Shown piece after piece: positions 1-64,000 of a stretch of 64,000 nucleotides of DNA. How positions within the stretch are numbered: position 1 is the stretch's first letter; each line of letters starts with the position of its first letter. This DNA comes from Elusimicrobia bacterium GWA2_56_46. GTDB lineage: Bacteria; Elusimicrobiota; Elusimicrobia; Elusimicrobiales; UBA9959. The stretch spans positions 1-64,000 of the forward strand of contig MGTT01000026.1 in the NCBI GenBank assembly GCA_001799575.1, written 5' to 3'. The notes under the pieces were generated by a model. It saw nothing but the letters and a program-made list of their open reading frames with translations, ran no database searches and was not told where the DNA came from. The position numbers and the translations under genes are program-made.

Positions 1-1629
1 CTTCCGAGTTGCCCTAAAATTTGCCAGCTCTCTCGACGAGAGCCTCTTGGCTTTTGGGTGTCCCATTGGTAAAATAAGGGGATGTTCGTAAGGAAAAAAC
101 GCAACAAAAGCGGTTCGATCAGCGTACAGGTAATCAACAAAGATAATGGCTATAAAGTTGTTGCAACCATTGGAGCCTCCCACGACGCTAACGAGATAGA
201 ACGCCTTGTCATACGGGGGCGGCAGTTCATCAAATCCCTCCAGCCGCCGCAACCTTATCTGTTTCCCAACGTCAGCCACGAAGACCAGGTGATAAATGCT
301 TTTGTTGACTCTTTAAGCAGCTCACAGATTCATACAATCGGGCCGGAGTTGATTTTCGGGACACTGTTCGACCGGATTGGCTTCAATGCCATTCCCGATG
401 AGATGTTCCGCCATATCACGATGGCCCGCCTTGCGTATCCCGTGAGCAAATTAAAGACGGTGGATTATCTATCTCGCTACCGTGGCATACAAAAATCCGT
501 AGACGAGATTTATCTGTTCCTTGATCGGTTGGCCGGCAGGCATAAGGGGCAGGCTGAAACCGTCGCTTATGAATACACCAAACGACGGCTTGGAAAGGTC
601 AGCATAGTGTTTTATGACATGACCACGCTTTATTTTGAAGCCGAAGATGAGGACGACTTCCGCAAGATCGGTTTCAGTAAGGACGGCAAGTTTCAGCATC
701 CGCAGATTATGCTTGGCCTGCTGGTGGGTGAGCGTGGCCTGCCAATCGGCTACGATATTTACGAGGGAAACACCTTTGAGGGAAAGACGTTATTGCCGTT
801 TTTGGAAAACATCCAGCGCAAGCACGGTTTTGAAAAGCCAGTGGTAGTGGCTGACGCCGGTCTTTTATCAAAGCGGAACCTGCAGAATTTATCTTCGGAA
901 CAATATAAGTTTATAATCGGAGCGCGTCTGAAGAATGAGGATGCCGGGATTCAGCAGAAAGTTCTGGGGAAACGGTCTGGCATGAAAGACGGCGATACTT
1001 TTGTTATTCAGAAAGCGGGCGGCGTGCGTCTGGTAGTGGGATATTCTACTTCGCGCGCCAAAAAGGATGCGGCCAACCGCGAGAAAGGGTTGCGGAAACT
1101 TAGAACGCAGCTTAAAACCGATCGCCTTACCAAGGAACATATCAACAAGCGCGGTTACAATAAATTCTTGACTATAACCGGCAATGCGACGGTTGCGTTG
1201 GATGAGGAGAAAGTAAAAGAGGATGAACGATGGGACGGACTGAAGGGGTATTTGACCAACACCTTGATGCCATCGGCTGCAATAATTGAGAACTACAAGC
1301 ACCTCTGGCAAATTGAACGCGCCTTTCGAATTTCTAAAACCGACTTACGGGTAAGGCCGGTCTTTCACCGCTTGCGGCGGAGAATAGAGGCGCACATTTG
1401 CGTGGCGTTTGTAGCTTATACGATTTACAAAGAGCTGGAACTGCTACTGGCCGCCATTAACAGCGGGATGAGTTCAAAACGCGCGGCCGAACTTACACAC
1501 ACGATGTATTCATTAACTTATAGGGTGCCTGATTCGGGAGAGGAAAAACAGGTAACGCTTAAGATGTCGGATGAGCAACAAATAGTCTATCGGGCAGTGT
1601 TTGGCGGTTAGGGTGTCCCAAATCGGAAG
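1..1629 (+). mobile_element. IS1634-type insertion sequence (left end may lie at or before the window edge)
   Basis: The element holds one transposase gene. An imperfect terminal inverted repeat is visible: the first bases (CTTCCGAGTTG) match the reverse complement of 1619-1629 (CTTCCGATTTG), and a CCCTAA block follows on both sides at slightly different spacing. A direct GGGTGTCCCA lies near both ends (56-65 and 1611-1620). A small hairpin (27-43) sits in the leader. The left boundary coincides with the window start, so target-site duplications cannot be checked and the true left end could be further out. Confidence 0.7.
82..1611 (+). CDS. IS1634-family (IS4 superfamily) DDE transposase
   Basis: A 509-aa transposase that would catalyse cut-and-paste movement of the surrounding insertion sequence. 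The N-terminal part (about residues 1-100) is a basic DNA-binding region. The catalytic core follows, with the first Asp in YDMTTLYFE, the second in VVADAGLLSK and the Glu in LWQIERAFRISK, which fits the Y-x-R-E-x-K signature of the IS4 superfamily. Length is close to that usual for IS1634 members, and the frame is open end to end, so the enzyme may be intact. It lies just upstream of a recombinase element, so this is an insertion-prone spot. No strong ribosome site is visible before the ATG. Confidence 0.9.
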   Translation: MFVRKKRNKSGSISVQVINKDNGYKVVATIGASHDANEIERLVIRGRQFIKSLQPPQPYLFPNVSHEDQVINAFVDSLSSSQIHTIGPELIFGTLFDRIGFNAIPDEMFRHITMARLAYPVSKLKTVDYLSRYRGIQKSVDEIYLFLDRLAGRHKGQAETVAYEYTKRRLGKVSIVFYDMTTLYFEAEDEDDFRKIGFSKDGKFQHPQIMLGLLVGERGLPIGYDIYEGNTFEGKTLLPFLENIQRKHGFEKPVVVADAGLLSKRNLQNLSSEQYKFIIGARLKNEDAGIQQKVLGKRSGMKDGDTFVIQKAGGVRLVVGYSTSRAKKDAANREKGLRKLRTQLKTDRLTKEHINKRGYNKFLTITGNATVALDEEKVKEDERWDGLKGYLTNTLMPSAAIIENYKHLWQIERAFRISKTDLRVRPVFHRLRRRIEAHICVAFVAYTIYKELELLLAAINSGMSSKRAAELTHTMYSLTYRVPDSGEEKQVTLKMSDEQQIVYRAVFGG

Positions 1630-1701
1630 TCAGGAGAAAGCGGAATTTATAATGTCTCCGCAGGATGTTCGGCAAAGTAGTGTCGAACTTTAAACCTGAA
1701 G

Positions 1702-1835
1702 CTCCGAAGATTTTCACTTGTTAAAAATTCTGCCGAAAAATTATTATTTTTTGCGCGCGCAGAATTAAAATTAAGCAGGAATTCCCAAGGTTTTTTGAAT
1801 TCAACCGAAAGCCTTCTCCTGCCCCTACGGAAGTT
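1702..1835 (-). repeat. Left copy of a 134-bp inverted repeat (recombinase 3'-end fragment)
   Basis: Read on the minus strand this matches 3389-3522 at 132 of 134 positions; the two mismatches are adjacent, near the recombinase-proximal end. In the right copy the same bases encode the C-terminal part of the serine recombinase, so the left copy is a detached, inverted gene fragment. Its distal end stops at the bases that form the 3' end of tRNA-Ser in the right copy. The two copies would be substrates for inversion of the segment between them. Confidence 0.93.
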
Positions 1836-1894
1836 GCAGGGCTGGCGCCCTGCGGAAACGTGGCCGTTTCCCGAACCAATCTTCTTCCTCAAGC

Positions 1895-2009
1895 GCCGCC
1901 AGTAAGGCCGTCTTCGTTTTGCTAAACCAAGCCGGCCTTACGCGCGGCGGAGAATTGATAGTAGGCCCTTTCTGCCGGTTTCGCTTTGCTAAGCCAAACC
2001 GGCAGAAAG
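1895..2009 (+). other. Two tandem hairpins in the recombinase leader
   Basis: Hairpin one spans about 1895-1950: GTAAGGCCG pairs with CGGCCTTAC, and a CCGCC/GGCGG extension is offset by a bulge. Hairpin two is a perfect 14-bp stem, 1968-1981 with 1996-2009, ending 20 bases before the recombinase ATG. The two loops are near-copies (both read CG.TTTGCTAA.CCAA), so one hairpin probably arose by duplication of the other. They could be recombinase binding sites or an attenuator. Neither has a T-tract. Confidence 0.6.
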
Positions 2010-2029
2010 CGCAAGGTAACGGAGGGCTT

Positions 2030-3625
2030 ATGCAAAACCAGACAATGCGGTATTTCCTTTATGCCAGAAAATCAACGGACGAACCTGACAGGCAAATCTT
2101 ATCCATAGAGGGGCAGCTTGCCGAGTTGCGCGAGTACGCCAAGAAAGAGAACCTCATAATCGTAAAAGAGTTCATCGAGAGCAAGACCGCCAAGGAACCG
2201 GGCCGAGAAATCTTTAATGATATGATCGCCTCAATAGAGGACGGCAAGGCCCAAGGCATTATTGCCTGGCACCCCGACCGCCTGGCTCGTAATAGTATTG
2301 ATGGTGGCAGGGTTATATATTTGGTGGACACCGGCAAGATAACCGCCTTGAAGTTCCCTACCTTTTGGTTTGACCCTACGCCGCAGGGCAAGTTTATGCT
2401 TTCAATAGCGTTCGGCCAGTCCAAATACTACGTTGATAACTTATCGGAAAATATCCGGCGCGGCTTTCGTCAAAAACTGCGTAACGGTATTTGGCCCTGT
2501 TGCGCCCCGCTCGGCTACTTGAACGACAAAAACACCCGGACTATCTTGCCGGATAAAGACCGGGCGGTCTTTATCCGCAAGACCTTTGAGTTATACGCCA
2601 GCGGCGACTATCCATTAGCCGAGGTCCGCCGCATAATGAACGGCGTAGGGTTGAAAGGGCGGCACACCGCCCTTTCAACCTCCAACTACCAGTATATGCT
2701 CAAGAACCCGGTCTACTACGGTGTTATAAGGTATAAGGGCGAGATCTACGAGGGCAAGCACGAGCCGATTATCACCAAGGCGCTGTTCGACCACTGCCAG
2801 GCTGTAATGACGCGTAAGAGCAAGCCCAAGGGGCCTAAATTGAAGGCTTATACCTACCGGGGCGTGTTTCATTGTAAGGAATGCGGTTGCTTTATAACCA
2901 CCGAAACCCAGAAGAGCCATAACTACCTGCGCTGTACTAAGCGCAAGGGGCCTTGCGCCGAGCCTTATGTCCGAGAGGAACTGATTACTGCCCAGATAAA
3001 AGGTGAATTAAAATCGGTTTCCTTACCCCCGGCCCTGGCCAATGGGCTCATCCTTATGGCGGAAAAGGAAAGAGCCGCATCGGCCCAGGCCGTGGGCGAT
3101 ACCGTCCAAAAGCTGCGATTTAAAATGGATTCCCTTACCTGTAATTTAAATCTTCTTTTGGACATGGTGCTAGGCGGGAAGCTGACGCAGGATGAATATG
3201 TCCAAAAGAAGTTTGTAATTATCAACGACAAAAAGGTAATTCAGGATAAATTAGCAGCTTTTGCACGGCAGAGTGTAAATCGGTTCGAACCTGAAATTAA
3301 TTTTTACACGGAGGCGGCGCACGTCGGAGAAATTGCGGAGAGCGGAAAACCTGAGGAAAACCGGGAAATATTGAAAAAGATCGGTTCGAACTTCCGTATA
3401 GGCAGGAGAAGGCTTTCGGTTGAATTCAAAAAACCTTGGGAATTCCTGCTTAATTTTAATTCTGCGCGCGCAAAAAATAATAATTTTTCGGCAGAATTTT
3501 TAACAAGTGAAAATCTTCGGAGAGGGAGGGATTCGAACCCTCGAAGGCTTGCGCCTTACAGGTTTTCGAGACCTGCTGTTTCAACCGCTCACACACCTCT
3601 CCAGGTATCGTGCCCCGCGCTTTAA
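2030..3625 (+). CDS. Large serine site-specific recombinase with read-through C-terminus
   Basis: Serine recombinase of the resolvase/invertase superfamily. The resolvase domain (about residues 5-150) begins YFLYARKSTDE and carries the catalytic Ser in RKSTDE. A Recombinase domain (about 155-260) follows, then a zinc-ribbon with CxxC pairs (HCKECGC and a later LRCTK), a coiled segment and the conserved end FKKPWEFLL. The ATG at 2030 follows GGAGGG; an upstream ATG-less extension to 1919 is less likely. No stop follows the conserved end: the frame runs through the right inverted repeat and then reads the antisense of tRNA-Ser to TAA at 3623-3625. The last ~30 residues are therefore tRNA-derived. 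It likely mediated integration at the tRNA 3' end. Confidence 0.9.
   Translation: MQNQTMRYFLYARKSTDEPDRQILSIEGQLAELREYAKKENLIIVKEFIESKTAKEPGREIFNDMIASIEDGKAQGIIAWHPDRLARNSIDGGRVIYLVDTGKITALKFPTFWFDPTPQGKFMLSIAFGQSKYYVDNLSENIRRGFRQKLRNGIWPCCAPLGYLNDKNTRTILPDKDRAVFIRKTFELYASGDYPLAEVRRIMNGVGLKGRHTALSTSNYQYMLKNPVYYGVIRYKGEIYEGKHEPIITKALFDHCQAVMTRKSKPKGPKLKAYTYRGVFHCKECGCFITTETQKSHNYLRCTKRKGPCAEPYVREELITAQIKGELKSVSLPPALANGLILMAEKERAASAQAVGDTVQKLRFKMDSLTCNLNLLLDMVLGGKLTQDEYVQKKFVIINDKKVIQDKLAAFARQSVNRFEPEINFYTEAAHVGEIAESGKPEENREILKKIGSNFRIGRRRLSVEFKKPWEFLLNFNSARAKNNNFSAEFLTSENLRRGRDSNPRRLAPYRFSRPAVSTAHTPLQVSCPAL
3389..3522 (+). repeat. Right copy of the 134-bp inverted repeat, overlapping the tRNA-Ser 3' end
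   Basis: This copy encodes the C-terminal part of the recombinase and ends inside the tRNA-Ser acceptor stem (3518-3522). It matches the left copy at 1702-1835 in inverted orientation. The overlap with a tRNA 3' end is typical of integrase attachment sites. Inverted rather than direct copies mean that recombination between them would flip, not excise, the 1553-bp segment between them. Confidence 0.93.
3518..3602 (-). tRNA. tRNA-Ser, anticodon CGA
   Basis: The minus strand folds as a class II tRNA of 85 nt. The acceptor GGAGAGG (3596-3602) pairs with CCTCTCC (3519-3525), with G as discriminator. The anticodon stem CAGGT/ACCTG encloses loop CTCGAAA, giving anticodon CGA (codon UCG). A long variable arm and a T-arm with GGTTCGAATCC are present. 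CCA is not encoded. The 3' end serves as the junction of the neighbouring recombinase element. Confidence 0.95.
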
Positions 3626-3698
3626 CGTGCGGTCGGGACGGGCTTCTGGACGACCGACTGTAATATAATATAAAATTAAAATCATAGCGGGCAAAAAT

Positions 3699-5054
3699 AT
3701 GGGTAAATTATTCGGTACCGACGGCATCAGGGGCATTCCCTGGAATTATCCTTTCACGGGGGAATTTATCAGCAAGATCGGTTATGCCGCCACGCTGGTT
3801 CTGGCGAATTATAACAGGCGTCCTGGCAGGAAACCGGTGGTGCTTATCGGCATGGATCCCCGGGAATCGGGGAAACGTATCAAGAAGGCCCTGGTGGAGG
3901 GCATCTGGGCCAATAAATTCAAGGTGCTGGATCTCGGCATCGTTCCGACTCCGGCCGTGGCCTATCTGGTCAAGCGCGAAAAGGCGGATTTCGGCGTTAT
4001 GATCTCCGCCAGCCACAATCCGCCGGAGTTCAACGGGATAAAATTTTTTTCAAGCGACGGGCTCAAGCTGAACGAAGCGATAGAGAACAAAATAGAAGCC
4101 CTGCTTTTAAGCGGCAAGCCGCTGGCTTTTAAACATATAACGCACGCCATACGGAAGAAAGACTATTCCAAAGACTATATCGATTTCATAAAAGGGACGC
4201 TGCCCCCGGGCTTTTCCCTTAAAGGGGTCAGGCTTGTCCTGGACTGCGCCAACGGGGCGGCCTATAAGATCGCGCCGAGGATCTTCAGGGAACTTGGCGC
4301 GGAGATAACTGTGATCGGAGCGAAACCGGACGGAAAAAATATTAATATCGGCTGCGGGGCGCTTCATACCGAAGCCATGCAGAAAGAGACCGTTCGCTCC
4401 AAAGCCTATTGCGGCATCAGTCTGGACGGCGACGCCGACCGCTGTATGTTCTCGGACGAAAAGGGCCGGCTTCTGGACGGCGACGATCTTGTTTCCATAG
4501 CCGCGCCGTATATGCGCGGTGAGGAAAGGCTGACCAACAGCCGGGCCGTCCTGACTTTTATGTCCAATTACGGGCTTATCAAGCATCTTAACGACAAAGG
4601 CATCAAGGTCATCCAGGTGCCCGTGGGGGATAAGAACGTCACAGACGCCATGGAGAAAGGGGACCTGAAGATAGGCGGCGAGTCCAGCGGGCATATAATT
4701 TTCAGGGAATTCGCGCCAACCGGGGACGGGGTGCTTACGGCGGTGCAGATCCTGGCCGCCGTGCGGGACATGGGCCGGCCTTTCAGCTATTTCAAGCGCC
4801 TCTGGAAGCGCTATCCCCAGATAGTCGGATCGCTTAAGGTCGCGCACAAGCCGCCGCTTGAGAAAGTGCATGGTTTCAGGGATAAGATCCTGAAGTTTGA
4901 GGGTGAACTCAGGGGCAACGGCCGCATTTTTATACGCTATTCCGGCACCGAGCCGCTGCTGCGCATTCTTGTGGAAGGCGAGTCAAAGGCCGTCATCAGG
5001 AATATCGCCGACGATCTGATGGCGCATTATAAAAAGCATTCAGGCGCATTTTAA
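3699..5054 (+). CDS. glmM: Phosphoglucosamine mutase
   Basis: Converts glucosamine-6-phosphate to glucosamine-1-phosphate, the second step of UDP-GlcNAc synthesis for peptidoglycan and outer-membrane glycans; cytoplasmic. The protein has 451 aa, normal for GlmM. The phospho-serine loop ISASHNP has the catalytic Ser near residue 105. The metal loop DGDADR is at 243-248. A sugar-binding loop GGESSGHI and a phosphate-binding loop RYSGTEPLLRI close to the C-terminus complete the four-domain phosphohexomutase pattern. It heads the operon and is followed by pdxJ after 11 bases; glmS, the preceding enzyme of the pathway, is two genes downstream. A TATAAT box lies at 3664-3669, but no convincing -35 was found. 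Confidence 0.97.
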   Translation: MGKLFGTDGIRGIPWNYPFTGEFISKIGYAATLVLANYNRRPGRKPVVLIGMDPRESGKRIKKALVEGIWANKFKVLDLGIVPTPAVAYLVKREKADFGVMISASHNPPEFNGIKFFSSDGLKLNEAIENKIEALLLSGKPLAFKHITHAIRKKDYSKDYIDFIKGTLPPGFSLKGVRLVLDCANGAAYKIAPRIFRELGAEITVIGAKPDGKNINIGCGALHTEAMQKETVRSKAYCGISLDGDADRCMFSDEKGRLLDGDDLVSIAAPYMRGEERLTNSRAVLTFMSNYGLIKHLNDKGIKVIQVPVGDKNVTDAMEKGDLKIGGESSGHIIFREFAPTGDGVLTAVQILAAVRDMGRPFSYFKRLWKRYPQIVGSLKVAHKPPLEKVHGFRDKILKFEGELRGNGRIFIRYSGTEPLLRILVEGESKAVIRNIADDLMAHYKKHSGAF

Positions 5055-5065
5055 ACGGAGGGTTC

Positions 5066-5785
5066 ATGAGAAATATAAAACTGGGCGTTAATATAGACCA
5101 TATCGCCACTTTGAGGAACGCGCGGAACGAGAAGAATCCGGATACGGTGGAAGCCGCCCGCGTGGTGCTCAGTTCCGGCGGGGATCTGGCGGTGATGCAT
5201 CTGCGCGGCGACCGCCGCCATATCAAGGATTCCGATCTGGAGCGGGTCCGGCGGGAAGTGAAGGGGATGCTGCATCTTGAGATAGCGGCGACCCCGGAAA
5301 TGGAGAAGATCGCGCTTAAGGTCAGGCCGGATTCCGTCTGCATAGTGCCCGAGCCGGCCGGGGGGGCGTCCGCGCAGGGCGGCCTGAAGATGACCGGTAA
5401 GCTAGCCGAGCTGGAAAAGATGATCGGTAATATTTCCAAGGCCGGCATCGACGTGGGCCTTTTCGTGGACCCGGAGCCGCAGCCTATACGCGCGGCGCAC
5501 AATATCGGCGCGGACAGCATAGAACTCTGCGCCGTCAAGTATTCCGAATCCTGGGGCAAAAAACTGCAGATCAAAGAACTGGAGCAGCTCCAGCTGGCGT
5601 CTTTCCTGGTAAAAGAGCTTAAGATGAATCTGTCCGCCGGACACGGGCTGGATTATTACAACGTCGTGCCCGTGGCCAGGATCGAGGGTATGGATTGCCT
5701 CAATATCGGGTACTCGATAATTTCCAGGGCCATGTTCGTGGGCCTTAAGACCGCGGTAGCGGAAATGAAAAGGCTGATGCAGTAA
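5066..5785 (+). CDS. pdxJ: Pyridoxine 5'-phosphate synthase
   Basis: Condenses 1-deoxy-D-xylulose 5-phosphate with 3-amino-2-oxopropyl phosphate to pyridoxine 5'-phosphate, the last ring-forming step of DXP-dependent vitamin B6 synthesis. The 239-aa length is that of a complete TIM-barrel PdxJ. The N-terminal VNIDHIATLRNAR and the HLRGDRRHI active-site segments are present, as is the C-terminal phosphate-binding AGHGLDYYNV. A GGAGGG ribosome site precedes the ATG. The gene sits between glmM and glmS with gaps of 11 and 3 bases, so it is almost certainly cotranscribed with them. Confidence 0.97.
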   Translation: MRNIKLGVNIDHIATLRNARNEKNPDTVEAARVVLSSGGDLAVMHLRGDRRHIKDSDLERVRREVKGMLHLEIAATPEMEKIALKVRPDSVCIVPEPAGGASAQGGLKMTGKLAELEKMIGNISKAGIDVGLFVDPEPQPIRAAHNIGADSIELCAVKYSESWGKKLQIKELEQLQLASFLVKELKMNLSAGHGLDYYNVVPVARIEGMDCLNIGYSIISRAMFVGLKTAVAEMKRLMQ

Positions 5786-5788
5786 TTT

Positions 5789-7663
<1,875 letters not shown>

Positions 7664-7664
7664 A

Positions 7665-8036
7665 ATGAAAAAGCACAGCGCGGCCGCGGTCTGCGGCATC
7701 GGCGTGGACATAACCGAAGTCGCCCGCATCCGGCGGCTGTACGAAAAAAATCCGGCTTTCCTCAAAAGATTTTTTACGCGGGAAGAGATCGCCTATTGCC
7801 TGAAAGGCAGGAATATTTACGAGCGCATCGCGGCGCGTTTCTCCGCCAAGGAAGCGGTCATCAAGGCGCTGGACAGGAAAGACCTGCCTCTGAAAGCCAT
7901 AGCGGTTTCTAAAACCGGGACCGGCCGGCCCGCGGTCGCGCTGAAGGGGCCGGGCCTCGGGGGGATTTCGGTCATGCTTTCCCTCTCGCATACGGAGAAT
8001 TACGCCTGCGCGTCCGCCGTGGCGTTTAAGGTCTGA
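7665..8036 (+). CDS. acpS: Holo-[acyl-carrier-protein] synthase
   Basis: Transfers 4'-phosphopantetheine from CoA to apo-ACP, activating fatty-acid synthesis. The protein has 123 aa, typical of the small trimeric AcpS type. The Mg-binding GVDITEV motif (near residue 15) and the FSAKEAVIKAL helix carrying the catalytic Lys/Glu are both present, with a C-terminal SLSHTENYA segment. It starts 1 base after the glmS stop, consistent with translational coupling. The acpS-nnrD-tsaE-tsaB-rimI neighbourhood is common in bacteria and supports the call. Confidence 0.95.
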   Translation: MKKHSAAAVCGIGVDITEVARIRRLYEKNPAFLKRFFTREEIAYCLKGRNIYERIAARFSAKEAVIKALDRKDLPLKAIAVSKTGTGRPAVALKGPGLGGISVMLSLSHTENYACASAVAFKV

Positions 8037-8103
8037 AAAACTTCTGGTTAATTCCGCATACGGCGTATGGCCTAATGGCTTATAGCGAACGAATAGCTTT
8101 ATC

Positions 8104-9018
8104 ATGGATTTAATAAACATCACCGCGAAATATTTACGGCCTTTCCTGCCGGAGAGAAACAGGGACAGCCATAAGGGGGATTACGGCAAAGTTCTTATAG
8201 TCGCCGGTTCCAGGGGGATGACCGGGGCCGCGATCCTGTCGGCCCGCGCGGCCCTGAAAGCCGGGGCGGGACTCGTGACCGTGGCGTGCCCGGATTCGGA
8301 ACAGCCGGTACTGGCCTGCGCTCTGGCCGAAGCCATGACGCTGCCGCTGCCTTCAAAGGACGGCGCGGCGGCCCTGAAAGCGGCCGGAAAGATCCTGGCT
8401 TTCCAGAGAGAAAAAAAATACGATGTGTGCCTTCTCGGCCCCGGCCTGTCGCTGAAAGGTTCGGCGCCGGAGTTCGTCCGTACCCTTTTGAAAAAACTGG
8501 AGATGCCCGCCGTCGTTGACGCCGACGCGCTCAACGCGCTGCCTCCGGGCGGCGGTCCGTCTTTCCTCAAGTCCGGGCCGGTCAGGATCTTCACCCCGCA
8601 CGAGGGAGAGGCTTTGAGATTACTGCGCTCCGCTCTACGCTTTCCGCGCCCCGTCCCGAACCGGCGAGCCCTGCTTGCGGCGCTGCACGCGGGCCTGGGC
8701 GGGATCTGCCTGCTTAAAGGCGGCGGTACGCTTATTACCGACGGACGTAAATTTTTACGCAACACTACGGGCGGCCCCGCTCTGGCCAAAGGCGGGGCGG
8801 GCGACGTGCTGGCCGGGCTCATAGCCGGCCTTTGGGCGCAGGCCGGCAGAAAGAACGGTTTTACCCAGAACACCGCGCTTGAAAGCGCGGCGCTGGGCGT
8901 ATATCTCCACGGCCTGTGCGGAGACCTGGCAGCCGTAAGCCTGACCGAACGGTGCGTGCTGGCGGGGGAGCTTCTGAAATTCCTGCCCGCGGCGTTCAGA
9001 AAAGTAAAGAATATATGA
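8104..9018 (+). CDS. nnrD: ADP/ATP-dependent (S)-NAD(P)H-hydrate dehydratase
   Basis: Repairs hydrated, inactive NAD(P)H using a nucleoside triphosphate or diphosphate. The 304-aa protein corresponds to the C-terminal YjeF/ribokinase-like domain only; the N-terminal epimerase domain (NnrE) found fused in E. coli Nnr is absent. The nucleotide and substrate motifs include YGKVLIVAGSRGMTGA near the start, VVDADALNAL, FTPHEGEA and the conserved KGGAGDVLAGL near residue 235. It follows acpS after a 67-base gap and overlaps thiL by 4 bases (ATGA). Confidence 0.93.
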   Translation: MDLINITAKYLRPFLPERNRDSHKGDYGKVLIVAGSRGMTGAAILSARAALKAGAGLVTVACPDSEQPVLACALAEAMTLPLPSKDGAAALKAAGKILAFQREKKYDVCLLGPGLSLKGSAPEFVRTLLKKLEMPAVVDADALNALPPGGGPSFLKSGPVRIFTPHEGEALRLLRSALRFPRPVPNRRALLAALHAGLGGICLLKGGGTLITDGRKFLRNTTGGPALAKGGAGDVLAGLIAGLWAQAGRKNGFTQNTALESAALGVYLHGLCGDLAAVSLTERCVLAGELLKFLPAAFRKVKNI

Positions 9019-9989
9019 AACTTCCGCGAAAAGGGGAGGCGGGCCTCTTAACTTATATTGAGAAGCAGCTGCGGTTTCCCGGAGACAGGCGCCTTATCCT
9101 GGGGCCCGGAGACGATTGCGCCGTGCTGAAGACGGCGCCAGGTAAAGCGTTGGTTATTACCACCGACGAACTGGTGGAGCATACCCATTTTCTGAGGCGC
9201 TTTTCAACGCCGGAAGCCCTGGCGCGCAAGCTGCTGCGGGTGAATTTGAGCGACCTGGCCGCCATGGGCCGTGTCAGGCCGGTGTCCTGCGTGGTCGGTT
9301 CCGGCCTTCCGAAAGATCTACCGGCCGGTTTCGCCGGGCGGTTTCTCAGGGCGCTTAAAAAAGAAGCGGTTAAGTTCGGTCTCACGGTAGCCGGCGGGAA
9401 CCTCTCCGGCGCGCGGGAAATGCATTTTTATATGACGGTCTGGGGCGAAGCGGACCAAAAAGAGATCGTGACCCGCTACGGCGCCCGGCCCGGGGACATA
9501 CTCTTCAGCCTCGGCCCGCTGGGCGAGGCGAAAGCCGGGCTGGAAATACTTAAAAACGGCCAGGTTCCGGAAAAACGGCGTTTCCGGCGGCTTGTGCGCG
9601 CTTTTCTGGAGCCCGCGCCTTTACTGAAAGAGGGCGCGTTAATAGGCGCGCGCGGGCTTGCTTCGGCCATGCTGGATAATTCCGACGGACTTTTGCGCAG
9701 CGCCCGGATCCTGTCGGAGCTTTCCAGGTGCCGCGTCCTGCTTGAGGCCGGCCCGGAGGCGGTTTCCCCGGCCCTGGCGGCTTACGCAAAAGCCAAAGGC
9801 CGGCCCTGGCGGGAATATGTGTTTTCCGGCGGCGAGGATTACGGCCTGCTGTTCACCGTCCGGCCGGCCAAAGCGGGGCTGGTGAAAAAACTGCTGCCCG
9901 CCGCGAAAGCCGTGGGGCGGATAGAAAAAGGATCCGGCGCGGTCATGAGAGGCTATGAAGGCAAAGCGCAAAGTTTCAGTCATTTTTAA
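9015..9989 (+). CDS. thiL: Thiamine-monophosphate kinase
   Basis: Phosphorylates thiamine monophosphate to thiamine diphosphate. The protein has 324 aa and belongs to the PurM/ThiL fold. Metal- and nucleotide-binding segments are visible: GPGDDCAVL and TTDELVEHTHF near the N-terminus, NLSDLAAMG near residue 80, AGGNLSG near 125 and MLDNSDGL near 215. The start at 9015 overlaps the nnrD stop as ATGA; the longer upstream frame reads only nnrD sequence and is rejected. Its end overlaps tsaE by 35 bases, which implies tight coupling. Confidence 0.95.
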   Translation: MKLPRKGEAGLLTYIEKQLRFPGDRRLILGPGDDCAVLKTAPGKALVITTDELVEHTHFLRRFSTPEALARKLLRVNLSDLAAMGRVRPVSCVVGSGLPKDLPAGFAGRFLRALKKEAVKFGLTVAGGNLSGAREMHFYMTVWGEADQKEIVTRYGARPGDILFSLGPLGEAKAGLEILKNGQVPEKRRFRRLVRAFLEPAPLLKEGALIGARGLASAMLDNSDGLLRSARILSELSRCRVLLEAGPEAVSPALAAYAKAKGRPWREYVFSGGEDYGLLFTVRPAKAGLVKKLLPAAKAVGRIEKGSGAVMRGYEGKAQSFSHF

Positions 9990-10467
9990 AAGCCGGAGTC
10001 CGGCCGACACGCTCAGGCTCGCACGCGCGCTGGCCGGCCTGCTTAAAGGCGGCGAGGTTCTTTCGCTCAAGGGGATGATAGGCGCGGGAAAGACGTTTTT
10101 CGTGAAAGGTCTGGCGGAAGCGCTCGGTTCAAAAACCTCGCCGGTGAGCGCCAGTTTCAACCTGATGCGCACCTACAAGGGCGGGCTGAAGATCTATCAT
10201 TTCGATCTGTTCAGGGTGTCTCCGGAAGAGATGGCCAATATCGGGCTGGAGGATTACCTTGGAATGAAAGACGGCTTAGCCGCGATAGAATGGGCGCAGT
10301 CCGCCGAATACCTTTACGGCCGCGGGGACTTTCTGGAACTAGATTTCGAACTGGCCGGGGGCGACGCCCGCGAGATCAGGGCTTGCGCCGCCGGCGCCGG
10401 TCCGGAAAAGATGCTGGCGGGATTGAAAAAAAGATGGCTGAAAAATTTAAAAAAAACGGCGGCGTAA
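9955..10467 (+). CDS. tsaE: tRNA threonylcarbamoyladenosine biosynthesis ATPase
   Basis: ATPase of the TsaB-TsaD-TsaE complex, which makes t6A at position 37 of ANN-decoding tRNAs. The protein has 170 aa, with a Walker A loop GMIGAGKT at residues 40-47 and the family segments SASFNLM and IYHFDLFRV. The C-terminal tail after EWAQS is somewhat extended and Lys-rich. It overlaps thiL upstream by 35 bases and tsaB downstream by about 34 bases. Neighbouring tsaB and rimI confirm the assignment. Confidence 0.95.
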   Translation: MKAKRKVSVIFKSRSPADTLRLARALAGLLKGGEVLSLKGMIGAGKTFFVKGLAEALGSKTSPVSASFNLMRTYKGGLKIYHFDLFRVSPEEMANIGLEDYLGMKDGLAAIEWAQSAEYLYGRGDFLELDFELAGGDAREIRACAAGAGPEKMLAGLKKRWLKNLKKTAA

Positions 10468-11252
10468 CCGCCGGTATCTGCACCTCCGGCTCAAGGGTCA
10501 AGCTCGCCGTTCTGGCGGGAGGCGGATTTTCTTCCGCCTCAAAAAAATCGCTGAACCAGGAGAAGCTGCTGTTTCCCATGCTTGACCGGCTTCTGGGCCG
10601 CCGCAGCGCCCGGTTGAAAGATCTTTCCGCGCTGTGCGTCATAACGGGGCCGGGGCGGTTTACGGGCCTGAGGGTGGGGCTGACGCTGGCCGGCGTTCTT
10701 AAGACCCTGGCGGGGATCCGGGTTTACTCGTCCACGTTGTTCGAAGTTCTGGCCGGACAGGCCGCGGCCTCGAAAGAATTCGGGGCGTGGGCCGCCGTAA
10801 GGAAATGTCCGCGCGTGGCCGCGCTGACGCACGCTTTTAAGGACGAATATTTCTGCCAGCTGTTCGATGTTAGTGGACAGTGGCCAGTGGTCAGTGATCA
10901 GCGGCCAGGGGCTGCGGGAAGCAAGTCGCGAGCCACGAGTCACGAGCCCCGATCCACTGATCCCAAGTGCACGCCTGTCGGGCCGCCGCGCTGGCTTAAA
11001 GATGTGGAAATGGCGGAGTACCTCAAGGCGGCGGGGCGTGACTTGTATGTGATCGCCGATTCGGAAGAAAAGCCGGAGATCTACGCGCTGGTTCCGTCCG
11101 GGTGCGGGAAAGCGCCGCCCCGGATTTCAAAAATACTGCCGGAGTTCGTGATAAAGACCGGCCTCGCTCTGAGGAACAGGGATCTTTCCCCGCTCTATCT
11201 GAAACCGGCGAAGTACGAGTTGGGGAATCATGCTGATACGGCGCGCGCGTAA
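10434..11252 (+). CDS. tsaB: t6A biosynthesis protein TsaB, with an in-frame repeat insertion
   Basis: ASKHA-fold partner of TsaD in t6A synthesis. The first half carries the family motif VITGPGRFTGLRVGL. The protein has 272 aa, longer than the usual ~220-235. The excess is an insert of roughly 33 residues (about 146-178; Ser/Gln/Arg/Pro-rich, beginning SGQWPVVSDQ) encoded by a 7-nt-phased tandem repeat tract at 10869-10964. The frame is kept through the tract, so the gene may still work if the insert is a surface loop. The ATG at 10434 is chosen because the frame before it is tsaE read in another phase. It overlaps rimI by 23 bases. Confidence 0.88.
   Translation: MAEKFKKNGGVTAGICTSGSRVKLAVLAGGGFSSASKKSLNQEKLLFPMLDRLLGRRSARLKDLSALCVITGPGRFTGLRVGLTLAGVLKTLAGIRVYSSTLFEVLAGQAAASKEFGAWAAVRKCPRVAALTHAFKDEYFCQLFDVSGQWPVVSDQRPGAAGSKSRATSHEPRSTDPKCTPVGPPRWLKDVEMAEYLKAAGRDLYVIADSEEKPEIYALVPSGCGKAPPRISKILPEFVIKTGLALRNRDLSPLYLKPAKYELGNHADTARA
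10869..10964 (+). repeat. 7-nt-phased degenerate tandem repeat inside tsaB
   Basis: The tract reads as successive 7-mers ending CAGTG (for example GACAGTG, GCCAGTG, GTCAGTG) and then shifts to a second 7-mer series ending CACGA or GCGA. Related CAGTG tracts lie at 13859, 22437, 59950 and 63262. This copy is within coding sequence and preserves the tsaB frame. Confidence 0.85.
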
Positions 11253-11670
11253 AGAGGATCTGCCGGCCCTGGCGGCCCTGGAGGCTGAGCATCCAGGCTA
11301 TCCCGCCTGGGGTGAGAAGGGCCTTGCCGCGGAGGAGGAAAAGAAATTTTCCGTCACGCTCGCGGCCTGGTCGGACGGCGTCGCGCTGGGGTTTATAAAT
11401 TTCTGGATACTGAAGCCGCAGGTTCAGCTCAATTCGGTGGTGGTCTCGGTCAAAGCGCTGCGGACCGGTGTGGCCTCGGCCCTCATCGGGAAGCTGGACG
11501 AGTACGCCAAAAAAAACGCCTGTTCCGAAGTGGACCTGGAAGTCAACGAACATAACGCTCCGGCCCTGGCGCTTTACGCCGGACTGGGTTTTAAAGTGGC
11601 CGGCCGGAGGCCAAAATTCTATAATAACACGGACGCCGCGGTGCTGATGAAAAAAACAATAGCGGCGTGA
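11230..11670 (+). CDS. rimI: RimI-like ribosomal-protein-alanine N-acetyltransferase
   Basis: GNAT-fold acetyltransferase of 146 aa, expected to acetylate the N-terminus of a small-subunit ribosomal protein (S18 in E. coli). The acetyl-CoA motif A region is VVSVKALRTGVASALI, which departs slightly from the canonical Q/RxxGxG/A. The C-terminal EVNEHNAPALALYAGLGFK and GRRPKFYNN segments match RimI closely. It follows tsaB with a 23-base overlap, and tsaE-tsaB-rimI is a widespread gene set. The weakened CoA motif makes substrate specificity less certain. Confidence 0.87.
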   Translation: MLIRRARKEDLPALAALEAEHPGYPAWGEKGLAAEEEKKFSVTLAAWSDGVALGFINFWILKPQVQLNSVVVSVKALRTGVASALIGKLDEYAKKNACSEVDLEVNEHNAPALALYAGLGFKVAGRRPKFYNNTDAAVLMKKTIAA

Positions 11671-11704
11671 CAGCCGGCCGGCGGGCCGGGATCTGGAGAA
11701 TGAT

Positions 11705-13855
11705 ATGGGCAAAAAAATCACTTCGTCGGTCTTACTGCTTTTAAGCCTGGGTCACGCCGCCGCGCGGGCTTCGGACAAAGCTTCTTATCTGCATTTCATG
11801 AACGGCCTGGTGCTGGAGCGCAAGGGCAGTTACGATTCCGCTTTGCAGGAATACAAGGCCACCATGCTGCTGGATCCGCAGTCTGTCTTCGTCCATAAAC
11901 AGGCCCTGAATCTGGCCCTGCACCTCGGCAAGGTGGGCGACGCCGAGGAATGGGCTAAGTATGTGGTGAGGGTGGATTCCGGTTCCGCGGAGAATTGGGT
12001 GCTTTACGGCAATGTGCAGTGGGCGAAAGGCGATCTTGAAGCCGCGCGCTCCGCTTTTGAAAAAGCCTCGGTTCTGGACAAGGAAAACGCGGACGCGGTC
12101 TATCAGCTGGCCAGCCTCTGGAGCGCCAAAAATCCCGACAAGTCCATCGAGTACCTGAAAAAATATCTGCGCCTCAAGCCGGACGAAGAGGCGGAGGTGC
12201 AGTATCAGCTGGCCCTGCTTTACAACGCCAAAAAAGATTACGAAACGATGAAAGCCCGCCTGCTTAAAGCCAAAGAAGCGGATCCGATGTACACCCAGCC
12301 CCGGTATCTGCTGGCCAATTACTACGAAACCATTAAGGCCACGGCCGCGGCCCTGGGCGAATACGTGGAACTACTCGCTGTCGAGGGAAAGAATGCCGAA
12401 CTGCTGAACCATATCGGGGAGCTGTACACTTCCCCGGACGTCTCTAACCTCCCCGAGGCGGAAAAGTATTTCGTTAAATCCCACGAACTGGACAAGACAG
12501 ACCCCACCGCCTGCTTCTGGCTGTCCGTGATCAGCGAGACCCGGCGGGATTTCGCGGCCGCCGCCGGCTACCTCGAAACCTCAAAGAGCCTGAAGTCAAA
12601 TCCCGGAACGGCGCTGAGGCTGAGTTACTATTACACCCAGAGCGGGCGTTACGACAGGGCCATAGCACTGCTGGAGGACTCGCGCGACAGATGGCCGGAC
12701 AACCCGGAGATAGCCTATTTTCTGGCCCTGGGCTACGACGACACGCGCAAGACCGCCAAAGCCGTGGAACTGCTCAAGGCCATAATCGCCAAAAATCCGG
12801 ATTACCCCGAAGCACGGCTCCAGTACGCCGTCATAAGCGAGCGCGAGGGCGATATGCCGGCGGCTGAGGAAAACTTCCGGTATCTGCTGGTCAAGGATCC
12901 CGGTAACGCCAACATCCTCAATTATCTGGGCTACGCGCTGGCGGATCGCGGGCTCAAGCTGGCGGAGGCGGAGGAGCTCATCGCAAAGGCGGTAAAAGCC
13001 GATCCCGCCAACGGGGCATACCGGGATTCCATCGCCTGGGTTCACTTTAAACAGGGCAAATATCCCGCCGCGCTGGCGGAGATAAAAGAAGCCCTCAAAC
13101 TTATATATAACGACGCCGTATTGTGGGAGCACGCGGGCGATATTTATTCCGCCTCCGCGGACTGGAAAGGCGCCTGGCGCGCCTACGGCAATGCCGCGCT
13201 GATGGAGCGCGGGGACAAAAGAAAGGCCGTCCTTGGCAAGATGAAAGACGTCCGCGGGCAGATCCCGGATTCCGAAGCTTCGGAACTGACCGGCGGGCTG
13301 CTGAAAGCTTTCAACCTCAACGGAAAAGAGTTTTCCGCGTTCGCCAAGGTCTACGCCTCTTTCAAGGGTAAAAAAATAAAACTGGACGGCGTGCTGCGTT
13401 TTTCCGCGCCGGAGAATTTCGCGTTCACGCTGGTGGGGCCGCTGATGGCTCCGATGTGGAAGATAAGAATAGAGGGGAACGAAGTGGCGATGGACGCGGC
13501 CTCGCTTAAGGGCCTGGACGAGGAGACTTTCGGCTATTGGGCCGCCCTGATGGGCGCGGAACTTAAAGACTACCTGTCCGGGGAGTTTCTCTCCGGCGCC
13601 CGTCTGGAAAACGGGTGGGGTTCTGACCGGCTCCTGAGCGGCGTCCGCAATGTGTATCTGGACGGGGATCTCAACGTGGAAAAACTGGTTCCGTTGAAAG
13701 AAAAAAAGCTGTCGGTGCGGTTCGGCGATTATTTTCTTAAAAACCTCTACCTGATCCCGCAGACGATCGAGTTCAAACTCCCTTTTTTCTCGCTTAAAGT
13801 GGTGCTGGACAAAAACCAGATAAATCTGAAAGATTTCAATACGCTGGCGCCGTAA
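11705..13855 (+). CDS. Exported TPR-repeat protein with LolB/LolA-like C-terminal domain
   Basis: A 716-aa protein. The first ~22 residues form a Sec signal peptide (hydrophobic SSVLLLLSLGHAAARA), with no lipobox Cys. Residues about 25-510 are a continuous run of tetratricopeptide repeats (SAENWVLYGNVQWAKGDLEA and similar 34-residue units; one late unit shows NYLGYALADRGLKLAEAEE). The last ~200 residues are beta-rich and resemble the fold of outer-membrane lipoprotein-sorting or DUF4292-type domains (LKAFNLNGKEFSAFAKVYAS onward). A role in outer-membrane assembly is inferred from this pairing only. It is spaced 34 bases after rimI, with a GGAG ribosome site. The exact function is unknown. Confidence 0.8.
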   Translation: MGKKITSSVLLLLSLGHAAARASDKASYLHFMNGLVLERKGSYDSALQEYKATMLLDPQSVFVHKQALNLALHLGKVGDAEEWAKYVVRVDSGSAENWVLYGNVQWAKGDLEAARSAFEKASVLDKENADAVYQLASLWSAKNPDKSIEYLKKYLRLKPDEEAEVQYQLALLYNAKKDYETMKARLLKAKEADPMYTQPRYLLANYYETIKATAAALGEYVELLAVEGKNAELLNHIGELYTSPDVSNLPEAEKYFVKSHELDKTDPTACFWLSVISETRRDFAAAAGYLETSKSLKSNPGTALRLSYYYTQSGRYDRAIALLEDSRDRWPDNPEIAYFLALGYDDTRKTAKAVELLKAIIAKNPDYPEARLQYAVISEREGDMPAAEENFRYLLVKDPGNANILNYLGYALADRGLKLAEAEELIAKAVKADPANGAYRDSIAWVHFKQGKYPAALAEIKEALKLIYNDAVLWEHAGDIYSASADWKGAWRAYGNAALMERGDKRKAVLGKMKDVRGQIPDSEASELTGGLLKAFNLNGKEFSAFAKVYASFKGKKIKLDGVLRFSAPENFAFTLVGPLMAPMWKIRIEGNEVAMDAASLKGLDEETFGYWAALMGAELKDYLSGEFLSGARLENGWGSDRLLSGVRNVYLDGDLNVEKLVPLKEKKLSVRFGDYFLKNLYLIPQTIEFKLPFFSLKVVLDKNQINLKDFNTLAP

Positions 13856-13858
13856 GGG

Positions 13859-13894
13859 CGCAGTGGCCAGTGTTCAGTGGTCAGTGGACGGCAG
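13859..13894 (+). repeat. 7-nt-phased CAGTG repeat tract
   Basis: Short tract immediately after the TPR gene stop, reading as consecutive 7-mers GCCAGTG, TTCAGTG, GTCAGTG. It belongs to the same family as the tracts in tsaB and at 63262. Confidence 0.8.
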
Positions 13895-13919
13895 AGAGTA
13901 AATAATTTTCAAAAAAGTT

Positions 13920-14813
13920 ATGGTCCGCAAAATCCGCGTCAAGGCGCCGGCAAAGATAAACCTCTTTCTTGAGGTTACGGGCAAAAGGCCGGACGGCTAC
14001 CACGACCTGGCGACGCTGTTCGCCGGTATCTCCCTGGCCGACGAACTGACCCTCGCTAAAACGGAAAAACCGGGCATAAGACTGAAGGTGGTGAATCAGG
14101 CCGACCTGGCCGGGTTAAGGGCCGAGGACAATATCGTCTACAAGGCCGCCGCGGCTTTTTTTCCGGCTTTTAAGATAAATCCGGCCGTAGAGATAAAACT
14201 TGTGAAAAAAGTGCCGGCCGGCGCGGGCCTGGGCGGCGGCTCTTCCGACGCGGCGGCGGCCCTGAAAGGCTTATGCAAGCTTTACGGAGTGGATCCGGCG
14301 CTTAATCGTAAAAAACTTAAAGCTATAGCGCTTTCACTGGGTTCCGACGTGCCGTTCTTCCTGACCGGAGACGCTTTCTCTTTTGGAACCGGGAGGGGCG
14401 AGATCCTGAAGCCCGTTAAAGCGAAAGGCCGCTTTCCCTTTATTGTGCTGGTCTATCCCGGCGTGCCGGTGGCTACGGGCCCCGTTTACAGGGCGCTGAG
14501 CCCGTCTACGCGCCGCGAGGTTTCTTCCAATCTCAAAAAACTCCGCCTCCTTATAAAGGCGCTTGAGGCCGGGAGGCCGCTCAAGGACTGGGGAGTCCTG
14601 CTCTTCAACCGTCTGGAGGAACCTGTCCTTTCAGGCCATGCGGCCGTAAGACTCGCCAAAGAACGGCTTATGGAAGCCGGAGCGTCCGCCGCGCTGATGT
14701 CGGGATCGGGCGCCTCGGTTTTCGCCCTGGCGGAAACCCGTTTTGCCGCCTCTAAAATCCTAAAAATCTTAAAAAAACCGGGTTACAGGGTTTTTTTACT
14801 GAATTTTTGCTAA
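13920..14813 (+). CDS. ispE: 4-diphosphocytidyl-2-C-methyl-D-erythritol kinase
   Basis: ATP-dependent GHMP kinase of the MEP isoprenoid pathway. The protein has 297 aa, a normal length. The substrate motif VKAPAKINLFLEV is at residues 7-19. The GHMP ATP-binding loop PAGAGLGGGSSDAAAA is at about 99-114, and the C-terminal motif SGSGASVFAL is present. It follows the TPR gene after 64 bases that contain a repeat tract. spoVG lies about 100 bases downstream, as in the Bacillus ispE-spoVG-glmU region. Confidence 0.97.
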   Translation: MVRKIRVKAPAKINLFLEVTGKRPDGYHDLATLFAGISLADELTLAKTEKPGIRLKVVNQADLAGLRAEDNIVYKAAAAFFPAFKINPAVEIKLVKKVPAGAGLGGGSSDAAAALKGLCKLYGVDPALNRKKLKAIALSLGSDVPFFLTGDAFSFGTGRGEILKPVKAKGRFPFIVLVYPGVPVATGPVYRALSPSTRREVSSNLKKLRLLIKALEAGRPLKDWGVLLFNRLEEPVLSGHAAVRLAKERLMEAGASAALMSGSGASVFALAETRFAASKILKILKKPGYRVFLLNFC

Positions 14814-14909
14814 AATTACAGTGTTGGGCTCAGGCTGCTTACCGGTGTGTCCGCCTTGAGCGGACAAACGCCGGCTGGTGGGGGGCGTTATAAACACGGG
14901 GGGATCATC

Positions 14910-15209
14910 ATGGAGATAACAGAGGTCAGGATACATCTGAGAAACGAGGACAGACTGAAAGCGTTCGCCACGATAACGTTCGACGGCGTGTTCGTGGTGC
15001 ATAACATGAAAGTGGTCAACGGCAATAAGGGGCTTATCGTGTGCATGCCTTCCAGGAAGATCAAGGACGGGTCTTATAAGGATATCGCCCATCCCATCAC
15101 CAACGACTTCCGGCATACGCTTGAGCAGCTCGTCCTGAAGACTTATAACGAGGAGCTGGCGAAAGGCGGCGCTCCGGCCGCGCAGTCCGCCTACGCCGGA
15201 GAAGAATAA
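14910..15209 (+). CDS. spoVG: SpoVG family nucleic-acid-binding regulator
   Basis: A 99-aa SpoVG homologue. SpoVG proteins bind DNA and RNA and modulate septation and gene expression in Firmicutes and spirochaetes; the role here is unknown. The conserved core begins MEITEVRIHL and includes VFVVHNMKVV, GLIVCMPSRK and the KDIAHPIT segment. The start at 14910 is preferred over an upstream in-frame start at 14847 because a strong G-rich ribosome site (GGGGGG) lies 9 bases upstream and homologues begin here. A short hairpin (14848-14866) lies in the leader. The tail is Ala-rich and variable. Confidence 0.95.
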   Translation: MEITEVRIHLRNEDRLKAFATITFDGVFVVHNMKVVNGNKGLIVCMPSRKIKDGSYKDIAHPITNDFRHTLEQLVLKTYNEELAKGGAPAAQSAYAGEE

Positions 15210-15230
15210 GCCGGACATCGCGGCGATTTC

Positions 15231-15315
15231 CGGAAGGCTGAAGGATGAGGGCTGAAAGGCAAAAAAACCCTCAAGTCTTTAGTGTCTGTTTTTTTCATCC
15301 TTCGGACTTCGTCTT
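15231..15315 (+). repeat. 7-nt-phased AAGGCTG tract with a downstream inverted half
   Basis: The left part reads AAGGCTG-AAGGATG-AGGGCTG. The right part, after a T-rich stretch (15289-15295), has CATCCTTCGGACTTCGTC, which is partly complementary to the left part. It could act as a weak terminator after spoVG. Related tracts lie at 22836, 34890 and 54209. Confidence 0.6.
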
Positions 15316-15476
15316 TCTGAAACTTACGGTGTATGTTTTCATCGCCGGCTTGCCGGTCAAAGCCGATTTTAACCGCGGTTTCAGGGTCAACCCTTTTCCA
15401 AATAAGGTAAAATAATCCCACATATTCGGTTTTCTGAGGCGCGTATTGCGCACAGAGTCGGCCGAGCCGGTTTTAT

Positions 15477-15547
15477 TCCCGGATGGTGTAATGGTAACAC
15501 AGCGCCCTTTGGAGGCGTTATTCATGGTTCGAATCCATGTCCGGGAG
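15477..15547 (+). tRNA. tRNA-Gln, anticodon TTG
   Basis: A 71-nt cloverleaf. The acceptor TCCCGGA (15477-15483) pairs with TCCGGGA (15540-15546), with G as discriminator. The D-arm contains GGTGTAATGGTAACAC. The anticodon stem GCGCC/GGCGT encloses loop CTTTGGA, giving anticodon UUG. The T-arm contains GGTTCGAATCC. CCA is not encoded. It lies in the interrupted interval between spoVG and glmU. Confidence 0.95.
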
Positions 15548-15871
15548 GATTTTTAGGCAGTCATACGTCCGCGTGTTTCTCGGGACGCGGTTCGTGCCCA
15601 TTCGCTAACCTGAATCCTGCAGTTGGAAGCGGTTTCCATAGGGAAATCAGGCGGACAGAATTATTCTGCAGGATTCCCCGCGAAGCGGGCGTCGGGCCCA
15701 GCGCTATGCGCGCCTGGCCCGACGAGGTGTATGCCTCCCGGAGGGCGCCCGCTATGCGGGCGGAAAACTTCAACTGAAGTTTTCAGGCTAAGATATCCAA
15801 GTTGGGACAAGGGGGAAATCAGTAATCGATCATTTGGTTATCAGCGTCCCCCGAACCGGCAAAAGGAGATT
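15548..15871 (+). other. 324-base intergenic region rich in hairpins
   Basis: No gene is supported here. Three GC-rich hairpins follow one another: 15677-15689 (CCCGC/GCGGG with loop GAA), 15691-15723 (GTCGGGCC paired with GGCCCGAC with a bulge) and 15746-15762 (CGCCCGC/GCGGGCG with loop TAT). The last two both contain GCTATGCG. A fourth hairpin at 15763-15790 is a dispersed element listed separately. A GGAG ribosome site at 15864-15867 serves the next gene. Confidence 0.6.
15763..15790 (+). repeat. 28-nt dispersed hairpin, copy 1
   Basis: GAAAACTTCA pairs with TGAAGTTTTC around a short loop, followed by AGGCTA. A second copy lies at 60883-60910, where one C-G pair is replaced by A-T on both arms. 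This is a compensatory change indicating that the fold matters. Confidence 0.7.
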
Positions 15872-16447
15872 ATGAACTTAATAAAAACGCTCGCAATATT
15901 CTGCACTTTGGCTTTACCGCTTGGGCCAGCGCTGGCCCAGGAGCCGAAAAAAACCGAATCTCCTGAAATCCGTGCAATCAGGAGCCGGATAGCCGATATG
16001 GAGAAACAGCTTAGGGAACTGAGGGAAGAAGCGGCTCTGATTAAAGCCAGTAATGAAAAAAACGCGATAGAACTCCGGAAGAACATTGATTCCGCCCGGA
16101 CCACACTGGTTAAAGATTATGGACGGAAAGTCTTGGCCAATACCCAAATGACTATTATTCGCGCCGCGTTGCAGATGTATTATGCCGACACGGAAGGCAG
16201 AGCCCCCTCCGCTTTGGAGGAATTGGTTCCGGATTATCTGAAAGATATCCCGAGCCTGGAAATTCCGGGCTATGCAAAAACCCGTAAAAGCGTGGTTATA
16301 AAGAAGATGAAAGCGGATGACATTTCATCTTTTGTCCACGATACCGGAGGCTGGCTTTATGTGACTGATGCCAGCTCCAAATTATACGGAAAGGTTTTCA
16401 TAGACGCCCGTGCTAAGTACAAAGGTCAGCCTTTTTTTAAATATTGA
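15872..16447 (+). CDS. Exported protein with coiled coil and pseudopilin (GspG)-like C-terminus
   Basis: A 191-aa protein. Residues 1-22 form a Sec-type signal peptide ending ALAQ. Residues about 28-75 form a charged coiled coil. The remainder (MTIIRAALQMYYADTEGRAP and LVPDYLKDIPSLEI) resembles the globular part of type II secretion major pseudopilins, where a helix is followed by a Pro-containing 'YLxxIP' turn. The usual class III prepilin cleavage site with Glu at +5 is not seen. It is therefore probably a periplasmic or surface protein built from pilin-like parts, not a true pilin. An AAAAGGAG ribosome site precedes the ATG at 15872. It stands alone between tRNA-Gln and a convergent lipoprotein gene. 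Confidence 0.75.
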   Translation: MNLIKTLAIFCTLALPLGPALAQEPKKTESPEIRAIRSRIADMEKQLRELREEAALIKASNEKNAIELRKNIDSARTTLVKDYGRKVLANTQMTIIRAALQMYYADTEGRAPSALEELVPDYLKDIPSLEIPGYAKTRKSVVIKKMKADDISSFVHDTGGWLYVTDASSKLYGKVFIDARAKYKGQPFFKY

Positions 16448-16488
16448 AAGGATGTAGAGTGCCCCAAGGAGCCTGGCTCCTTTTGGCC

Positions 16489-17061
16489 TCAATATAGGAG
16501 GTTGGCGCCGAAATCTGGCGTTTGGCCGGCCTCGACCTGCTTTGTCCATTCGCCCAGCTCCCCGTGGCTTCCTTTCCAAAAACGGGAACATTTTTTGAAA
16601 TATTGCAGAACGGCCTCCCGCTCGCCCTTTTCGAGAAGTTCTTTGGCAAGGATCATGTTTGGGCCGAATGAATTCATCTGGGGCGAGCCGTCGCTGTCGG
16701 CTGATTTAAGGAGAAACTTTTTCGCGTCTTCCGTTCTTCCTTCCGACAGCGCGATGCGGCCCAGAACGCTGTTGATGTCATGGACGGCGTTCCCGTAATT
16801 CCAGTTTTTCCTGTATTTGGGCAGCAACCCGGCCTGTTCCGCGGCGTATCGCCCGGCCTCGTCTTTTTTGCCCGCGTTGTACGCTTCCGTTTCCGCGGCA
16901 TTGAGAGCGCAGAAACGGTCTTCTTCCGTTTTGGCCTGCGAGAGTTTCGTAATGGCCTCGGCATATTTGTCTTTTTTGGCCAATTCCTCCGCCCATGGGG
17001 CGCGCTTTTCGCATGAAACCGCGAATAAAGCGAACGTCAGTATTGAAATAAAGATCTTCAT
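16489..17061 (-). CDS. Small TPR-like lipoprotein of unknown function
   Basis: A 190-aa protein. A lipoprotein signal peptide ends in LFAVSC, so Cys17 would be lipidated. The mature part is helical with TPR-like pairs (KYAEAITKLSQAKTEEDRF, GRTEDAKKFLLKSADSDG, GEREAVLQYFKKCSRFW) and ends DFGANLLY. An AGGAGG ribosome site lies at the expected distance. A plausible promoter is upstream on the minus strand. It converges with the pseudopilin-like gene with about 40 bases between them. No family was recognised beyond the general fold. Confidence 0.75.
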   Translation of the reverse strand: MKIFISILTFALFAVSCEKRAPWAEELAKKDKYAEAITKLSQAKTEEDRFCALNAAETEAYNAGKKDEAGRYAAEQAGLLPKYRKNWNYGNAVHDINSVLGRIALSEGRTEDAKKFLLKSADSDGSPQMNSFGPNMILAKELLEKGEREAVLQYFKKCSRFWKGSHGELGEWTKQVEAGQTPDFGANLLY

Positions 17062-17091
17062 ATTCTCCTCCTGATTTTTCCGTCCGAGAAA

Positions 17092-17120
17092 ATTATAGTA
17101 TAAAGCCCCCGCGTGTTAAA
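17092..17120 (-). promoter_or_regulatory. Sigma70-type promoter for the lipoprotein gene
   Basis: On the minus strand a TATAAT -10 box (17092-17097) is preceded, after a 17-base spacer, by TTTAAC (17115-17120), matching TTGACA at four of six positions. The ribosome site and start codon of the lipoprotein follow within about 30 bases. Confidence 0.5.
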
Positions 17121-17233
17121 GGGGGTGTCGGCTCTTTGAAAACGCGCTTCGGTTAAATTGCTAGAATCTCTATCGGCGGTGATATCCATATAGATAACGA
17201 CGAGGACGGCAATATGATGGGAGCTAGGCGCAT

Positions 17234-18088
17234 ATGGACGCTTTAAATTTATGCCGGTTTACCGATGTCGATTCTACGGCCCTCGCGGAATTATCTAAAA
17301 GCGTAGGCTGGACTACTACTATTGAAACTTGGCGGGATCTTCTTCGCCTGGGCAATGGCGCTGTTTACGGCTATCGCTGCAGAACCGGAGAAATTGTCGC
17401 CAGCGCGACGATCCTCCGGTATGGTTCCGCTTTGGCATCGCTTGGAATGGTGATAACCAAGCCGTCTTATCAAAGGCGCGGCCTCGCTAAAAATTTAGTC
17501 AGCCATGTGGCGCATAGTTCTAACGGTGGAACGATAGCGTTGATCGCCACGAAAGAAGGACTGCCGCTTTATTCCAAAATCGGTTTCAAAGTTACGGGCG
17601 GGGTCACTCGTCTGGCGGCGGATAGTTTCTCTATGAAAACGTCCGCTCTGACGACAAGATATAAAGTTGAGCCTTTTAACAAGTCTGACCTTGAAGTTGT
17701 TCATGCGCTGGACTCAATGACAATGGGGGGCGCAAGGCGGGACGTCCTGGATCTTTGCCTGAAACGTGCCAGCCGGTGTTGTACCCTGACAGAAGATAAG
17801 AAGATCGTTGGGTTTGGCCTGGTAAAGCATGGCTTGAAAACCAGCCAGATCGGACCCATTGTCGCCGCTACGGCCGATGGCGCGGCGCTGCTGGTCAAGC
17901 ATTTAGCGGCTAACAATAACCGGAGGATGGTAGTGGATGTTCCATCCGCACGGACGAAGTTGTTGCGCACGCTTATTAGTTGTGGTTTTACCCGCGAATC
18001 CGAGGCTTCGCTGATGAGTTTGAACCCGGAAAATTTGCCGGGCCGCAGAGAGCAGCTCTTCGCCATCGCATCGCGGGTCTATCTTTGA
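17234..18088 (+). CDS. GNAT N-acetyltransferase with a second acetyltransferase-like domain
   Basis: A 284-aa protein. The N-terminal GNAT domain (about 1-130) shows SLGMVITKPSYQRRGLAKNL, a good acetyl-CoA motif A, followed by GLPLYSKIGFK. The C-terminal half (about 140-284) resembles the Acetyltransf_18/YitH-type domain that accompanies such GNATs. The substrate is unknown. It looks lower in GC and in a different codon style from the flanking housekeeping genes, and it falls in the interval that separates spoVG from glmU, so lateral acquisition is possible. The next gene starts directly after its stop, so the two are probably cotranscribed. Confidence 0.85.
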   Translation: MDALNLCRFTDVDSTALAELSKSVGWTTTIETWRDLLRLGNGAVYGYRCRTGEIVASATILRYGSALASLGMVITKPSYQRRGLAKNLVSHVAHSSNGGTIALIATKEGLPLYSKIGFKVTGGVTRLAADSFSMKTSALTTRYKVEPFNKSDLEVVHALDSMTMGGARRDVLDLCLKRASRCCTLTEDKKIVGFGLVKHGLKTSQIGPIVAATADGAALLVKHLAANNNRRMVVDVPSARTKLLRTLISCGFTRESEASLMSLNPENLPGRREQLFAIASRVYL

Positions 18089-18364
18089 ATGCAAGCTAAA
18101 ACCTGGGCCGTTTATATGGTTCGCTGCGCCAACGGCGCTTTGTATACCGGCATAACCAACAGATTGAAAGATCGTATCGCCGACCACAACTCCGGCAGGG
18201 GCGCTAAGTATACCGCCTCTTTCGGCCCCGTGAAGCTGGTCTGGCATAAAAAGAGCAGGACCCGCTCCAGCGCCTCGAAACTCGAGGCCAAAATAAAAAA
18301 ATTTTCCCGTGCTGAAAAAAGCAAGTTGATAGATTCCTTTCTTCCCGTCCCGCCTATTTTGTAA
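18089..18364 (+). CDS. GIY-YIG domain protein (UPF0213/YhbQ-like)
   Basis: A 91-aa single-domain GIY-YIG nuclease-fold protein. The segment WAVYMVRCANGALYTGITN corresponds to the GIY...YIG strands (here VYM and YTG), followed by the catalytic-type Arg in LKDRIADHNSGRGAKYT and a later Glu in KLEAKIKK. YhbQ/URI-type proteins are implicated in DNA repair or nucleic-acid cleavage, but their role is poorly defined. The gene begins immediately after the GNAT stop codon. Confidence 0.9.
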   Translation: MQAKTWAVYMVRCANGALYTGITNRLKDRIADHNSGRGAKYTASFGPVKLVWHKKSRTRSSASKLEAKIKKFSRAEKSKLIDSFLPVPPIL

Positions 18365-18429
18365 AATATACCCAGGTCGTTTCGGTATCCCATCCGCTTG
18401 TTTTGAGATTTTATTTTTCCAAATCGCTT

Positions 18430-19821
18430 ATGCCCGAAAATGAAAGCCTTTGCGTTCTAATACTTGCCGCCGGACTCGGTACGCGGATGAAGTCGGAACT
18501 GCCTAAAGTTCTCCACGTCCTGGGCGATCTGCCGCTGGCGGCGCGCGTGATAAAGAAAGTGTCGGCCCTTAAACCCTCCAAAATAGTCGTGGTCGTGGGG
18601 CATAAGGCCGGGCTGGTAAGGGAAGTCCTCGGGAAACACCTGGAGAAGGATCCCGTTGCCGCCAGGGTTGTTTTCGTCACCCAGAAACTGCTGAAAGGCA
18701 GCGGCCGCGCCGCGCAGGAGGCCCTGCCGGAGATCAGAAAGTCCGGGCATACTCTGGTTCTCTGCGGCGACGCGCCGCTTTTTAAGACGGAGACCCTTAA
18801 AAAGATGCGGACAGCTTATTTGAAGAAACGCCCCGGCTGCATGATCCTGACGGCGGATTTGGCCGACCCGGGCAGTTATGGTAGAATTAAAAGGGATCAG
18901 GCCGGCGCCGTTGAGTCCATCGTGGAAGCCTCGGACGCTTCCCCCGCGGAACTGGCCCTGAAAGAAGTCAATTCCGGAACCTATTTTTTTAAAACTTCCG
19001 CGCTGGTAAAAGCCGTTAAAACTCTCGGAAAAAAAGGCCCCAAAGGGGAATACTACCTGACCGATTCGGTGGAGAATATCCTCGCGGCGGGCGGGAAAGT
19101 CCTGGCGTTCAAGGCCTCCGACGAAACCGAGATAACCGGCATCAATTCCAGGAAAGACCTGGCCGGAGCCTACAAAATGATCAACAAAAGAGTCCTCCAG
19201 CGGCTTATGGAAAACGGCGTCACCATCGTGGATCCGGATAATACTTATATCGAGGAAGGCGTCAGGATAGGCAGGGACACCGTGATCCAGCCCGGCATGC
19301 ATATAAAGGGCGCGACGGTGATAGGCGGGAACTGTCGTCTTGGCCCTTACGGGGTCATCGAGGACTGCCGGATAGAGGACGGAGTGGAAATAAAATTTTC
19401 GTGCTGCCTGACTTCAAGCCGGGTCAGAACCGGCTCCATTATAGGGCCGTTCGCCCGCCTGCGCCCCGCCTCGGATGTGGGGCCGGATGCCGAGGTCGGA
19501 AATTTCGCCGAGGTTAAAAAATCGCGCATAGGCCGCGGCTCCAAGATGCACCACCACAGCTATGTGGGCGATACCAGGATGGGGGAAAAGGTCAACATCG
19601 GCGCCGGCGTCATAACCTGCAACTACGACGGGGTCAGAAAAAACAAGACCATAATAGGCGCCGGCGCCTTTATAGGCTCAAATACGAATCTGGTGGCCCC
19701 GGTAAAGATCGGCGCCGGCGCGTATACCGCCGCCGGCTCCACCATAACGGAAAACGTCCCGGGCGGAACGCTCGCCATAGCGCGCGCCCGGCAGGTGGTC
19801 AAACGGCTGAAAAAGAGGTAA
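18430..19821 (+). CDS. glmU: Bifunctional UDP-N-acetylglucosamine pyrophosphorylase / glucosamine-1-phosphate N-acetyltransferase
   Basis: Acetylates glucosamine-1-phosphate and couples it to UTP to give UDP-GlcNAc, completing the route started by glmS and glmM. The protein has 463 aa from the ATG at 18430; a TTG at 18403 would add nine residues and is less likely. The N-terminal uridylyltransferase domain shows LILAAGLGTRMKSELPKVLH. The C-terminal left-handed beta-helix has hexapeptide repeats and the acetyltransferase segments MHHHSYVGDT, NIGAGVITCNYDG and GAFIGSNTNLVAPV. It is followed by prs after 7 bases, as in Bacillus. Confidence 0.97.
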   Translation: MPENESLCVLILAAGLGTRMKSELPKVLHVLGDLPLAARVIKKVSALKPSKIVVVVGHKAGLVREVLGKHLEKDPVAARVVFVTQKLLKGSGRAAQEALPEIRKSGHTLVLCGDAPLFKTETLKKMRTAYLKKRPGCMILTADLADPGSYGRIKRDQAGAVESIVEASDASPAELALKEVNSGTYFFKTSALVKAVKTLGKKGPKGEYYLTDSVENILAAGGKVLAFKASDETEITGINSRKDLAGAYKMINKRVLQRLMENGVTIVDPDNTYIEEGVRIGRDTVIQPGMHIKGATVIGGNCRLGPYGVIEDCRIEDGVEIKFSCCLTSSRVRTGSIIGPFARLRPASDVGPDAEVGNFAEVKKSRIGRGSKMHHHSYVGDTRMGEKVNIGAGVITCNYDGVRKNKTIIGAGAFIGSNTNLVAPVKIGAGAYTAAGSTITENVPGGTLAIARARQVVKRLKKR

Positions 19822-19828
19822 CACTCAT

Positions 19829-20779
19829 ATGAGCGATTCATGGAAGACCGGGGCGCTTAAGGTGATCAGCGGCAGCGCTAATCCGGAACTGTCGCGGAAG
19901 ATCTGCGCTATTCTCGGCGTTCCGCTTTCGGAAGCCAGAGTAGGACGCTTTGCCGACGGCGAGATAGACGTCCATATTCTGGAGAACGTGCGCGGCAACG
20001 ATTGTTACGTTATCCAGCCCACCTGCCCTCCGGTGAACGAGAACGTCATGGAACTGCTGGTCATGATGGACGCCCTGAGGCGGGCTTCGGCCGGCCGCAT
20101 TACGGCCGTCCTGCCTTATTACGGCTACGCCAGGGCGGACCGTAAGCCCGCGCCCCGCGTAGCCATCACGGCCAAGCTGGTGGCCAACCTCATCACTTCC
20201 GCCGGCGCCAACCGCGTGATCACCATAGACCTGCACGCGGCCCAGATCCAGGGTTTCTTCGACATTCCGCTGGACCACCTGTACGCCAGGCCCGTGGTCC
20301 TGGAACACATCAAGAACAGGGACCTGACGAATATGGTCGTGGTATCCCCGGACGTGGGCAGCGTGGAGCGCGCCCGGTCTTTTGCCAAGCGCCTTAACGC
20401 CGGCCTGGTCATTATAGACAAAAGGCGGCCCCGCCCCAACGAGGCGACGATTTATAATATCATCGGCGACGTCAAAGGGATGAACTGCTTCATTTTCGAC
20501 GACTTGGTGGATACGGCCGGAACGCTGGTGCAGACGGCTTACGCCATAAAAGAGCACGGCGCGGCCAGTATCACGGCCGCCTGCACCCACGGGGTGCTGT
20601 CGCGGGACGCCATCGAAAAGATCCATAATTCCCCCATAGAAGAACTGATAATTACGGACACGATCCCCGCAAACGCCTCAAAAAGTGCTAAAATTAAGGT
20701 GATATCCGTGGCCGCGCTTCTGGCGGAAGCCATAAAGCGCAATCATGTGGGCCAATCTATAAGCGAACTTTTCAAGTAA
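19829..20779 (+). CDS. prs: Ribose-phosphate pyrophosphokinase
   Basis: Makes PRPP from ribose-5-phosphate and ATP for nucleotide, His and Trp synthesis. The protein has 316 aa, the standard class I length. Visible motifs are SGSANPELSRKI at the N-terminus, RADRKPAPRVAITAK, the DLHAAQIQGFFDIPLDHL metal/flexible-loop region and the PRPP loop FDDLVDTAGTL. It starts 7 bases after glmU and is followed by rplY after 12 bases, so glmU-prs-rplY form one unit. Confidence 0.97.
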   Translation: MSDSWKTGALKVISGSANPELSRKICAILGVPLSEARVGRFADGEIDVHILENVRGNDCYVIQPTCPPVNENVMELLVMMDALRRASAGRITAVLPYYGYARADRKPAPRVAITAKLVANLITSAGANRVITIDLHAAQIQGFFDIPLDHLYARPVVLEHIKNRDLTNMVVVSPDVGSVERARSFAKRLNAGLVIIDKRRPRPNEATIYNIIGDVKGMNCFIFDDLVDTAGTLVQTAYAIKEHGAASITAACTHGVLSRDAIEKIHNSPIEELIITDTIPANASKSAKIKVISVAALLAEAIKRNHVGQSISELFK

Positions 20780-20791
20780 TCAGGAGGAAGT

Positions 20792-21532
20792 ATGGAACAG
20801 TTAAAATTGGCGGCGCAGCTCAGGGAAAAAGCCGGGGTAAGGGGCGTTCTGAGTAAATTCAGGCTGGAGGGGATAATCCCCGCCGTAGTCTACGGGCTGA
20901 AGAAACCGCCGGAGCAGATCGCTGTTCCCGAAAAGGAAATGCTCAGCCTCCTCAAGCACGGGGCCAACGCCGTTCTCAAGCTGCAGTATACGGGCAAGGA
21001 AGACAACGTCATCATCAAGGAAGTCCAGCGCCATGTCGTAAGCGACAAGGTCATACACGTGGATTTTCACAGGATCTCGCTGACCGAGAAGATCACGGTC
21101 AAAGTCCATGTCAAGATCGTGGGAGAGGCTTTCGGAGTGAAAACCGAGGGCGGTCTGCTTGAACACGCGATGAGGGATTTCACCGTCCTCTGTCTGCCGA
21201 CCGATATCCCCAAAGAGATAGAAGTCGGGATCGCCGATCTGAAGCTCGGCGAGGCGATACGCGTCAAAGATATAAAGCACGATAAGGTGGAGATCCTGGA
21301 CGACCCGAATCATATTATCGTCAGCATCGTGGCGCCGAAAGAAGAAGTGGTTGAAACGCCCGTCGCCGCGGCCGGGGCCGCGGCCGGAGCCGCCGCCGCG
21401 GAGCCGGAGATCGTGGCGGGGAAAGGCAAGAAAGAAGAGGAAGGCGCCGAGGGCGCGGCCAAGCCCGGGGCTAAACCCGCGGCCGGGGCCGCCGCGAAGT
21501 CCGGAGAGAAGAAAGCCGAACCCAAGAAGTAA
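20792..21532 (+). CDS. rplY: 50S ribosomal protein L25 (general stress protein Ctc type)
   Basis: Binds 5S rRNA in the large ribosomal subunit. The 246-aa protein has an N-terminal L25 beta-barrel (about 1-95; FRLEGIIPAVVYGLK) and a C-terminal TL5/Ctc domain (about 100-190; EKITVKVHVKIVGEAFG, HIIVSIVAP). The last ~50 residues are a low-complexity Ala/Lys/Glu/Pro tail, common in GC-rich long-form L25. A strong AGGAGG ribosome site precedes the ATG. Position between prs and pth matches the Bacillus order. Confidence 0.96.
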   Translation: MEQLKLAAQLREKAGVRGVLSKFRLEGIIPAVVYGLKKPPEQIAVPEKEMLSLLKHGANAVLKLQYTGKEDNVIIKEVQRHVVSDKVIHVDFHRISLTEKITVKVHVKIVGEAFGVKTEGGLLEHAMRDFTVLCLPTDIPKEIEVGIADLKLGEAIRVKDIKHDKVEILDDPNHIIVSIVAPKEEVVETPVAAAGAAAGAAAAEPEIVAGKGKKEEEGAEGAAKPGAKPAAGAAAKSGEKKAEPKK

Positions 21533-21542
21533 GCTTTCCGGG

Positions 21543-21579
21543 GCGGGAGCGGGTCATACACTGGCCGGCTCCCGCTCTT
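21543..21579 (+). terminator. Hairpin between rplY and pth
   Basis: GCGGGAGC (21543-21550) pairs with GCTCCCGC (21568-21575), followed by TCTTTGCTTTT. It is terminator-like, with a broken T-tract, and lies 10 bases before the pth start, so it may be leaky or regulate pth translation. Confidence 0.55.
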
Positions 21580-21586
21580 TGCTTTT

Positions 21587-22165
21587 ATGATGGAAGAAAA
21601 GGTCTATATAGTCGCGGCTCTGGGCAATCCGGGCCGGGAATACGAACGCACCAGGCATAATATGGGTTTCCTGCTCGCGGACCGGGCCGTCCGCGCGGAT
21701 CCACAGGGGCGCTGGCGGGCCTGGAAAGATCTGGGGCAGTGTTTTGAGTCCAGACTGGGGGGAGCCAGGATCTTTTTTTTAAAACCCGCGACCTACATGA
21801 ATAATTCCGGCCTGGCTGTCAGGAGCCTGGCGGATTTTTATAAAGTGCGGGCTTCGGGGATTGTGGCCGTCTATGACGATATGTCCATCCCGTTCGGCGC
21901 GATAAAAATACGGCGCGGCGGTTCGGCGGGCGGACATAACGGAATGCTCTCGGTCGTGTCGGCCATGGGCACTCAGGAGATCGGCAGGATCAAGCTTGGC
22001 ATCGGTCCCAGGCCGCCCGGAATGGACGCGAAAAATTTTGTGCTGGGGCATTTCTCCAAAGAAGAAGAAGCCGGGCTGGCGCCGGCGCTGGAACGCGGAT
22101 TTGAGGCCCTGTTGACGGTCATTGAAAAAGGGCTGGACGAAGCGATGAACCGCTTTAATTTTTGA
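21587..22165 (+). CDS. pth: Peptidyl-tRNA hydrolase
   Basis: Recycles peptidyl-tRNA released from stalled ribosomes. The protein has 192 aa. Family motifs are ALGNPGREYERTRHNMGF (catalytic His in RHNMG), PATYMNNSG, VYDDMSIPFGAIKIRRGGSAGGHNG and RIKLGIGPRPPG. The ATG lies just after a terminator-like hairpin and has no clear ribosome site. Either of two Met codons in a row (21587, 21590) could be used. Placement after rplY repeats the conserved glmU-prs-ctc-pth order. Confidence 0.97.
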   Translation: MMEEKVYIVAALGNPGREYERTRHNMGFLLADRAVRADPQGRWRAWKDLGQCFESRLGGARIFFLKPATYMNNSGLAVRSLADFYKVRASGIVAVYDDMSIPFGAIKIRRGGSAGGHNGMLSVVSAMGTQEIGRIKLGIGPRPPGMDAKNFVLGHFSKEEEAGLAPALERGFEALLTVIEKGLDEAMNRFNF

Positions 22166-22201
22166 ACGGCCGCCGGCGCGCAGCGCGCCGGGCCGCGGAT
22201 T

Positions 22202-22432
22202 ATGATAGTGATCAACCCGTATCTTAAACTGTTCTTCGGACTTCTGATACTGCTGCTGGGGCTGGGTTATATCTACAGGCCTGATGTGATAGAACGCGTC
22301 AACAGGGTGCTCAAAGAGACCCTGCTTAACGATTCCTATGTCTCCCTGCACCGCAGGAACTGGGGATTCCTGCTGACCCTGGTAGGCGCCACGCTCATCT
22401 ATATGGGCGTCAGCAGATTAGGGGGCTGGTAA
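22202..22432 (+). CDS. Small membrane protein with two transmembrane helices
   Basis: A 76-aa protein. Helix one is residues about 8-25 (LKLFFGLLILLLGLGYIY) and helix two about 54-71 (WGFLLTLVGATLIYMGV), with a basic loop between them. No family was recognised. It follows pth after a GC-rich hairpin (about 22168-22199) and ends just before a good terminator, so it is probably the last gene of the pth transcript. Confidence 0.65.
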   Translation: MIVINPYLKLFFGLLILLLGLGYIYRPDVIERVNRVLKETLLNDSYVSLHRRNWGFLLTLVGATLIYMGVSRLGGW

Positions 22433-22446
22433 AAGCGGCGGTGGTC

Positions 22447-22501
22447 AGTGGATAGTGATTAGCAGACTGTTAGTCCGCTAATCGCTGTCCGCTTTTTTTT
22501 T
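22447..22501 (+). terminator. Rho-independent terminator built from a CAGTG/TAGTG repeat tract
   Basis: A 17-bp stem, 22447-22463 with 22477-22493, pairs throughout if three G-U pairs are allowed, and a run of nine T follows. The stem arms are 7-nt-phased (AGTGGAT-AGTGATT), so a repeat tract has become a terminator. It closes the pth transcript on the + strand and overlaps the 3' end of a short minus-strand ORF. Confidence 0.85.
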
Positions 22502-22661
22502 GGCCGGATTTTCCGCCGCCGGACATGGCGAACAGCCAGACCAGTTTATCGGTGGAACGTACCAGTCTGCCCCAATCTGTTTCAAGCGCGGGCGCCCGTT
22601 CGAACAACGGGATGCTGCGCTTTTCTTTGTCGTATTTTTTATCTATTTCTTCCCAGGTCAT
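22470..22661 (-). CDS. Putative 63-aa cytoplasmic protein
   Basis: Begins MTWEEIDKKYDKEKRS, preceded at a good distance by a G-rich ribosome site (GGGGGGGAG). The middle (FERAPALETDWGRLVRSTDK) looks protein-like, while the last ~12 residues (Gly/Lys/Ser/Gln-rich) are encoded by the opposing terminator repeat. It may be a real small gene whose end was overrun by a repeat tract. Function unknown. Confidence 0.45.
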   Translation of the reverse strand: MTWEEIDKKYDKEKRSIPLFERAPALETDWGRLVRSTDKLVWLFAMSGGGKSGQKKSGQRLAD

Positions 22662-22758
22662 ATCTCCCCCCCTGCGCTCCTTTCATAGTGTACAATAATC
22701 CAGCGGGGAGACAGGGGCCCAATGGCCCCGCGTCAGGCGGGTCTTAGGACCCATCAGC

Positions 22759-22829
22759 CCGAAAATTGCGATTGAAGTCGTATCGTATGGAAAAAATCCG
22801 TGGATAAAAATATCCATGGCAATTTTCGG
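22759..22829 (+). other. Structured intergenic segment
   Basis: An 11-bp stem, CCGAAAATTGC (22759-22769) with GCAATTTTCGG (22819-22829), encloses an inner TGGATA/TATCCA hairpin. A GGGTC/GACCC hairpin lies just upstream (22740-22753). It does not match any riboswitch that I can recognise, and no coding potential is seen. Confidence 0.4.
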
Positions 22830-22835
22830 AAGGAG

Positions 22836-22925
22836 AAAGGCTAAAGGTTTAAGGATGAGGGAAAAAATGCGGAAAGCATGAGGTTTTTTTCCGCCCTTTA
22901 GCCTTTATCCCTCATCCTTCGTCCT
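22836..22925. repeat. 7-nt-phased AAAGGCT tract with inverted half
   Basis: The left part reads AAAGGCT-AAAGGTT-TAAGGAT-GAGGGA. The right part (22892-22925) reads as CCTTTAG-CCTTTAT-CCCTCAT-CCTTCGT on the + strand. The two can pair through AAGGATGAGGG/CCCTCATCCTT, and T8 lies between them. It sits at the 3' end of the minus-strand gene 22926-23348 and may terminate it. Confidence 0.7.
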
Positions 22926-23348
22926 TTACTTTGCGGGAGTGTCTATTGTGATCACGGCTTTTTTGCCGAAGACGAAGAGAGGGCTCTTTAGGGAACCCAT
23001 CAAATCTCCATGCCTGAACACGCCAAGTTTGCCGTGATTATTAACGAAAGCTTCCAGGTAGATTTTCTTGGTGAGGACGTCCGGGAGTATGAGGTTGGAG
23101 GGCGTCATCTGGAAATTTACGGGGAAAACCGGATTAATGATCTTTTTTACCGCCACGGGCACTCCACCCTCGTTTCTAGCCACCAGAAAAAGCATCGTGT
23201 TGGGCCTGGCCGCGCGGTCGGCAAGTTCGGAAGTTATCTCCGCAGTGCCTTTGACGAGGAAGAAAGTCCTGAGGGCAAGAGGATAGAGCAAATAAGCTGA
23301 CAGTACGAAAAAACCGAGGAAAAAAAGCAGAAAAAGCGTTTTCTTCAT
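22926..23348 (-). CDS. Membrane-anchored protein resembling the CycH/CcmI C-terminal domain
   Basis: A 140-aa protein. Residues about 4-26 are a transmembrane anchor (LFLLFFLGFFVLSAYLLYPL). The rest reads like the C-terminal periplasmic domain of cytochrome c biogenesis protein CcmI/CycH: LFLVARNEGGVPVAVKKI, then a beta-strand with a 'P...NLILPD' element and a final GDLMGS. The TPR part of CcmI is missing and no ccm gene is nearby, so a role in cytochrome maturation is not implied. It is a single gene on the minus strand. Confidence 0.6.
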   Translation of the reverse strand: MKKTLFLLFFLGFFVLSAYLLYPLALRTFFLVKGTAEITSELADRAARPNTMLFLVARNEGGVPVAVKKIINPVFPVNFQMTPSNLILPDVLTKKIYLEAFVNNHGKLGVFRHGDLMGSLKSPLFVFGKKAVITIDTPAK

Positions 23349-23493
23349 AACTCCGGGGTGCGCAGTAAATTCTATAAAATTAACGCGGCGTATGCCATTT
23401 CTCCCGGTTCTCTAAATCCTCTGATAAGCGATAATTCCGCCGGCACGACCCCGTCCGCAATGTTCTTCTCATCAATGACCACAACAAAACAGG

Positions 23494-23529
23494 AACACAA
23501 AAGCCCGCCTTTCAGCGGGCTTTTGTGTT
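23494..23529. terminator. Strong bidirectional terminator
   Basis: A perfect 15-bp stem (AACACAAAAGCCCGC with its complement) around a 6-base loop, flanked by A-rich and T-rich arms, so it can terminate in both directions. It lies 25 bases past the stop of the minus-strand gene 23555-24217. Confidence 0.9.
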
Positions 23530-23554
23530 TTGAACAAACAGGCTAAGTATAGGC

Positions 23555-24217
23555 TCAGTTGCTCAATTCGTCTATCTTGTTCTGAATGAACCGTGAATGA
23601 TGCACGTTGTCATTATCCTGAAGTTCCTTAAACAACATTTTTTTCAACATGGCCTTTATATCCGATGAAGCCCCTTTGGCTATTCTCACGGCTGAGCTTA
23701 TACATCTTTCGCTATAGTCAATATTATCTTTCGTGCGCTCGCGCATTACACCCGATACCGCGAGGTTTTTAATGAAAGCAAATGGCGAATTGGAAGCGAT
23801 ATCTTCCATATGTCCGACCAGAACCAGACTATAACTGATATTATCGGTGCCACCGAGTTCTTCAAGCAGCCCTAAGGCGATAGAAAACTGGAGTTCTTCA
23901 TCTTTCCTGTTGTCCTGGGCCATAGTGCGCAAGCGGCCTGCCGTTATATAACGGTAATTATTATCGGTCTTGGAGTGAAGATCCCTGAGTAATTTTCTGG
24001 CTATGGCCGTATTGTCGTTAGCAGAAGGAGCGGCTTTGGGAACCGGGACGGTTACACCACCCTTTTCCGTGGCGGCAAACCGGGAATCCAGCGCCTCGTT
24101 ATCAAGCGGCGTGTCCCTGAGATCCGTCGGTATATGTCCGCGTGAATTGTTAATGTAAGCGAACCCCGCCGCCGTCACGACCACGGCCGTGAGTGTGTAT
24201 GTCCTCCAGTTTTTCAT
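23555..24217 (-). CDS. Exported or membrane-anchored protein of unknown function
   Basis: A 220-aa protein. The N-terminus (NWRTYTLTAVVVTAAGFAYI) is an uncleaved anchor or signal. The rest is helical and soluble, with regularly spaced helices (LQFSIALGLLEELGG, NIDYSERCISSAVRIAKGAS) that could be HEAT/ARM-like. It is richer in Asn, Asp and Thr and lower in GC than neighbours. A GGAGGGG ribosome site precedes the ATG. A strong terminator follows. No family was recognised. Confidence 0.7.
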   Translation of the reverse strand: MKNWRTYTLTAVVVTAAGFAYINNSRGHIPTDLRDTPLDNEALDSRFAATEKGGVTVPVPKAAPSANDNTAIARKLLRDLHSKTDNNYRYITAGRLRTMAQDNRKDEELQFSIALGLLEELGGTDNISYSLVLVGHMEDIASNSPFAFIKNLAVSGVMRERTKDNIDYSERCISSAVRIAKGASSDIKAMLKKMLFKELQDNDNVHHSRFIQNKIDELSN

Positions 24218-24228
24218 AACCCCTCCAT

Positions 24229-24300
24229 AACCCTGATTTCGGATTCCAGATTCCGGATTAGACCGGATTCCGGATTGAAGATTGCGGATTCAAGATCGCC
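24229..24300. repeat. 7-nt-phased GATTCCG tract
   Basis: Reads as successive 7-mers GGATTCC-AGATTCC-GGATTAG, then GGATTGA-AGATTGC-GGATTCA-AGATCGC. It is the same family as the tract at 63353-63422 and different in sequence from the CAGTG and AAGGCTA families, but it shares the 7-nt period. Confidence 0.85.
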
Positions 24301-24530
24301 GGAATGTCTCTTAATCTCGGATTCTTCAAACTTAAATCCTGAATGGTATTTCCTCCATAGTGTAGCCCCCCTCCCGCGTTTTGTCAAGGGCCTGTAGAGG
24401 GCCTGTAGAGCCCGAATTGAATCGGCTAAAATGTTACCGGAGCCCGAATTCATTTGTCGAATTTTTTTAAAATGTCATGGTTCCGTTCCCGGCGCAACAA
24501 TCTGTTAACAATCATTTAACATTCCATTTA

Positions 24531-24559
24531 TTGACTGCCGGGGGTTTGTGTATTACACT
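24531..24559 (+). promoter_or_regulatory. Sigma70-type promoter of the coiled-coil operon
   Basis: TTGACT (24531-24536), a 17-base spacer and TACACT (24554-24559) form a good vegetative promoter. Transcription would start near 24566, about 70 bases before the ATG. Confidence 0.7.
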
Positions 24560-24580
24560 TGATTAGAAGATATATAAGGG

Positions 24581-24612
24581 GCCGTTTGAGGGCCAGAGGC
24601 CTTTGAGACGGC
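24581..24612 (+). promoter_or_regulatory. Leader hairpin before the giant coiled-coil gene
   Basis: GCCGT...ACGGC closes an inner GGGCC-AGA-GGCCT stem. The outer arms share TTTGAG on both sides as an internal loop. It ends about 7 bases before the AGAGGA ribosome site and could control translation or mRNA stability. Confidence 0.5.
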
Positions 24613-24634
24613 ACCTCCAGAGGAATGGAAAACT

Positions 24635-27600
24635 ATGGCAAACGAATACAATGAACTTGAGCAGCTGGTGAACGACGTCACTAATATCGACACGGCCAGA
24701 ATGACTCTCCGCTGGGCGCTGGAGCGCCTGAACGCCATAGAAAAAGAAAAAGCCGAATTGAAAAAAAACCTCGACATCACCGAGGGAACCAGGAAAGGAC
24801 TGGAAATCAAAGTCCAGTCGCTTGAGGATACGTTCAAAAGCCGCGGGAAGAGCCTGGAGGAAAAAGAAAGTTTCTACGCCAAGCTTGAAGCCACCATGGC
24901 CCTGCTCGGCGACGGCAAACTTGATATCCAGCAGCTGCTCAAAAAAGAAGCCCGGCTCGACCACCTGCGCCTGGAGCTTGAGAACGAATACCAGGACAAA
25001 TTCGAGGAACTGGATAAAAACCAGAATTCGGTCATAGAAAGGTGGAATCAGCGTCTGCTGGACGTGGAGGGGCAGTACGCCAAGAGGCTGTCGGAAGCGC
25101 AGGCGCGTTATGACGCGCTGCGGCAGGAACTGGAAGCCGATTACCAGTCCCGCCTCGGCACGCTGGACACGTCCTACCAGCGCAAGGAAAAAGAGCTTAC
25201 GGAGCGGATAAAAACCCTGGAGATTTCGGTGAAAGCCGGCGAGGCCGGGCTGGAGGGCCGCCGCAAAGAGCTGGAAACCGATTTTTTAGGCAAAAAGAAC
25301 GAAATAGAAGCCAATTACCTCAAATTGAAAAGCCTCCTGGAGAGCGGCTTTCAGGAGCGCATCCGTTCCGCGGAAAACGATCATTGCGCCCAGGTCAAGT
25401 CGCTTGAGCGGACCTGGAACGCGGAGCGCGAACGCCTTATGGCCGAGCAGCACGCGCGCGACGAGCAGTTTAAAAAATCCCAGGAGGAGATGGCCAGGCT
25501 GGAAGGGCAGCTCTCCGCGCAGCAGGAGCGCCACCATTCGGAACTAATAGACATTATAAGCAGGAAAGAAGAGGCTTTCAGGGCCAAAGTGGAAGACCTG
25601 GAAAAGGAAAAAGCGGCCTACGAATCGGCCGTGGAGAAACTGAGGCTTCAGCTTGAAGCCAAGGAAAAGGACTGGCTGACCCAGAAAGAACAGGTGTATG
25701 CCGAATTCGCCCAGCGCTGCTCCGATATGGATGCTTCCGTCAGAGAGCGCACTGCCGCGCTCGAAAGAGATTACTCGGGCCGCAAAGACGAGCTGGAAAG
25801 CATTATTTCAGCCGCCAAGGAAAAATTTGAAAAAGACGCGTCCGCGCGCGTGGAAGTGGAACGCCGGGCCATGGAAGAGGAGAAAGCAAGGCTGGTTGAG
25901 GACGGCCGGCTCAAGGACTCGGCCCTCGGCCGCGCCGACGCTTCGATCAAAGAACTGGAAAAAACGTTCTCGGCCTCCAGGGAAGAGCATCACAGGGAGT
26001 TGATGGCGAAGATCCGCGTCAATGAAGAGGCTTTCAGGGCCAAGCTGGCCGAATTCGAGGCTGAAAAGGAAGAGTATAAGACCGTAATAGCCCGGCTGGT
26101 GGGGGAGGCCGGGGCCAAAGACGGCGTTTTTATAGAGGAAAAAAAGCGCCTGCAGAACGAATTTAACGAGAAGTACGCTTCTCTTGAGGCGGAACTCTCG
26201 GCCAGGGACGCGAAAGCGGGCGAAACAGAGGAGACTTATGAGGCCCGGTTGTCGGCTTTGGGCGACTCTTTCAAGGAAAAAGAGAAAGCCTGGGTGCTGG
26301 AAAGGGAAAGGCTGACCAACGAACTTACGGTTATTTCAAATGACGCCCAGGCGCTGGCCGCCGAGCGGGTGGAAAAGATCAAGGCGGCTTACGAAACCAG
26401 AAAGGCCGAGTTGGAAACGCAATTTGAGGAGAAACTGGCCTCGGCTTCCGCCGCGCTGGAATTTGAAAAAGAGCGGATCAACGGGGAACTGGCCGCTGTC
26501 AGGACGGAACTCGGTGAAATGGCCGCACGCGCCAAAGAGCTGGGGGATGAGCTTTCCGCGGACCGCCGCGCGCATCACGAGGAACTGATGGCGAAGCTGG
26601 CGGACAAAGAGGCGGCGCTGAAGGCGCAGGCCGGAAGTTTTGATAAAGAGCTGGCGCTGAAAGACGAGGCGGCCGGGAAGCAGGCCCGTGAGTTCGCCGC
26701 CAGGGAGAAGCAATGGGCCGGAGAGAAAGAGGCGCTTAGCGCCGATTTCGCGGCAAGATTCCAGCTGCTGGAAAAAGGTCTTGCGGAGAGGGAAAGCGCG
26801 CTGGAGCTCCAGTACCGGGTGAAGACCGGGGAAATGGAGAAGAACGCGGCGGAAGTGCGCTCGCTGCTTGAAACCGATTTTAAACAAAAGTTAGCCGTTG
26901 AGAAACGGGCTTTTGAAGACGCTAAAGCGAGTTTGATCGAAGAAAACAGGCTTAAGGAGGAGCGGCTTTCCGAGACCCGCGCGCTGGCGGCCGAGCGTGT
27001 GGAAAAGATAAAGTCGGCGTACGAGTCGCGCAAAGCGGAGCTTGAAAAACAGTACGAGGATAAACTGGCTTCCGCTTCCGCCGCGCTGGCTTTTGAAAAG
27101 GCGCGCCTGGTGGCGGATCTTAAGACCGCGAGCGACGAACATACCAGGCTTACCGAAGAGTTTAAAGAACTTGAGAGGACCATCGCGTCGGACCGCCGCG
27201 CGCATCACGCGGAACTTATGGAGAAGCTGGCGGACAAAGAGGCGGCGCTGAAAGCGCAGGCCGGGAATTTCGTTAAAGAGCTGGCGCTGAAAGACGAGGC
27301 GGCCGGGAAGCAGGCCCATGAATTCGCCGCCAGGGAGAAGCAGTGGTCCAAAGAGAAACAGGAATTGAGCGCCGATTTCGCGGCAAGGTTCCAACTGCTG
27401 GAAAAAGGCCTTGCGGAAAGGGAAAGCGCGCTGGAGCTTCAGTACCGGGTGAAAGCCGGGGAAATGGACAAGAACGCGGCGGAAGTGCGCTCGCTGCTGG
27501 AAGCGGATTTCAGGCAGAGGCTGGACGTAGAGAAACAGGCCTTTGAAGACGCGAAGGCGAGCCTGATCGAAGAAAACAGGCTTAAGGAACGGCAGCTTTC

Positions 27601-30600
27601 CGAGACGCGCGCGCTGGCCGCCGAGCGTGTGGAAAAGATAAAGTCGGCATATGAGTCGCGCAAAGCGGAGATTGAGAAGCAATTTGACGACAAGCTGGCT
27701 TCCGCGTCGGCCGCGCTGGCTTTTGAAAAAGCGCGCATGGTGGCGGATCTTAAGACCGCGAGCGTGGAATACACCAAGCTCAGCGGACAGTTTAAGGAGC
27801 TTGAGGAGACTATCGCGTCCGACCGCCGGGCGCATCACGCCGAACTGATGGCGAAGCTGGCGGAAAAAGAGGACGCGCTGAAAGCGCAGGCCGACGGCTT
27901 TACCAAAGAACTGAATAAACAAAGAAGCGATTTCAACGCGAGGGAAGCGGCTTTGTCGCGCGAAAAGGAAGCAGCTTTAAAGACGCAGTCCGACACCGCC
28001 GGCGGGGAAATTCTCAAGCTGCGCGATCGTCTCAGCTCCCAGGCCGCCGCGTGGGCCATGGAAAGGGAGAAGATGCAGGCCGCTATGGCGGAGGCCGCGG
28101 CCCGCGCTGAGCGGGAGACAAAGGAGCGCGTGTCCCGCCTGGCTTCGGACTATGAGGCCAAAAAAGCCGAGCTGACGCGGATCCTGAACGAGCGTCTGGC
28201 GGAGAAGGAAACGGTGCTGCGCCTTGAGACGGCCAAGGTGATAGAGGAGAGCCGGTTGAAGGATGCGCAGCTGTCTGCGACGCATGAGCGGGTGAAAGAG
28301 CTTGAGAACAAAGTCAATGCGATGAGCGGAACGCATCACGAGGAACTGATGGCGCGTCTGGCCGAGAAAGAAGAGGCGCTGAAAGTCCAGGCGGATGAAT
28401 TGAACCGCGAGAAGGCCTCGGCGCTGGAGGCGCAGGCCGCTGATTTTGACAAGGAACTGGATAAGCTGCGCGAGAGCTCGGGCGTCAGGGAAAGCGCGCT
28501 GGCGGATAAAAACGAAAAACTGGGTCTGGCGCTGAAAGAAGCCGCCGCCCGTGCGGAGCGCGAGATCGCCGAGACCGCCGCCAGGCTGAAAGCGGTTTAT
28601 GAAAGCAGAAAGACGGAGCTTGAAAAGCAGTATGAAGAGAAGCTGGCTTCCGCGACCGCCGCGCTGGCCTTTGAAAAAGCGCGGATGGTCTCGGATCTTA
28701 AGACCGCGAGCGTGGAATATACCAAGCTCAGCGAACAGTTTAAGGATCTTGAGGGGACTATCGCGTCCGACCGTCGGGCGCATCACGCGGAACTGATGGC
28801 GAAGCTGGCGGACAAAGAGTCGGCGCTGAAAACTCAGGCCGGGAATTTCAATAAGGAACTGGCCGGTCTTCGCGACGCTTTCGGTGTTCAGGCCGCGGCG
28901 TGGGCGGCTGAGAAAGAAAAGCTTAATTCGATGATGGCGGAGACGTCTGCCCGCGCCGAGCGCGAGATAAAAGAGCGTGCGATGCGCACGGCGGCGGAGT
29001 ACGAGAACAAGAAAGCGGAGCTGGAGCGGATCCTGAACGAGCGCCTGGCGATGAGCGGGGAACATCACGAAGAGCTGATGGCGCGCCTGGCGGAGAAGGA
29101 AGCGGCGCTGAAAGCGCAGGCTGATGAACTGAACCGCGAGAAAGCGTCCGCCCTGCAGATACAGGCCGGCGCCTTTGAGAAAGAGCTGGCGGCGCGCGAG
29201 TCTGCGCTGAACAAGCAGGCGCAGGAACTGTCCGCTAAAGAGAAATACTGGTCAGGCGAGAAAGAAGCGCTGGCCGCCGATTTCGCGGCGCGGTTCCAGT
29301 TGTTCGCCAGGGATATGGCTGAAAGGGAAAAAGCGCTTGAGCTCCAGTACCGCGCTAAAGAGGCGGAGGTGAACAGGACCGCGGCGCAGGCGCGCGCGCA
29401 GGCCGAGATGAACTTCGCGGAGCGTCTGGCCGCTGAGAAGGATAATTTTGAAAAAGCGAAAGCGCGTCAAGCGGAGGAAGCGGGTCTTAAAGACGCGCAG
29501 TTGTCGGCCACGCATAACAAGCTCAAAGAGCTTGAAAAGCGGATGGGCGAGCTGAAAGACGTTCATCATGCCGAAGCGATGGCGCGTCAGGCCGAGAAGG
29601 AAGCGGCGCTGAAAGCGCAGGCTGAGAATTTCGGCAAAGAGCTGGCCGGTATGCAGGAGTCGTTCAAAGCGAAGCTGGCCGCTCTGGCCCGTGAGCAGGA
29701 AGAGGCGCTGAAAGCGCAGGCCGGTAATTCCAGCAGCGAGATCCTTAAGCTGCGCGAGCGTCTTAACGCCCAGGCCTCGGCGTGGACAGCTGAGAAAGAA
29801 AAGCTTAATTCGATGATGGCGGAGACGTCTGTCCGCGCCGAGCGCGAGATAAAAGAGCGTGCGATGCGCACGGCGGCGGAGTACGAGAACAAGAAAGCGG
29901 AGCTGGAGCGGATCCTGAACGAGCGCCTGGCGGAGAAAGAGTCGGTGCTACGCCTTGAGACGGCCAAAGTGATGGAAGAAAGCCGTCTGAAAGACGGTCA
30001 GTTGTCCGCGACGCATGAGCGGGTGAAAGAGCTTGAGAACAAAGTCAACGCGATGAGCGGGGAACATCACGAAGAGCTGATGGCGCGCCTGGCGGAGAAG
30101 GAAGCGGCGCTGAAAGCGCAGGCTGATGAACTGAACCGCGAGAAAGCGTCCGCCCTGCAGATACAGGCCGGCGCCTTTGAGAAAGAGCTGGCGGCGCGCG
30201 AGTCTGCGCTGAACAAGCAGGCGCAGGAACTGTCCGCTAAAGAGAAATACTGGTCAGGCGAGAAAGAAGCGCTGGCCGCCGATTTCGCGGCGCGGTTCCA
30301 GTTGTTCGCCAGGGATATGGCTGAAAGGGAAAAAGCGCTTGAGCTCCAGTACCGCGCTAAAGAGGCGGAGGTGAACAGGACCGCGGCGCAGGCGCGCGCG
30401 CAGGCCGAGATGAACTTCGCGGAGCGTCTGGCCGCTGAGAAGGATAATTTTGAAAAAGCGAAAGCGCGTCAAGCGGAGGAAGCGGGTCTTAAAGACGCGC
30501 AGTTGTCGGCCACGCATAACAAGCTCAAAGAGCTTGAAAAGCGGATGGGCGAGCTGAAAGACGTTCATCATGCCGAAGCGATGGCGCGTCAGGCCGAGAA

Positions 30601-33508
30601 GGAAGCGGCGCTGAAAGCGCAGGCTGAGAATTTCGGCAAAGAGCTGGCCGGTATGCAGGAGTCGTTCAAAGCGAAGCTGGCCGCTCTGGCCCGTGAGCAG
30701 GAAGAGGCGCTGAAAGCGCAGATTGATCGGTTGAACAGTGAAAAGGCGGCCGCGCTGGAAGCGCAGGCCGGCGGCTTCAATAAGGAATTAGCCGATCTGC
30801 GCGCCGGCTCCGGCGCCAGGGAAAACGCGCTGGCTCATGAGAACGGCAAGCTGGTGCTGGCGTTGAAAGAAGCCGTTTCCCGCGCGGAGCGCGAGATCGC
30901 TGAGAACGCCGCCAGGCTGAAAGCGGTTTATGAAAACAGGAAAGCGGAGCTTGAAAAGCAGTACGAGGACAAGCTGGCTTCCGCGTCCGCCGCGCTGGCC
31001 TTTGAAAAGGCGCGGATGATCTCGGATCTTAAGACCGCGAGCGTGGAATACACCAAGCTCAGCGAGCAGTTTAAGGAGCTTGAGAAGACTATCGCGTCCG
31101 ACCGCAGGGCGCATCACGCCGAACTGATGGCGAAGCTGGCGGATAAAGAGGCCGCGCTGAAAGCGCAGGCGGAGAATTCCGGCAAGGAGCTGGCCGGCCT
31201 GAGGGAATCGTTCAAAGCGAAGCTGGCCGCCCTGGCCCGTGAGCAGGAAGAGGCGCTGAAAGCGCAGGCCGGTAATTCCAACGGCGAGATCCTTAAACTG
31301 CGCGAGCGTCTTAACGCCGGTGAAGCGGCGTGGGGCGCCGAAAAAGAAAAATTGAATTCCGCTCTGTCGGAGACGTCGGCCCGGGCGGAGCGGGAGATAA
31401 AAGAGCGGGCGGCGCGCATTTCCGCCGAGTACGAGAATAAGAAAGCCGAGCTGGAGCGTATCCTGAACGAGCGTCTGGCTGAGAAAGAGTCGGTGCTGCG
31501 CCTTGAGACGGCCAAAGTGATGGAAGAAAGCCGTCTGAAAGACGCCCAGCTGGCGGAGACGCACGAGCGGGTGAAAGAGCTTGAAAATAAAGTCAACGCG
31601 ATGAGCGGCGCGCACCATAAGGAACTGATGGCTCGGCTGGCTGAGAAGGAAGCCGTGCTGAAAGCCCAGGTTGAGAATTCCAACGCGGAATTGAACAAGG
31701 CGCGCGAGGCGTTCAACGAGAAACTTGACTCCCTGAACCGGGAAAAGGCCGCCGCTCTGAAAGCGCAGACCGAAACTTTCGAGAAGGAACTGGCGGTGAA
31801 AGAGGCGGCGTTCCGCAAGCAGGCGCAGGAGCTGGCGACGCGGGAGAAATACTGGGCCGGCGAAAAGGAGGCCCTCAACTCCGATTCCGCCGCGCGGTTC
31901 CAGCTGTTCGCCAAGGAGACGGCGGACAGAGAGAGCGCGATGGAAAATCACTACAGGCTCAGGGAAGCGGAGCTTGCCAGGAACGCGGCGCAGGCGCGCG
32001 AACGTCTGGAAACGGACTTTGTCCGGAGGCAGGCCGCGGAAAGGGACGCTTTCGCGAAAGAGAGAGCCCGGCTGACGGAAGAGAACCTCTTCAAGGACGG
32101 GCGGGTCTCCGAGGCGCAGGAAAAATTAAAAGCCATGGAGACGCGCCTGGAGGAACTTAAGACCGCTCACCAGGCCGAACTGTCGGCGAAAGCCGCGGCT
32201 CTTGAAGCCGATTACGCCGCGCGGCGGGAAGCGCTTGACGCGGAACTGGCCGCCAAGGAAGAGGCCCTCAACAGGGAAACCGCGGCCCGCATGGAATTCG
32301 AACGGACCACCTGGCAGGCGCAGAGCGGGCGGCTTGAGACCATGCTCTCCAGAACCGGCGAGGACTTTAAGAACGCCCAAAAGGAGATCGAAGCGCTGTC
32401 GGCTTCGGTTTCCTCCAGGGAAGAGGAGATAAGCCGGCTGAAAGCGGAGCTGTCCGAACAGGCCCGGCAGGCCGCCGAGGCCCTGAGGCACGCCGAAAGC
32501 GGGGCGCTGGCCGGGAAAGCGGCCGCGCTGGATGCCGCTTACAGGGAGCGCAAAAAACGCCTCGAAGCCGAGACGGACGCCCTGAGGGAAAATCTTGAAA
32601 AAGATTACAAGAACAGCTGCGAAGCCATGGAGAAGAACTACGGGATCAAGAATCGCCAGACCGCCGTTGAAAATGAAGAGCTGAGAAGAACCATGGAAAA
32701 AATGCGCGAAGAACTGGCTGCGGCGCAGAGTACGGCGGGCGGCTACCTTAATGAAATGATGGAGAAAGTCCACGCTCATAAGGCGGAAATGCTCAAACTC
32801 AAAGAAGAGCATGCGGCGGAACTGAACTCCATAATATCCGAGGCGGTGGCGCGGGCGGTCTCGCCGCTCCAGGAAAGGGTCCGGCTCGCGGAGAGCGGGA
32901 TGCTTGAGCTTCAGCGGAACAACAGGGAAGAGCTGCTGGTGATGGAAGAAACGTTCCGGAAAGAGAAAGAAAGGCTTATGGAAGAACTGGGCCGCAGGCA
33001 AAGTTACATAGAGGCCGCGGACTTAAAGGCGCAGGAAATGCAGAACGAACTTATGAACAGCCGCCAGGATTCCGCGGCGGTTTTCCTGGGGCAGATGGCC
33101 GGGCAGGAAGACAAGTTCAAAGCCCTTATAAAAAGTTACGAGATCCGGCAGGAAAAGCTTGAAAAAGAATCCGCCGGCCGCCTGGAAGCGGTCAGAAGCG
33201 AGTACGCGGACAGGATAAGGGATCTGGAAGAGACGCTGAAAGCCAAGGAAAATCTGGTGCGCCAGGGAGGGGAATTCTGGCGCCAGAAGCAATCGGAACT
33301 GGACGCCCAGCATGCCGCCCTCAATATGAAGATCCACAGCTTCAACGAGGAGCTGTTCGCCCAGAAACAGGAACTTTCCGGACGGGAGAACTCCCTTAAC
33401 GCGCAGCGGCTGGCGCTTGAAAAGGAGCACGCCGCCCGGATGGCCGAGATAGAGAAGCTGAAAGTGGAGCTTAGCAAGGCCATCGTGGAGTACAAGAACA
33501 GGAAATGA
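24635..33508 (+). CDS. Giant (2957-aa) repetitive coiled-coil protein
   Basis: No known family recognised. There is no signal peptide or membrane helix, so it is probably cytoplasmic. After a short N-terminal segment (about 1-60; ARMTLRWALERLNAIEKEKA), the chain is almost unbroken Glu/Lys/Ala/Leu/Gln coiled coil. I noticed only one Pro, near residue 2744. Thirteen or so copies of an HHxELMxxLxxKExALKxQ module recur through residues about 300-2330. Larger modules (ALAAERVEKIKSAYESRKAE, FAAREKQW..., FAARFQLL) repeat around them, and a 672-bp DNA segment is perfectly duplicated. The last ~600 residues are non-repetitive coiled coil ending EYKNRK. A filament, spacer or scaffold role is inferred. 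It is followed after 4 bases by a second coiled-coil gene. Confidence 0.9.
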   Translation: MANEYNELEQLVNDVTNIDTARMTLRWALERLNAIEKEKAELKKNLDITEGTRKGLEIKVQSLEDTFKSRGKSLEEKESFYAKLEATMALLGDGKLDIQQLLKKEARLDHLRLELENEYQDKFEELDKNQNSVIERWNQRLLDVEGQYAKRLSEAQARYDALRQELEADYQSRLGTLDTSYQRKEKELTERIKTLEISVKAGEAGLEGRRKELETDFLGKKNEIEANYLKLKSLLESGFQERIRSAENDHCAQVKSLERTWNAERERLMAEQHARDEQFKKSQEEMARLEGQLSAQQERHHSELIDIISRKEEAFRAKVEDLEKEKAAYESAVEKLRLQLEAKEKDWLTQKEQVYAEFAQRCSDMDASVRERTAALERDYSGRKDELESIISAAKEKFEKDASARVEVERRAMEEEKARLVEDGRLKDSALGRADASIKELEKTFSASREEHHRELMAKIRVNEEAFRAKLAEFEAEKEEYKTVIARLVGEAGAKDGVFIEEKKRLQNEFNEKYASLEAELSARDAKAGETEETYEARLSALGDSFKEKEKAWVLERERLTNELTVISNDAQALAAERVEKIKAAYETRKAELETQFEEKLASASAALEFEKERINGELAAVRTELGEMAARAKELGDELSADRRAHHEELMAKLADKEAALKAQAGSFDKELALKDEAAGKQAREFAAREKQWAGEKEALSADFAARFQLLEKGLAERESALELQYRVKTGEMEKNAAEVRSLLETDFKQKLAVEKRAFEDAKASLIEENRLKEERLSETRALAAERVEKIKSAYESRKAELEKQYEDKLASASAALAFEKARLVADLKTASDEHTRLTEEFKELERTIASDRRAHHAELMEKLADKEAALKAQAGNFVKELALKDEAAGKQAHEFAAREKQWSKEKQELSADFAARFQLLEKGLAERESALELQYRVKAGEMDKNAAEVRSLLEADFRQRLDVEKQAFEDAKASLIEENRLKERQLSETRALAAERVEKIKSAYESRKAEIEKQFDDKLASASAALAFEKARMVADLKTASVEYTKLSGQFKELEETIASDRRAHHAELMAKLAEKEDALKAQADGFTKELNKQRSDFNAREAALSREKEAALKTQSDTAGGEILKLRDRLSSQAAAWAMEREKMQAAMAEAAARAERETKERVSRLASDYEAKKAELTRILNERLAEKETVLRLETAKVIEESRLKDAQLSATHERVKELENKVNAMSGTHHEELMARLAEKEEALKVQADELNREKASALEAQAADFDKELDKLRESSGVRESALADKNEKLGLALKEAAARAEREIAETAARLKAVYESRKTELEKQYEEKLASATAALAFEKARMVSDLKTASVEYTKLSEQFKDLEGTIASDRRAHHAELMAKLADKESALKTQAGNFNKELAGLRDAFGVQAAAWAAEKEKLNSMMAETSARAEREIKERAMRTAAEYENKKAELERILNERLAMSGEHHEELMARLAEKEAALKAQADELNREKASALQIQAGAFEKELAARESALNKQAQELSAKEKYWSGEKEALAADFAARFQLFARDMAEREKALELQYRAKEAEVNRTAAQARAQAEMNFAERLAAEKDNFEKAKARQAEEAGLKDAQLSATHNKLKELEKRMGELKDVHHAEAMARQAEKEAALKAQAENFGKELAGMQESFKAKLAALAREQEEALKAQAGNSSSEILKLRERLNAQASAWTAEKEKLNSMMAETSVRAEREIKERAMRTAAEYENKKAELERILNERLAEKESVLRLETAKVMEESRLKDGQLSATHERVKELENKVNAMSGEHHEELMARLAEKEAALKAQADELNREKASALQIQAGAFEKELAARESALNKQAQELSAKEKYWSGEKEALAADFAARFQLFARDMAEREKALELQYRAKEAEVNRTAAQARAQAEMNFAERLAAEKDNFEKAKARQAEEAGLKDAQLSATHNKLKELEKRMGELKDVHHAEAMARQAEKEAALKAQAENFGKELAGMQESFKAKLAALAREQEEALKAQIDRLNSEKAAALEAQAGGFNKELADLRAGSGARENALAHENGKLVLALKEAVSRAEREIAENAARLKAVYENRKAELEKQYEDKLASASAALAFEKARMISDLKTASVEYTKLSEQFKELEKTIASDRRAHHAELMAKLADKEAALKAQAENSGKELAGLRESFKAKLAALAREQEEALKAQAGNSNGEILKLRERLNAGEAAWGAEKEKLNSALSETSARAEREIKERAARISAEYENKKAELERILNERLAEKESVLRLETAKVMEESRLKDAQLAETHERVKELENKVNAMSGAHHKELMARLAEKEAVLKAQVENSNAELNKAREAFNEKLDSLNREKAAALKAQTETFEKELAVKEAAFRKQAQELATREKYWAGEKEALNSDSAARFQLFAKETADRESAMENHYRLREAELARNAAQARERLETDFVRRQAAERDAFAKERARLTEENLFKDGRVSEAQEKLKAMETRLEELKTAHQAELSAKAAALEADYAARREALDAELAAKEEALNRETAARMEFERTTWQAQSGRLETMLSRTGEDFKNAQKEIEALSASVSSREEEISRLKAELSEQARQAAEALRHAESGALAGKAAALDAAYRERKKRLEAETDALRENLEKDYKNSCEAMEKNYGIKNRQTAVENEELRRTMEKMREELAAAQSTAGGYLNEMMEKVHAHKAEMLKLKEEHAAELNSIISEAVARAVSPLQERVRLAESGMLELQRNNREELLVMEETFRKEKERLMEELGRRQSYIEAADLKAQEMQNELMNSRQDSAAVFLGQMAGQEDKFKALIKSYEIRQEKLEKESAGRLEAVRSEYADRIRDLEETLKAKENLVRQGGEFWRQKQSELDAQHAALNMKIHSFNEELFAQKQELSGRENSLNAQRLALEKEHAARMAEIEKLKVELSKAIVEYKNRK
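29048..29719 (+). repeat. 672-bp perfect direct repeat, copy 1
   Basis: Identical base for base to 30050-30721 as far as I can read, at a 1002-bp offset, which keeps the reading frame. It encodes residues about 1472-1695 of the coiled-coil protein. The preceding ~150 bases are also a near-copy of 29785-29938. Confidence 0.92.
30050..30721 (+). repeat. 672-bp perfect direct repeat, copy 2
   Basis: Second copy of 29048-29719. Absence of substitutions points to a recent duplication or gene conversion, or to ongoing length variation by recombination. Short-read assembly across it could be wrong. Confidence 0.92.
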
Positions 33509-33512
33509 TAAT

Positions 33513-34277
33513 ATGAACAAAGAAAGGCTCATACAATGCGTGCCGATAGAGCTTATGGATCGTCTTAAGAACCTTCTCGCCCGCCTCTGGGACGATAAGA
33601 ATCCGGCGGCCGTGCATCTGGGGGCCATCATGGACGAGTTCGAAACGGACGTGAAATCCCTCAGCGGGGTGGTCGCGGAATACGAGACCGACTGCGCCGT
33701 CCGGCTTAAACTGGCGGAAGAGGAATACAGGGAAAAGGCGCGGGCGTTCGAGAACGACCGGGCCGAATACAAGGCGCGCATGTCCGGGCTGGACAAGGCC
33801 TGCGGAGAAAATACCGGGAAAGTGGCGGAGCTCAACGGGATTCTTAAGAGCAAGGAAGCGGAACTTGAGGCTTTCAGGGCGCAGTTCGCCGAAAAGGAAT
33901 TGCAGCTCAACTCAAAATACGTGAACAAAATGTCGGAGCTGTATGACAAGGTGAGCCGTAAGGAGATGGAAATCCTCTCCCGGTGGGAGGAAAAAAACAA
34001 GGCGATGGAGGCGAAATACGGCGCCCTTGAGGCGGAGCACGCGGAGAAGGCCCGCCAGATAAAACTGCGGGAAAAAGCGCTGGAAGAAGAGTTCAATGCC
34101 AGGAAAGAGGAACTTGTAAAGGCTTTTGACAGGGTAAGGCTCGACCTTGAAGCCAGGGAGACGGCGCTCTCCGGCAGGGAAAAAAATCTCGCCGCTTTGG
34201 ACAAAGCGCTTTCCGCCAGGGAGGAGAAACTGGCCGCGCTGGAGAAGAAAAGACGCACGGTCACGGACGATCTATGA
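33513..34277 (+). CDS. Coiled-coil protein, second gene of the operon
   Basis: A 254-aa protein, no signal peptide. The first ~60 residues are a folded-looking helical segment (IQCVPIELMDRLKNLLARLW). Residues about 60-250 are coiled coil with the same Glu/Lys/Ala style as the giant upstream protein (AEKELQLNSKY, REKALEEEFNARKEELVK). It begins 4 bases after the giant gene and overlaps the next gene as ATGA, so all three are expressed together. It may be a capping or adaptor partner of the giant protein. No family was recognised. Confidence 0.75.
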   Translation: MNKERLIQCVPIELMDRLKNLLARLWDDKNPAAVHLGAIMDEFETDVKSLSGVVAEYETDCAVRLKLAEEEYREKARAFENDRAEYKARMSGLDKACGENTGKVAELNGILKSKEAELEAFRAQFAEKELQLNSKYVNKMSELYDKVSRKEMEILSRWEEKNKAMEAKYGALEAEHAEKARQIKLREKALEEEFNARKEELVKAFDRVRLDLEARETALSGREKNLAALDKALSAREEKLAALEKKRRTVTDDL

Positions 34278-34903
34278 GTAAAGAAAACGAGCTTAAAAAT
34301 CTCCTTGACCGCCTGAAAGGAGAGATCCGCTTTCCGGCCGCGGCCGCCGCTCCCAAGCCGGAATCTTTCCGTGAAGTTATAGCGCCGGCGCCGCCGGAAT
34401 TTTCCGGGGCTCCCGCGCCGGGCCCGCGCGCGCCGCGGCCGGAAAAATCCCCGTCTCCGGTGCGGCCGGAATTTCAGCGGGGAGGGGAAAGGATTTCGGC
34501 GCCGGCGGGCGCCAATATCGTCTGGAGCGAGAATAAGGAGGCGCTGCTGTTCGGAGTGCTGGCTTCGCTTGTCGCCATACTCGGCGGTATGCTGGCCGGG
34601 CTTGATTACGTCATACTCATAGGCTCCGTTTCTTTCATGCTTTTTTCTTTCATAATGGTACTGACGCTGTTCGGTTATTATCTGAACTTCGGTAAGAAAA
34701 ATTCGGAAGAGGGGCTTCTGGGAGAGCGGGTTGACCGGCTTTCCAGGAGGCTGGAGGCTATCGCGGGGAGGGGGCCGGTAAATCAGCCGCAGGGAGAGCC
34801 GGGCGCGCGGGTCAGGGACAGGGAAATGGAGCAAAAAGTGGATGAATTGAGGACGCTCGTTAAGTCGCTTGCCAGGGCGCTGGAAGAGAAGGATAAAGGC
34901 TAA
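34274..34903 (+). CDS. Membrane protein with Pro-rich linker, third gene of the coiled-coil operon
   Basis: A 209-aa protein. The N-terminal ~20 residues form an amphipathic helix (ENELKNLLDRLKGEI). Residues about 25-85 are Pro/Ala-rich and disordered. Two transmembrane helices lie at about 96-118 and 120-143 (LFGVLASLVAILGGMLAG, VSFMLFSFIMVLTLFGYYL). The C-terminal ~60 residues are a short coiled coil. The layout suggests an inner-membrane anchor for the two cytoplasmic coiled-coil partners. The last codons (encoding KDKG) run into a 7-nt-phased repeat tract. No family was recognised. Confidence 0.75.
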   Translation: MSKENELKNLLDRLKGEIRFPAAAAAPKPESFREVIAPAPPEFSGAPAPGPRAPRPEKSPSPVRPEFQRGGERISAPAGANIVWSENKEALLFGVLASLVAILGGMLAGLDYVILIGSVSFMLFSFIMVLTLFGYYLNFGKKNSEEGLLGERVDRLSRRLEAIAGRGPVNQPQGEPGARVRDREMEQKVDELRTLVKSLARALEEKDKG

Positions 34904-34990
34904 AGGATAAAGGCCAAAGGGCGAAAAAGCTTTTACATATTTTCTATGTTTTCCCTTAATCCTTTAGCCTTAAGCCTTTATCCTTTGTAA
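34890..34990. repeat. 7-nt-phased GATAAAG/GCTAAAG tract with inverted half
   Basis: The left part (34890-34923) includes the last codons of the membrane-protein gene: GATAAAG-GCTAAAG-GATAAAG-GCCAAAG. The right part (34953-34987) is its approximate reverse complement (CCTTTAG-CCTTAAG-CCTTTAT-CC). Together they form a long imperfect hairpin that probably ends the coiled-coil operon. Confidence 0.8.
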
Positions 34991-35044
34991 TTTCCAGGGC
35001 CCGCTATGTTCAGGGGCTTTAAAATATATATATAATTAACTATT

Positions 35045-35728
35045 ATGAAAATGAAATCGGCGGCGGCGGCTTTTATCCTTTTCCTTAACTCTTTTCCGGT
35101 AGTTATTTTTGCCCAGCTGATTCCGGGCGAAAAGGACTATTTCATCGAAGCGGGGGACGTGCTCAACGTGGAAGTTTTTCCGGCGGGGGAATTCTCCAAG
35201 GAAGTCACCGTTCAGCCCGACGGTACTATAGATATGCCGCTGGTGGGCCCGATCAAAGTGGGGGGCGCGCGGAGCGCAGACCTTGAAAAGACCCTGACCG
35301 CCCGGTTTTCCAAATACGTGGCCAATCCGCGTATAACCATCAATGTCCGTAAATTCTCGGCCAACAGAATAGCGATCATCGGGGAGATCCGCTCCGGCGG
35401 CTATTTCGAATACCGGGAAGGCATGAAGCTTCTGGATCTGGTGGCGCAGGCGGGCGGCCTGGGCGATTACCCCAGGGCCGGCCAGGTCAGGATCTACAGG
35501 CGCGTCAAAGGCGCGGACGGCAGGACAAAAGAGGAAGTGATAAAAGCGGACGTTTCCGCCGTCATGGCCGGACACATGGATAAGAATTTCGCCCTGGCCG
35601 CCGGCGATATAGTCTATGTTCCGAGAAAAAGAGTTTATAAGGCCGCCAAATGGATAAGCGACAACTTCGTTCCCTGGGCCACGTTGGGCACTTTTGCGAT
35701 TACTATCGGCCTCGTCACAAGAAAATAA
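35045..35728 (+). CDS. Polysaccharide export protein (Wza/SLBB family)
   Basis: A 227-aa periplasmic or outer-membrane exporter component. The signal peptide (about 1-23) ends VIFAQ; no lipobox is seen. A Poly_export domain (about 30-110; GDVLNVEVFPAGEFSKEVTV, DGTIDMPLVGPIKVGG) is followed by an SLBB domain (IAIIGEIRSGGYFEYREGMKLLD). The last ~25 residues (WATLGTFAITIGLV) are hydrophobic and could be the helix that lines the outer-membrane pore of Wza. A TATAAT at 35031-35036 ends only 8 bases before the ATG, and no ribosome site is visible, so the mRNA may be nearly leaderless. It heads the polysaccharide locus. Confidence 0.9.
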   Translation: MKMKSAAAAFILFLNSFPVVIFAQLIPGEKDYFIEAGDVLNVEVFPAGEFSKEVTVQPDGTIDMPLVGPIKVGGARSADLEKTLTARFSKYVANPRITINVRKFSANRIAIIGEIRSGGYFEYREGMKLLDLVAQAGGLGDYPRAGQVRIYRRVKGADGRTKEEVIKADVSAVMAGHMDKNFALAAGDIVYVPRKRVYKAAKWISDNFVPWATLGTFAITIGLVTRK

Positions 35729-35729
35729 G

Positions 35730-37610
35730 ATGAATGCGGAACTCACCCTTTACGACTATTGGCGCATCGTCAACCGGCGTAAATGGATCGCCCTGCTTGT
35801 TTTCAGCCTGACGGTATTCTCCACCATCTTTTACACCCGCCTCCAGCCGGTAATTTACCGCAGCCAGGCCATCATCAAATTCCAGCCCCCGGCCGCCTAC
35901 GCCAAGATCCCCGGCTCGGATCTTACGGAATTCGACCCCTGGAACGCCGTAGCCACGGAAATCAGGGTCATCACTTCGGCCGAGATAGCAGACCGGGCGG
36001 CCAAAAAACTGGGCTGGCTGGATGAAAACGCCGCGCCGGCGCATAACAACAGTATCGTAAATTCGATCCTGGCCTCCTATAAGGCCGAGCGTCTGCAGGA
36101 CTCCAACCTCATAAATATTTCGGCAAGCAACTCCGACCCGCTGAAAGCCAGCGATATCGTCAACGCCGTAATAGAAGCCTACCGGGACTACGACCTGGAG
36201 CAGAAAAGCAAGCAGGGCCGTAAAACGCTTGAGGATATCGCCTCCAGAAAGGCCGAAGTTGAGGAAAATCTCCGCTCCCTTGAGCGTTCCAAACAGAACT
36301 TCATGGAGAAAAATCCGAAAACGGGCCTGGGCGCGGCTTTAGCCAATCAACTGGCGGATCTGGAGATCCGCAAGCGCCAGCTGCAGGATAAATACACGCC
36401 CAACCATCCCGAAGTCATAGAACTCAACCAGCGCATCCAGGTCGTGGAGGGGAAATTGGGCGAGATCCCGGCGCAGGAGCTGGATCTTGCCCGCATCAGC
36501 CGCGAACTGCGCATGCAGGAAGACCTGTATACCACGCTGAATAAACAGTACGAAGAGGCCAAGCTGGGCCTGTCGTCGGTGGTTTCGTTCGTGAGCATCG
36601 TAAACCCCGCCGTTCCCAGCGAGTCGCCCGTGTCGCCCAATAAGCAGCTCAATCTTCTGGTGGGCGGAATTTTGGGTTTTTTTCTGGCCATAGCGCTGGT
36701 ATTCCTGCTGGAAAACCTGGACGTTTCGATAAGCACCATTGAAGACATAGAATCGTTCCTGAAACTGCCGGTTTTAGGCATCATTCCCCATATCATGAGC
36801 GAAAAATACCTGGATAACTGGCTCATCCAGATCTTCAAAAAAGAGCGTTACACGGTGGACGCTTTCAGGAGCGTGCTTATTCTTAACCGGCGGTACGCTT
36901 CCGGAGTGATAGAGGCTTATCATACGCTGCGGACGAATATAATCTCCAATTTGAATACGCGCGAGAGTATTTCGGTGGTTTTCAGCTCCGCCGGCGCGGC
37001 CGAAGGCAAAACCCTTACCGCCGTCAATTTCGCCCTTGCCAGCGCGCATTCCGGACTTAAGACGCTTTTGATAGACGCCGATATGCGCCGCCCCACCATC
37101 TATCAGATCTTCGGTTCAAAAAGGAACCCCGGTTTCAGCGACGTGCTGACCGGCAAAGCGCAGTGGCGGGACACGGTGCTTGAGAGCGCGGATTTTATGA
37201 TGGGCGGGCTTGATTTTGACAGCCTGACGCGCTTCCAGGGCATAGAGAACCTTAAGATCCTGAACTCCGGCACCCCGCCCGGCGGCATCATCGATATAAT
37301 AGACTCCTGCAACTGGAAAGATCTGGTGGCGGATCTGAAAAGCGAATTCGACGTCATCGTATTCGACACTCCGCCGGTTCTTTTGTTCGTAGATCCCATA
37401 ATGCTGGCCAGGCACTCGGACGGAGTGGTACTGGTCTACAAAGCCGGCAAGATAGCGAGAGGCGGGCTTAAGCGGGCGAAAGATCAGATAGTGGGGGGCA
37501 ACGCACGTATGATCGGCGTACTGCTGAACGGCATTCACGCGTCGGAAATGGGGCCTCAGTACGGTTATTACTCCTATTCCGACGACTACACCAAATATTC
37601 CAGGCGCTAA
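35730..37610 (+). CDS. Wzc-like polysaccharide co-polymerase and tyrosine autokinase
   Basis: A 626-aa inner-membrane protein. The Wzz domain (about 8-100, first helix WIALLVFSLTVFSTIFYT) is followed by a periplasmic coiled coil (about 150-290) and a second transmembrane helix near 315-335. The cytoplasmic BY-kinase domain has Walker A SSAGAAEGKTLTA near residue 418 and Walker A' TLLIDADMRRP. The C-terminus is a Tyr cluster (YGYYSYSDDYTKY), the usual autophosphorylation tail. It starts 1 base after the exporter gene. It would control chain length and export with the Wza-like protein. Confidence 0.93.
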   Translation: MNAELTLYDYWRIVNRRKWIALLVFSLTVFSTIFYTRLQPVIYRSQAIIKFQPPAAYAKIPGSDLTEFDPWNAVATEIRVITSAEIADRAAKKLGWLDENAAPAHNNSIVNSILASYKAERLQDSNLINISASNSDPLKASDIVNAVIEAYRDYDLEQKSKQGRKTLEDIASRKAEVEENLRSLERSKQNFMEKNPKTGLGAALANQLADLEIRKRQLQDKYTPNHPEVIELNQRIQVVEGKLGEIPAQELDLARISRELRMQEDLYTTLNKQYEEAKLGLSSVVSFVSIVNPAVPSESPVSPNKQLNLLVGGILGFFLAIALVFLLENLDVSISTIEDIESFLKLPVLGIIPHIMSEKYLDNWLIQIFKKERYTVDAFRSVLILNRRYASGVIEAYHTLRTNIISNLNTRESISVVFSSAGAAEGKTLTAVNFALASAHSGLKTLLIDADMRRPTIYQIFGSKRNPGFSDVLTGKAQWRDTVLESADFMMGGLDFDSLTRFQGIENLKILNSGTPPGGIIDIIDSCNWKDLVADLKSEFDVIVFDTPPVLLFVDPIMLARHSDGVVLVYKAGKIARGGLKRAKDQIVGGNARMIGVLLNGIHASEMGPQYGYYSYSDDYTKYSRR

Positions 37611-37611
37611 C

Positions 37612-39009
37612 ATGCCTATCCTCCCGCTTATTCTCGCCGCCGCCGCCGCGATAGCGGCCGGCTTCCTGGCCGTTACGGCGCAGCCCGAGTACCTGCTGCT
37701 TTTCACCGGCGGGCTGCTGGTGTCCGTTTTCGCTTTCGCGTCGCCCAAACTCAGTCTGGTTCTGCTTATTTTCTCCATGCTGCTTTCGCCCGAAATGAGT
37801 TTAGGGGGCGTGTCCGCCTCCAGGAGCGCGGTTCTGCGTTATGACGATATTCTGCTGGTCATTGTCTTCTTTTCGTGGCTGGCGCGGGCCGCCGTATTGA
37901 AAAACAAGCCTTTCCTTACCGAGACCCCGGTTCAGACCCCGATGCTTATTTATACGCTGCTCGCGGTGGCCTCCACCGCTCTGGGCGTATTAAGGGGAGA
38001 GGTGCGTTTTGAGGTCTCGGTGTTCTATGTCCTGAAGTACGTGGAATATTTCCTGCTTTATTTTATGACGGTCAATATCCTGGATTCACGGGAGGAGATG
38101 AAAAAGTACCTGAAGTATGCCTTTGTGGTGGCCCTGCTGGTCACGGTTTACGCCTATTACTATTATTACAGTTCCGGATCCGACGCCAGGGCCAGCGCGC
38201 CGTTCGAGGCGGCGGTCGGCCGTCCCCAGGAATCGGAACCGGCGGCCCTGGGCGGCTATTATCTGCTGGTCTTCGGATTTATCCTGGCCGCGCTGACTGA
38301 ATATTCCGGCGCCGTATTCATCCTGGCGGCCGCCGTCATGATCTTCATGTTCCCGGCATTTCTGCTGACCTTTTCACGGGCGTCTTATATAGGGTTCGCG
38401 GCCATGGTTCCGGTCCTTGTGGCCATCTCCCGCAAAAGGAAACTCATGATGACCTCCTTTTTCGGCATAGGGCTGGCGGCGCTCTCGCTGGCGCCCGGCA
38501 TCGCGGGCAAGGTGCAGAACCGGATCATGATGACTTACACCGGGCAATACGCCACCAATATCGTGGACATCGGATCGGCCGGCCAGGTGAAGCTGGAAGA
38601 TTCCGCCGCGACCAGGGTGCGCGCGCTTAAGTGGGTGCTTTATGAGAAACTGCCGCAGCATCCGATACTCGGTTCCGGCGTCACGGGCATAGGCCTCGGC
38701 GACACGCAGTACGCCCTTGTATTGGGAGAGCTGGGGCTGGCCGGATTGTGCGTGTTTATCTGGATGATCTATCGCGTCTTTTCCACGGCGCGGAAAGTGT
38801 ACCGCGCTTACGAGGAGCCGTGGATAAAAGCCCTGAGCCTGGGCCTTATGGCGTCCATAACCGGGCTTTTATTCCAGGCGGTCGGGGTCAACACTTTTAT
38901 CCTGGTCAGGGTAATGGAACCGTTCTGGTTCCTGACCGCCCTGGTCATGGCGCTGTATAAAGACATCCCGGCGGCCGGAAAAGCGGAAGCGGCAGGCGCG
39001 GACATATAA
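37612..39009 (+). CDS. O-antigen ligase / polymerase family membrane protein
   Basis: A 465-aa polytopic membrane protein with about 11-12 hydrophobic helices. The Wzy_C-type signature includes FLLTFSRASYIGF followed, after a helix, by a large periplasmic loop containing ALKWVLYEKLPQHPILGSGV and GDTQYALVLGELGL. Such proteins polymerise repeat units (Wzy) or ligate polysaccharide to a carrier (WaaL), and sequence alone does not separate the two. It starts 1 base after the Wzc-like gene and 2 bases before the flippase gene. Confidence 0.87.
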   Translation: MPILPLILAAAAAIAAGFLAVTAQPEYLLLFTGGLLVSVFAFASPKLSLVLLIFSMLLSPEMSLGGVSASRSAVLRYDDILLVIVFFSWLARAAVLKNKPFLTETPVQTPMLIYTLLAVASTALGVLRGEVRFEVSVFYVLKYVEYFLLYFMTVNILDSREEMKKYLKYAFVVALLVTVYAYYYYYSSGSDARASAPFEAAVGRPQESEPAALGGYYLLVFGFILAALTEYSGAVFILAAAVMIFMFPAFLLTFSRASYIGFAAMVPVLVAISRKRKLMMTSFFGIGLAALSLAPGIAGKVQNRIMMTYTGQYATNIVDIGSAGQVKLEDSAATRVRALKWVLYEKLPQHPILGSGVTGIGLGDTQYALVLGELGLAGLCVFIWMIYRVFSTARKVYRAYEEPWIKALSLGLMASITGLLFQAVGVNTFILVRVMEPFWFLTALVMALYKDIPAAGKAEAAGADI

Positions 39010-39011
39010 GA

Positions 39012-40562
39012 ATGACGCAGAGCCTTTCACATAAAATAGTGAAAAATACGCTCTTTAACGCGATAGGGCGTTTTTGGGGCATCCTGGTCGCCGTTGTTCT
39101 GACGCCCTATATAATAAGCCGCATCGGTCTGGACAGATACGGTATCTGGACGCTCGTGGGGGTGGCTACCAGCTATTTCGGCCTGTTAGATCTCGGTATC
39201 GGAACCTCGTTCGTAAAGTATATTTCGGAATTCCACGCCAAAGGCGATCGGGAGAAAATAAACCGGCTCATTAATACCGGGGTTATCTTTTATTCGTTGT
39301 TCGCGGTTCTGCTTATCGGGCTGGGGGTGGGTTTTATCGAGCCCCTGCTCTCCATCCTCAAGATCCCGCGGCGGCTGCATGATGAGGCCGCTATAGTCTT
39401 TCTGATGGGGATCGTGCTGTTCGCGATGTCAAATATTGTAAGTGTTTTCGGCGCGATCCAGGGCGCTTTGCAGCGTATGGATATATCCAATAAGCTTTCG
39501 CTTGTCTTTTCGATCCCCGCCGTTATAGGCACGGTCTTGTTTTTGAAGTATGGCTTCGGACTGGTAGGGCTGATGGCCAATAACTTTATCGTGCTGATGC
39601 TGAGTTCCCTCGCCAATATCCTGATCGCTTTCAGGCTTTTTCCCGAACTAAAATTAAGCCCGTTTTTGTTCGATAAAGAGATGCTTCGCAGGCTGATCGG
39701 GTTCGGGTATAAGCTGCAACTTTCAAATATCACCAACATCTTCGCTTTTCAAAGCGATAAAGTGATAATCGCGTACTTTTTGAACGTGGAACTGGTAAGC
39801 TTGTACCAATTGGGCAAAACCGTCGTGGATAAAGCGAGGGAGTTGCCGCTTTTGCTGGTTTCCGCGATCGTGCCCGCCGCATCCGAGATCTCCGCGAACG
39901 GCGACGACAGGAAGCTGAGAGAGCTGTATACGCGCGGGATGAGGTATCTCGCGCTGACCGGCATCCCGCTGCTGGTGTTCGTTTTTTTTACGGCGCCGTT
40001 GATCATGTCCGCCTGGATCGGGCCCGGCTGCGACAAGGCGGTTCTGGTCATTCGGTTGTTAGTCCCGGCGTATATGGCCAATTACCTGACGGGAATGGGG
40101 AGCGCGATGGCGCTTGGGATGGGGAAGCCTCAGTTTCAACTGAAAGCTTCGCTGGTGAATTTGTTCGTGGGCCTTCCTTTGAGTATTTTGCTGGCCGTTA
40201 ATTTCGGTTTTACCGGCATTGTTTTCGCCACGTTCGTTTCTTTGTCCACCGGTTCGTTATATTTCCTGGTCTTGTTCCACAGGCATTTGAACTATTCCCT
40301 GGCGGAGCTTGTGAGAAAAGCGGTTGTCCGGCCCGCGGTCGTTTCCTCGCTTTTGGGCGCGGCGGTCTTTCTGACAAACGCCGCGCTGTTCGCCGGGCCG
40401 TCGGGCCGCATGGTTTATCTGGGCGTCCTTTCCGCGGAGGCTTTTGTTTTTTTCGCGGGTTACGCGGCCGCCTTAACGGCCGGAGGCTATCTGGACGCTT
40501 ACGATAAGGAGCTGATAAGGGAAAAGATAAGCGGCATTAAAAGAACGGCGTTTTCCGGTTGA
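39012..40562 (+). CDS. Wzx-type flippase / polysaccharide biosynthesis membrane protein
   Basis: A 516-aa protein of the MATE/MOP superfamily with about 14 transmembrane helices. The N-terminus (KNTLFNAIGRFWGILVAVVLTPYIISRIGLDRYG) is typical of Wzx and RfbX proteins. It would flip undecaprenyl-linked repeat units across the inner membrane. It follows the ligase/polymerase gene by 2 bases. A 48-base gap then separates it from the glycan-assembly genes. The middle of this gene looks somewhat lower in GC than its neighbours. Confidence 0.92.
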   Translation: MTQSLSHKIVKNTLFNAIGRFWGILVAVVLTPYIISRIGLDRYGIWTLVGVATSYFGLLDLGIGTSFVKYISEFHAKGDREKINRLINTGVIFYSLFAVLLIGLGVGFIEPLLSILKIPRRLHDEAAIVFLMGIVLFAMSNIVSVFGAIQGALQRMDISNKLSLVFSIPAVIGTVLFLKYGFGLVGLMANNFIVLMLSSLANILIAFRLFPELKLSPFLFDKEMLRRLIGFGYKLQLSNITNIFAFQSDKVIIAYFLNVELVSLYQLGKTVVDKARELPLLLVSAIVPAASEISANGDDRKLRELYTRGMRYLALTGIPLLVFVFFTAPLIMSAWIGPGCDKAVLVIRLLVPAYMANYLTGMGSAMALGMGKPQFQLKASLVNLFVGLPLSILLAVNFGFTGIVFATFVSLSTGSLYFLVLFHRHLNYSLAELVRKAVVRPAVVSSLLGAAVFLTNAALFAGPSGRMVYLGVLSAEAFVFFAGYAAALTAGGYLDAYDKELIREKISGIKRTAFSG

Positions 40563-40610
40563 AACCCGCGCGGACATTGTTTACGCGGGCCCCGGTAAAA
40601 GAAGGAGCTT

Positions 40611-41972
40611 ATGCGAAAAATGTTGTTTGTTAACCCGGCAGCGGATGTGTGCGGCGTCCCGCACGCGGGGCTCGCCTCCCTGGCCGCCGTATTGAGGCAG
40701 CACGGGCATACGGTGAAAGTGGCGGACTATCATTTTTCTTCCAAAACGCCGGCTCTTGAAAGCATCTTGGAAGATTTCAGGCCCGACGTGGCGGGCATTT
40801 CGCTGTTTTCCTGCATGGCCGGGAAAGCGGACAGGATGATCGAGACAATAAAGAAAACAAAGATCCCGCTGTTATGCGGCGGGCCGCATGCGGCTTCCTA
40901 TTTTGAAGAACTTTCCAAAGATGCGCGTTTCGACTATGTCGTTGTCGGAGAGGCGGAAAATGTCATCTCCGAACTGGTGGAGAACGCCGTCGTCAACGCG
41001 GCTCCGCGCCTGATCCGCCCCGCGCTGCCGGACGTGCCGAATCTGCCTTTTCCGGACTATAGTCCGTTCTACGACCATGAAGGCATTCGTGTCTATCCGT
41101 TGATCACCAGCCGCGGCTGCCCGTTTAACTGTTCTTTTTGCTGCGTGAAACTTTCAAATTCAAAAGCGTGGCGGCCCAGATCTCCGGCCGCGTGTATAGA
41201 TGAGCTGAAAAAAGCGGGGGCCCGGCTGCCTTTGCTCAGGGAAGTGATGATCTGGGACGACAATTTCTCGCTGGATATACGCCGCGCCAAGGATTTTCTG
41301 CGGCTTTATATCGCGGAAGGGTTCAAATATAAGCTGAGCTCGGCCAATCTGCGGGCTGATAAAATAGACAAGGAATTTTTATTGCTCCTTAAGGATGCCG
41401 GCTGCGATGAGGTTCAGTTCGGCGTCGAACACGGGGATGCGGAAGTGTTCGGGCATATCGGTAAAGGGGAGACGCTTGCCGATATCGAGCGCGGGGCCGG
41501 GTTGGTAAACGAATGCGGAATGAAACTAGGGTGTTCATTTATTATCGGGCTGCCGTATGATACTCCGGAAAAGACTTTGGTTTCCATCAGGTTCGCCGAA
41601 AAGCTGAAACCGGATCATGTGCACTGGAATATTCTTGTTCCGTACAAGGGAACGAAAGCCTATGAGTATTTTAAAAAGAACGGGCGTATTGACGACGGAC
41701 GCATTCCCTTTACCCTCCAGGAGGACGGCCTGCTGTTCGAGCCGAACGCCGATACTCCGGAGTTTACCTCGGAAGAAAGAAAAAAAGCATATTTGACCGC
41801 CTTGCTGTCTTCGAAAGACGCCGCGCTCCTGCGGAACTTGGCGAGGACTTTTAGTAAAGCGCGGGAGTATGGGCTTGCCACGGAATTTGTGCGGTGGCTT
41901 CTTGCTCCGAAGATTCTGAGAGGGCTCCTCCGCCAGCTCATAAAAAGTATGTTAGGAACCGTCAAACAATAA
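40611..41972 (+). CDS. B12-binding-domain radical SAM protein
   Basis: A 453-aa protein. The N-terminal cobalamin-binding Rossmann domain (about 1-135) is followed by a radical SAM domain with the cluster motif at C170, C174 and C177 (CPFNCSFC, the canonical CX3CX2C) and a later GVEHGDAEVFGHIGKG segment typical of the B12 radical SAM group. Members methylate unactivated carbons or rearrange skeletons, often in lipids, antibiotics and sugars. Here the polysaccharide context suggests a C-methylated or otherwise modified sugar or lipid carrier, which is inference. AAGGAG lies before the ATG. The last codons form one arm of a long inverted repeat. Confidence 0.9.
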   Translation: MRKMLFVNPAADVCGVPHAGLASLAAVLRQHGHTVKVADYHFSSKTPALESILEDFRPDVAGISLFSCMAGKADRMIETIKKTKIPLLCGGPHAASYFEELSKDARFDYVVVGEAENVISELVENAVVNAAPRLIRPALPDVPNLPFPDYSPFYDHEGIRVYPLITSRGCPFNCSFCCVKLSNSKAWRPRSPAACIDELKKAGARLPLLREVMIWDDNFSLDIRRAKDFLRLYIAEGFKYKLSSANLRADKIDKEFLLLLKDAGCDEVQFGVEHGDAEVFGHIGKGETLADIERGAGLVNECGMKLGCSFIIGLPYDTPEKTLVSIRFAEKLKPDHVHWNILVPYKGTKAYEYFKKNGRIDDGRIPFTLQEDGLLFEPNADTPEFTSEERKKAYLTALLSSKDAALLRNLARTFSKAREYGLATEFVRWLLAPKILRGLLRQLIKSMLGTVKQ

Positions 41973-42219
41973 ATGACACATTTGGCTGACCAATTTTGTG
42001 GCGAAACAAGGAACGAGGAGCGCGGCATACCATTGGTATGTAAGCGACGAATGACGCAGTTGCAGCCCAAAATTGGTCAGCCCCCCGGGGGAGGCGCATC
42101 TTTGGCCGGCTGCTGCGTTGCTCCTCCTCAATGTAGCCCAGCTACACCATCGTCGTCGCGCCTTGCATCCAGCTCAAAGCTGCGCCTCCAAATGTGTCAT
42201 TTATTGTTTGACGGTTCCT
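41954..42219. repeat. Nested cloverleaf-like inverted repeat (MITE/REP-like)
   Basis: Outer arms of 32 bp (41954-41985 and 42188-42219) are perfect inverted copies and include the last codons of the upstream gene. Inside lie two further hairpins: arm one (41984-41998 with 42068-42082, 15-bp perfect stem, apex CATACC-ATT-GGTATG) and arm two (42090-42098 with 42181-42189, apex TGTAGC...GCTACA). Arm two, read on the minus strand, resembles arm one (shared CAAGG.GCGACGA and GACGCAG/AACGCAG words), so two related elements stand head to head. Confidence 0.88.
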
Positions 42220-42231
42220 TAGGACGCTGAA

Positions 42232-43218
42232 ATGAATGTTTTGATCACGGGAGCGACAGGCTTTATCGGCAAGGAACTGGTTCGCCGCCTGACCGGAGAA
42301 AATAACAGCGTGGCGGTCTTGGTCAGGGACAAGAGAAAAGCCGAAGAACGCCTCCCGGAAGCGAGCGGCATCTTTGCTGCGGATCTGACCGATAGAGGCA
42401 AGCTTGAGGTTTTGGCGCCGTTGATAAAAAATGCCGACGTGGTGATCCACCTGGCGGCGTGCATAGATTATAACGCGGGTAAAGAGGCGCTTTTCGGGGT
42501 AAATGTGGCCGGGACGGCCAACATCCTTGAACTCGCCGGGAAACTGGGGGCGAAAAAATTCGTTTATATCAGCAGCATAGAGGCGATCGGCCCGGTAAGC
42601 GCGAAGGAAGTCCCCGCCGGGGAAACTCAGCCCTGCCGGCCGGCGAACTTATACGGGGAATCAAAATTAGAGGCGGAAAAACTTGCGCTCAGGGCCGGTG
42701 CCGGATTGAAAATGGAAGTAGTGATCCTGCGCCTGGGCAATGTATACGGACCCGGAAGCCCGTCGTTCGTCCGGCCCGTGGCCGAAGCCGTGCTTGCCGC
42801 CAATAAAGCGTGGCTTTACTTAAACTGGAAGCTGCATCGCTGGCATCCCGTTTATATCGATGATGCCGTCGCCGGGATTGCCGGCGCCGCGGCGCCGAAT
42901 GTACGCGGCGGCGTTTATATTATGGCCGGCGGTGAAATCCCCACGGTGGGCCGCCTCGCCGAAGCGATAGCGCGGGAATTGGGGGTTGATCTTGAAACGC
43001 GGAAAGAATCCGGCTTGTCCGGGATTTTTATACGGTTCAGTGAAACATGGGCCAGGTTGAAAGCCGGGTTCGGATCTGTCCTGCGCCCCCGCAATAATTG
43101 GGCCTACTCCATTGAAAAGGCGCGGCGCGAATTGGGTTACGCTCCGCAAGTGAGCCTTGAGGACGGCGTGCGCCGGACCATAGAATGGGCAAAAAAGGAA
43201 GGACTACCGCTCAAATGA
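42232..43218 (+). CDS. NAD(P)-dependent sugar epimerase/dehydratase (extended SDR)
   Basis: A 328-aa protein. The Rossmann motif GATGFIGKEL is at residues 7-16. A YGESK active-site segment (near 142-146) and an upstream Ser/Thr in YISSIEA follow the extended-SDR pattern. It belongs broadly to the NAD-dependent epimerase/dehydratase family that makes nucleotide-sugar precursors; the substrate is not predictable. It begins shortly after the palindromic element and overlaps the next gene as ATGA. Confidence 0.87.
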   Translation: MNVLITGATGFIGKELVRRLTGENNSVAVLVRDKRKAEERLPEASGIFAADLTDRGKLEVLAPLIKNADVVIHLAACIDYNAGKEALFGVNVAGTANILELAGKLGAKKFVYISSIEAIGPVSAKEVPAGETQPCRPANLYGESKLEAEKLALRAGAGLKMEVVILRLGNVYGPGSPSFVRPVAEAVLAANKAWLYLNWKLHRWHPVYIDDAVAGIAGAAAPNVRGGVYIMAGGEIPTVGRLAEAIARELGVDLETRKESGLSGIFIRFSETWARLKAGFGSVLRPRNNWAYSIEKARRELGYAPQVSLEDGVRRTIEWAKKEGLPLK

Positions 43219-43937
43219 GAATTAAAGCGTTTATCCGCGGCCGGCTGCTGAAACTTATAGGCGGCATAAGCAGACAGACCATAGCCCACGAATACCTGAG
43301 AGGGGAAGGCCTGGAGATCGGCGCGCTCAGCCTTCCGCTGGAGCTCCCCTGCGGAGCCAGCGCGAAATATGTGGACAGGCTGACGGTGACGGAACTCAGG
43401 AAGCATTACCCCGAACTGGCCGGAGTTCCGCTTGTAAACGTCGATATTCAGGACGATGGCGAGTCCCTGGCCTCGGTAGCGGACGGTTCGCAGGATTTCG
43501 TGATAGCCAATCATTTTCTTGAACACTGCGAAAACCCCGTCCTGGCGCTTAAAAATATGTTCCGCGTCCTGAGGATCGGCGGCATCGCCTATTTCGCGCT
43601 TCCGGATAAAAGGTTTACTTTTGACAAGGAGCGTCCGGAAACCGCGCTGGAGCATCTTTGGAAAGACTATACCGACGGACCCGGGGGTTCCAGAAAAGGC
43701 CATTTTGAGGAGTGGGCGGAAAAAGTTGAAAAGCTGAAGGATGGGGAAGCGGCGCGCAAAAGAGCGGCCCGGTTGATGGAGACGGGTTACAGCATCCATT
43801 TTCATGTCTTTACGCAGGACGGAATGTTAAAGTTCCTTTCATTCCTCAGAGAGCGCGCGGGACTGGAGTTCGGGCTCAAGCTCTGCATGGCCGCCGGCAA
43901 CGAAATCGTTTTTGTCTTGCAAAAGAGGGAGGGATAG
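43215..43937 (+). CDS. SAM-dependent methyltransferase
   Basis: A 240-aa protein. GLEIGALSLPLELP takes the place of the class I motif I, and FVIANHFLEHCENPVLALKNMFRVLRIGG is a clear Methyltransf_11-type motif region around residues 95-125. The glycine-rich SAM loop is weak, so it may bind SAM differently or act on a large acceptor; similar proteins sit in many glycan clusters. The start overlaps the previous stop (ATGA) and the next gene follows directly at 43938. Confidence 0.78.
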   Translation: MRIKAFIRGRLLKLIGGISRQTIAHEYLRGEGLEIGALSLPLELPCGASAKYVDRLTVTELRKHYPELAGVPLVNVDIQDDGESLASVADGSQDFVIANHFLEHCENPVLALKNMFRVLRIGGIAYFALPDKRFTFDKERPETALEHLWKDYTDGPGGSRKGHFEEWAEKVEKLKDGEAARKRAARLMETGYSIHFHVFTQDGMLKFLSFLRERAGLEFGLKLCMAAGNEIVFVLQKREG

Positions 43938-45314
43938 ATGAAAGTTCTGCTTGTCAATTCTCCAAGCGCGGACCGCCCCGTGGTCCGCGATATGGCCGGC
44001 GGACTCGGCTTTGACGGCGGAAACGCCGTCGTTCTGCCGCCGCTGGATCTCGCGTATCTGGCCGCCGGGCTGCTCGGCAAGGGACATCAGGCGGAAATCA
44101 TAGACGCCGGCGCGGCGGGCCTTACCCGCGGGGCGGCGCACGAACTTATACGCGCCAAACAAGCCGACGCGGTGATAGCCACGGTCTCTTTGCCGGTTCT
44201 TTACAGCGACTGCGCTTTTTTAAAAGAAGTGGGCGCGTATTTCAAAGGGAAGATAATCGCCAAAACCGGCATAGCCTATCCGCCTATTCTGCAAGAGATC
44301 CTGGAAAAAAGTTCGGCCGGCCTCTGTATTTACGGCGAATGCGAACTGGAGATAGATAAGGTGATCTCCGGGGAAGAGAAACGCGGGACGGCGTATATGG
44401 AGGCCGGCGGCTTCCGGATGGAAGCCAATCTGCTGGTGGAGGATCTGGACGCGCTTCCTCTGCCGGCGCGTTCCCTGCTGGACAACGGCAGATACAGATA
44501 TGTGCTTCTGGGCGGGAATACCACCGTAATGCAGACCAGCCGCGGCTGTCCGTTCCCCTGCGCGTATTACTGCGCCTATCCCCTGGTCCAGGGCCGGAAA
44601 TGGCGGCACCGGAGCCCCGGGCACGTGCTGAGGGAAATAGAGGAGATCGTCAACAACCACGGGATCCGCAGCATACTTTTCCGCGACGCCACCTTTACCA
44701 TGGATAAAGACAGGACGCACGCCATTTGCGACCTCATAATAGCCGGAAAGCTGGGCATAAAATGGTGGTGCGAAACCAGGGTGGATCGTCTGGATGAGCC
44801 CCTGATGCGGAAAATGAAGGCGGCGGGCTGCGCCGGGATCAACATAGGAGTGGAAAGCGGCGATACCGAGGTCATGGAAACCCAGGCGAAAATAGGGATG
44901 ACTTTTGATAAACTTAAGGCTGTCAGGGACGCGGCGCGGACGCTTGGACTGAGGCTGCATTTTCTTCTGATGGTGGGGCTGCCGAGGGAAAGCAGGAAAT
45001 CCATCTATGAGACATACAAATTGATGACCGCGCTGAAGCCGGAAACCATAGGGGTCACGATCCTGACCCCCTACCCGGGAACGCCGTTCTACCATGAAGC
45101 CAAAAGCAAAGGCTTCATAGAGACCGAGAACTGGTCCGATTTCGGAGGACACAGGCCGGTGATGCATACGCCCGCGCTCAGCTCCGAGGATCTTTCTTAC
45201 GCGCAACGGATGCTGAACGACATTTTTTATCTGCGTAAAGCGGGCTTGTACGGGCGCCTCAAGGCGGCGCTGCTTGCCGGCCGGCTGAAAAAGTGGGCGA
45301 TGAAAGACAAGTGA
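43938..45314 (+). CDS. B12-binding-domain radical SAM protein with CX3CX3C motif
   Basis: A 458-aa protein. An N-terminal cobalamin-binding-like domain (about 1-150; LDLAYLAAGLLGKGHQAEII) is followed by a radical SAM domain. The cluster cysteines are C204, C208 and C212 (CPFPCAYYC), spaced CX3CX3C and not the common CX3CX2C. The codons (TGT CCG TTC CCC TGC GCG TAT TAC TGC) are clear. The following VESGDTEVMETQ is typical of the group. It overlaps the next gene by one base. The substrate is unknown; a modified sugar or lipid is plausible from context. Confidence 0.88.
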   Translation: MKVLLVNSPSADRPVVRDMAGGLGFDGGNAVVLPPLDLAYLAAGLLGKGHQAEIIDAGAAGLTRGAAHELIRAKQADAVIATVSLPVLYSDCAFLKEVGAYFKGKIIAKTGIAYPPILQEILEKSSAGLCIYGECELEIDKVISGEEKRGTAYMEAGGFRMEANLLVEDLDALPLPARSLLDNGRYRYVLLGGNTTVMQTSRGCPFPCAYYCAYPLVQGRKWRHRSPGHVLREIEEIVNNHGIRSILFRDATFTMDKDRTHAICDLIIAGKLGIKWWCETRVDRLDEPLMRKMKAAGCAGINIGVESGDTEVMETQAKIGMTFDKLKAVRDAARTLGLRLHFLLMVGLPRESRKSIYETYKLMTALKPETIGVTILTPYPGTPFYHEAKSKGFIETENWSDFGGHRPVMHTPALSSEDLSYAQRMLNDIFYLRKAGLYGRLKAALLAGRLKKWAMKDK

Positions 45315-46237
45315 TGGAAAATAAAAAACTGACGGTCGTAATTCCGACCCATAACAGGGTGGACACCTTAAAAAAGTGCCTTAAGGCCCTTTGCGGGCAG
45401 ACTTACAGCGCGGCGGATTACGGGATCATCGTAGTGGACGACGGTTCCACCGACGGGACAGCCGCCTACGCTGAGGCCCTGAAAAAAGATTTCCCCGTGG
45501 AGCTGGCATGCCTGCGCCAGGAGAACAAGGGGCCGGCCGCCGCCAGGAATTTGGGGATAAAGGCCGCGCGGGGGGAAATAATCCTTTTCATAGGCGACGA
45601 TATCATAGCCGATTCCCGGCTGCTGGAGGAGCACGCCGCCTGGCACGCCGCGCATCCCGGCGACGAGGCCGCCATGCTCGGCTACACCACCTGGTCAGGC
45701 GAAATAACGATAACGCCTTTCATGAAATGGCTTGAATCAAGCGGCTTGCAGTTCGGCTATGGCGCGCTGGAGGATGGGAGCGGCGCGGATCCGGCCCGGT
45801 TCTTTTACACCAGCAATCTTTCGGTGAAGCGGGCTTTTCTGACGGCGAACGGCCTGTTCGACGAGGATTTCCCGTACGCGGCCTTTGAGGACATGGAACT
45901 GGGGCTGCGGCTGGGGGGAAAAGGCCTGTCGCTGTTTTTCAACAGAGCCGCCGTCGGGCTGCATTACCATTACACAAGCCTGGAAGACGCCTGCGCGAGA
46001 ATGATAAAAGTCGGAGAGGCCGGAGAGCTGCTGAAAGAGAAAACGGGAAAGCCGCGCAACGCCCCGGGAGCCCGCGCGCCCCTCGCGCTGCAAATTCTGC
46101 GGGCGTTAAAATTCAGGCTGTATTACCGTCTCGCTGAGTTCTTTGAAAAAAGGGCGGTGAAAGCGCCGGTTTTCGGCTATGTCATGGACTACTGCTGCCG
46201 CACGGGCGCCGGGCGTTACAGGGGGAAAGGCGCATGA
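45314..46237 (+). CDS. Family 2 glycosyltransferase
   Basis: A 307-aa GT-A fold enzyme. The N-terminal strand KLTVVIPTHNRVDTLKKCL and the donor site VVDDGSTDGT are standard for GT2. A later YAAFEDMELGLRL holds the catalytic-type acidic residues. It lacks membrane helices and presumably acts at the inner face of the inner membrane on a lipid-linked acceptor. The ATG at 45314 shares a base with the preceding TGA; an in-frame start at 45293 lies inside the previous gene. Confidence 0.9.
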   Translation: MENKKLTVVIPTHNRVDTLKKCLKALCGQTYSAADYGIIVVDDGSTDGTAAYAEALKKDFPVELACLRQENKGPAAARNLGIKAARGEIILFIGDDIIADSRLLEEHAAWHAAHPGDEAAMLGYTTWSGEITITPFMKWLESSGLQFGYGALEDGSGADPARFFYTSNLSVKRAFLTANGLFDEDFPYAAFEDMELGLRLGGKGLSLFFNRAAVGLHYHYTSLEDACARMIKVGEAGELLKEKTGKPRNAPGARAPLALQILRALKFRLYYRLAEFFEKRAVKAPVFGYVMDYCCRTGAGRYRGKGA

Positions 46238-47076
46238 ATCCCCCGGCTTTCTCCGTAATCTGCGTGTATAACGACGAGAAGATCCTGAATGACTGGCTTT
46301 TGAAGAGTCTGGAAAAGCAGACGCCCGGTTTTGAACTGATAAAGGTGGATAATACCGGCGGCGCGTTCAGGTCGGCGGCTGAGGCGCTTGCTCACGGGGC
46401 CGCGCGCGCCCGGGGCGAATATCTGCTGTTCGTGCACCAGGATGTCCGCTTTCTGTCCGATGACTGGCTGGAGAAGGCCGCGGCTTTTCTTAAAAAACTT
46501 CCGGATCTGGGGATCGCCGGGGTGGGCGGGATGCGTAAAATACCGGCCGCGGAACTCTTACGCCTCATCGGTACGAGTCCTTTTCGCAGCGGCACGGGAA
46601 TGGTCTATGGCGGCCCGGAGAAGGAGCCGATCCTGGGCAGGATGGATTTTAAGGAACCGGCCGCGGTTCAGACCGTAGATGAGTTGCTGCTGATAATTCC
46701 CGCAAGCGTTTATAAAAACGCCGGGTTTGACGCCGATACCTGCCGCGGCTGGCATTTATACGGGACGGACTACGCTTTGTCGGCGGCGGCCAGGGGGCTG
46801 AAAGCCTATGTTCTGCCGCTGCCTGTGTGGCACCGCTCGGGCGGGACGCTGGGCCGCGAATACTTCGCGACGCTCAGGGAGATCTTTAAAAAACACCGCG
46901 GTCAGAAAGTGATCTTCACCACCTGCGGCTTCTGGTTCGCGTCCGATCTTTTAAACTGCCTGAATCTGCTGGCGCTGGCGCTCAGGAGCGGGCTCGGGCG
47001 GCTGCTGGGAAGGCCCAATGCCGGGGCGGGACCGTATCTCCGGCGTATTAAACTACTGCTGGGCCGGGAGAAATAA
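46234..47076 (+). CDS. Glycosyltransferase, GT2-like
   Basis: A 280-aa protein. The opening PPAFSVICVYNDEKILNDWL and the EYLLFVHQDVRFL segment, in which HQD replaces the usual DxD-like donor site, mark a subgroup of GT2 enzymes seen in surface-glycan loci. The C-terminal half carries WHRSGGTLGREYF. It overlaps the preceding GT2 gene as ATGA and abuts the next gene without a gap. The transferred sugar is unknown. Confidence 0.82.
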   Translation: MNPPAFSVICVYNDEKILNDWLLKSLEKQTPGFELIKVDNTGGAFRSAAEALAHGAARARGEYLLFVHQDVRFLSDDWLEKAAAFLKKLPDLGIAGVGGMRKIPAAELLRLIGTSPFRSGTGMVYGGPEKEPILGRMDFKEPAAVQTVDELLLIIPASVYKNAGFDADTCRGWHLYGTDYALSAAARGLKAYVLPLPVWHRSGGTLGREYFATLREIFKKHRGQKVIFTTCGFWFASDLLNCLNLLALALRSGLGRLLGRPNAGAGPYLRRIKLLLGREK

Positions 47077-47958
47077 ATGCAGGCCATTTCCATTCTTATA
47101 CCCTCCTATAACGGCCGGGCGCTGCTGGAGGCGAACCTGCCTTTCCTGGTCTCGGAGTGCGGGCGCTATCCCGGCGAGACCGAGATTATCGTAGTGGAGG
47201 ACGGGGGGAACGACGGCACTCCGGAATTCCTCGCGGCCGCCTGGCCGAAGATCTCGCTGGTCAAAAAAATCGGGAACGACGGTTTCGCGAGGTCGGTCAA
47301 TCTCGGCATGATGCATTGCCGGCATCCCCTGGTGTTCCTGGTCAACAACGACGTGGAACTGGTTCCAGGCGCCCTGGGTCTGCTCGCCGGCTGCTTCGAC
47401 CGGGACGACGTCTTCGCGGTTCAGGCCAAAATGATAACCGTCCCGGAAGACGAGGAGCTGGATTATCTGAGCGTGACTTTTACAAAATTCGGTTTTTTCG
47501 TTTACCGGCGCGAGAAGTCGGCGAAACCGCTGGACTCCCCGGTCGAGGCGGATTTTTTCTCGGGCGGAGCGGCCCTGCTGTCGCGGAAGAAATTCCTGGA
47601 ACTGGGGCTTTTCGACGAGAGGTTCTCCCCCGTATATTTCGAGGATCTGGATCTTTCGCTCAGGGCGAAGTGGAACGGCTGGAAAATACTTTATCATCCC
47701 GCGGCGAAAGTTTACCACCGGCATCTGGGGAGCACGGTCAGGGCGAAGTATTCCCGGTTCAGGTGGAAGCTTATCCACAAAAGGAATTATTTTCTTTTTC
47801 TTTTCAAGCACGCCGCCCGGCTGGGAATAGTGCCGGCGTGTTTTTTTACGATCCCGCTTTACATAATTTACAAGGCTTTGACCGGCGATGTATTCTTTGT
47901 GCCCGGTTTCCTGGCCGCCGTCTGGTCTACGATAAGGATGACGAGAAAAAAGTCATGA
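47077..47958 (+). CDS. Family 2 glycosyltransferase (rhamnosyltransferase-like)
   Basis: A 293-aa protein. The pattern SILIPSYNGRALLEANLPF, IVVEDGGNDGT, FLVNNDVELVPGALG and VYFEDLDLSLRAKWNGWK followed by AKVYHRHLGST is that of GT2 rhamnosyl- or galactofuranosyltransferases. A hydrophobic stretch near the C-terminus (IVPACFFTIPLYIIY) may anchor it to the membrane. It overlaps the following GT4 gene by 4 bases. Confidence 0.88.
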   Translation: MQAISILIPSYNGRALLEANLPFLVSECGRYPGETEIIVVEDGGNDGTPEFLAAAWPKISLVKKIGNDGFARSVNLGMMHCRHPLVFLVNNDVELVPGALGLLAGCFDRDDVFAVQAKMITVPEDEELDYLSVTFTKFGFFVYRREKSAKPLDSPVEADFFSGGAALLSRKKFLELGLFDERFSPVYFEDLDLSLRAKWNGWKILYHPAAKVYHRHLGSTVRAKYSRFRWKLIHKRNYFLFLFKHAARLGIVPACFFTIPLYIIYKALTGDVFFVPGFLAAVWSTIRMTRKKS

Positions 47959-49052
47959 TCCCGATCCTGTTTTTCAGCTCGTACGGCTCCCTCACCAGGG
48001 GGGGGCAGAAAAGCCTGTGGTATATCCTCAGGGATCTGGACCGGACCCTGTACAGGCCCGTCCTTCTCTGCCAGGAGGAGGGAGAACTCACGCGGAAAGC
48101 CGCCGAGCTGAAGATCCCGGTGGAAATACTGCGGGTTCCGCCCCTAAGACCCGTAAACTTTTTTACGATCCTGTCTTTCGCCGCGCGGCTTTTCGCCTTA
48201 GCGCGCAAATACGGGATAAAAATAGTCCATTCGGAGGAGTTGAAGATAAATCTGTTTCTGGGGCCGCTCCGGCTTTTCGGCGGCCTTAAAACCATCTGGC
48301 ATGTAAGGGTTCTCTGGGATACGCCTTTTCAGAAGAGGCTTTCGCTTCTGATCTGCGACCGGGTCGTGTGCGTTTCCGGGGCGGTGGCGGCAAGCTTTTC
48401 GGGTTTTTTATGGGGCCATAAGATCGTCGTTATCCCCAACGGGATAGATGCCTGGGAATTTTATCCCTCGGCGGGCGGTTTTTCTTTTCCGGGCGAGGAC
48501 AAGACTCCCCTGGTCGGCTGTATCGGAAGCCTCCTTGAACACAAGGGGCTCCACGTCCTGATAGAGGCCGCCGCTATGGCGCTGCAAAAAGGGCCGCCCT
48601 TTAAACTTATTCTTGTCGGCGGCGGAGAAAAGGCGTATGTAGACCGTCTGAAAGCTCTGGCCGCGGATCTTGAAATAGGCGGCCGTGTCGTTTTCTGGGG
48701 AGAAGAAGCCGATCCCAGGGGCTTGATGGGCAGAATGGCCGTTATAGCGATGCCCTCCCTGAGCGGCGAAGGCCTTTCCCGCAGCCTGCTTGAAGCCATG
48801 GCGATGGCCAAGCCGATAGTCGCCTCCGGATTGCCGCAGAACGCCGAACTTATCACCGACGGCGAGACCGGGCTGCTTTCCGAAACCGGCAGCGCCGCGG
48901 ATCTGTCCCGGCAGCTGCTCCGGCTTCTGGAAAACAGGGAATTGGGGGAAAAGCTGGGGCAAAACGCCAGGAAATATGTTATGGAGCATCACGGCCTGGC
49001 CGCGACCATGGCCGCCATACATTCGCTTTTCGCCGAGTTCGCTAAAAAGTAG
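47955..49052 (+). CDS. Family 4 glycosyltransferase
   Basis: A 365-aa GT-B fold enzyme. The N-terminal domain has SSYGSLTRGGQKSLWYIL. The C-terminal domain has VVIPNGIDAWEF, GCIGSLLEHKGLHVLIEAA and the E-x7-E donor-site region PSLSGEGLSRSLLEAMAMAKPIVAS. It starts at 47955 on an ATGA overlap with the preceding gene; a much longer open frame upstream is only the antisense-phase reading of that gene. It ends with TAG. Confidence 0.9.
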   Translation: MIPILFFSSYGSLTRGGQKSLWYILRDLDRTLYRPVLLCQEEGELTRKAAELKIPVEILRVPPLRPVNFFTILSFAARLFALARKYGIKIVHSEELKINLFLGPLRLFGGLKTIWHVRVLWDTPFQKRLSLLICDRVVCVSGAVAASFSGFLWGHKIVVIPNGIDAWEFYPSAGGFSFPGEDKTPLVGCIGSLLEHKGLHVLIEAAAMALQKGPPFKLILVGGGEKAYVDRLKALAADLEIGGRVVFWGEEADPRGLMGRMAVIAMPSLSGEGLSRSLLEAMAMAKPIVASGLPQNAELITDGETGLLSETGSAADLSRQLLRLLENRELGEKLGQNARKYVMEHHGLAATMAAIHSLFAEFAKK

Positions 49053-49086
49053 AATAGTCTCAGGTGGGACGGAACAGGAGGCCGCA

Positions 49087-50082
49087 ATGTCTGACAAAAT
49101 ACTGGTAACCGGCGGGGCGGGGTTTATCGGCTCGCACGTGGCGGAAGAGCTGGTGGCGAGAGGCGCGGAAGTGGTCGTCCTGGACGACCTGAGCGGCGGT
49201 TACGCGGGGAATGTCCCGCAAGGCGCCCGGTTCATCAAGGGCAGCGTCCTGGACACGGCGCTGATAAAGCGGATCTTTCAAAAACACAAGTTCAAATATG
49301 TGTTCCATCTGGCGGCCTATGCGGCCGAAGGCCTGAGCCACTTCATCAAGAAATTCAATTACGAGAACAACCTCATCGGCAGCGTCAACCTTATCAACGC
49401 CTCGGTGAACCATAACGTGAAATGTTTCGCTTTCACCTCCTCCATAGCTGTGTACGGCGAGAACCAGCTTCCCATGACCGAAGCGCTGACGCCGTGCCCG
49501 GAAGATTCCTACGGGATCTCCAAGCTGGCCGTGGAGCAGGAACTGAAAGCGTCCAAAAGGCTGTTCGGCCTGGATTACATCGTCTTCCGTCCGCACAATG
49601 TCTACGGGGAAAGGCAGAACATAAGGGACAAATACAGAAACGTCATCGGCATCTTCATGAACCAGATCATGACGGGCAAGCCGCTGACCGTCTTCGGTGA
49701 CGGAAAACAGAAAAGAGCGTTCACTTATATCAAGGACATCGCCCCGGTAATGGCGGGCTCCGTTTTTAACCGCAGGGCTTACGGCCAGGTGTTCAATATC
49801 GGCGCTGATAAGCCGTATTCGGTCAACGAGCTGATCGGCAAGGTCTGCAAGGCCATGGGCGCCCCGTCGTGCGAAGTGCGGCATCTGCAGGCCCGGCTGG
49901 AAGTGAAATACGCGTTTTCTTCCCACGAGAAAGTGCGGAAATTCTTCTCTTACAGGCCCCGGTACAGCCTGGAAGAGGGGCTGGCCGCGATGGCTCTGTG
50001 GGCCAGAACCTCCAAATGCGGCCCGACCAAAAAATTCAGGAACATAGAGATCATGAAAAATCTGCCCAAGGGCTGGCTGTGA
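49087..50082 (+). CDS. NAD-dependent epimerase/dehydratase (UDP-glucose 4-epimerase-like)
   Basis: A 331-aa extended SDR. The Rossmann motif GGAGFIGSHV is at residues 9-18. FTSSIAVYGE and DSYGISK hold the catalytic Ser/Thr, Tyr and Lys. VFRPHNVYGERQNIRDKYRNVI and FGDGKQKRAFTYIKDI are typical of UDP-hexose 4-epimerases and related UDP-glucuronate enzymes. An AGGAGG ribosome site fits the ATG at 49087; 34 bases separate it from the previous gene. It shares one base with the next start (TGATG). Confidence 0.9.
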   Translation: MSDKILVTGGAGFIGSHVAEELVARGAEVVVLDDLSGGYAGNVPQGARFIKGSVLDTALIKRIFQKHKFKYVFHLAAYAAEGLSHFIKKFNYENNLIGSVNLINASVNHNVKCFAFTSSIAVYGENQLPMTEALTPCPEDSYGISKLAVEQELKASKRLFGLDYIVFRPHNVYGERQNIRDKYRNVIGIFMNQIMTGKPLTVFGDGKQKRAFTYIKDIAPVMAGSVFNRRAYGQVFNIGADKPYSVNELIGKVCKAMGAPSCEVRHLQARLEVKYAFSSHEKVRKFFSYRPRYSLEEGLAAMALWARTSKCGPTKKFRNIEIMKNLPKGWL

Positions 50083-51752
50083 TGGGTTATCTGCTCTTAC
50101 TGATCCCGGTCTATCTGGCGCTCATCTACGGTTCCTTTCATCTGCCGCTTGTCGCGGACGATGTCGCCTTTTCGGTCGCGGCTTCCGGGCTCTGGGAAGG
50201 ACAGGTGTTTTTATGCCATCCTCCTTTATATACGTTCCTCATCGGACTTCTGCACAAAGCCGGGTTTGTAAGGGAAAATCTGAGGCTCTTCGGCGCGGCC
50301 TGTTTTATCGCGAACCTGTATCTGATCTACGCGGCCTGCAGGGCCGCCGTCAGGGATCCGGGGAAAGCCTGGCGGACGGGTTTTCTGGCCGCTTTTTTAT
50401 TTCTGATAAATCCGATGGCGGTCAGAGGATCTCTGATCCTGGACATAGACAACACCATCCTGTCCTCGATCACTTTATTATTCGTCCTGGCTTTCGCGAA
50501 GCTGCACGAACGGCCCGAGTTGAAAACTTATCTGATCCTGGGCGGCCTCCTTGCGCTGGGTTTCTGGTCCAAGCTGTCCACGCCGCTCATGCTTATCGCC
50601 GCCGTTTTCATATTTTACTGGCTTAAAGACGGGTTCGGAAAAAGCGCCGTCAGAACCGCCGCTACGGCCTCGATCGGGTTCGGGGCGTTTTTAATTACCT
50701 GGTACGTTCTTGCGCGGCTGTTCGATCTTCAGTTTTTCCTGATCTTTGACAGGGCCGCCACTGTCCTGCGGACGGGCTATGACCAGCGGGCTTTTTCCTT
50801 AATGGCCGAGCTGGCGGACAGGATCGCGCGGACGGCGCTCTGGGCCGGGCCTTTTTTCCTGCTGCTCGGGGCTTTGCCCGGGCTTTCCCGGATAACCGGA
50901 TTTTTCTCCGGAAACCGCTCCGCGGCGGGGATCATGGATTTTATATCCATACTTTTCGCGGTTATTTTTTTCGGCTATATCGCGGTCGGAGGCGTGATCT
51001 ACGGCTTCCCGAAGTATCATTATCCCATGCTCGCTCTTGCCGCCATCCTGGCCGCTTTCCATATAGAGAACCTGGGGCTGGGTTTTGATAAAAAAACCTG
51101 GCCGCTTTATGCCGGAATTATCGCCGCCTGGGGGCTCTATAATATCAAAGTGCCGGGAGATCTCATTTACCTCGTCAATCATGAGCTGCGCCGGCTGGCC
51201 ATACTTGAGCCCCTGAATCTGGCCGCCGGCATAAAAAATTTCGCGGCGCGCGCCGGACTTTACCTGGCCCCGGCTTTTATAGCCGGCGTCTTTTTAAGGC
51301 TTCGCTATAAACATTCTTTCGCCGGGACGGCCGCTTTGACGCTGCTGCTGGGGTCGCTGGCCGCTGCCGGCGCTTTGAACCTGACGCAGGCCCGCGCGGA
51401 CTATTCCACAACTTATCTATACGGCAGGGATATCGGTAATACAGAGCGGCTGGCGGCGCTTCTGATGAAAGTCAAAGCCGATGCTCCGGAAGGCCTGATA
51501 ATCGCTCCCGAGGACGTTTTGTACCGGGCCGGAATAGCCGAGACCTATCCATATTGCGATTGGGGAAAAACCAGGGAACTGTTCATCCAGGCCGTTTCCG
51601 ATAAAAATGTGTCCTGCGTGGTTTATGGCCTTACCTGGAACAGTATTTTTCAGTACCGGACCATTTTCTCCGATCCTTCCACGCTGAAAGTCCTCAGGAA
51701 AAGCTACAATGAGAGCGCTCTGGGCGAATACACCGTATGGCTGAGAAAATAA
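50082..51752 (+). CDS. Integral-membrane glycosyltransferase (GT39/ArnT-like)
   Basis: A 556-aa protein with roughly 10-11 transmembrane helices. The first periplasmic loop carries LPLVADDVAFSVAASGLW and then CHPPLYTFLIGLL, matching the acidic residue and 'HPPLY' features of the PMT/ArnT (GT39/GT83) group, which use undecaprenyl-phosphate sugars. It would add a sugar on the periplasmic side. A soluble C-terminal domain follows (about 440-556). It overlaps the next gene by 16 bases. Confidence 0.82.
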   Translation: MGYLLLLIPVYLALIYGSFHLPLVADDVAFSVAASGLWEGQVFLCHPPLYTFLIGLLHKAGFVRENLRLFGAACFIANLYLIYAACRAAVRDPGKAWRTGFLAAFLFLINPMAVRGSLILDIDNTILSSITLLFVLAFAKLHERPELKTYLILGGLLALGFWSKLSTPLMLIAAVFIFYWLKDGFGKSAVRTAATASIGFGAFLITWYVLARLFDLQFFLIFDRAATVLRTGYDQRAFSLMAELADRIARTALWAGPFFLLLGALPGLSRITGFFSGNRSAAGIMDFISILFAVIFFGYIAVGGVIYGFPKYHYPMLALAAILAAFHIENLGLGFDKKTWPLYAGIIAAWGLYNIKVPGDLIYLVNHELRRLAILEPLNLAAGIKNFAARAGLYLAPAFIAGVFLRLRYKHSFAGTAALTLLLGSLAAAGALNLTQARADYSTTYLYGRDIGNTERLAALLMKVKADAPEGLIIAPEDVLYRAGIAETYPYCDWGKTRELFIQAVSDKNVSCVVYGLTWNSIFQYRTIFSDPSTLKVLRKSYNESALGEYTVWLRK

Positions 51753-52432
51753 AGGAAAACGGTTTTGACAGCCTTGCCTGTAACTACGACAAGACCATTC
51801 CGGCCCATGTCGCGCGCCACTATCTGGAAAAGCGCGTGGACTTCATAAAAGGCGTGCTGAAGAGCGGTTCGATCCTGGATGTGGGCTGCGGGACCGGCGC
51901 TCTCGCCCTCCGTCTGGCCGGGGAAGGTTATGAGGTTTCCGGGGTGGACGCTTCACTGGGTATGCTCCGGGAATGCGTAAAAAAAGGTTTCAGCAGGGTT
52001 TCACACGCCGAGTCCGGCAAGATGCCGTTCGCTCCCGGTTCGTTCGACCTGGTGATGAGCGTGGCCGCGTTCCATCATCTTGGTTCCAGGGAAAACGTCG
52101 CCGCGGCCATAGCCGAGATGTTCAGGGTCTGCCGGCCCGGCGGCAAAATACTTGTCTGGGACAATAATCCGCTGAACCCTTACTGGAAAATATTCATGAA
52201 GCGTCTGCCCTGGGACGACGGCGTGGAGCGGCTTGTTCCCGCCAGGGAGATCTGCGCGGCCCTGCGCTCGGCCGGCGGGGAGAATATCCGCTTATACAGG
52301 CTGGGGTTTGTCGCCGACTTTATTCCGCGGGCCCTGCTGCCCGTGATGAAGTCCGTGGAAGAGGCCCTGGAAAGGCTGCCCGGCGCGAGGAATCTGGCGG
52401 CCCATAACGTCATTCTGGCGGATAAATTGTAG
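51737..52432 (+). CDS. Class I SAM-dependent methyltransferase
   Basis: A 231-aa protein. The SAM-binding motif ILDVGCGTGALALRL is at about residues 46-60, with GVDASLGML for ribose binding and MPFAPGSFDLVMSVAAFHHL as motif II. It has a typical Methyltransf_11/UbiE-like architecture. Embedded among glycosyltransferase genes, it probably methylates a sugar or lipid. It starts inside the end of the preceding gene and ends with TAG. Confidence 0.9.
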   Translation: MAEKIKENGFDSLACNYDKTIPAHVARHYLEKRVDFIKGVLKSGSILDVGCGTGALALRLAGEGYEVSGVDASLGMLRECVKKGFSRVSHAESGKMPFAPGSFDLVMSVAAFHHLGSRENVAAAIAEMFRVCRPGGKILVWDNNPLNPYWKIFMKRLPWDDGVERLVPAREICAALRSAGGENIRLYRLGFVADFIPRALLPVMKSVEEALERLPGARNLAAHNVILADKL

Positions 52433-52441
52433 GGAGGAGAA

Positions 52442-53155
52442 ATGTGGAACGGTAAAACGGTGTCCGTGGTGTTTCCGGCTTATAACGAGCAGGAGAACGT
52501 CCGCGCGGCCATAGAAGATTTTTTTGCTTCCGGCTACGTGGATTCCGTGCTGGTGGTGAACAATAACTCCAGAGACAACACGGTGGAGGAGATAAAAAAG
52601 ACCAGAGCCTCTTTCGTGAACGAAGAGAAACAGGGTTACGGGCACGCCGTGCGCAGATGTCTTAAAGAAGGCTCCGGGGATTATATAATCCTGGCCGAGC
52701 CGGACGGCACTTTCAGCGGGAAAGACGTCCTTAAACTTCTGGCTTATTGCGACGATTTCGACATGGTGATCGGCACGCGCACGGCCAAAGATCTCATCTG
52801 GAGCGGCGCTAATATGGGGGTTTTTCTCAGGTGGGGCAACTGGGCCGTGGCCAAGATGCTGGAGGCGCTTTTCAGCGGCCCGTCGCTGACCGATGTCGGC
52901 TGCACCATGCGGCTTATAAAGAAAGAAGCGCTGGCCAGGATCCAGGGGCAGTTCACGGTCACAGGCTCGCATTTCCTGCCCGAGATGACCACGCTGGCCA
53001 TACTAAATAAACTTAAGGTGGTGGAGATCCCGCTTAATTACAAAGAGCGCGTGGGAACTTCCAAGATCACGGGCGAGAAGATAAAAGCGTTCCGGCTGGG
53101 AATGACCATGATCTTCCTTATATTAGGTTACAGGCTCAGGAGCTGGTTTAAATGA
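52442..53155 (+). CDS. Family 2 glycosyltransferase (dolichol-phosphate mannose synthase-like)
   Basis: A 237-aa protein. VSVVFPAYNEQENVRAAI, VVNNNSRDNT and ILAEPDGTFSGKD form the DPM1/GtrB-like GT2 pattern. FSGPSLTDVGCTMRLI and the GTSKITGEKIKAF acceptor region also match. No transmembrane helices are present. Such enzymes charge polyprenyl phosphate with a sugar, which would supply the integral-membrane glycosyltransferase two genes upstream. AGGAG precedes the ATG. It overlaps the next gene as ATGA. Confidence 0.9.
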   Translation: MWNGKTVSVVFPAYNEQENVRAAIEDFFASGYVDSVLVVNNNSRDNTVEEIKKTRASFVNEEKQGYGHAVRRCLKEGSGDYIILAEPDGTFSGKDVLKLLAYCDDFDMVIGTRTAKDLIWSGANMGVFLRWGNWAVAKMLEALFSGPSLTDVGCTMRLIKKEALARIQGQFTVTGSHFLPEMTTLAILNKLKVVEIPLNYKERVGTSKITGEKIKAFRLGMTMIFLILGYRLRSWFK

Positions 53156-54225
53156 GAATAGGCGTCGATGCCAGGGAATTGAGGCGCTCCCGGATGACGG
53201 GCATAGGCAGGTTCCTGACCAATCTGCTTTGCGGCCTGACCAAAATAGACGCCATAAACGAGTATATTCTGTTCGGTTATCCGGATCTGGAGCCGGGCTG
53301 CGACGCGAAAAACCTGACGAGGGTGCTTAGAAGCGAAACCTCCACGGTTCTCTGGGATCAGTTTTATCTTCCGTCGGCCGTCAGAAAATACAAGATAGAC
53401 CTGTTCTTCTCTCCTTACTCCAAGATCCCTTTTTTCGCGGACTGCGGCCTGATCCTGACGCACCACGATTTTACTTTTTTTTCCTATCCGGAATATAAAA
53501 AACGGTTTCTTTATAATCTGTACCTGAAAGCCGCGATGGGCGTCTTTAACAAAAGGGCTGAAAAGATAATCTGCGTATCGGAATTCACGAAGCTGGAACT
53601 GGCGAAGTATTTTGACGCGCCGCCGGAGAAAACGGCCGTAATGCCGGAGTCGCCCTGGCCCGGGTTCTCGCCGCGCGGCGCGGATCTCGTGGACCGCGCC
53701 AGGAAGAAATATTCCCTGGACAAGCCGTATCTCCTGTGCATGGGGAACGCCAATCCGCATAAAAATATAAACGGCCTGGTTTCCGCTTACGAGGCCCTGC
53801 CCCTGAGCGTAAAGGAAAAATACAGCCTGGCTCTCGGCGGCGGCGCGCAGTCCGCTGCCGCCGGCGTGAAGAACCTGCGTTATGTTCCCGACGACGAGCT
53901 GGCCGCGCTCTATTCCGGGGCCGAACTTTTTGTTTTCCCGTCTTTTTGGGAGGGCTTCGGCCTGCCGCCCCTGGAGGCGATGGCCTGCGGCTGTCCGGTG
54001 ATAAGCTCGAACGCCTCCTGTATGCCGGAAGTCCTTGGCGGCGCCTGCCTTTATTTTGATCCTTACAAAACAGAGGAGATCAGCGCGAAGATTCTCGAGG
54101 TTCTGGGCAATCCCGGGCTCCGGGAGGAGTTGAGGCGGAAGGGCCTGGAAAGGGCCAAATCCTACACCCCGGAAAAAATGGCGGCCCGGTTCCTGGAAAT
54201 TGTGACCGGTAAGGCTAAGGGCTGA
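53152..54225 (+). CDS. Family 4 glycosyltransferase (mannosyltransferase-like)
   Basis: A 357-aa GT-B enzyme. The opening GVDARELRRSRMTGIGRFLTNLL is typical of GT4 mannosyltransferases. The C-terminal domain shows LCMGNANPHKNINGLV, YVPDDELAALYSGAELFVFPS and WEGFGLPPLEAMACGCPVI with the E-x7-E pattern. The last residues (GKAKG) are encoded by a 7-nt-phased repeat tract that continues past the stop. Confidence 0.92.
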   Translation: MRIGVDARELRRSRMTGIGRFLTNLLCGLTKIDAINEYILFGYPDLEPGCDAKNLTRVLRSETSTVLWDQFYLPSAVRKYKIDLFFSPYSKIPFFADCGLILTHHDFTFFSYPEYKKRFLYNLYLKAAMGVFNKRAEKIICVSEFTKLELAKYFDAPPEKTAVMPESPWPGFSPRGADLVDRARKKYSLDKPYLLCMGNANPHKNINGLVSAYEALPLSVKEKYSLALGGGAQSAAAGVKNLRYVPDDELAALYSGAELFVFPSFWEGFGLPPLEAMACGCPVISSNASCMPEVLGGACLYFDPYKTEEISAKILEVLGNPGLREELRRKGLERAKSYTPEKMAARFLEIVTGKAKG

Positions 54226-54250
54226 AGGCTAAAGGCTGAGGGCTAAAGCC
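54209..54250 (+). repeat. 7-nt-phased AAGGCTA tract
   Basis: Reads AAGGCTA-AGGGCTG-AAGGCTA-AAGGCTG-AGGGCTA. It begins inside the last codons of the GT4 gene and runs past its stop. A separate hairpin, ACACCGGCG-TT-CGCCGGTGT, follows at about 54267-54286. Confidence 0.85.
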
Positions 54251-54312
54251 GGAATCCAGGTCTGGACACCGGCGTTCGCCGGTGTGACGAATGGTTTTAA
54301 AAGGAAACTAAG

Positions 54313-57255
54313 ATGTGCGGCATCTGCGGTTTTTCAAATTACAAGAACGAGCCCCTGCTCAGGGCCATGACGGCGCGGCTGATCCATCGCGGGCCCGACG
54401 AGGACGGCTTTTTCATGTCCGGCGGCAAAGTGTCGCTCGGAATGCGCCGGCTTAAGATCATAGATCTTGCCACCGGCTCCCAGCCCATAGCCAACGAAGA
54501 CGGAACCGTTACCGTGGTTTTCAACGGCGAGATCTACAATTTTAAGGAGCTGCGCGCGGAACTGGAAGCCAAAGGACACCGTTTCCGCACCAGCAGCGAC
54601 ACCGAGGTCCTGGTCCATCTGTACGAGGAATATGGCGAAAGTTTCCCCGTCCGCCTGCGCGGCATGTTCGCTTTCGCCATCTGGGACGCCCGGACGGAAA
54701 CGCTGCTGCTGGCGCGTGACCAGTTCGGTATAAAGCCTCTTTTTTACGCCGTTGCCGGAGAAAAACTTTTTTTCGCTTCTGAAATAAAGTCGTTACTGCT
54801 GTGCGCCGAGATCCCCGACGAGCTGGATCTGACCGCGCTGGACGCCTACTTCACGCGCCTGTATATTCCCTCCCCGCTGACGGCCTACAAGCATATCAAA
54901 AAGCTGGAGCCGGCCCGGACGCTGGTTTTCCGGGGCGGCGCGGCCCGGATAGCGGCTTACTGGAGTCTGCCGGAATACGGCCTCTCCCCGGCCGGAAGCG
55001 AGCGGGAATATCTGGAGGGCATAGACGACCTGTTGGGCAAAAGCGTCTCCGAACAGCTGGTCTCCGACGTGCCGCTGGGGCTGCTGCTGTCCGGCGGCAT
55101 GGATTCCTCTTCCGCGCTGTATTATATGAGCCGGGCGGCGAAAGAGCCGATAAAGACGTTTACCGTCGGCTACGGGGCCAAGGACGCCAGTTTCAACGAA
55201 ACGGCCAAGGCCCGGATACTCTCCGCTCATTTTAAGACCGAACACCATGAAACTTTCCTGGAGCCGGACCCGCGCGCCGTGATGGAAAAGCTGGCGGAGC
55301 AGTTCGACGAGCCGTTCGCGGACGCTTCGGCCATCCCGACGTACCTGGTGACCGCGGAGGCCAGGAAAAAAGTGACCGTCGCCCTGACCGGCATCGGCGG
55401 GGACGAGATGTTCGGCGGTTATCCCAGGCATCTTGGGGCAAGGCTGCTGCCGGCCTACCTTAAGCTGCCGGGGCTGGTGAGGGAAGGCCTGTGGGCGGGG
55501 GTCAGTCATATTCCGGAGTCTACCGGCTCCAAAAATCTGCCCGGACGTTTCAAAAGATTCATAAGCGGAGGGCGGGGTGATTTCCGCGCGGCCTACAAGT
55601 CGTGGCTTTCCTATTTCACAAGGGAGGAGCGGGTAAAGCTTTACGCTTCGGGGCTGGCGCCCGGGCTTGGCGTACCGGAGTATGCGCTGCCGGGGCGGCT
55701 TGAGAGCCCGGACGATATCTTCGCTTTCGAGGTCCGTAATTATCTGTCCGACGACCTGCTGTGCCTGGCCGACCGGACCTCCATGGCCAATTCGCTGGAA
55801 CTGCGGGTGCCGTTCCTGGACGTTCGCCTGGCGGAATTAATGGCCGGCGCTCCGCTGGCGCTCAAGACCCGCGGCTTCCGGCTCAAATACCTGCTGAAAA
55901 AAGTCATGGCAGGCCGCCTGCCGGCGGAGATCAGCAAGGGCGGAAAACGCGGCTTCCAGGTGCCGCTGGCCCGCTGGTATAAAGAGGAGATGAACGATTT
56001 CGCGCGGGAAGTTCTTGGCCCGGCGGCTTTGAAGAAAAGCGGCTATCTTTCTCCGGTTTATGTCTCCGCCCTCCTGAAAGAGCATGAAAGCGGCCGCTGG
56101 AACCTGAACGACCAGATCCATGCCGCCATGATGTTCGAGCTGTGGCTGCAAAAAAGAAAGACGGCGTCCGGGGCCGGGATCTCCGGCCCCTCCGTGGTTT
56201 CGGCGGGTTCCGGAAAGCGGATACTTCTGCTGAATATGGCGGGTCTGGGCGACATAGTCATGATGACGCCGCTTTTGCGCTCTCTCAAGGCCGCTTACCC
56301 GGCTTCAAGGATCTCACTGCTGACGATAGACCGTTCGGCGGATCTGGCCTCGCGTCTGCCCGGGCTGGACGAAGTGTTTTCCATCCCCGTGCATTACAGG
56401 CTGCCGGATCCGGCCGGCCTGTGGCGGCTGCTGAAAACCCTTTTCGCCCTGCGGAACAAAAATTTTGACGTTCTTTTGAACGTGAAGCTGGTATCCTCGG
56501 AAGCGGGCGCCTGGAAGATCCGCCTGATAAACGCTTTTATCCGCCCGGGTTTTTCAGCCGGGCGCTGTCTTTACGGCGGCCCGGATGTTTACGACGCCAC
56601 TCTGCGCGAGGGTGTTATAGAGAAGAAAAGCCAGGTGGAACTTGCGGCCGGGTTGCTTAAACCTCTTGGCATAGAAACCGTAGATTTTAACATCCGTCTG
56701 GATGTGCGCGAAGAGGACGCCGCGTTCGCCGGTAAAGAACTGGAGAGGCTCGGTCTTTCCGGGGCGCGGCTCATAGGCTTTAACCCCGGCGCTTTCAGGC
56801 CTTCCCGGCGCTGGCCGCTTGAAAACTGGAAAGCGCTGGCCGGCCTGCTGCTCGCGAAATATCCGGACGCCCGCGTGGCGGTGAGCGGCTCTCGTGAGGA
56901 AGCCGAAGCCTACGCCGGCCTTGCGGCCGGCGGGCGCGTAGTGATCCTTGACGGAACTTATGATATGGGCAAACTCGCCGCCCTGTTCAAAAAAATGGAT
57001 TTGTTTATAACCAACGATACAGGCCCCATGCACATCGCCGCCGCCGTGGGGACGAAAGTGGCGGCGATCTTCGGCCCCGGCGATGCCGACCGGTTCGCCC
57101 CCTCGGTTCCGGAAAAGCAATATCGTGTCATCAGGAAAGATGCGCCGGGCTGCGAGCGTCCCTGTTATAAATTTAACTGTCCGGATCCCGTATGCCTGAC
57201 CTCCATAACTCCGGCTGAAGTTTTTGAAAAAGCCGCGGAGCTGCTGGATGAATAA
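54313..57255 (+). CDS. Asparagine synthetase (glutamine-hydrolysing) fused to a family 9 glycosyltransferase
   Basis: A 980-aa protein in one open frame. Residues 1-~615 are a complete AsnB: Cys2 nucleophile, class II glutaminase domain (MFAFAIWDARTETLLLARDQ) and synthetase domain with the PP-loop GLLLSGGMDSSSALY near 256-270, ending DQIHAAMMFELWLQ. A short Gly/Ser linker follows. Residues about 634-980 are a GT9 heptosyltransferase-type domain (KRILLLNMAGLGDIVMMTPL, GFNPGAFRPSRRW, ITNDTGPMHIAAAVGT). AsnB homologues in glycan clusters often amidate uronic acids or modify lipid carriers. The fusion would couple this to glycosyl transfer (inferred). It overlaps the next gene by 8 bases. Confidence 0.9.
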   Translation: MCGICGFSNYKNEPLLRAMTARLIHRGPDEDGFFMSGGKVSLGMRRLKIIDLATGSQPIANEDGTVTVVFNGEIYNFKELRAELEAKGHRFRTSSDTEVLVHLYEEYGESFPVRLRGMFAFAIWDARTETLLLARDQFGIKPLFYAVAGEKLFFASEIKSLLLCAEIPDELDLTALDAYFTRLYIPSPLTAYKHIKKLEPARTLVFRGGAARIAAYWSLPEYGLSPAGSEREYLEGIDDLLGKSVSEQLVSDVPLGLLLSGGMDSSSALYYMSRAAKEPIKTFTVGYGAKDASFNETAKARILSAHFKTEHHETFLEPDPRAVMEKLAEQFDEPFADASAIPTYLVTAEARKKVTVALTGIGGDEMFGGYPRHLGARLLPAYLKLPGLVREGLWAGVSHIPESTGSKNLPGRFKRFISGGRGDFRAAYKSWLSYFTREERVKLYASGLAPGLGVPEYALPGRLESPDDIFAFEVRNYLSDDLLCLADRTSMANSLELRVPFLDVRLAELMAGAPLALKTRGFRLKYLLKKVMAGRLPAEISKGGKRGFQVPLARWYKEEMNDFAREVLGPAALKKSGYLSPVYVSALLKEHESGRWNLNDQIHAAMMFELWLQKRKTASGAGISGPSVVSAGSGKRILLLNMAGLGDIVMMTPLLRSLKAAYPASRISLLTIDRSADLASRLPGLDEVFSIPVHYRLPDPAGLWRLLKTLFALRNKNFDVLLNVKLVSSEAGAWKIRLINAFIRPGFSAGRCLYGGPDVYDATLREGVIEKKSQVELAAGLLKPLGIETVDFNIRLDVREEDAAFAGKELERLGLSGARLIGFNPGAFRPSRRWPLENWKALAGLLLAKYPDARVAVSGSREEAEAYAGLAAGGRVVILDGTYDMGKLAALFKKMDLFITNDTGPMHIAAAVGTKVAAIFGPGDADRFAPSVPEKQYRVIRKDAPGCERPCYKFNCPDPVCLTSITPAEVFEKAAELLDE

Positions 57256-58435
57256 TCTCCCCATCCGCGAAAAACTGACGATCCTGGCCGGCACGGATAT
57301 AGTGCCGGAGGACGACGAGGGGGGCTCAGGCCGGGTCGCATGGGAAACCGCCAGGCGGCTCGCGGCGAAAGGACACAGGCTGAGCGTGCTTACCAAGGGA
57401 ACGGCCGGAAAAACTGATTTTGAGACCGTTGACGGGGTAGAACTTTACCGTTACCGCGGCAGCCCCGTAAAATTTCTCGCCGCCGTAAAAAGAATAATTC
57501 AAAGGCATGGGAAGATAGATGTCCTTGACTTGCACCACCCCTACACCGCTTTCCTGGCCCAGCGCGCGCTTGGGGGCGTGCCGGCGCTCTATAATTTTCA
57601 TTCGCCGTGGGCGGAAGAATACGCCATACGGGCCGGAGACCTGGGGTTCGGCCCCGGCCGCAAAATCCTCGGATGTTTTTTCAGAAAGCTGCTGGAACGT
57701 TCGGCACTGAAGTCGTCAAAGGTCATTCTGAACGCCAGCCGCTTCATGGCGGACAGGCTGATGGCCGCCCATGGCCTGGCTTCCAGGATCATACCTCTCG
57801 GAGTGGATACCGGGAAATTTTTCCCGGCCTCCGATGCCGCCGCCCTGAGGAAAAAGCTGGGCATCCCCGGGGACAGCTTCGTGGTTTTCACCGTGCGCAA
57901 CCTGGTGACGCGCATGGGGCTTGAAAACCTGGTGGAAGCCGCGGTTTCCGTGGCGAAAAAAGAGCCGAAAGCGCTTTTCATTATAGGCGGCCGGGGATAT
58001 CTCCGGGAAAAACTGGAGCGCATGGCCGCCGCGGCCGGGCTTTCGGGCCGGGTCAGGTTTACGGGTTATATCCCCGACGACGAGCTGCCGCTTTACTATC
58101 AGAGCGCCGATCTCTTCGTTCTTCCGACCAGGCTGCTGGAGGGTTTCGGACTGGTCACGCTTGAGGCGCTGTCCTGCGGAACCCCCGTCCTGGCCACGCC
58201 CGTGGCGGCCAATCTCGAAGTCCTGGGCGCTTTCGGCAAAGAGTTTCTGCTGAAAAACGAAAGTCCGGAGGCCATTGCGGAGGGCATAACTGACTTTATG
58301 TCCGCCTATCCCGGCCGGAAAGACAAGCTCCGGGCCGGCTGCCGCGCTTTCATCGAACTGAATTATTCCTGGGAAAAGTACGCGGATGAAGTGGAAAAAG
58401 TGATGTATGAGATCCGGAGGCCCGACCATGCGTGA
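57248..58435 (+). CDS. Family 4 glycosyltransferase
   Basis: A 395-aa GT-B enzyme. Near the N-terminus is EDDEGGSGRVAWETARRLAAKGH. The C-terminal domain has IIPLGVDTGKFFP, VVFTVRNLVTRMGLENLVEAA and RLLEGFGLVTLEALSCGTPVLA. The ATG at 57248 overlaps the end of the AsnB-GT9 gene; an earlier in-frame start at 57224 lies deeper in that gene and is less likely. It overlaps the next gene by 8 bases. Confidence 0.9.
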   Translation: MNNLPIREKLTILAGTDIVPEDDEGGSGRVAWETARRLAAKGHRLSVLTKGTAGKTDFETVDGVELYRYRGSPVKFLAAVKRIIQRHGKIDVLDLHHPYTAFLAQRALGGVPALYNFHSPWAEEYAIRAGDLGFGPGRKILGCFFRKLLERSALKSSKVILNASRFMADRLMAAHGLASRIIPLGVDTGKFFPASDAAALRKKLGIPGDSFVVFTVRNLVTRMGLENLVEAAVSVAKKEPKALFIIGGRGYLREKLERMAAAAGLSGRVRFTGYIPDDELPLYYQSADLFVLPTRLLEGFGLVTLEALSCGTPVLATPVAANLEVLGAFGKEFLLKNESPEAIAEGITDFMSAYPGRKDKLRAGCRAFIELNYSWEKYADEVEKVMYEIRRPDHA

Positions 58436-59249
58436 TACAAACTGCCCTTCCTGCGGGGCCGGCCAGACGGCCGTTTTCAGGCCCAATATGAACCGGTGCG
58501 CGGCTTGCGGACTGGTCTGGCTGGATGAGAAATATTCCGGCGCGCCCGTTTACGAAGAAGGAATGGAAAAGAATATTTACGGCGGGGGAAAGACCGCGCT
58601 GTTCCGGCGGTGCCTGAAGACGCTGGCGGAACGGTTTCCTTCCCGCGGAAAGCTCCTGGACGTTGGTTCGGCTTACGGCGCGTTCCTCGGCCTGGCCGCG
58701 GCCGGCGGCTGGAGGGCGGAAGGCGTTGAGATAGACGCCAGAATGTCCTCGGCGGCCGCCGCGGCCGGCTTTAAAGTTTACAACAGGCCGCTTGAAGAAC
58801 TGGGACTGCCGGCCGCTTCGTATGACGTCGTGACGGTCTTCGAAGTTTTATGTCTGATGGGCGACCCGTTCAGGGCGGTAAAGGAGATCCACCGCGCGCT
58901 TAAACCCGGCGGCCTGGTATATATCAGGGAATTTAACGGCGCGTTCCACCTGGCGCTCGACGGCAGCCGGATCTTCGGCGCGCTGGGGCTGAGGCCGTCC
59001 GTGATCCATAATTTCAATTTTACGGCTGAAAGCCTGCGCCGTATGCTGGCCGCCGCCGGATTCAGGAATATTAAGCTGAGAAATTCCCCGCCCACCACCG
59101 GCGATCCGTACGGCACCGGCGGCCGCCTTGGCGCTGCGCTCACCGGCCTTGCCAAGGTCGGTTACTATTGCGCCGCGCAGCTCCTGTATTTCGCGAGCGC
59201 CGGCCGGCTGCTGGCGGGCTCGTCGTTTATAATCGAGGCGGAAAAATGA
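58428..59249 (+). CDS. Zinc-ribbon SAM-dependent methyltransferase
   Basis: A 273-aa protein. The N-terminal CPSCG...RCAACG pair (residues about 6-31) is a zinc ribbon like that in sugar C-methyltransferases and other Methyltransf_23-type enzymes. The SAM domain follows: LLDVGSAYGAFLGLAA near residue 75, GVEIDARMSSAA, then VVTVFEVLCLMGDPFRAVKE. It likely methylates a nucleotide sugar or glycan. It overlaps the WbqC-like gene as ATGA. Confidence 0.87.
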   Translation: MRDTNCPSCGAGQTAVFRPNMNRCAACGLVWLDEKYSGAPVYEEGMEKNIYGGGKTALFRRCLKTLAERFPSRGKLLDVGSAYGAFLGLAAAGGWRAEGVEIDARMSSAAAAAGFKVYNRPLEELGLPAASYDVVTVFEVLCLMGDPFRAVKEIHRALKPGGLVYIREFNGAFHLALDGSRIFGALGLRPSVIHNFNFTAESLRRMLAAAGFRNIKLRNSPPTTGDPYGTGGRLGAALTGLAKVGYYCAAQLLYFASAGRLLAGSSFIIEAEK

Positions 59250-59920
59250 TTCTGGCCGCGCATCAATTGCAGTATATGCCGGGCCTGCGCTTCTTCGCAA
59301 AAATGAGGACCGCCGGCCTGTTCGTCTACATGGACGACGTGCAGTACGAAAAACGCGAGTTCCAGAACAGGAACAAGATCCGCACCGCGGCCGGCTGGCA
59401 GTATCTGACCGTGCCTGTCATGGTTAAAGGCCGTTTCTCCCAGAACATAAAGGACGTGGAGATAAATTCCACCTGCGCGTGGCTGAAAGAGCATTTCATG
59501 GCGATAAAGACAAATTACGCCCGCGCTGAATATTTCAAGGAATATCTGCCGGAGCTGGAAAGGCTTTATTCCGGGAAATATTCCCTGCTCGGGGAACTGG
59601 CGCTGGCTACGATCGGTTTTCTAAGGGACGGTTTCGGCATAAAAACCCCGGTGAGGCTCTCCTCGGAGTTTAAGCTTGCGTCCGCGTCCAGCCAGCGGCT
59701 GGTGGATCTGTCAAAAGCCGCCGGGGCGGACGAATACCATTCCGGCGCGGGCGCCAGGGATTACCTGGATGAAAAGCTTTTCGCCGAAAGCAAGATCAGG
59801 CTTTCCTGGCAGAATTTTAAAGTTAAGCCATATCCGCAGGCCTTTCCCGGCTTTGAACCGGATCTGTCCGCCCTGGATCTCCTCCTCAACTGCGGCCCGG
59901 AATCAGCCAATTATCTTTAA
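59246..59920 (+). CDS. WbqC-like family protein
   Basis: A 224-aa protein of the WbqC family, found in O-antigen and capsule loci with proposed but unproved roles in amide or aminosugar modification. The hallmark N-terminus is AAHQLQYMPGLRFFAKM, followed by VYMDDVQYEKREFQNRNKI and YLTVPVMVKGRF. The C-terminal LSWQNFKVKPYPQAFPGFEP also fits. The ATG overlaps the previous stop. It is the last gene of the polysaccharide operon, and WbqC genes often neighbour AsnB-like or aminotransferase genes, as here. Confidence 0.9.
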   Translation: MILAAHQLQYMPGLRFFAKMRTAGLFVYMDDVQYEKREFQNRNKIRTAAGWQYLTVPVMVKGRFSQNIKDVEINSTCAWLKEHFMAIKTNYARAEYFKEYLPELERLYSGKYSLLGELALATIGFLRDGFGIKTPVRLSSEFKLASASSQRLVDLSKAAGADEYHSGAGARDYLDEKLFAESKIRLSWQNFKVKPYPQAFPGFEPDLSALDLLLNCGPESANYL

Positions 59921-59949
59921 GGGCAGCGGGGTAGGGAATTCCTTATTGC

Positions 59950-59980
59950 TGTTCACTAATCACTATCCACTAACCACTTT
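59950..59980 (-). repeat. 7-nt-phased AGTGGTT/AGTGATT tract
   Basis: On the minus strand it reads AGTGGTT-AGTGGAT-AGTGATT-AGTGAAC. It lies about 30 bases after the polysaccharide operon and belongs to the CAGTG family. Confidence 0.82.
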
Positions 59981-60058
59981 CTTTTCTGGGTCTTTTGCCC
60001 GGTTTTCCGGGCCCTTATGGCCCTGCCGGTTTTCGCCGTTTTCCATTAAACTATTGGC

Positions 60059-60844
60059 ATGGAAGACATAAAGCGGATCATTCTTGGCGCGGCGCTGGCC
60101 CTGTCGGCGGCTTCCTGCGCTTTTGCATCGGATCTTCCCGAATTTTCCAAACTTGAAAATTTCGCCTCAGCCGGTCCGGCCGCCTTTGAGAACGGGGCGC
60201 GGCTGTTTGACGGCGCCGTGGACCGGGGTCCGGCGCCGGAAACGGTGTCCGCCGGAGCTGCGGGCGCCGGCAATGTTCCCTCGTCAAAAGAGCGTGTTCC
60301 GGCCGCCGCCCGGCCCCTTGCCGCCGGAGTACCCGCTTTAAACGGGGCCGCCGTTCCGGAGCCTCCAATGCCTTCCATCGAAGATGACGGCCGGGCCGGC
60401 CAGGCGCTCAAGTTCTGGCAGGCTATGCGCAAAGAAAGTTACCGGGCCGTCAAAAAGGGCGATTTGACCACGCTGGAAAAAGTGAAAGAAGCCGTCAGAC
60501 TGGCCGGCGGCACTTTTTTCGGCGGGCTGCTCATGTACAGCAATCTGCCCCAGGTGGAGAAGGCTGCCGCCCGGCTGGGCCGGGACAGCGGGCTTGGCGC
60601 CGGAATAAAAGTGATCTCCGCGGACGCTGCCAAACTCGGCTTTCATTCCGCCATGTTTGTGATAGTGTTTCTGCCTATTTCGAGCATAGTGAAAGGCGTG
60701 GCAAGGCTGGAACCCTGGGCTGTCGGTCTGGTAGGCCTCAAAGCCGGCAGGTACATCAACAGCTATATCCTCTTCCGCAGCAAGTTCAGGATAGAAGACC
60801 TGGACGAGTACAGTTCCGTAGAAATGATCCGGATCCCCAAGTAA
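60059..60844 (+). CDS. Exported protein of unknown function
   Basis: A 261-aa protein. The signal peptide (about 1-24) ends SCAFAS, and a Cys within it (ALSAASC) might be a weak lipobox. Residues 25-110 are low-complexity, Ala/Pro/Gly-rich. The C-terminal half has two hydrophobic stretches (LAGGTFFGGLLMYS, AMFVIVFLPISSIV) and ends KFRIEDLDEYSSVEMIRIPK. No family was recognised. It converges with the HEAT/NlpC gene. Confidence 0.7.
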   Translation: MEDIKRIILGAALALSAASCAFASDLPEFSKLENFASAGPAAFENGARLFDGAVDRGPAPETVSAGAAGAGNVPSSKERVPAAARPLAAGVPALNGAAVPEPPMPSIEDDGRAGQALKFWQAMRKESYRAVKKGDLTTLEKVKEAVRLAGGTFFGGLLMYSNLPQVEKAAARLGRDSGLGAGIKVISADAAKLGFHSAMFVIVFLPISSIVKGVARLEPWAVGLVGLKAGRYINSYILFRSKFRIEDLDEYSSVEMIRIPK

Positions 60845-60882
60845 ACCCGTAAACACCTGGTGACATTCCCTTTATCCTTCCT

Positions 60883-60910
60883 GAAAAATTCAACTGAATT
60901 TTTCAGGTTA
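60883..60910 (+). repeat. 28-nt dispersed hairpin, copy 2
   Basis: Part of the palindrome 60880-60907 (CCTGAAAAATTCA with TGAATTTTTCAGG). It matches 15763-15790 at 25 of 28 positions, and two of the three differences form a compensatory pair swap (C-G to A-T). It sits between two convergent genes and directly after the in-frame TAA that follows the HEAT/NlpC gene, so it may be a terminator. Confidence 0.72.
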
Positions 60911-61054
60911 GTCCACGGGTTCGGGGTGTATGTCGGTTTTGACTTCGGGTATGGCCGCGTCTTTTACTCCGAAAGCTTCGGGCAGGCTGTCCAGGCTTTG
61001 GAAGACCGGGGCTGACGGCGCCGGCGCGGCCCGCCTCGCGTAAGGAACGCGGGG

Positions 61055-62170
61055 CTACAGGCTGGGTTTGACGGACATGAACTGCTCCCAGGGGGTGAGC
61101 GGCCAGCCCAGGCCGCTTTCGAAAGAATTGTCGGTGGGATTCGGCCCCGCCTGCTCGTAGAGGTATTCGGTATAGCCGACGCAGTCGAATTCCAGCGGGC
61201 CTTTCTGCGAGAGATGGCTGTTGTTGTATTTGAGCCCCAGTTTCCCGAGCGCGAGGCCGGTTTTTACGATCAGGTCGCGCTGAGCCGCCGTGGGTCTAGG
61301 CCTGGTGGTGCGGTTGCCGTAGTAGGGGAATTTGAAGTAATGTGTAAAATTCTTCCAGGAGTAGATATTGCGCACGCCGCCGTACGGCTTTAAGATGTTC
61401 TGCACGCAGTCAAGTATGACCACGTTTATCCTCCCGTTCTTTATTTCAGTGCCCGCGAAAATTCCGGTGTGGCCTACAGGCATATGGCCGCTGCCCCAGC
61501 CGGTTATGGTGCCCAGTACTCCGCCGGTGTAAATAAGGTCGGCTTTTTCGATGCCGGGTCTCCTTGAGGCCGAGAGGTTCGCATTCGGGGCGGGCTGGCC
61601 CAGTTCATCCAGCATTTCAAAGGCCGCGGCGCGCACCGCTTCGGATTCCTCGCCGGAAGCCGCTATGGCGGTGAGATTAGGGGCGGCCTTTCCCCTGAGT
61701 TTGCCCATGCTGATTATCAGATTGATCCTCAGTACGTCGTCCGATTCGCGATAAAATTTGGAAAGCTTGTTCATGAGTCTGGCGTCGCCCGTTTCACCCA
61801 GCGCCCAGATAGAGTCTATGGCTTTGAGGCGCGCCTGGAGATCTTCCTCATAATCGCCTCTGTTTCCGGCGGACTTCAGGTAGGTTTCGATGCCGGAGAG
61901 CAGTGCGTCAACAGCTTTCGGATCTCCGGATCTGCCGGCCGCCCGGACGGCGCAGGCCTGCACCGCGGGGTCGGGATCGTTGAGGGCCTGGAGCAGGCTC
62001 TCTCTCGCGGCTTCATTTCCGCTGGCGCCCAGGGCTTCCATAGCGGCGCAGCCGGCCTCAGGCTCATCGGGCCCCTGGGGCGGTTCCTGCGCCCCAACCG
62101 AGGTATGGGTTGATAGAAAAAACGATAAGAAAGCCGACATAAGACTAAGGTTTTTGAAAGCGCGGGTCAT
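61055..62170 (-). CDS. Exported HEAT-repeat protein with a permuted NlpC/P60-like cysteine peptidase domain
   Basis: A 371-aa protein. A signal peptide (about 1-27, ending SVGAQ) precedes HEAT repeats (about 35-195; AARESLLQALNDPDPAVQAC and similar). The C-terminal domain has a His motif first (MPVGHTGIFAG near 235) and the Cys later (LEFDCVGYTEYLYE near 337), the order of circularly permuted NlpC/P60 (YiiX-like) peptidases. It may cleave amide bonds in cell wall or lipid. GGAGG lies before the ATG. The frame ends at TAG, but 48 further sense codons follow to a TAA at 60908-60910, so the C-terminus may have been truncated. Confidence 0.82.
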   Translation of the reverse strand: MTRAFKNLSLMSAFLSFFLSTHTSVGAQEPPQGPDEPEAGCAAMEALGASGNEAARESLLQALNDPDPAVQACAVRAAGRSGDPKAVDALLSGIETYLKSAGNRGDYEEDLQARLKAIDSIWALGETGDARLMNKLSKFYRESDDVLRINLIISMGKLRGKAAPNLTAIAASGEESEAVRAAAFEMLDELGQPAPNANLSASRRPGIEKADLIYTGGVLGTITGWGSGHMPVGHTGIFAGTEIKNGRINVVILDCVQNILKPYGGVRNIYSWKNFTHYFKFPYYGNRTTRPRPTAAQRDLIVKTGLALGKLGLKYNNSHLSQKGPLEFDCVGYTEYLYEQAGPNPTDNSFESGLGWPLTPWEQFMSVKPSL

Positions 62171-62358
62171 TATACATCCTCCTTCAGGATCCGTGTCCGT
62201 GGCTCATCTATAGTTTACCACAGCGTTCGAAAATAGCAAGGTTCCGCGGGCCCAGCCGCGCCGTGTTAAATAGACCACCCGGGGATAGGCCCTTTGGGTC
62301 GGGGCTTTTCATATTTGGGCTGCAACTGCGCCGCCCGTTCGCTTCAGCCGGGGAAAGC

Positions 62359-63381
62359 TCAGTAAAAGTTCATTCCCGCGGAGATGCGGTGGACGGCGCC
62401 GAGCTCGCCGAAAGGGGAGAAAGAATAGTCTATCGAATAGGCGTCATATCTGAAGCCGGAGCCGAAAGTGAGATTGCGCAAGCCGCCCAGATCCGTGAGC
62501 GCCCGCGTGTTGAAGCCGGAGCGCAGAAAAAGATCCGCGGACTTCCCGAGGCCCGCTCTGAACTCCCCGCCCATGGCCAGAAAGGGGTAGTTATCGCGTA
62601 CCGCCACGGCGTCCGCGGTAAGCAGAAAGTAGTCGCTTATGCGCGTTACGCTCCCGAGTCTCAGGATGAGCGGCAGGGGATCTTCGAATTTGTCGTAGCG
62701 GAGCGTGCCCATTACGTTCTGGGCTGTCATGGCCAACTGGAAGCGGTTGTCGAATAAATAAGGAAAAAGTATTCCCACATCGGCCGAGACGGTATTGTCG
62801 GAAGAGAGCAGTTTTGACCGTACCAGCTTGCCCGTGGCGCCCAGCGTGAAGCGTTCTTCCGGATCCTTGTTGAAACCGGTGATATAGGTGGCGAAGCCCA
62901 CGGCTGCGGCCATGTCGTAAGGTGTGAAATCGCCCATTCCCACCCCGGCCGCATCGGTTCTTTTTACCTCGCCGTAATTCATGTACTTCAGGGCCATGCC
63001 CCAGGAACCGATTTCTCCCGCGTTTTTCGCGTAGGCGAAAAAATCGGCGCAGGAGCCGGCCAGGTAGGGGGAATGCATGAGAACCAGCGATTGGTTTTTT
63101 ATCTTTATCAGACCGGCCGGGTTCCAGTCCATCGCGGCCGCGTCGTCGACCGCGGCCGAGAAAGCCTCTCCCAGCGCCGCGCCGCGCGCGCCGGACGCCA
63201 CTTTCAGAAACTGGGCCGTGGCGGTGCCGGCGGAACTCCTGTCGAAGCCGGCGGCGTAACAGCAGTGGTCAGTGGACAGTGACCAGTGAACAGCCAGAAC
63301 AAGACAATAAAAAAACTTCCGCAAAACCGGACGGTTTTTGCGGTCAAGTCCCGTGATCTTAAATCTTAAATCTTGAATCAT
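62359..63381 (-). CDS. PorV/PorQ-family outer-membrane beta-barrel protein
   Basis: A 340-aa frame. After the N-terminal region the mature part begins AGTATAQFLKVASGARGAALG, then AAMDWNPAGL, hallmarks of the PorV/PorQ (UPF0164) family of FadL-like barrels, some of which serve type IX secretion. The chain ends in Phe-Tyr (GMNFY), typical for outer-membrane barrels. The first ~45 residues are odd. The nominal start lies in a 7-nt-phased repeat (63353-63422), and the signal-peptide region is interrupted by a CAGTG tract encoding HWSLSTDHC. A TTG at 63322-63324 would give a shorter, more plausible signal peptide (RKFFYCLVLA). Start uncertain. Confidence 0.85.
   Translation of the reverse strand: MIQDLRFKITGLDRKNRPVLRKFFYCLVLAVHWSLSTDHCCYAAGFDRSSAGTATAQFLKVASGARGAALGEAFSAAVDDAAAMDWNPAGLIKIKNQSLVLMHSPYLAGSCADFFAYAKNAGEIGSWGMALKYMNYGEVKRTDAAGVGMGDFTPYDMAAAVGFATYITGFNKDPEERFTLGATGKLVRSKLLSSDNTVSADVGILFPYLFDNRFQLAMTAQNVMGTLRYDKFEDPLPLILRLGSVTRISDYFLLTADAVAVRDNYPFLAMGGEFRAGLGKSADLFLRSGFNTRALTDLGGLRNLTFGSGFRYDAYSIDYSFSPFGELGAVHRISAGMNFY
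63262..63296 (-). repeat. 7-nt-phased CAGTG tract inside the PorV-like signal-peptide region
   Basis: On the + strand it reads GCAGTG-GTCAGTG-GACAGTG-ACCAGTG. It is translated in frame on the minus strand as part of the predicted signal peptide, next to the cleavage region CCYA. Confidence 0.85.
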
Positions 63382-63422
63382 GAGTTGTTAATCTTGAATC
63401 CGGAATCTTCAATCCGGAATCG
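63353..63422. repeat. 7-nt-phased CTTAAAT/CTTGAAT/CCGGAAT tract
   Basis: Reads CTTAAAT-CTTAAAT-CTTGAAT and later CTTGAAT-CCGGAAT-CTTCAAT-CCGGAAT. It is the same family as 24229-24300 in reverse orientation. It fills the gap between the PorV-like gene and the FlgD-Ig gene and overlaps the annotated start of the former. Confidence 0.85.
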
Positions 63423-63425
63423 CGC

Positions 63426-64000
63426 TTACCTTTCCAGCACCACTTTCACCATTTTGGCGGAACCTTTGTCCCTGGTTTTCAGCAGCGCTATGTAAACCCC
63501 GCTGGCCGCCTTGCGTCCGCTTGAATTTTTCCCGTCCCAGGAAGCCATGCCGTTGACGTCCGCGGAGAATTCTTTCACAAGCTCTCCCAGAAAAGTGTAG
63601 ATCTTTACCCTGGCGTAAGGCGGCATATTGTCGAAGTGCATGACGCCGCTTACGCTCGACGGGGCGTAGGGGTTCGGGTAGATCTTTACCGCGTCCAGGG
63701 TCGCCGGAGACGCGGATTCCATCAACTGGAAAGTGGAAAGATGCCAGGTGCGCGCGGTCACTTTATTTCCGGCCTGATCCGAAACGGACTGGAGCGGAAC
63801 CCATACGCGGCTGCTCTCGTCGTAAAGGGCGAGCACGAGCCTGGTTCTGTCCACGCCCGCGGGCAGGTCGGCCGGCCTGTACGGCAGAACGATGGTTACG
63901 GGATTGAGAACCAGGACGGAAGGGCGGCAGGTGATCACAAGCCCTATGCCCGTGGGGCGCAGCGCGGAGACCGCGGAAACCGGGGGCATGAAAGCGTCCG
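63426..64000 (-). CDS. C-terminal part of a large exported protein with FlgD-Ig-like domain (5' end outside window)
   Basis: At least 190 residues; the frame is open to the window edge and the first Met in view is internal. The last ~85 residues form a FlgD Ig-like/T9SS-sorting-type domain: VKIYPNPYAPS, VKIYTFLGELVKEF, SWDGKNSSGRKAASGVYIALL and a short tail ending VVLER. Upstream is a beta-rich segment (LPYRPADLPAGVDRTRLVLALYDE). This C-terminal domain is common on surface or secreted proteins of Elusimicrobiota, Bacteroidota and relatives. The PorV-like gene downstream fits a shared secretion route, but no other T9SS gene is in view. Confidence 0.82.
   Translation of the reverse strand, partial: DAFMPPVSAVSALRPTGIGLVITCRPSVLVLNPVTIVLPYRPADLPAGVDRTRLVLALYDESSRVWVPLQSVSDQAGNKVTARTWHLSTFQLMESASPATLDAVKIYPNPYAPSSVSGVMHFDNMPPYARVKIYTFLGELVKEFSADVNGMASWDGKNSSGRKAASGVYIALLKTRDKGSAKMVKVVLER

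Follow-up and report, generated by a model that had tools for sequence, protein, structure and literature searches.

What task might a helical protein of 2957 residues serve in a bacterial cell when its gene is followed by those of two small partners and then by genes for polysaccharide export? This question is posed by a locus in an Elusimicrobiota MAG (2.66 Mb, 99% complete), located within a 64,000-nucleotide stretch of DNA that we refer to as the window. The evidence laid out below gives, in our assessment, an even chance to the reading that the three proteins, here termed A, B and C, would form a membrane-tethered cytoplasmic scaffold that positions a Wza-Wzc-Wzy/Wzx export machine.

Layout and transcription of the locus

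The operon and its upstream region comprise the following features:

24531-24559, + strand: sigma-70-type promoter (TTGACT-17-TACACT), a motif that recurs upstream of A
24635-33508, + strand: protein A, a predicted giant helical rod (2957 aa, one proline, period 3.62)
33513-34277, + strand: protein B, helical (254 aa)
34274-34903, + strand: protein C (209 aa)

The three open reading frames, the 4-nt spacing between A and B and the ATGA overlap between B and C are as the first-pass annotation had given them. With a codon-position GC of 0.66/0.38/0.72, the gene for A resembles its housekeeping neighbors, and A can thus be regarded as a real coding sequence. These 5' neighbors encode GlmU, Prs, the ribosomal protein L25 and peptidyl-tRNA hydrolase. 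Directly 5' of A, here and in many loci of the family f1, the opposite strand (22926-23348, minus strand) encodes a conserved protein of 140 aa that contains an Ig_CycH-like domain, and the left edge of the window carries a DDE transposase and a serine recombinase (82-3625).

A single promoter at 24531-24559 had been proposed to drive the operon. Five consensus promoter pairs are found in the window versus 1.9 expected by chance, and the -35/-10 pair at this position, taken alone, is not convincing. Upstream of A, the pattern TTGAnn-N16-18-TAnnnT is present at 24 of the 47 loci examined, versus a background of 2.7% per 200 nt, and the -10 element is near-identical across loci (TAAACT, TACACT, TAGACT). 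The promoter proposed for A is present and conserved.

Protein A is predicted to be a nearly straight helical rod

Neither Pfam nor PDB sequence searches matched A, B or C; the Foldseek search gave no usable match, NCBIfam yielded no match reaching its cut-off for any of the three, no homologue with a solved structure was found, and literature searches turned up nothing on the A-B-C operon. Two NCBIfam matches, that of B to an SMC model (23 bits versus a cut-off of 729) and that of A to a biotin-ligase model (far under the cut-off), were dismissed as low-complexity noise. Hence, the earlier statement that these proteins belong to no recognized family holds: strong homology to a characterized family, such as an adhesin or an SMC-like protein, was found by none of the Pfam, NCBIfam, PDB and Foldseek searches.

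As had been described, A is nearly proline-free (a single proline, at position 2744), with 3.0% glycine and 17.8% alanine. In a windowed Fourier analysis, its hydrophobic positions peak at a period of 3.62 residues with a power of 1.49 (shuffled maximum 0.27), and the signal at 3.50 is background, inside the shuffled range. A hydrophobic peak near 3.5 is expected of a heptad coiled coil, and the SMC protein encoded in the same genome (C28:73282) has a hydrophobic period of 3.51. A canonical heptad coiled coil is therefore ruled out for A, and its earlier description as a coiled coil does not hold in the usual heptad sense; the heptad feature of crescentin-type, intermediate-filament-like proteins, a hydrophobic period near 3.5, is likewise not found in A. 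An SMC-like function in chromosome or DNA handling, for which the weak match of B might be quoted, is refuted on defining features and can hardly be right, as A lacks a Walker A motif and departs in its period from the genuine SMC protein.

The period is 3.61-3.63 in the family homologues of A, 3.64 in those from the family f14 and 3.60-3.67 in the paralogues from the same genome; one A protein from the family f15 has merely a weak peak, at 3.75. An alpha-helix free of distortion has 3.63 residues per turn (PMC9858780). Since the period of A nearly equals this value, A should be a nearly unsupercoiled, straight helical rod. Its hydrophobic face is narrow, covering roughly 100 degrees, and alanine is enriched on the opposite side.

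A and B are both devoid of membrane-length hydrophobic stretches (maximum KD19 0.94 for A and 0.54 for B), and the N-terminus of A (MANEYNELEQ) is not a signal peptide. Together with the two membrane helices of C, these properties uphold the earlier view of A as an elongated cytoplasmic helical protein with a membrane-anchored partner. A large repetitive protein adjoining envelope genes could also be a secreted surface adhesin or an extracellular filament; this is highly improbable, as A has no signal peptide, surface anchor, membrane segment or Pfam match, and as its partner C is predicted to form a hairpin in the inner membrane, with positive charge following its second helix. Lipid-binding amphipathic helices have a periodicity close to that of A, which might accordingly coat lipid or storage granules in the manner of apolipoproteins or phasins. 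The growth pole ring protein GPR, discussed below, matches apolipoprotein Pfam models (PMC8262873). The narrow hydrophobic face, the lack of a match of A to PF01442 (apolipoprotein) and anchoring by a dedicated membrane protein make such a lipid coat improbable.

The ends of protein A are conserved and its length varies

Three segments of the gene for A deserve separate mention:

24635-25234, + strand: conserved N-terminal module of A (residues 1-200), from homologue conservation and a structure model
25986-31824, + strand: repeat region of A, with 13 copies of a 61-nt HHxEL-type unit
29048-29719, + strand: exact internal repeat of A (672 nt), with a second copy at 30050-30721, 1002 nt downstream

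Residues 1-200 are 50-84% identical to the window copy across the family, and D19, T20, A21, M23, L25, R26, W27, A28, L29 and E30 are invariant among the f1 proteins; the last approximately 60 residues are conserved as well. A monomer model of this N-terminal part predicts a short helix (2-13), a loop, a helix (18-92), a short break (93-97) that falls at a conserved G(D/E)GKL motif, and a further helix (98-199); with a pLDDT of 87 and a pTM of 0.33, the local helices are reliable and their arrangement is not.

Between the two ends, members of a single family differ widely in the length of A, which ranges from 729 to 2957 aa. The HHxEL-type units are spaced 153-630 nt apart, every spacing being a multiple of 3. 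The two copies of the 672-nt repeat show zero differences and either arose by a very recent duplication within the gene or reflect an assembly effect. Contig ends break the gene for A in the close relative G002, as repeats would cause.

The first-pass annotation had considered a cell-length ruler, and a rod that sets or senses cell length or envelope spacing has some appeal: an extended alpha-helix rises by 0.15 nm per residue, so that A would measure about 440 nm if it were one fully extended helix. In addition, its largest internal repeat offsets (334, 1093, 210, 167, 777 and 577 residues) stay near whole turns at 3.63, a helical phase that is suggestive only and partly a product of the amphipathic pattern itself. 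A fourfold variation in length within one family and an exact internal duplication are, however, what one would expect of a tolerant spacer, and we consider a ruler very unlikely.

Proteins B and C

Both ends of B are conserved, namely an N-terminal module (VPxELxxRLxxLxxxLWxxKNPAxVxLxAIxEEF) and a C-terminal part, and so are both ends of C. For C, an amphipathic helix (2-17), a disordered proline-rich linker (18-79), a membrane hairpin (approximately 86-137), which corresponds to two membrane-length hydrophobic stretches, and a C-terminal helix (177-208) are predicted. The proline-rich linker and the two membrane helices had been recognized before; the terminal segment, reported along with them as a coiled coil, is a predicted helix. 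As positive residues follow the second membrane helix, the C-terminus of C should be cytoplasmic, and from a two-helix hairpin we infer the same for the N-terminus; both ends of C are thus probably cytoplasmic.

In the family f9 and the genus g11, single chains (L166:3956-5173 and L182:3877-4962) begin with an N-terminal helix and a membrane hairpin like those of C and continue into a long helical tail resembling B, and B and C are therefore linked by fusion. In the family f11 (L168:6718-7086 and L170:6278-6946), a short Trp/Arg helix (VIKRWLLG, SAVKRWFTGR) forms the end of B or of the next gene and may take over membrane contact from C. A dispersed palindromic repeat (GGATAAAGGC..., inverted) lies at the end of C (34889-34985) and also at 22837-22926. 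It occurs in dozens of copies genome-wide (96 matching segments, with both arms and both strands counted), supplies the last codons of C and fills the gap between C and the following export gene, which is 141 nt here versus about 30 nt in most relatives.

Conservation of the operon and a class-wide N-terminal module

That the three genes stay together in relatives had been set beforehand as a check, and this is indeed the case: 28 loci of the family f1, one with 2.5 kb between C and Wza and one with an interrupted A frame among them, preserve the order A-B-C-Wza-Wzc, and A, B and C are mostly separated by short gaps or joined by 4-nt overlaps. Among the 61 nearest genomes, C is present in 24 and B in 26, and an N-terminal profile of A matches 115 of the 341 genomes of the phylum.

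A profile built from the first 66 residues of the N-terminal module (DTARMTLRWALERL) finds one to seven proteins each in 121 of 394 genomes (341 of the phylum and roughly 53 beyond it, the module outside the phylum being otherwise covered by a contig pattern scan). All 121 belong to the same class, family or genus, and no match occurs among the listed f2 genomes. As the matches are confined to one class, the module defines, at class level, a family of long helical proteins that are poor in proline.

The source genome encodes four such proteins: A, G000:C4:6116 (1038 aa), C4:9299 (900 aa) and C28:134691 (808 aa). The last of these, a helical protein encoded at L205:6692-9118, carries the motif VETARLALRWALDKI. 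The other two giant proline-free helical proteins form a second operon (G000:C4:6116-12001; L165, L185), situated 3' of two M16 peptidases and 5' of arginine decarboxylase and arginase genes; such a pair, or a single long protein, is found in several other genomes.

Link to polysaccharide export

Downstream of C, the following genes are encoded:

35045-35728, + strand: Wza-type polysaccharide export protein (Poly_export and SLBB domains)
35694-37610, + strand: Wzc (Wzz, GNVR and tyrosine-kinase-type ATPase, AAA_31)
37612-39009, + strand: Wzy-like protein (Wzy_C match slightly below the cut-off)
39012-40562, + strand: Wzx-like flippase

No terminator was found between C and Wza, and Wza is probably part of the same operon. 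The C-terminus of Wzc is rich in tyrosine (QYGYYSYSDDYTKYSRR). These neighbors carry the domains of a Wzx/Wzy locus, with Wzy_C slightly sub-cut-off, and sugar-modifying genes follow further downstream. A 980-aa protein in which an asparagine synthase is fused to a family 9 glycosyltransferase is encoded at 54313-57255, and a second Wzc homologue, with 34% identity, lies on the same contig (G000:C26:104118-105968).

The first-pass annotation had suggested that the three proteins position export machinery, and the underlying linkage recurs in three gene arrangements. Besides the order A-B-C-Wza-Wzc of the family f1, Wzc is followed by A in six of the six f14 genomes examined, with Wza also upstream in several of them, and the f14 Wzc proteins are only 22-27% identical to those of f1. 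In the family f15, C-Wza-Wzc stand beside A and a second A-type, module-bearing protein. Among 37 f1 genomes, 24 have both C and an f1-type Wzc (54% identity or more), one has Wzc alone (a fragment), none has C alone and 12 have neither; these counts are not independent evidence, because the genes are adjacent and one deletion removes both.

A few genomes keep A without the exporter. The genus g11 retains A but lacks C and f1-type Wzc, some members also encoding B or a B/C-like fusion; in the genome G014, A is kept without intact C and f1-type Wzc, and B and C are remnants. The A-B pairs of the family f11 are located among unrelated genes, not near Wza/Wzc. Hence, export is not the sole role of A. 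These cases favor the main rival to our reading, namely a general scaffold for cell shape or polarity, akin to GPR or Scy/FilP in its architecture (PMC8262873; PMC9858780), whose adjacency to Wza/Wzc would be mainly historical, with export as one client or none. No export genes were seen near the three other module proteins of the source genome, which fits such a general function. Three gene orders that hold A or C beside Wza/Wzc, the distant f14 Wzc clade included, and the near-absence of f1-type Wzc without C speak against it, and we judge this rival rather unlikely, but it is the one most deserving of attention.

If A, B and C serve export positioning, we infer the following arrangement. 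A would be a very long, straight rod of alpha-helix in the cytoplasm, probably assembled as a dimer or small bundle, with B as its short helical partner. Its ends would carry binding functions, and its middle would act as a spacer that is lengthened or shortened by in-frame duplication. Through its cytoplasmic N- and C-terminal helices, the hairpin protein C would hold the assembly of A and B at the inner membrane and serve as the adaptor to Wza/Wzc, and the scaffold as a whole would gather or position the Wza-Wzc-Wzy/Wzx machine. Of this account, the conservation of the genes, the conserved ends, the periodicity, the membrane hairpin and the recurrent linkage come from the sequences themselves; the oligomeric state, the direct contacts and the positioning role are deduced from them.

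Comparison with known systems

Two known scaffolds invite comparison. The growth pole ring protein GPR of Agrobacterium comprises 2115 aa, with two membrane helices and a helix of 1,700 aa (PMC8262873). Like GPR, A is a giant protein predicted to be mostly continuous helix with its bulk in the cytoplasm, and A-B-C would likewise have an envelope-related scaffold role. Each system has two membrane helices, but those of GPR reside in the same chain, whereas here they belong to the separate protein C, and the apolipoprotein match of GPR (PF01442) has no counterpart in A. Scy and FilP of Streptomyces are DivIVA-like and rich in hendecads (PMC9858780). Long, alanine-rich, non-heptad (hendecad-type) helices behind a short N-terminal helix-loop motif characterize Scy/FilP and are predicted for A, and the helix-loop-helix start of A (2-13 and 18-92 in the monomer model) may be set beside the DivIVA-like fold. 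Both also pair a large with a small helical protein; these interact in Scy/FilP and may do so in A and B. In contrast, none of 35 A-type proteins has the DivIVA-like pattern GY[DN]xx[QE]V[DN] within its first 80 residues, Pfam shows no DivIVA match even at E up to 5, and the source genome has no match to the Scy model NF041483 at E up to 1. We therefore regard A-B-C as working like GPR and Scy/FilP and not as a member of either group, since their defining sequence features are missing.

The coiled-coil proteins Mad20, Mad23, Mad25 and Mad26 of magnetosome chains resemble A-B-C, by their description, as a helical network that organizes a membrane structure in deep-branching bacteria (PMC12748827); A-B-C differs in adjoining polysaccharide genes. 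A magnetosome link was set aside because the Mad proteins of chain formation are reported to be missing from the magnetotactic members of the Elusimicrobiota (PMC12748827). The genes downstream of C are themselves members of the Wzx/Wzy-dependent export type (Poly_export, Wzz, GNVR, AAA_31). We know of no described Wzx/Wzy export system with a dedicated giant helical rod and adaptor in its operon. Collectively, A-B-C appears to be an intracellular scaffold not described before, which resembles known bacterial polarity scaffolds without sequence kinship to them.

Significance for the Elusimicrobiota

A broader proposal, which we put forward tentatively as a possibility, is that Elusimicrobiota have a cytoskeletal system of their own, with giant unsupercoiled rods that share an N-terminal docking module, occur several per cell and serve one client each, A placing the export machine via the adaptor C. 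The relevant families of the class appear here as metagenome assemblies only, and the cellular placement of polysaccharide export machines is poorly known. A scaffold and an adaptor encoded in the same operon offer direct test pairs, C with Wzc and A with B, and the A rods form a natural size series of one protein, from 729 to 2957 residues. If our reading is true, the class would possess a set of giant helical scaffolds of its own, marked by one signature, with one of them tied to surface-polysaccharide export.
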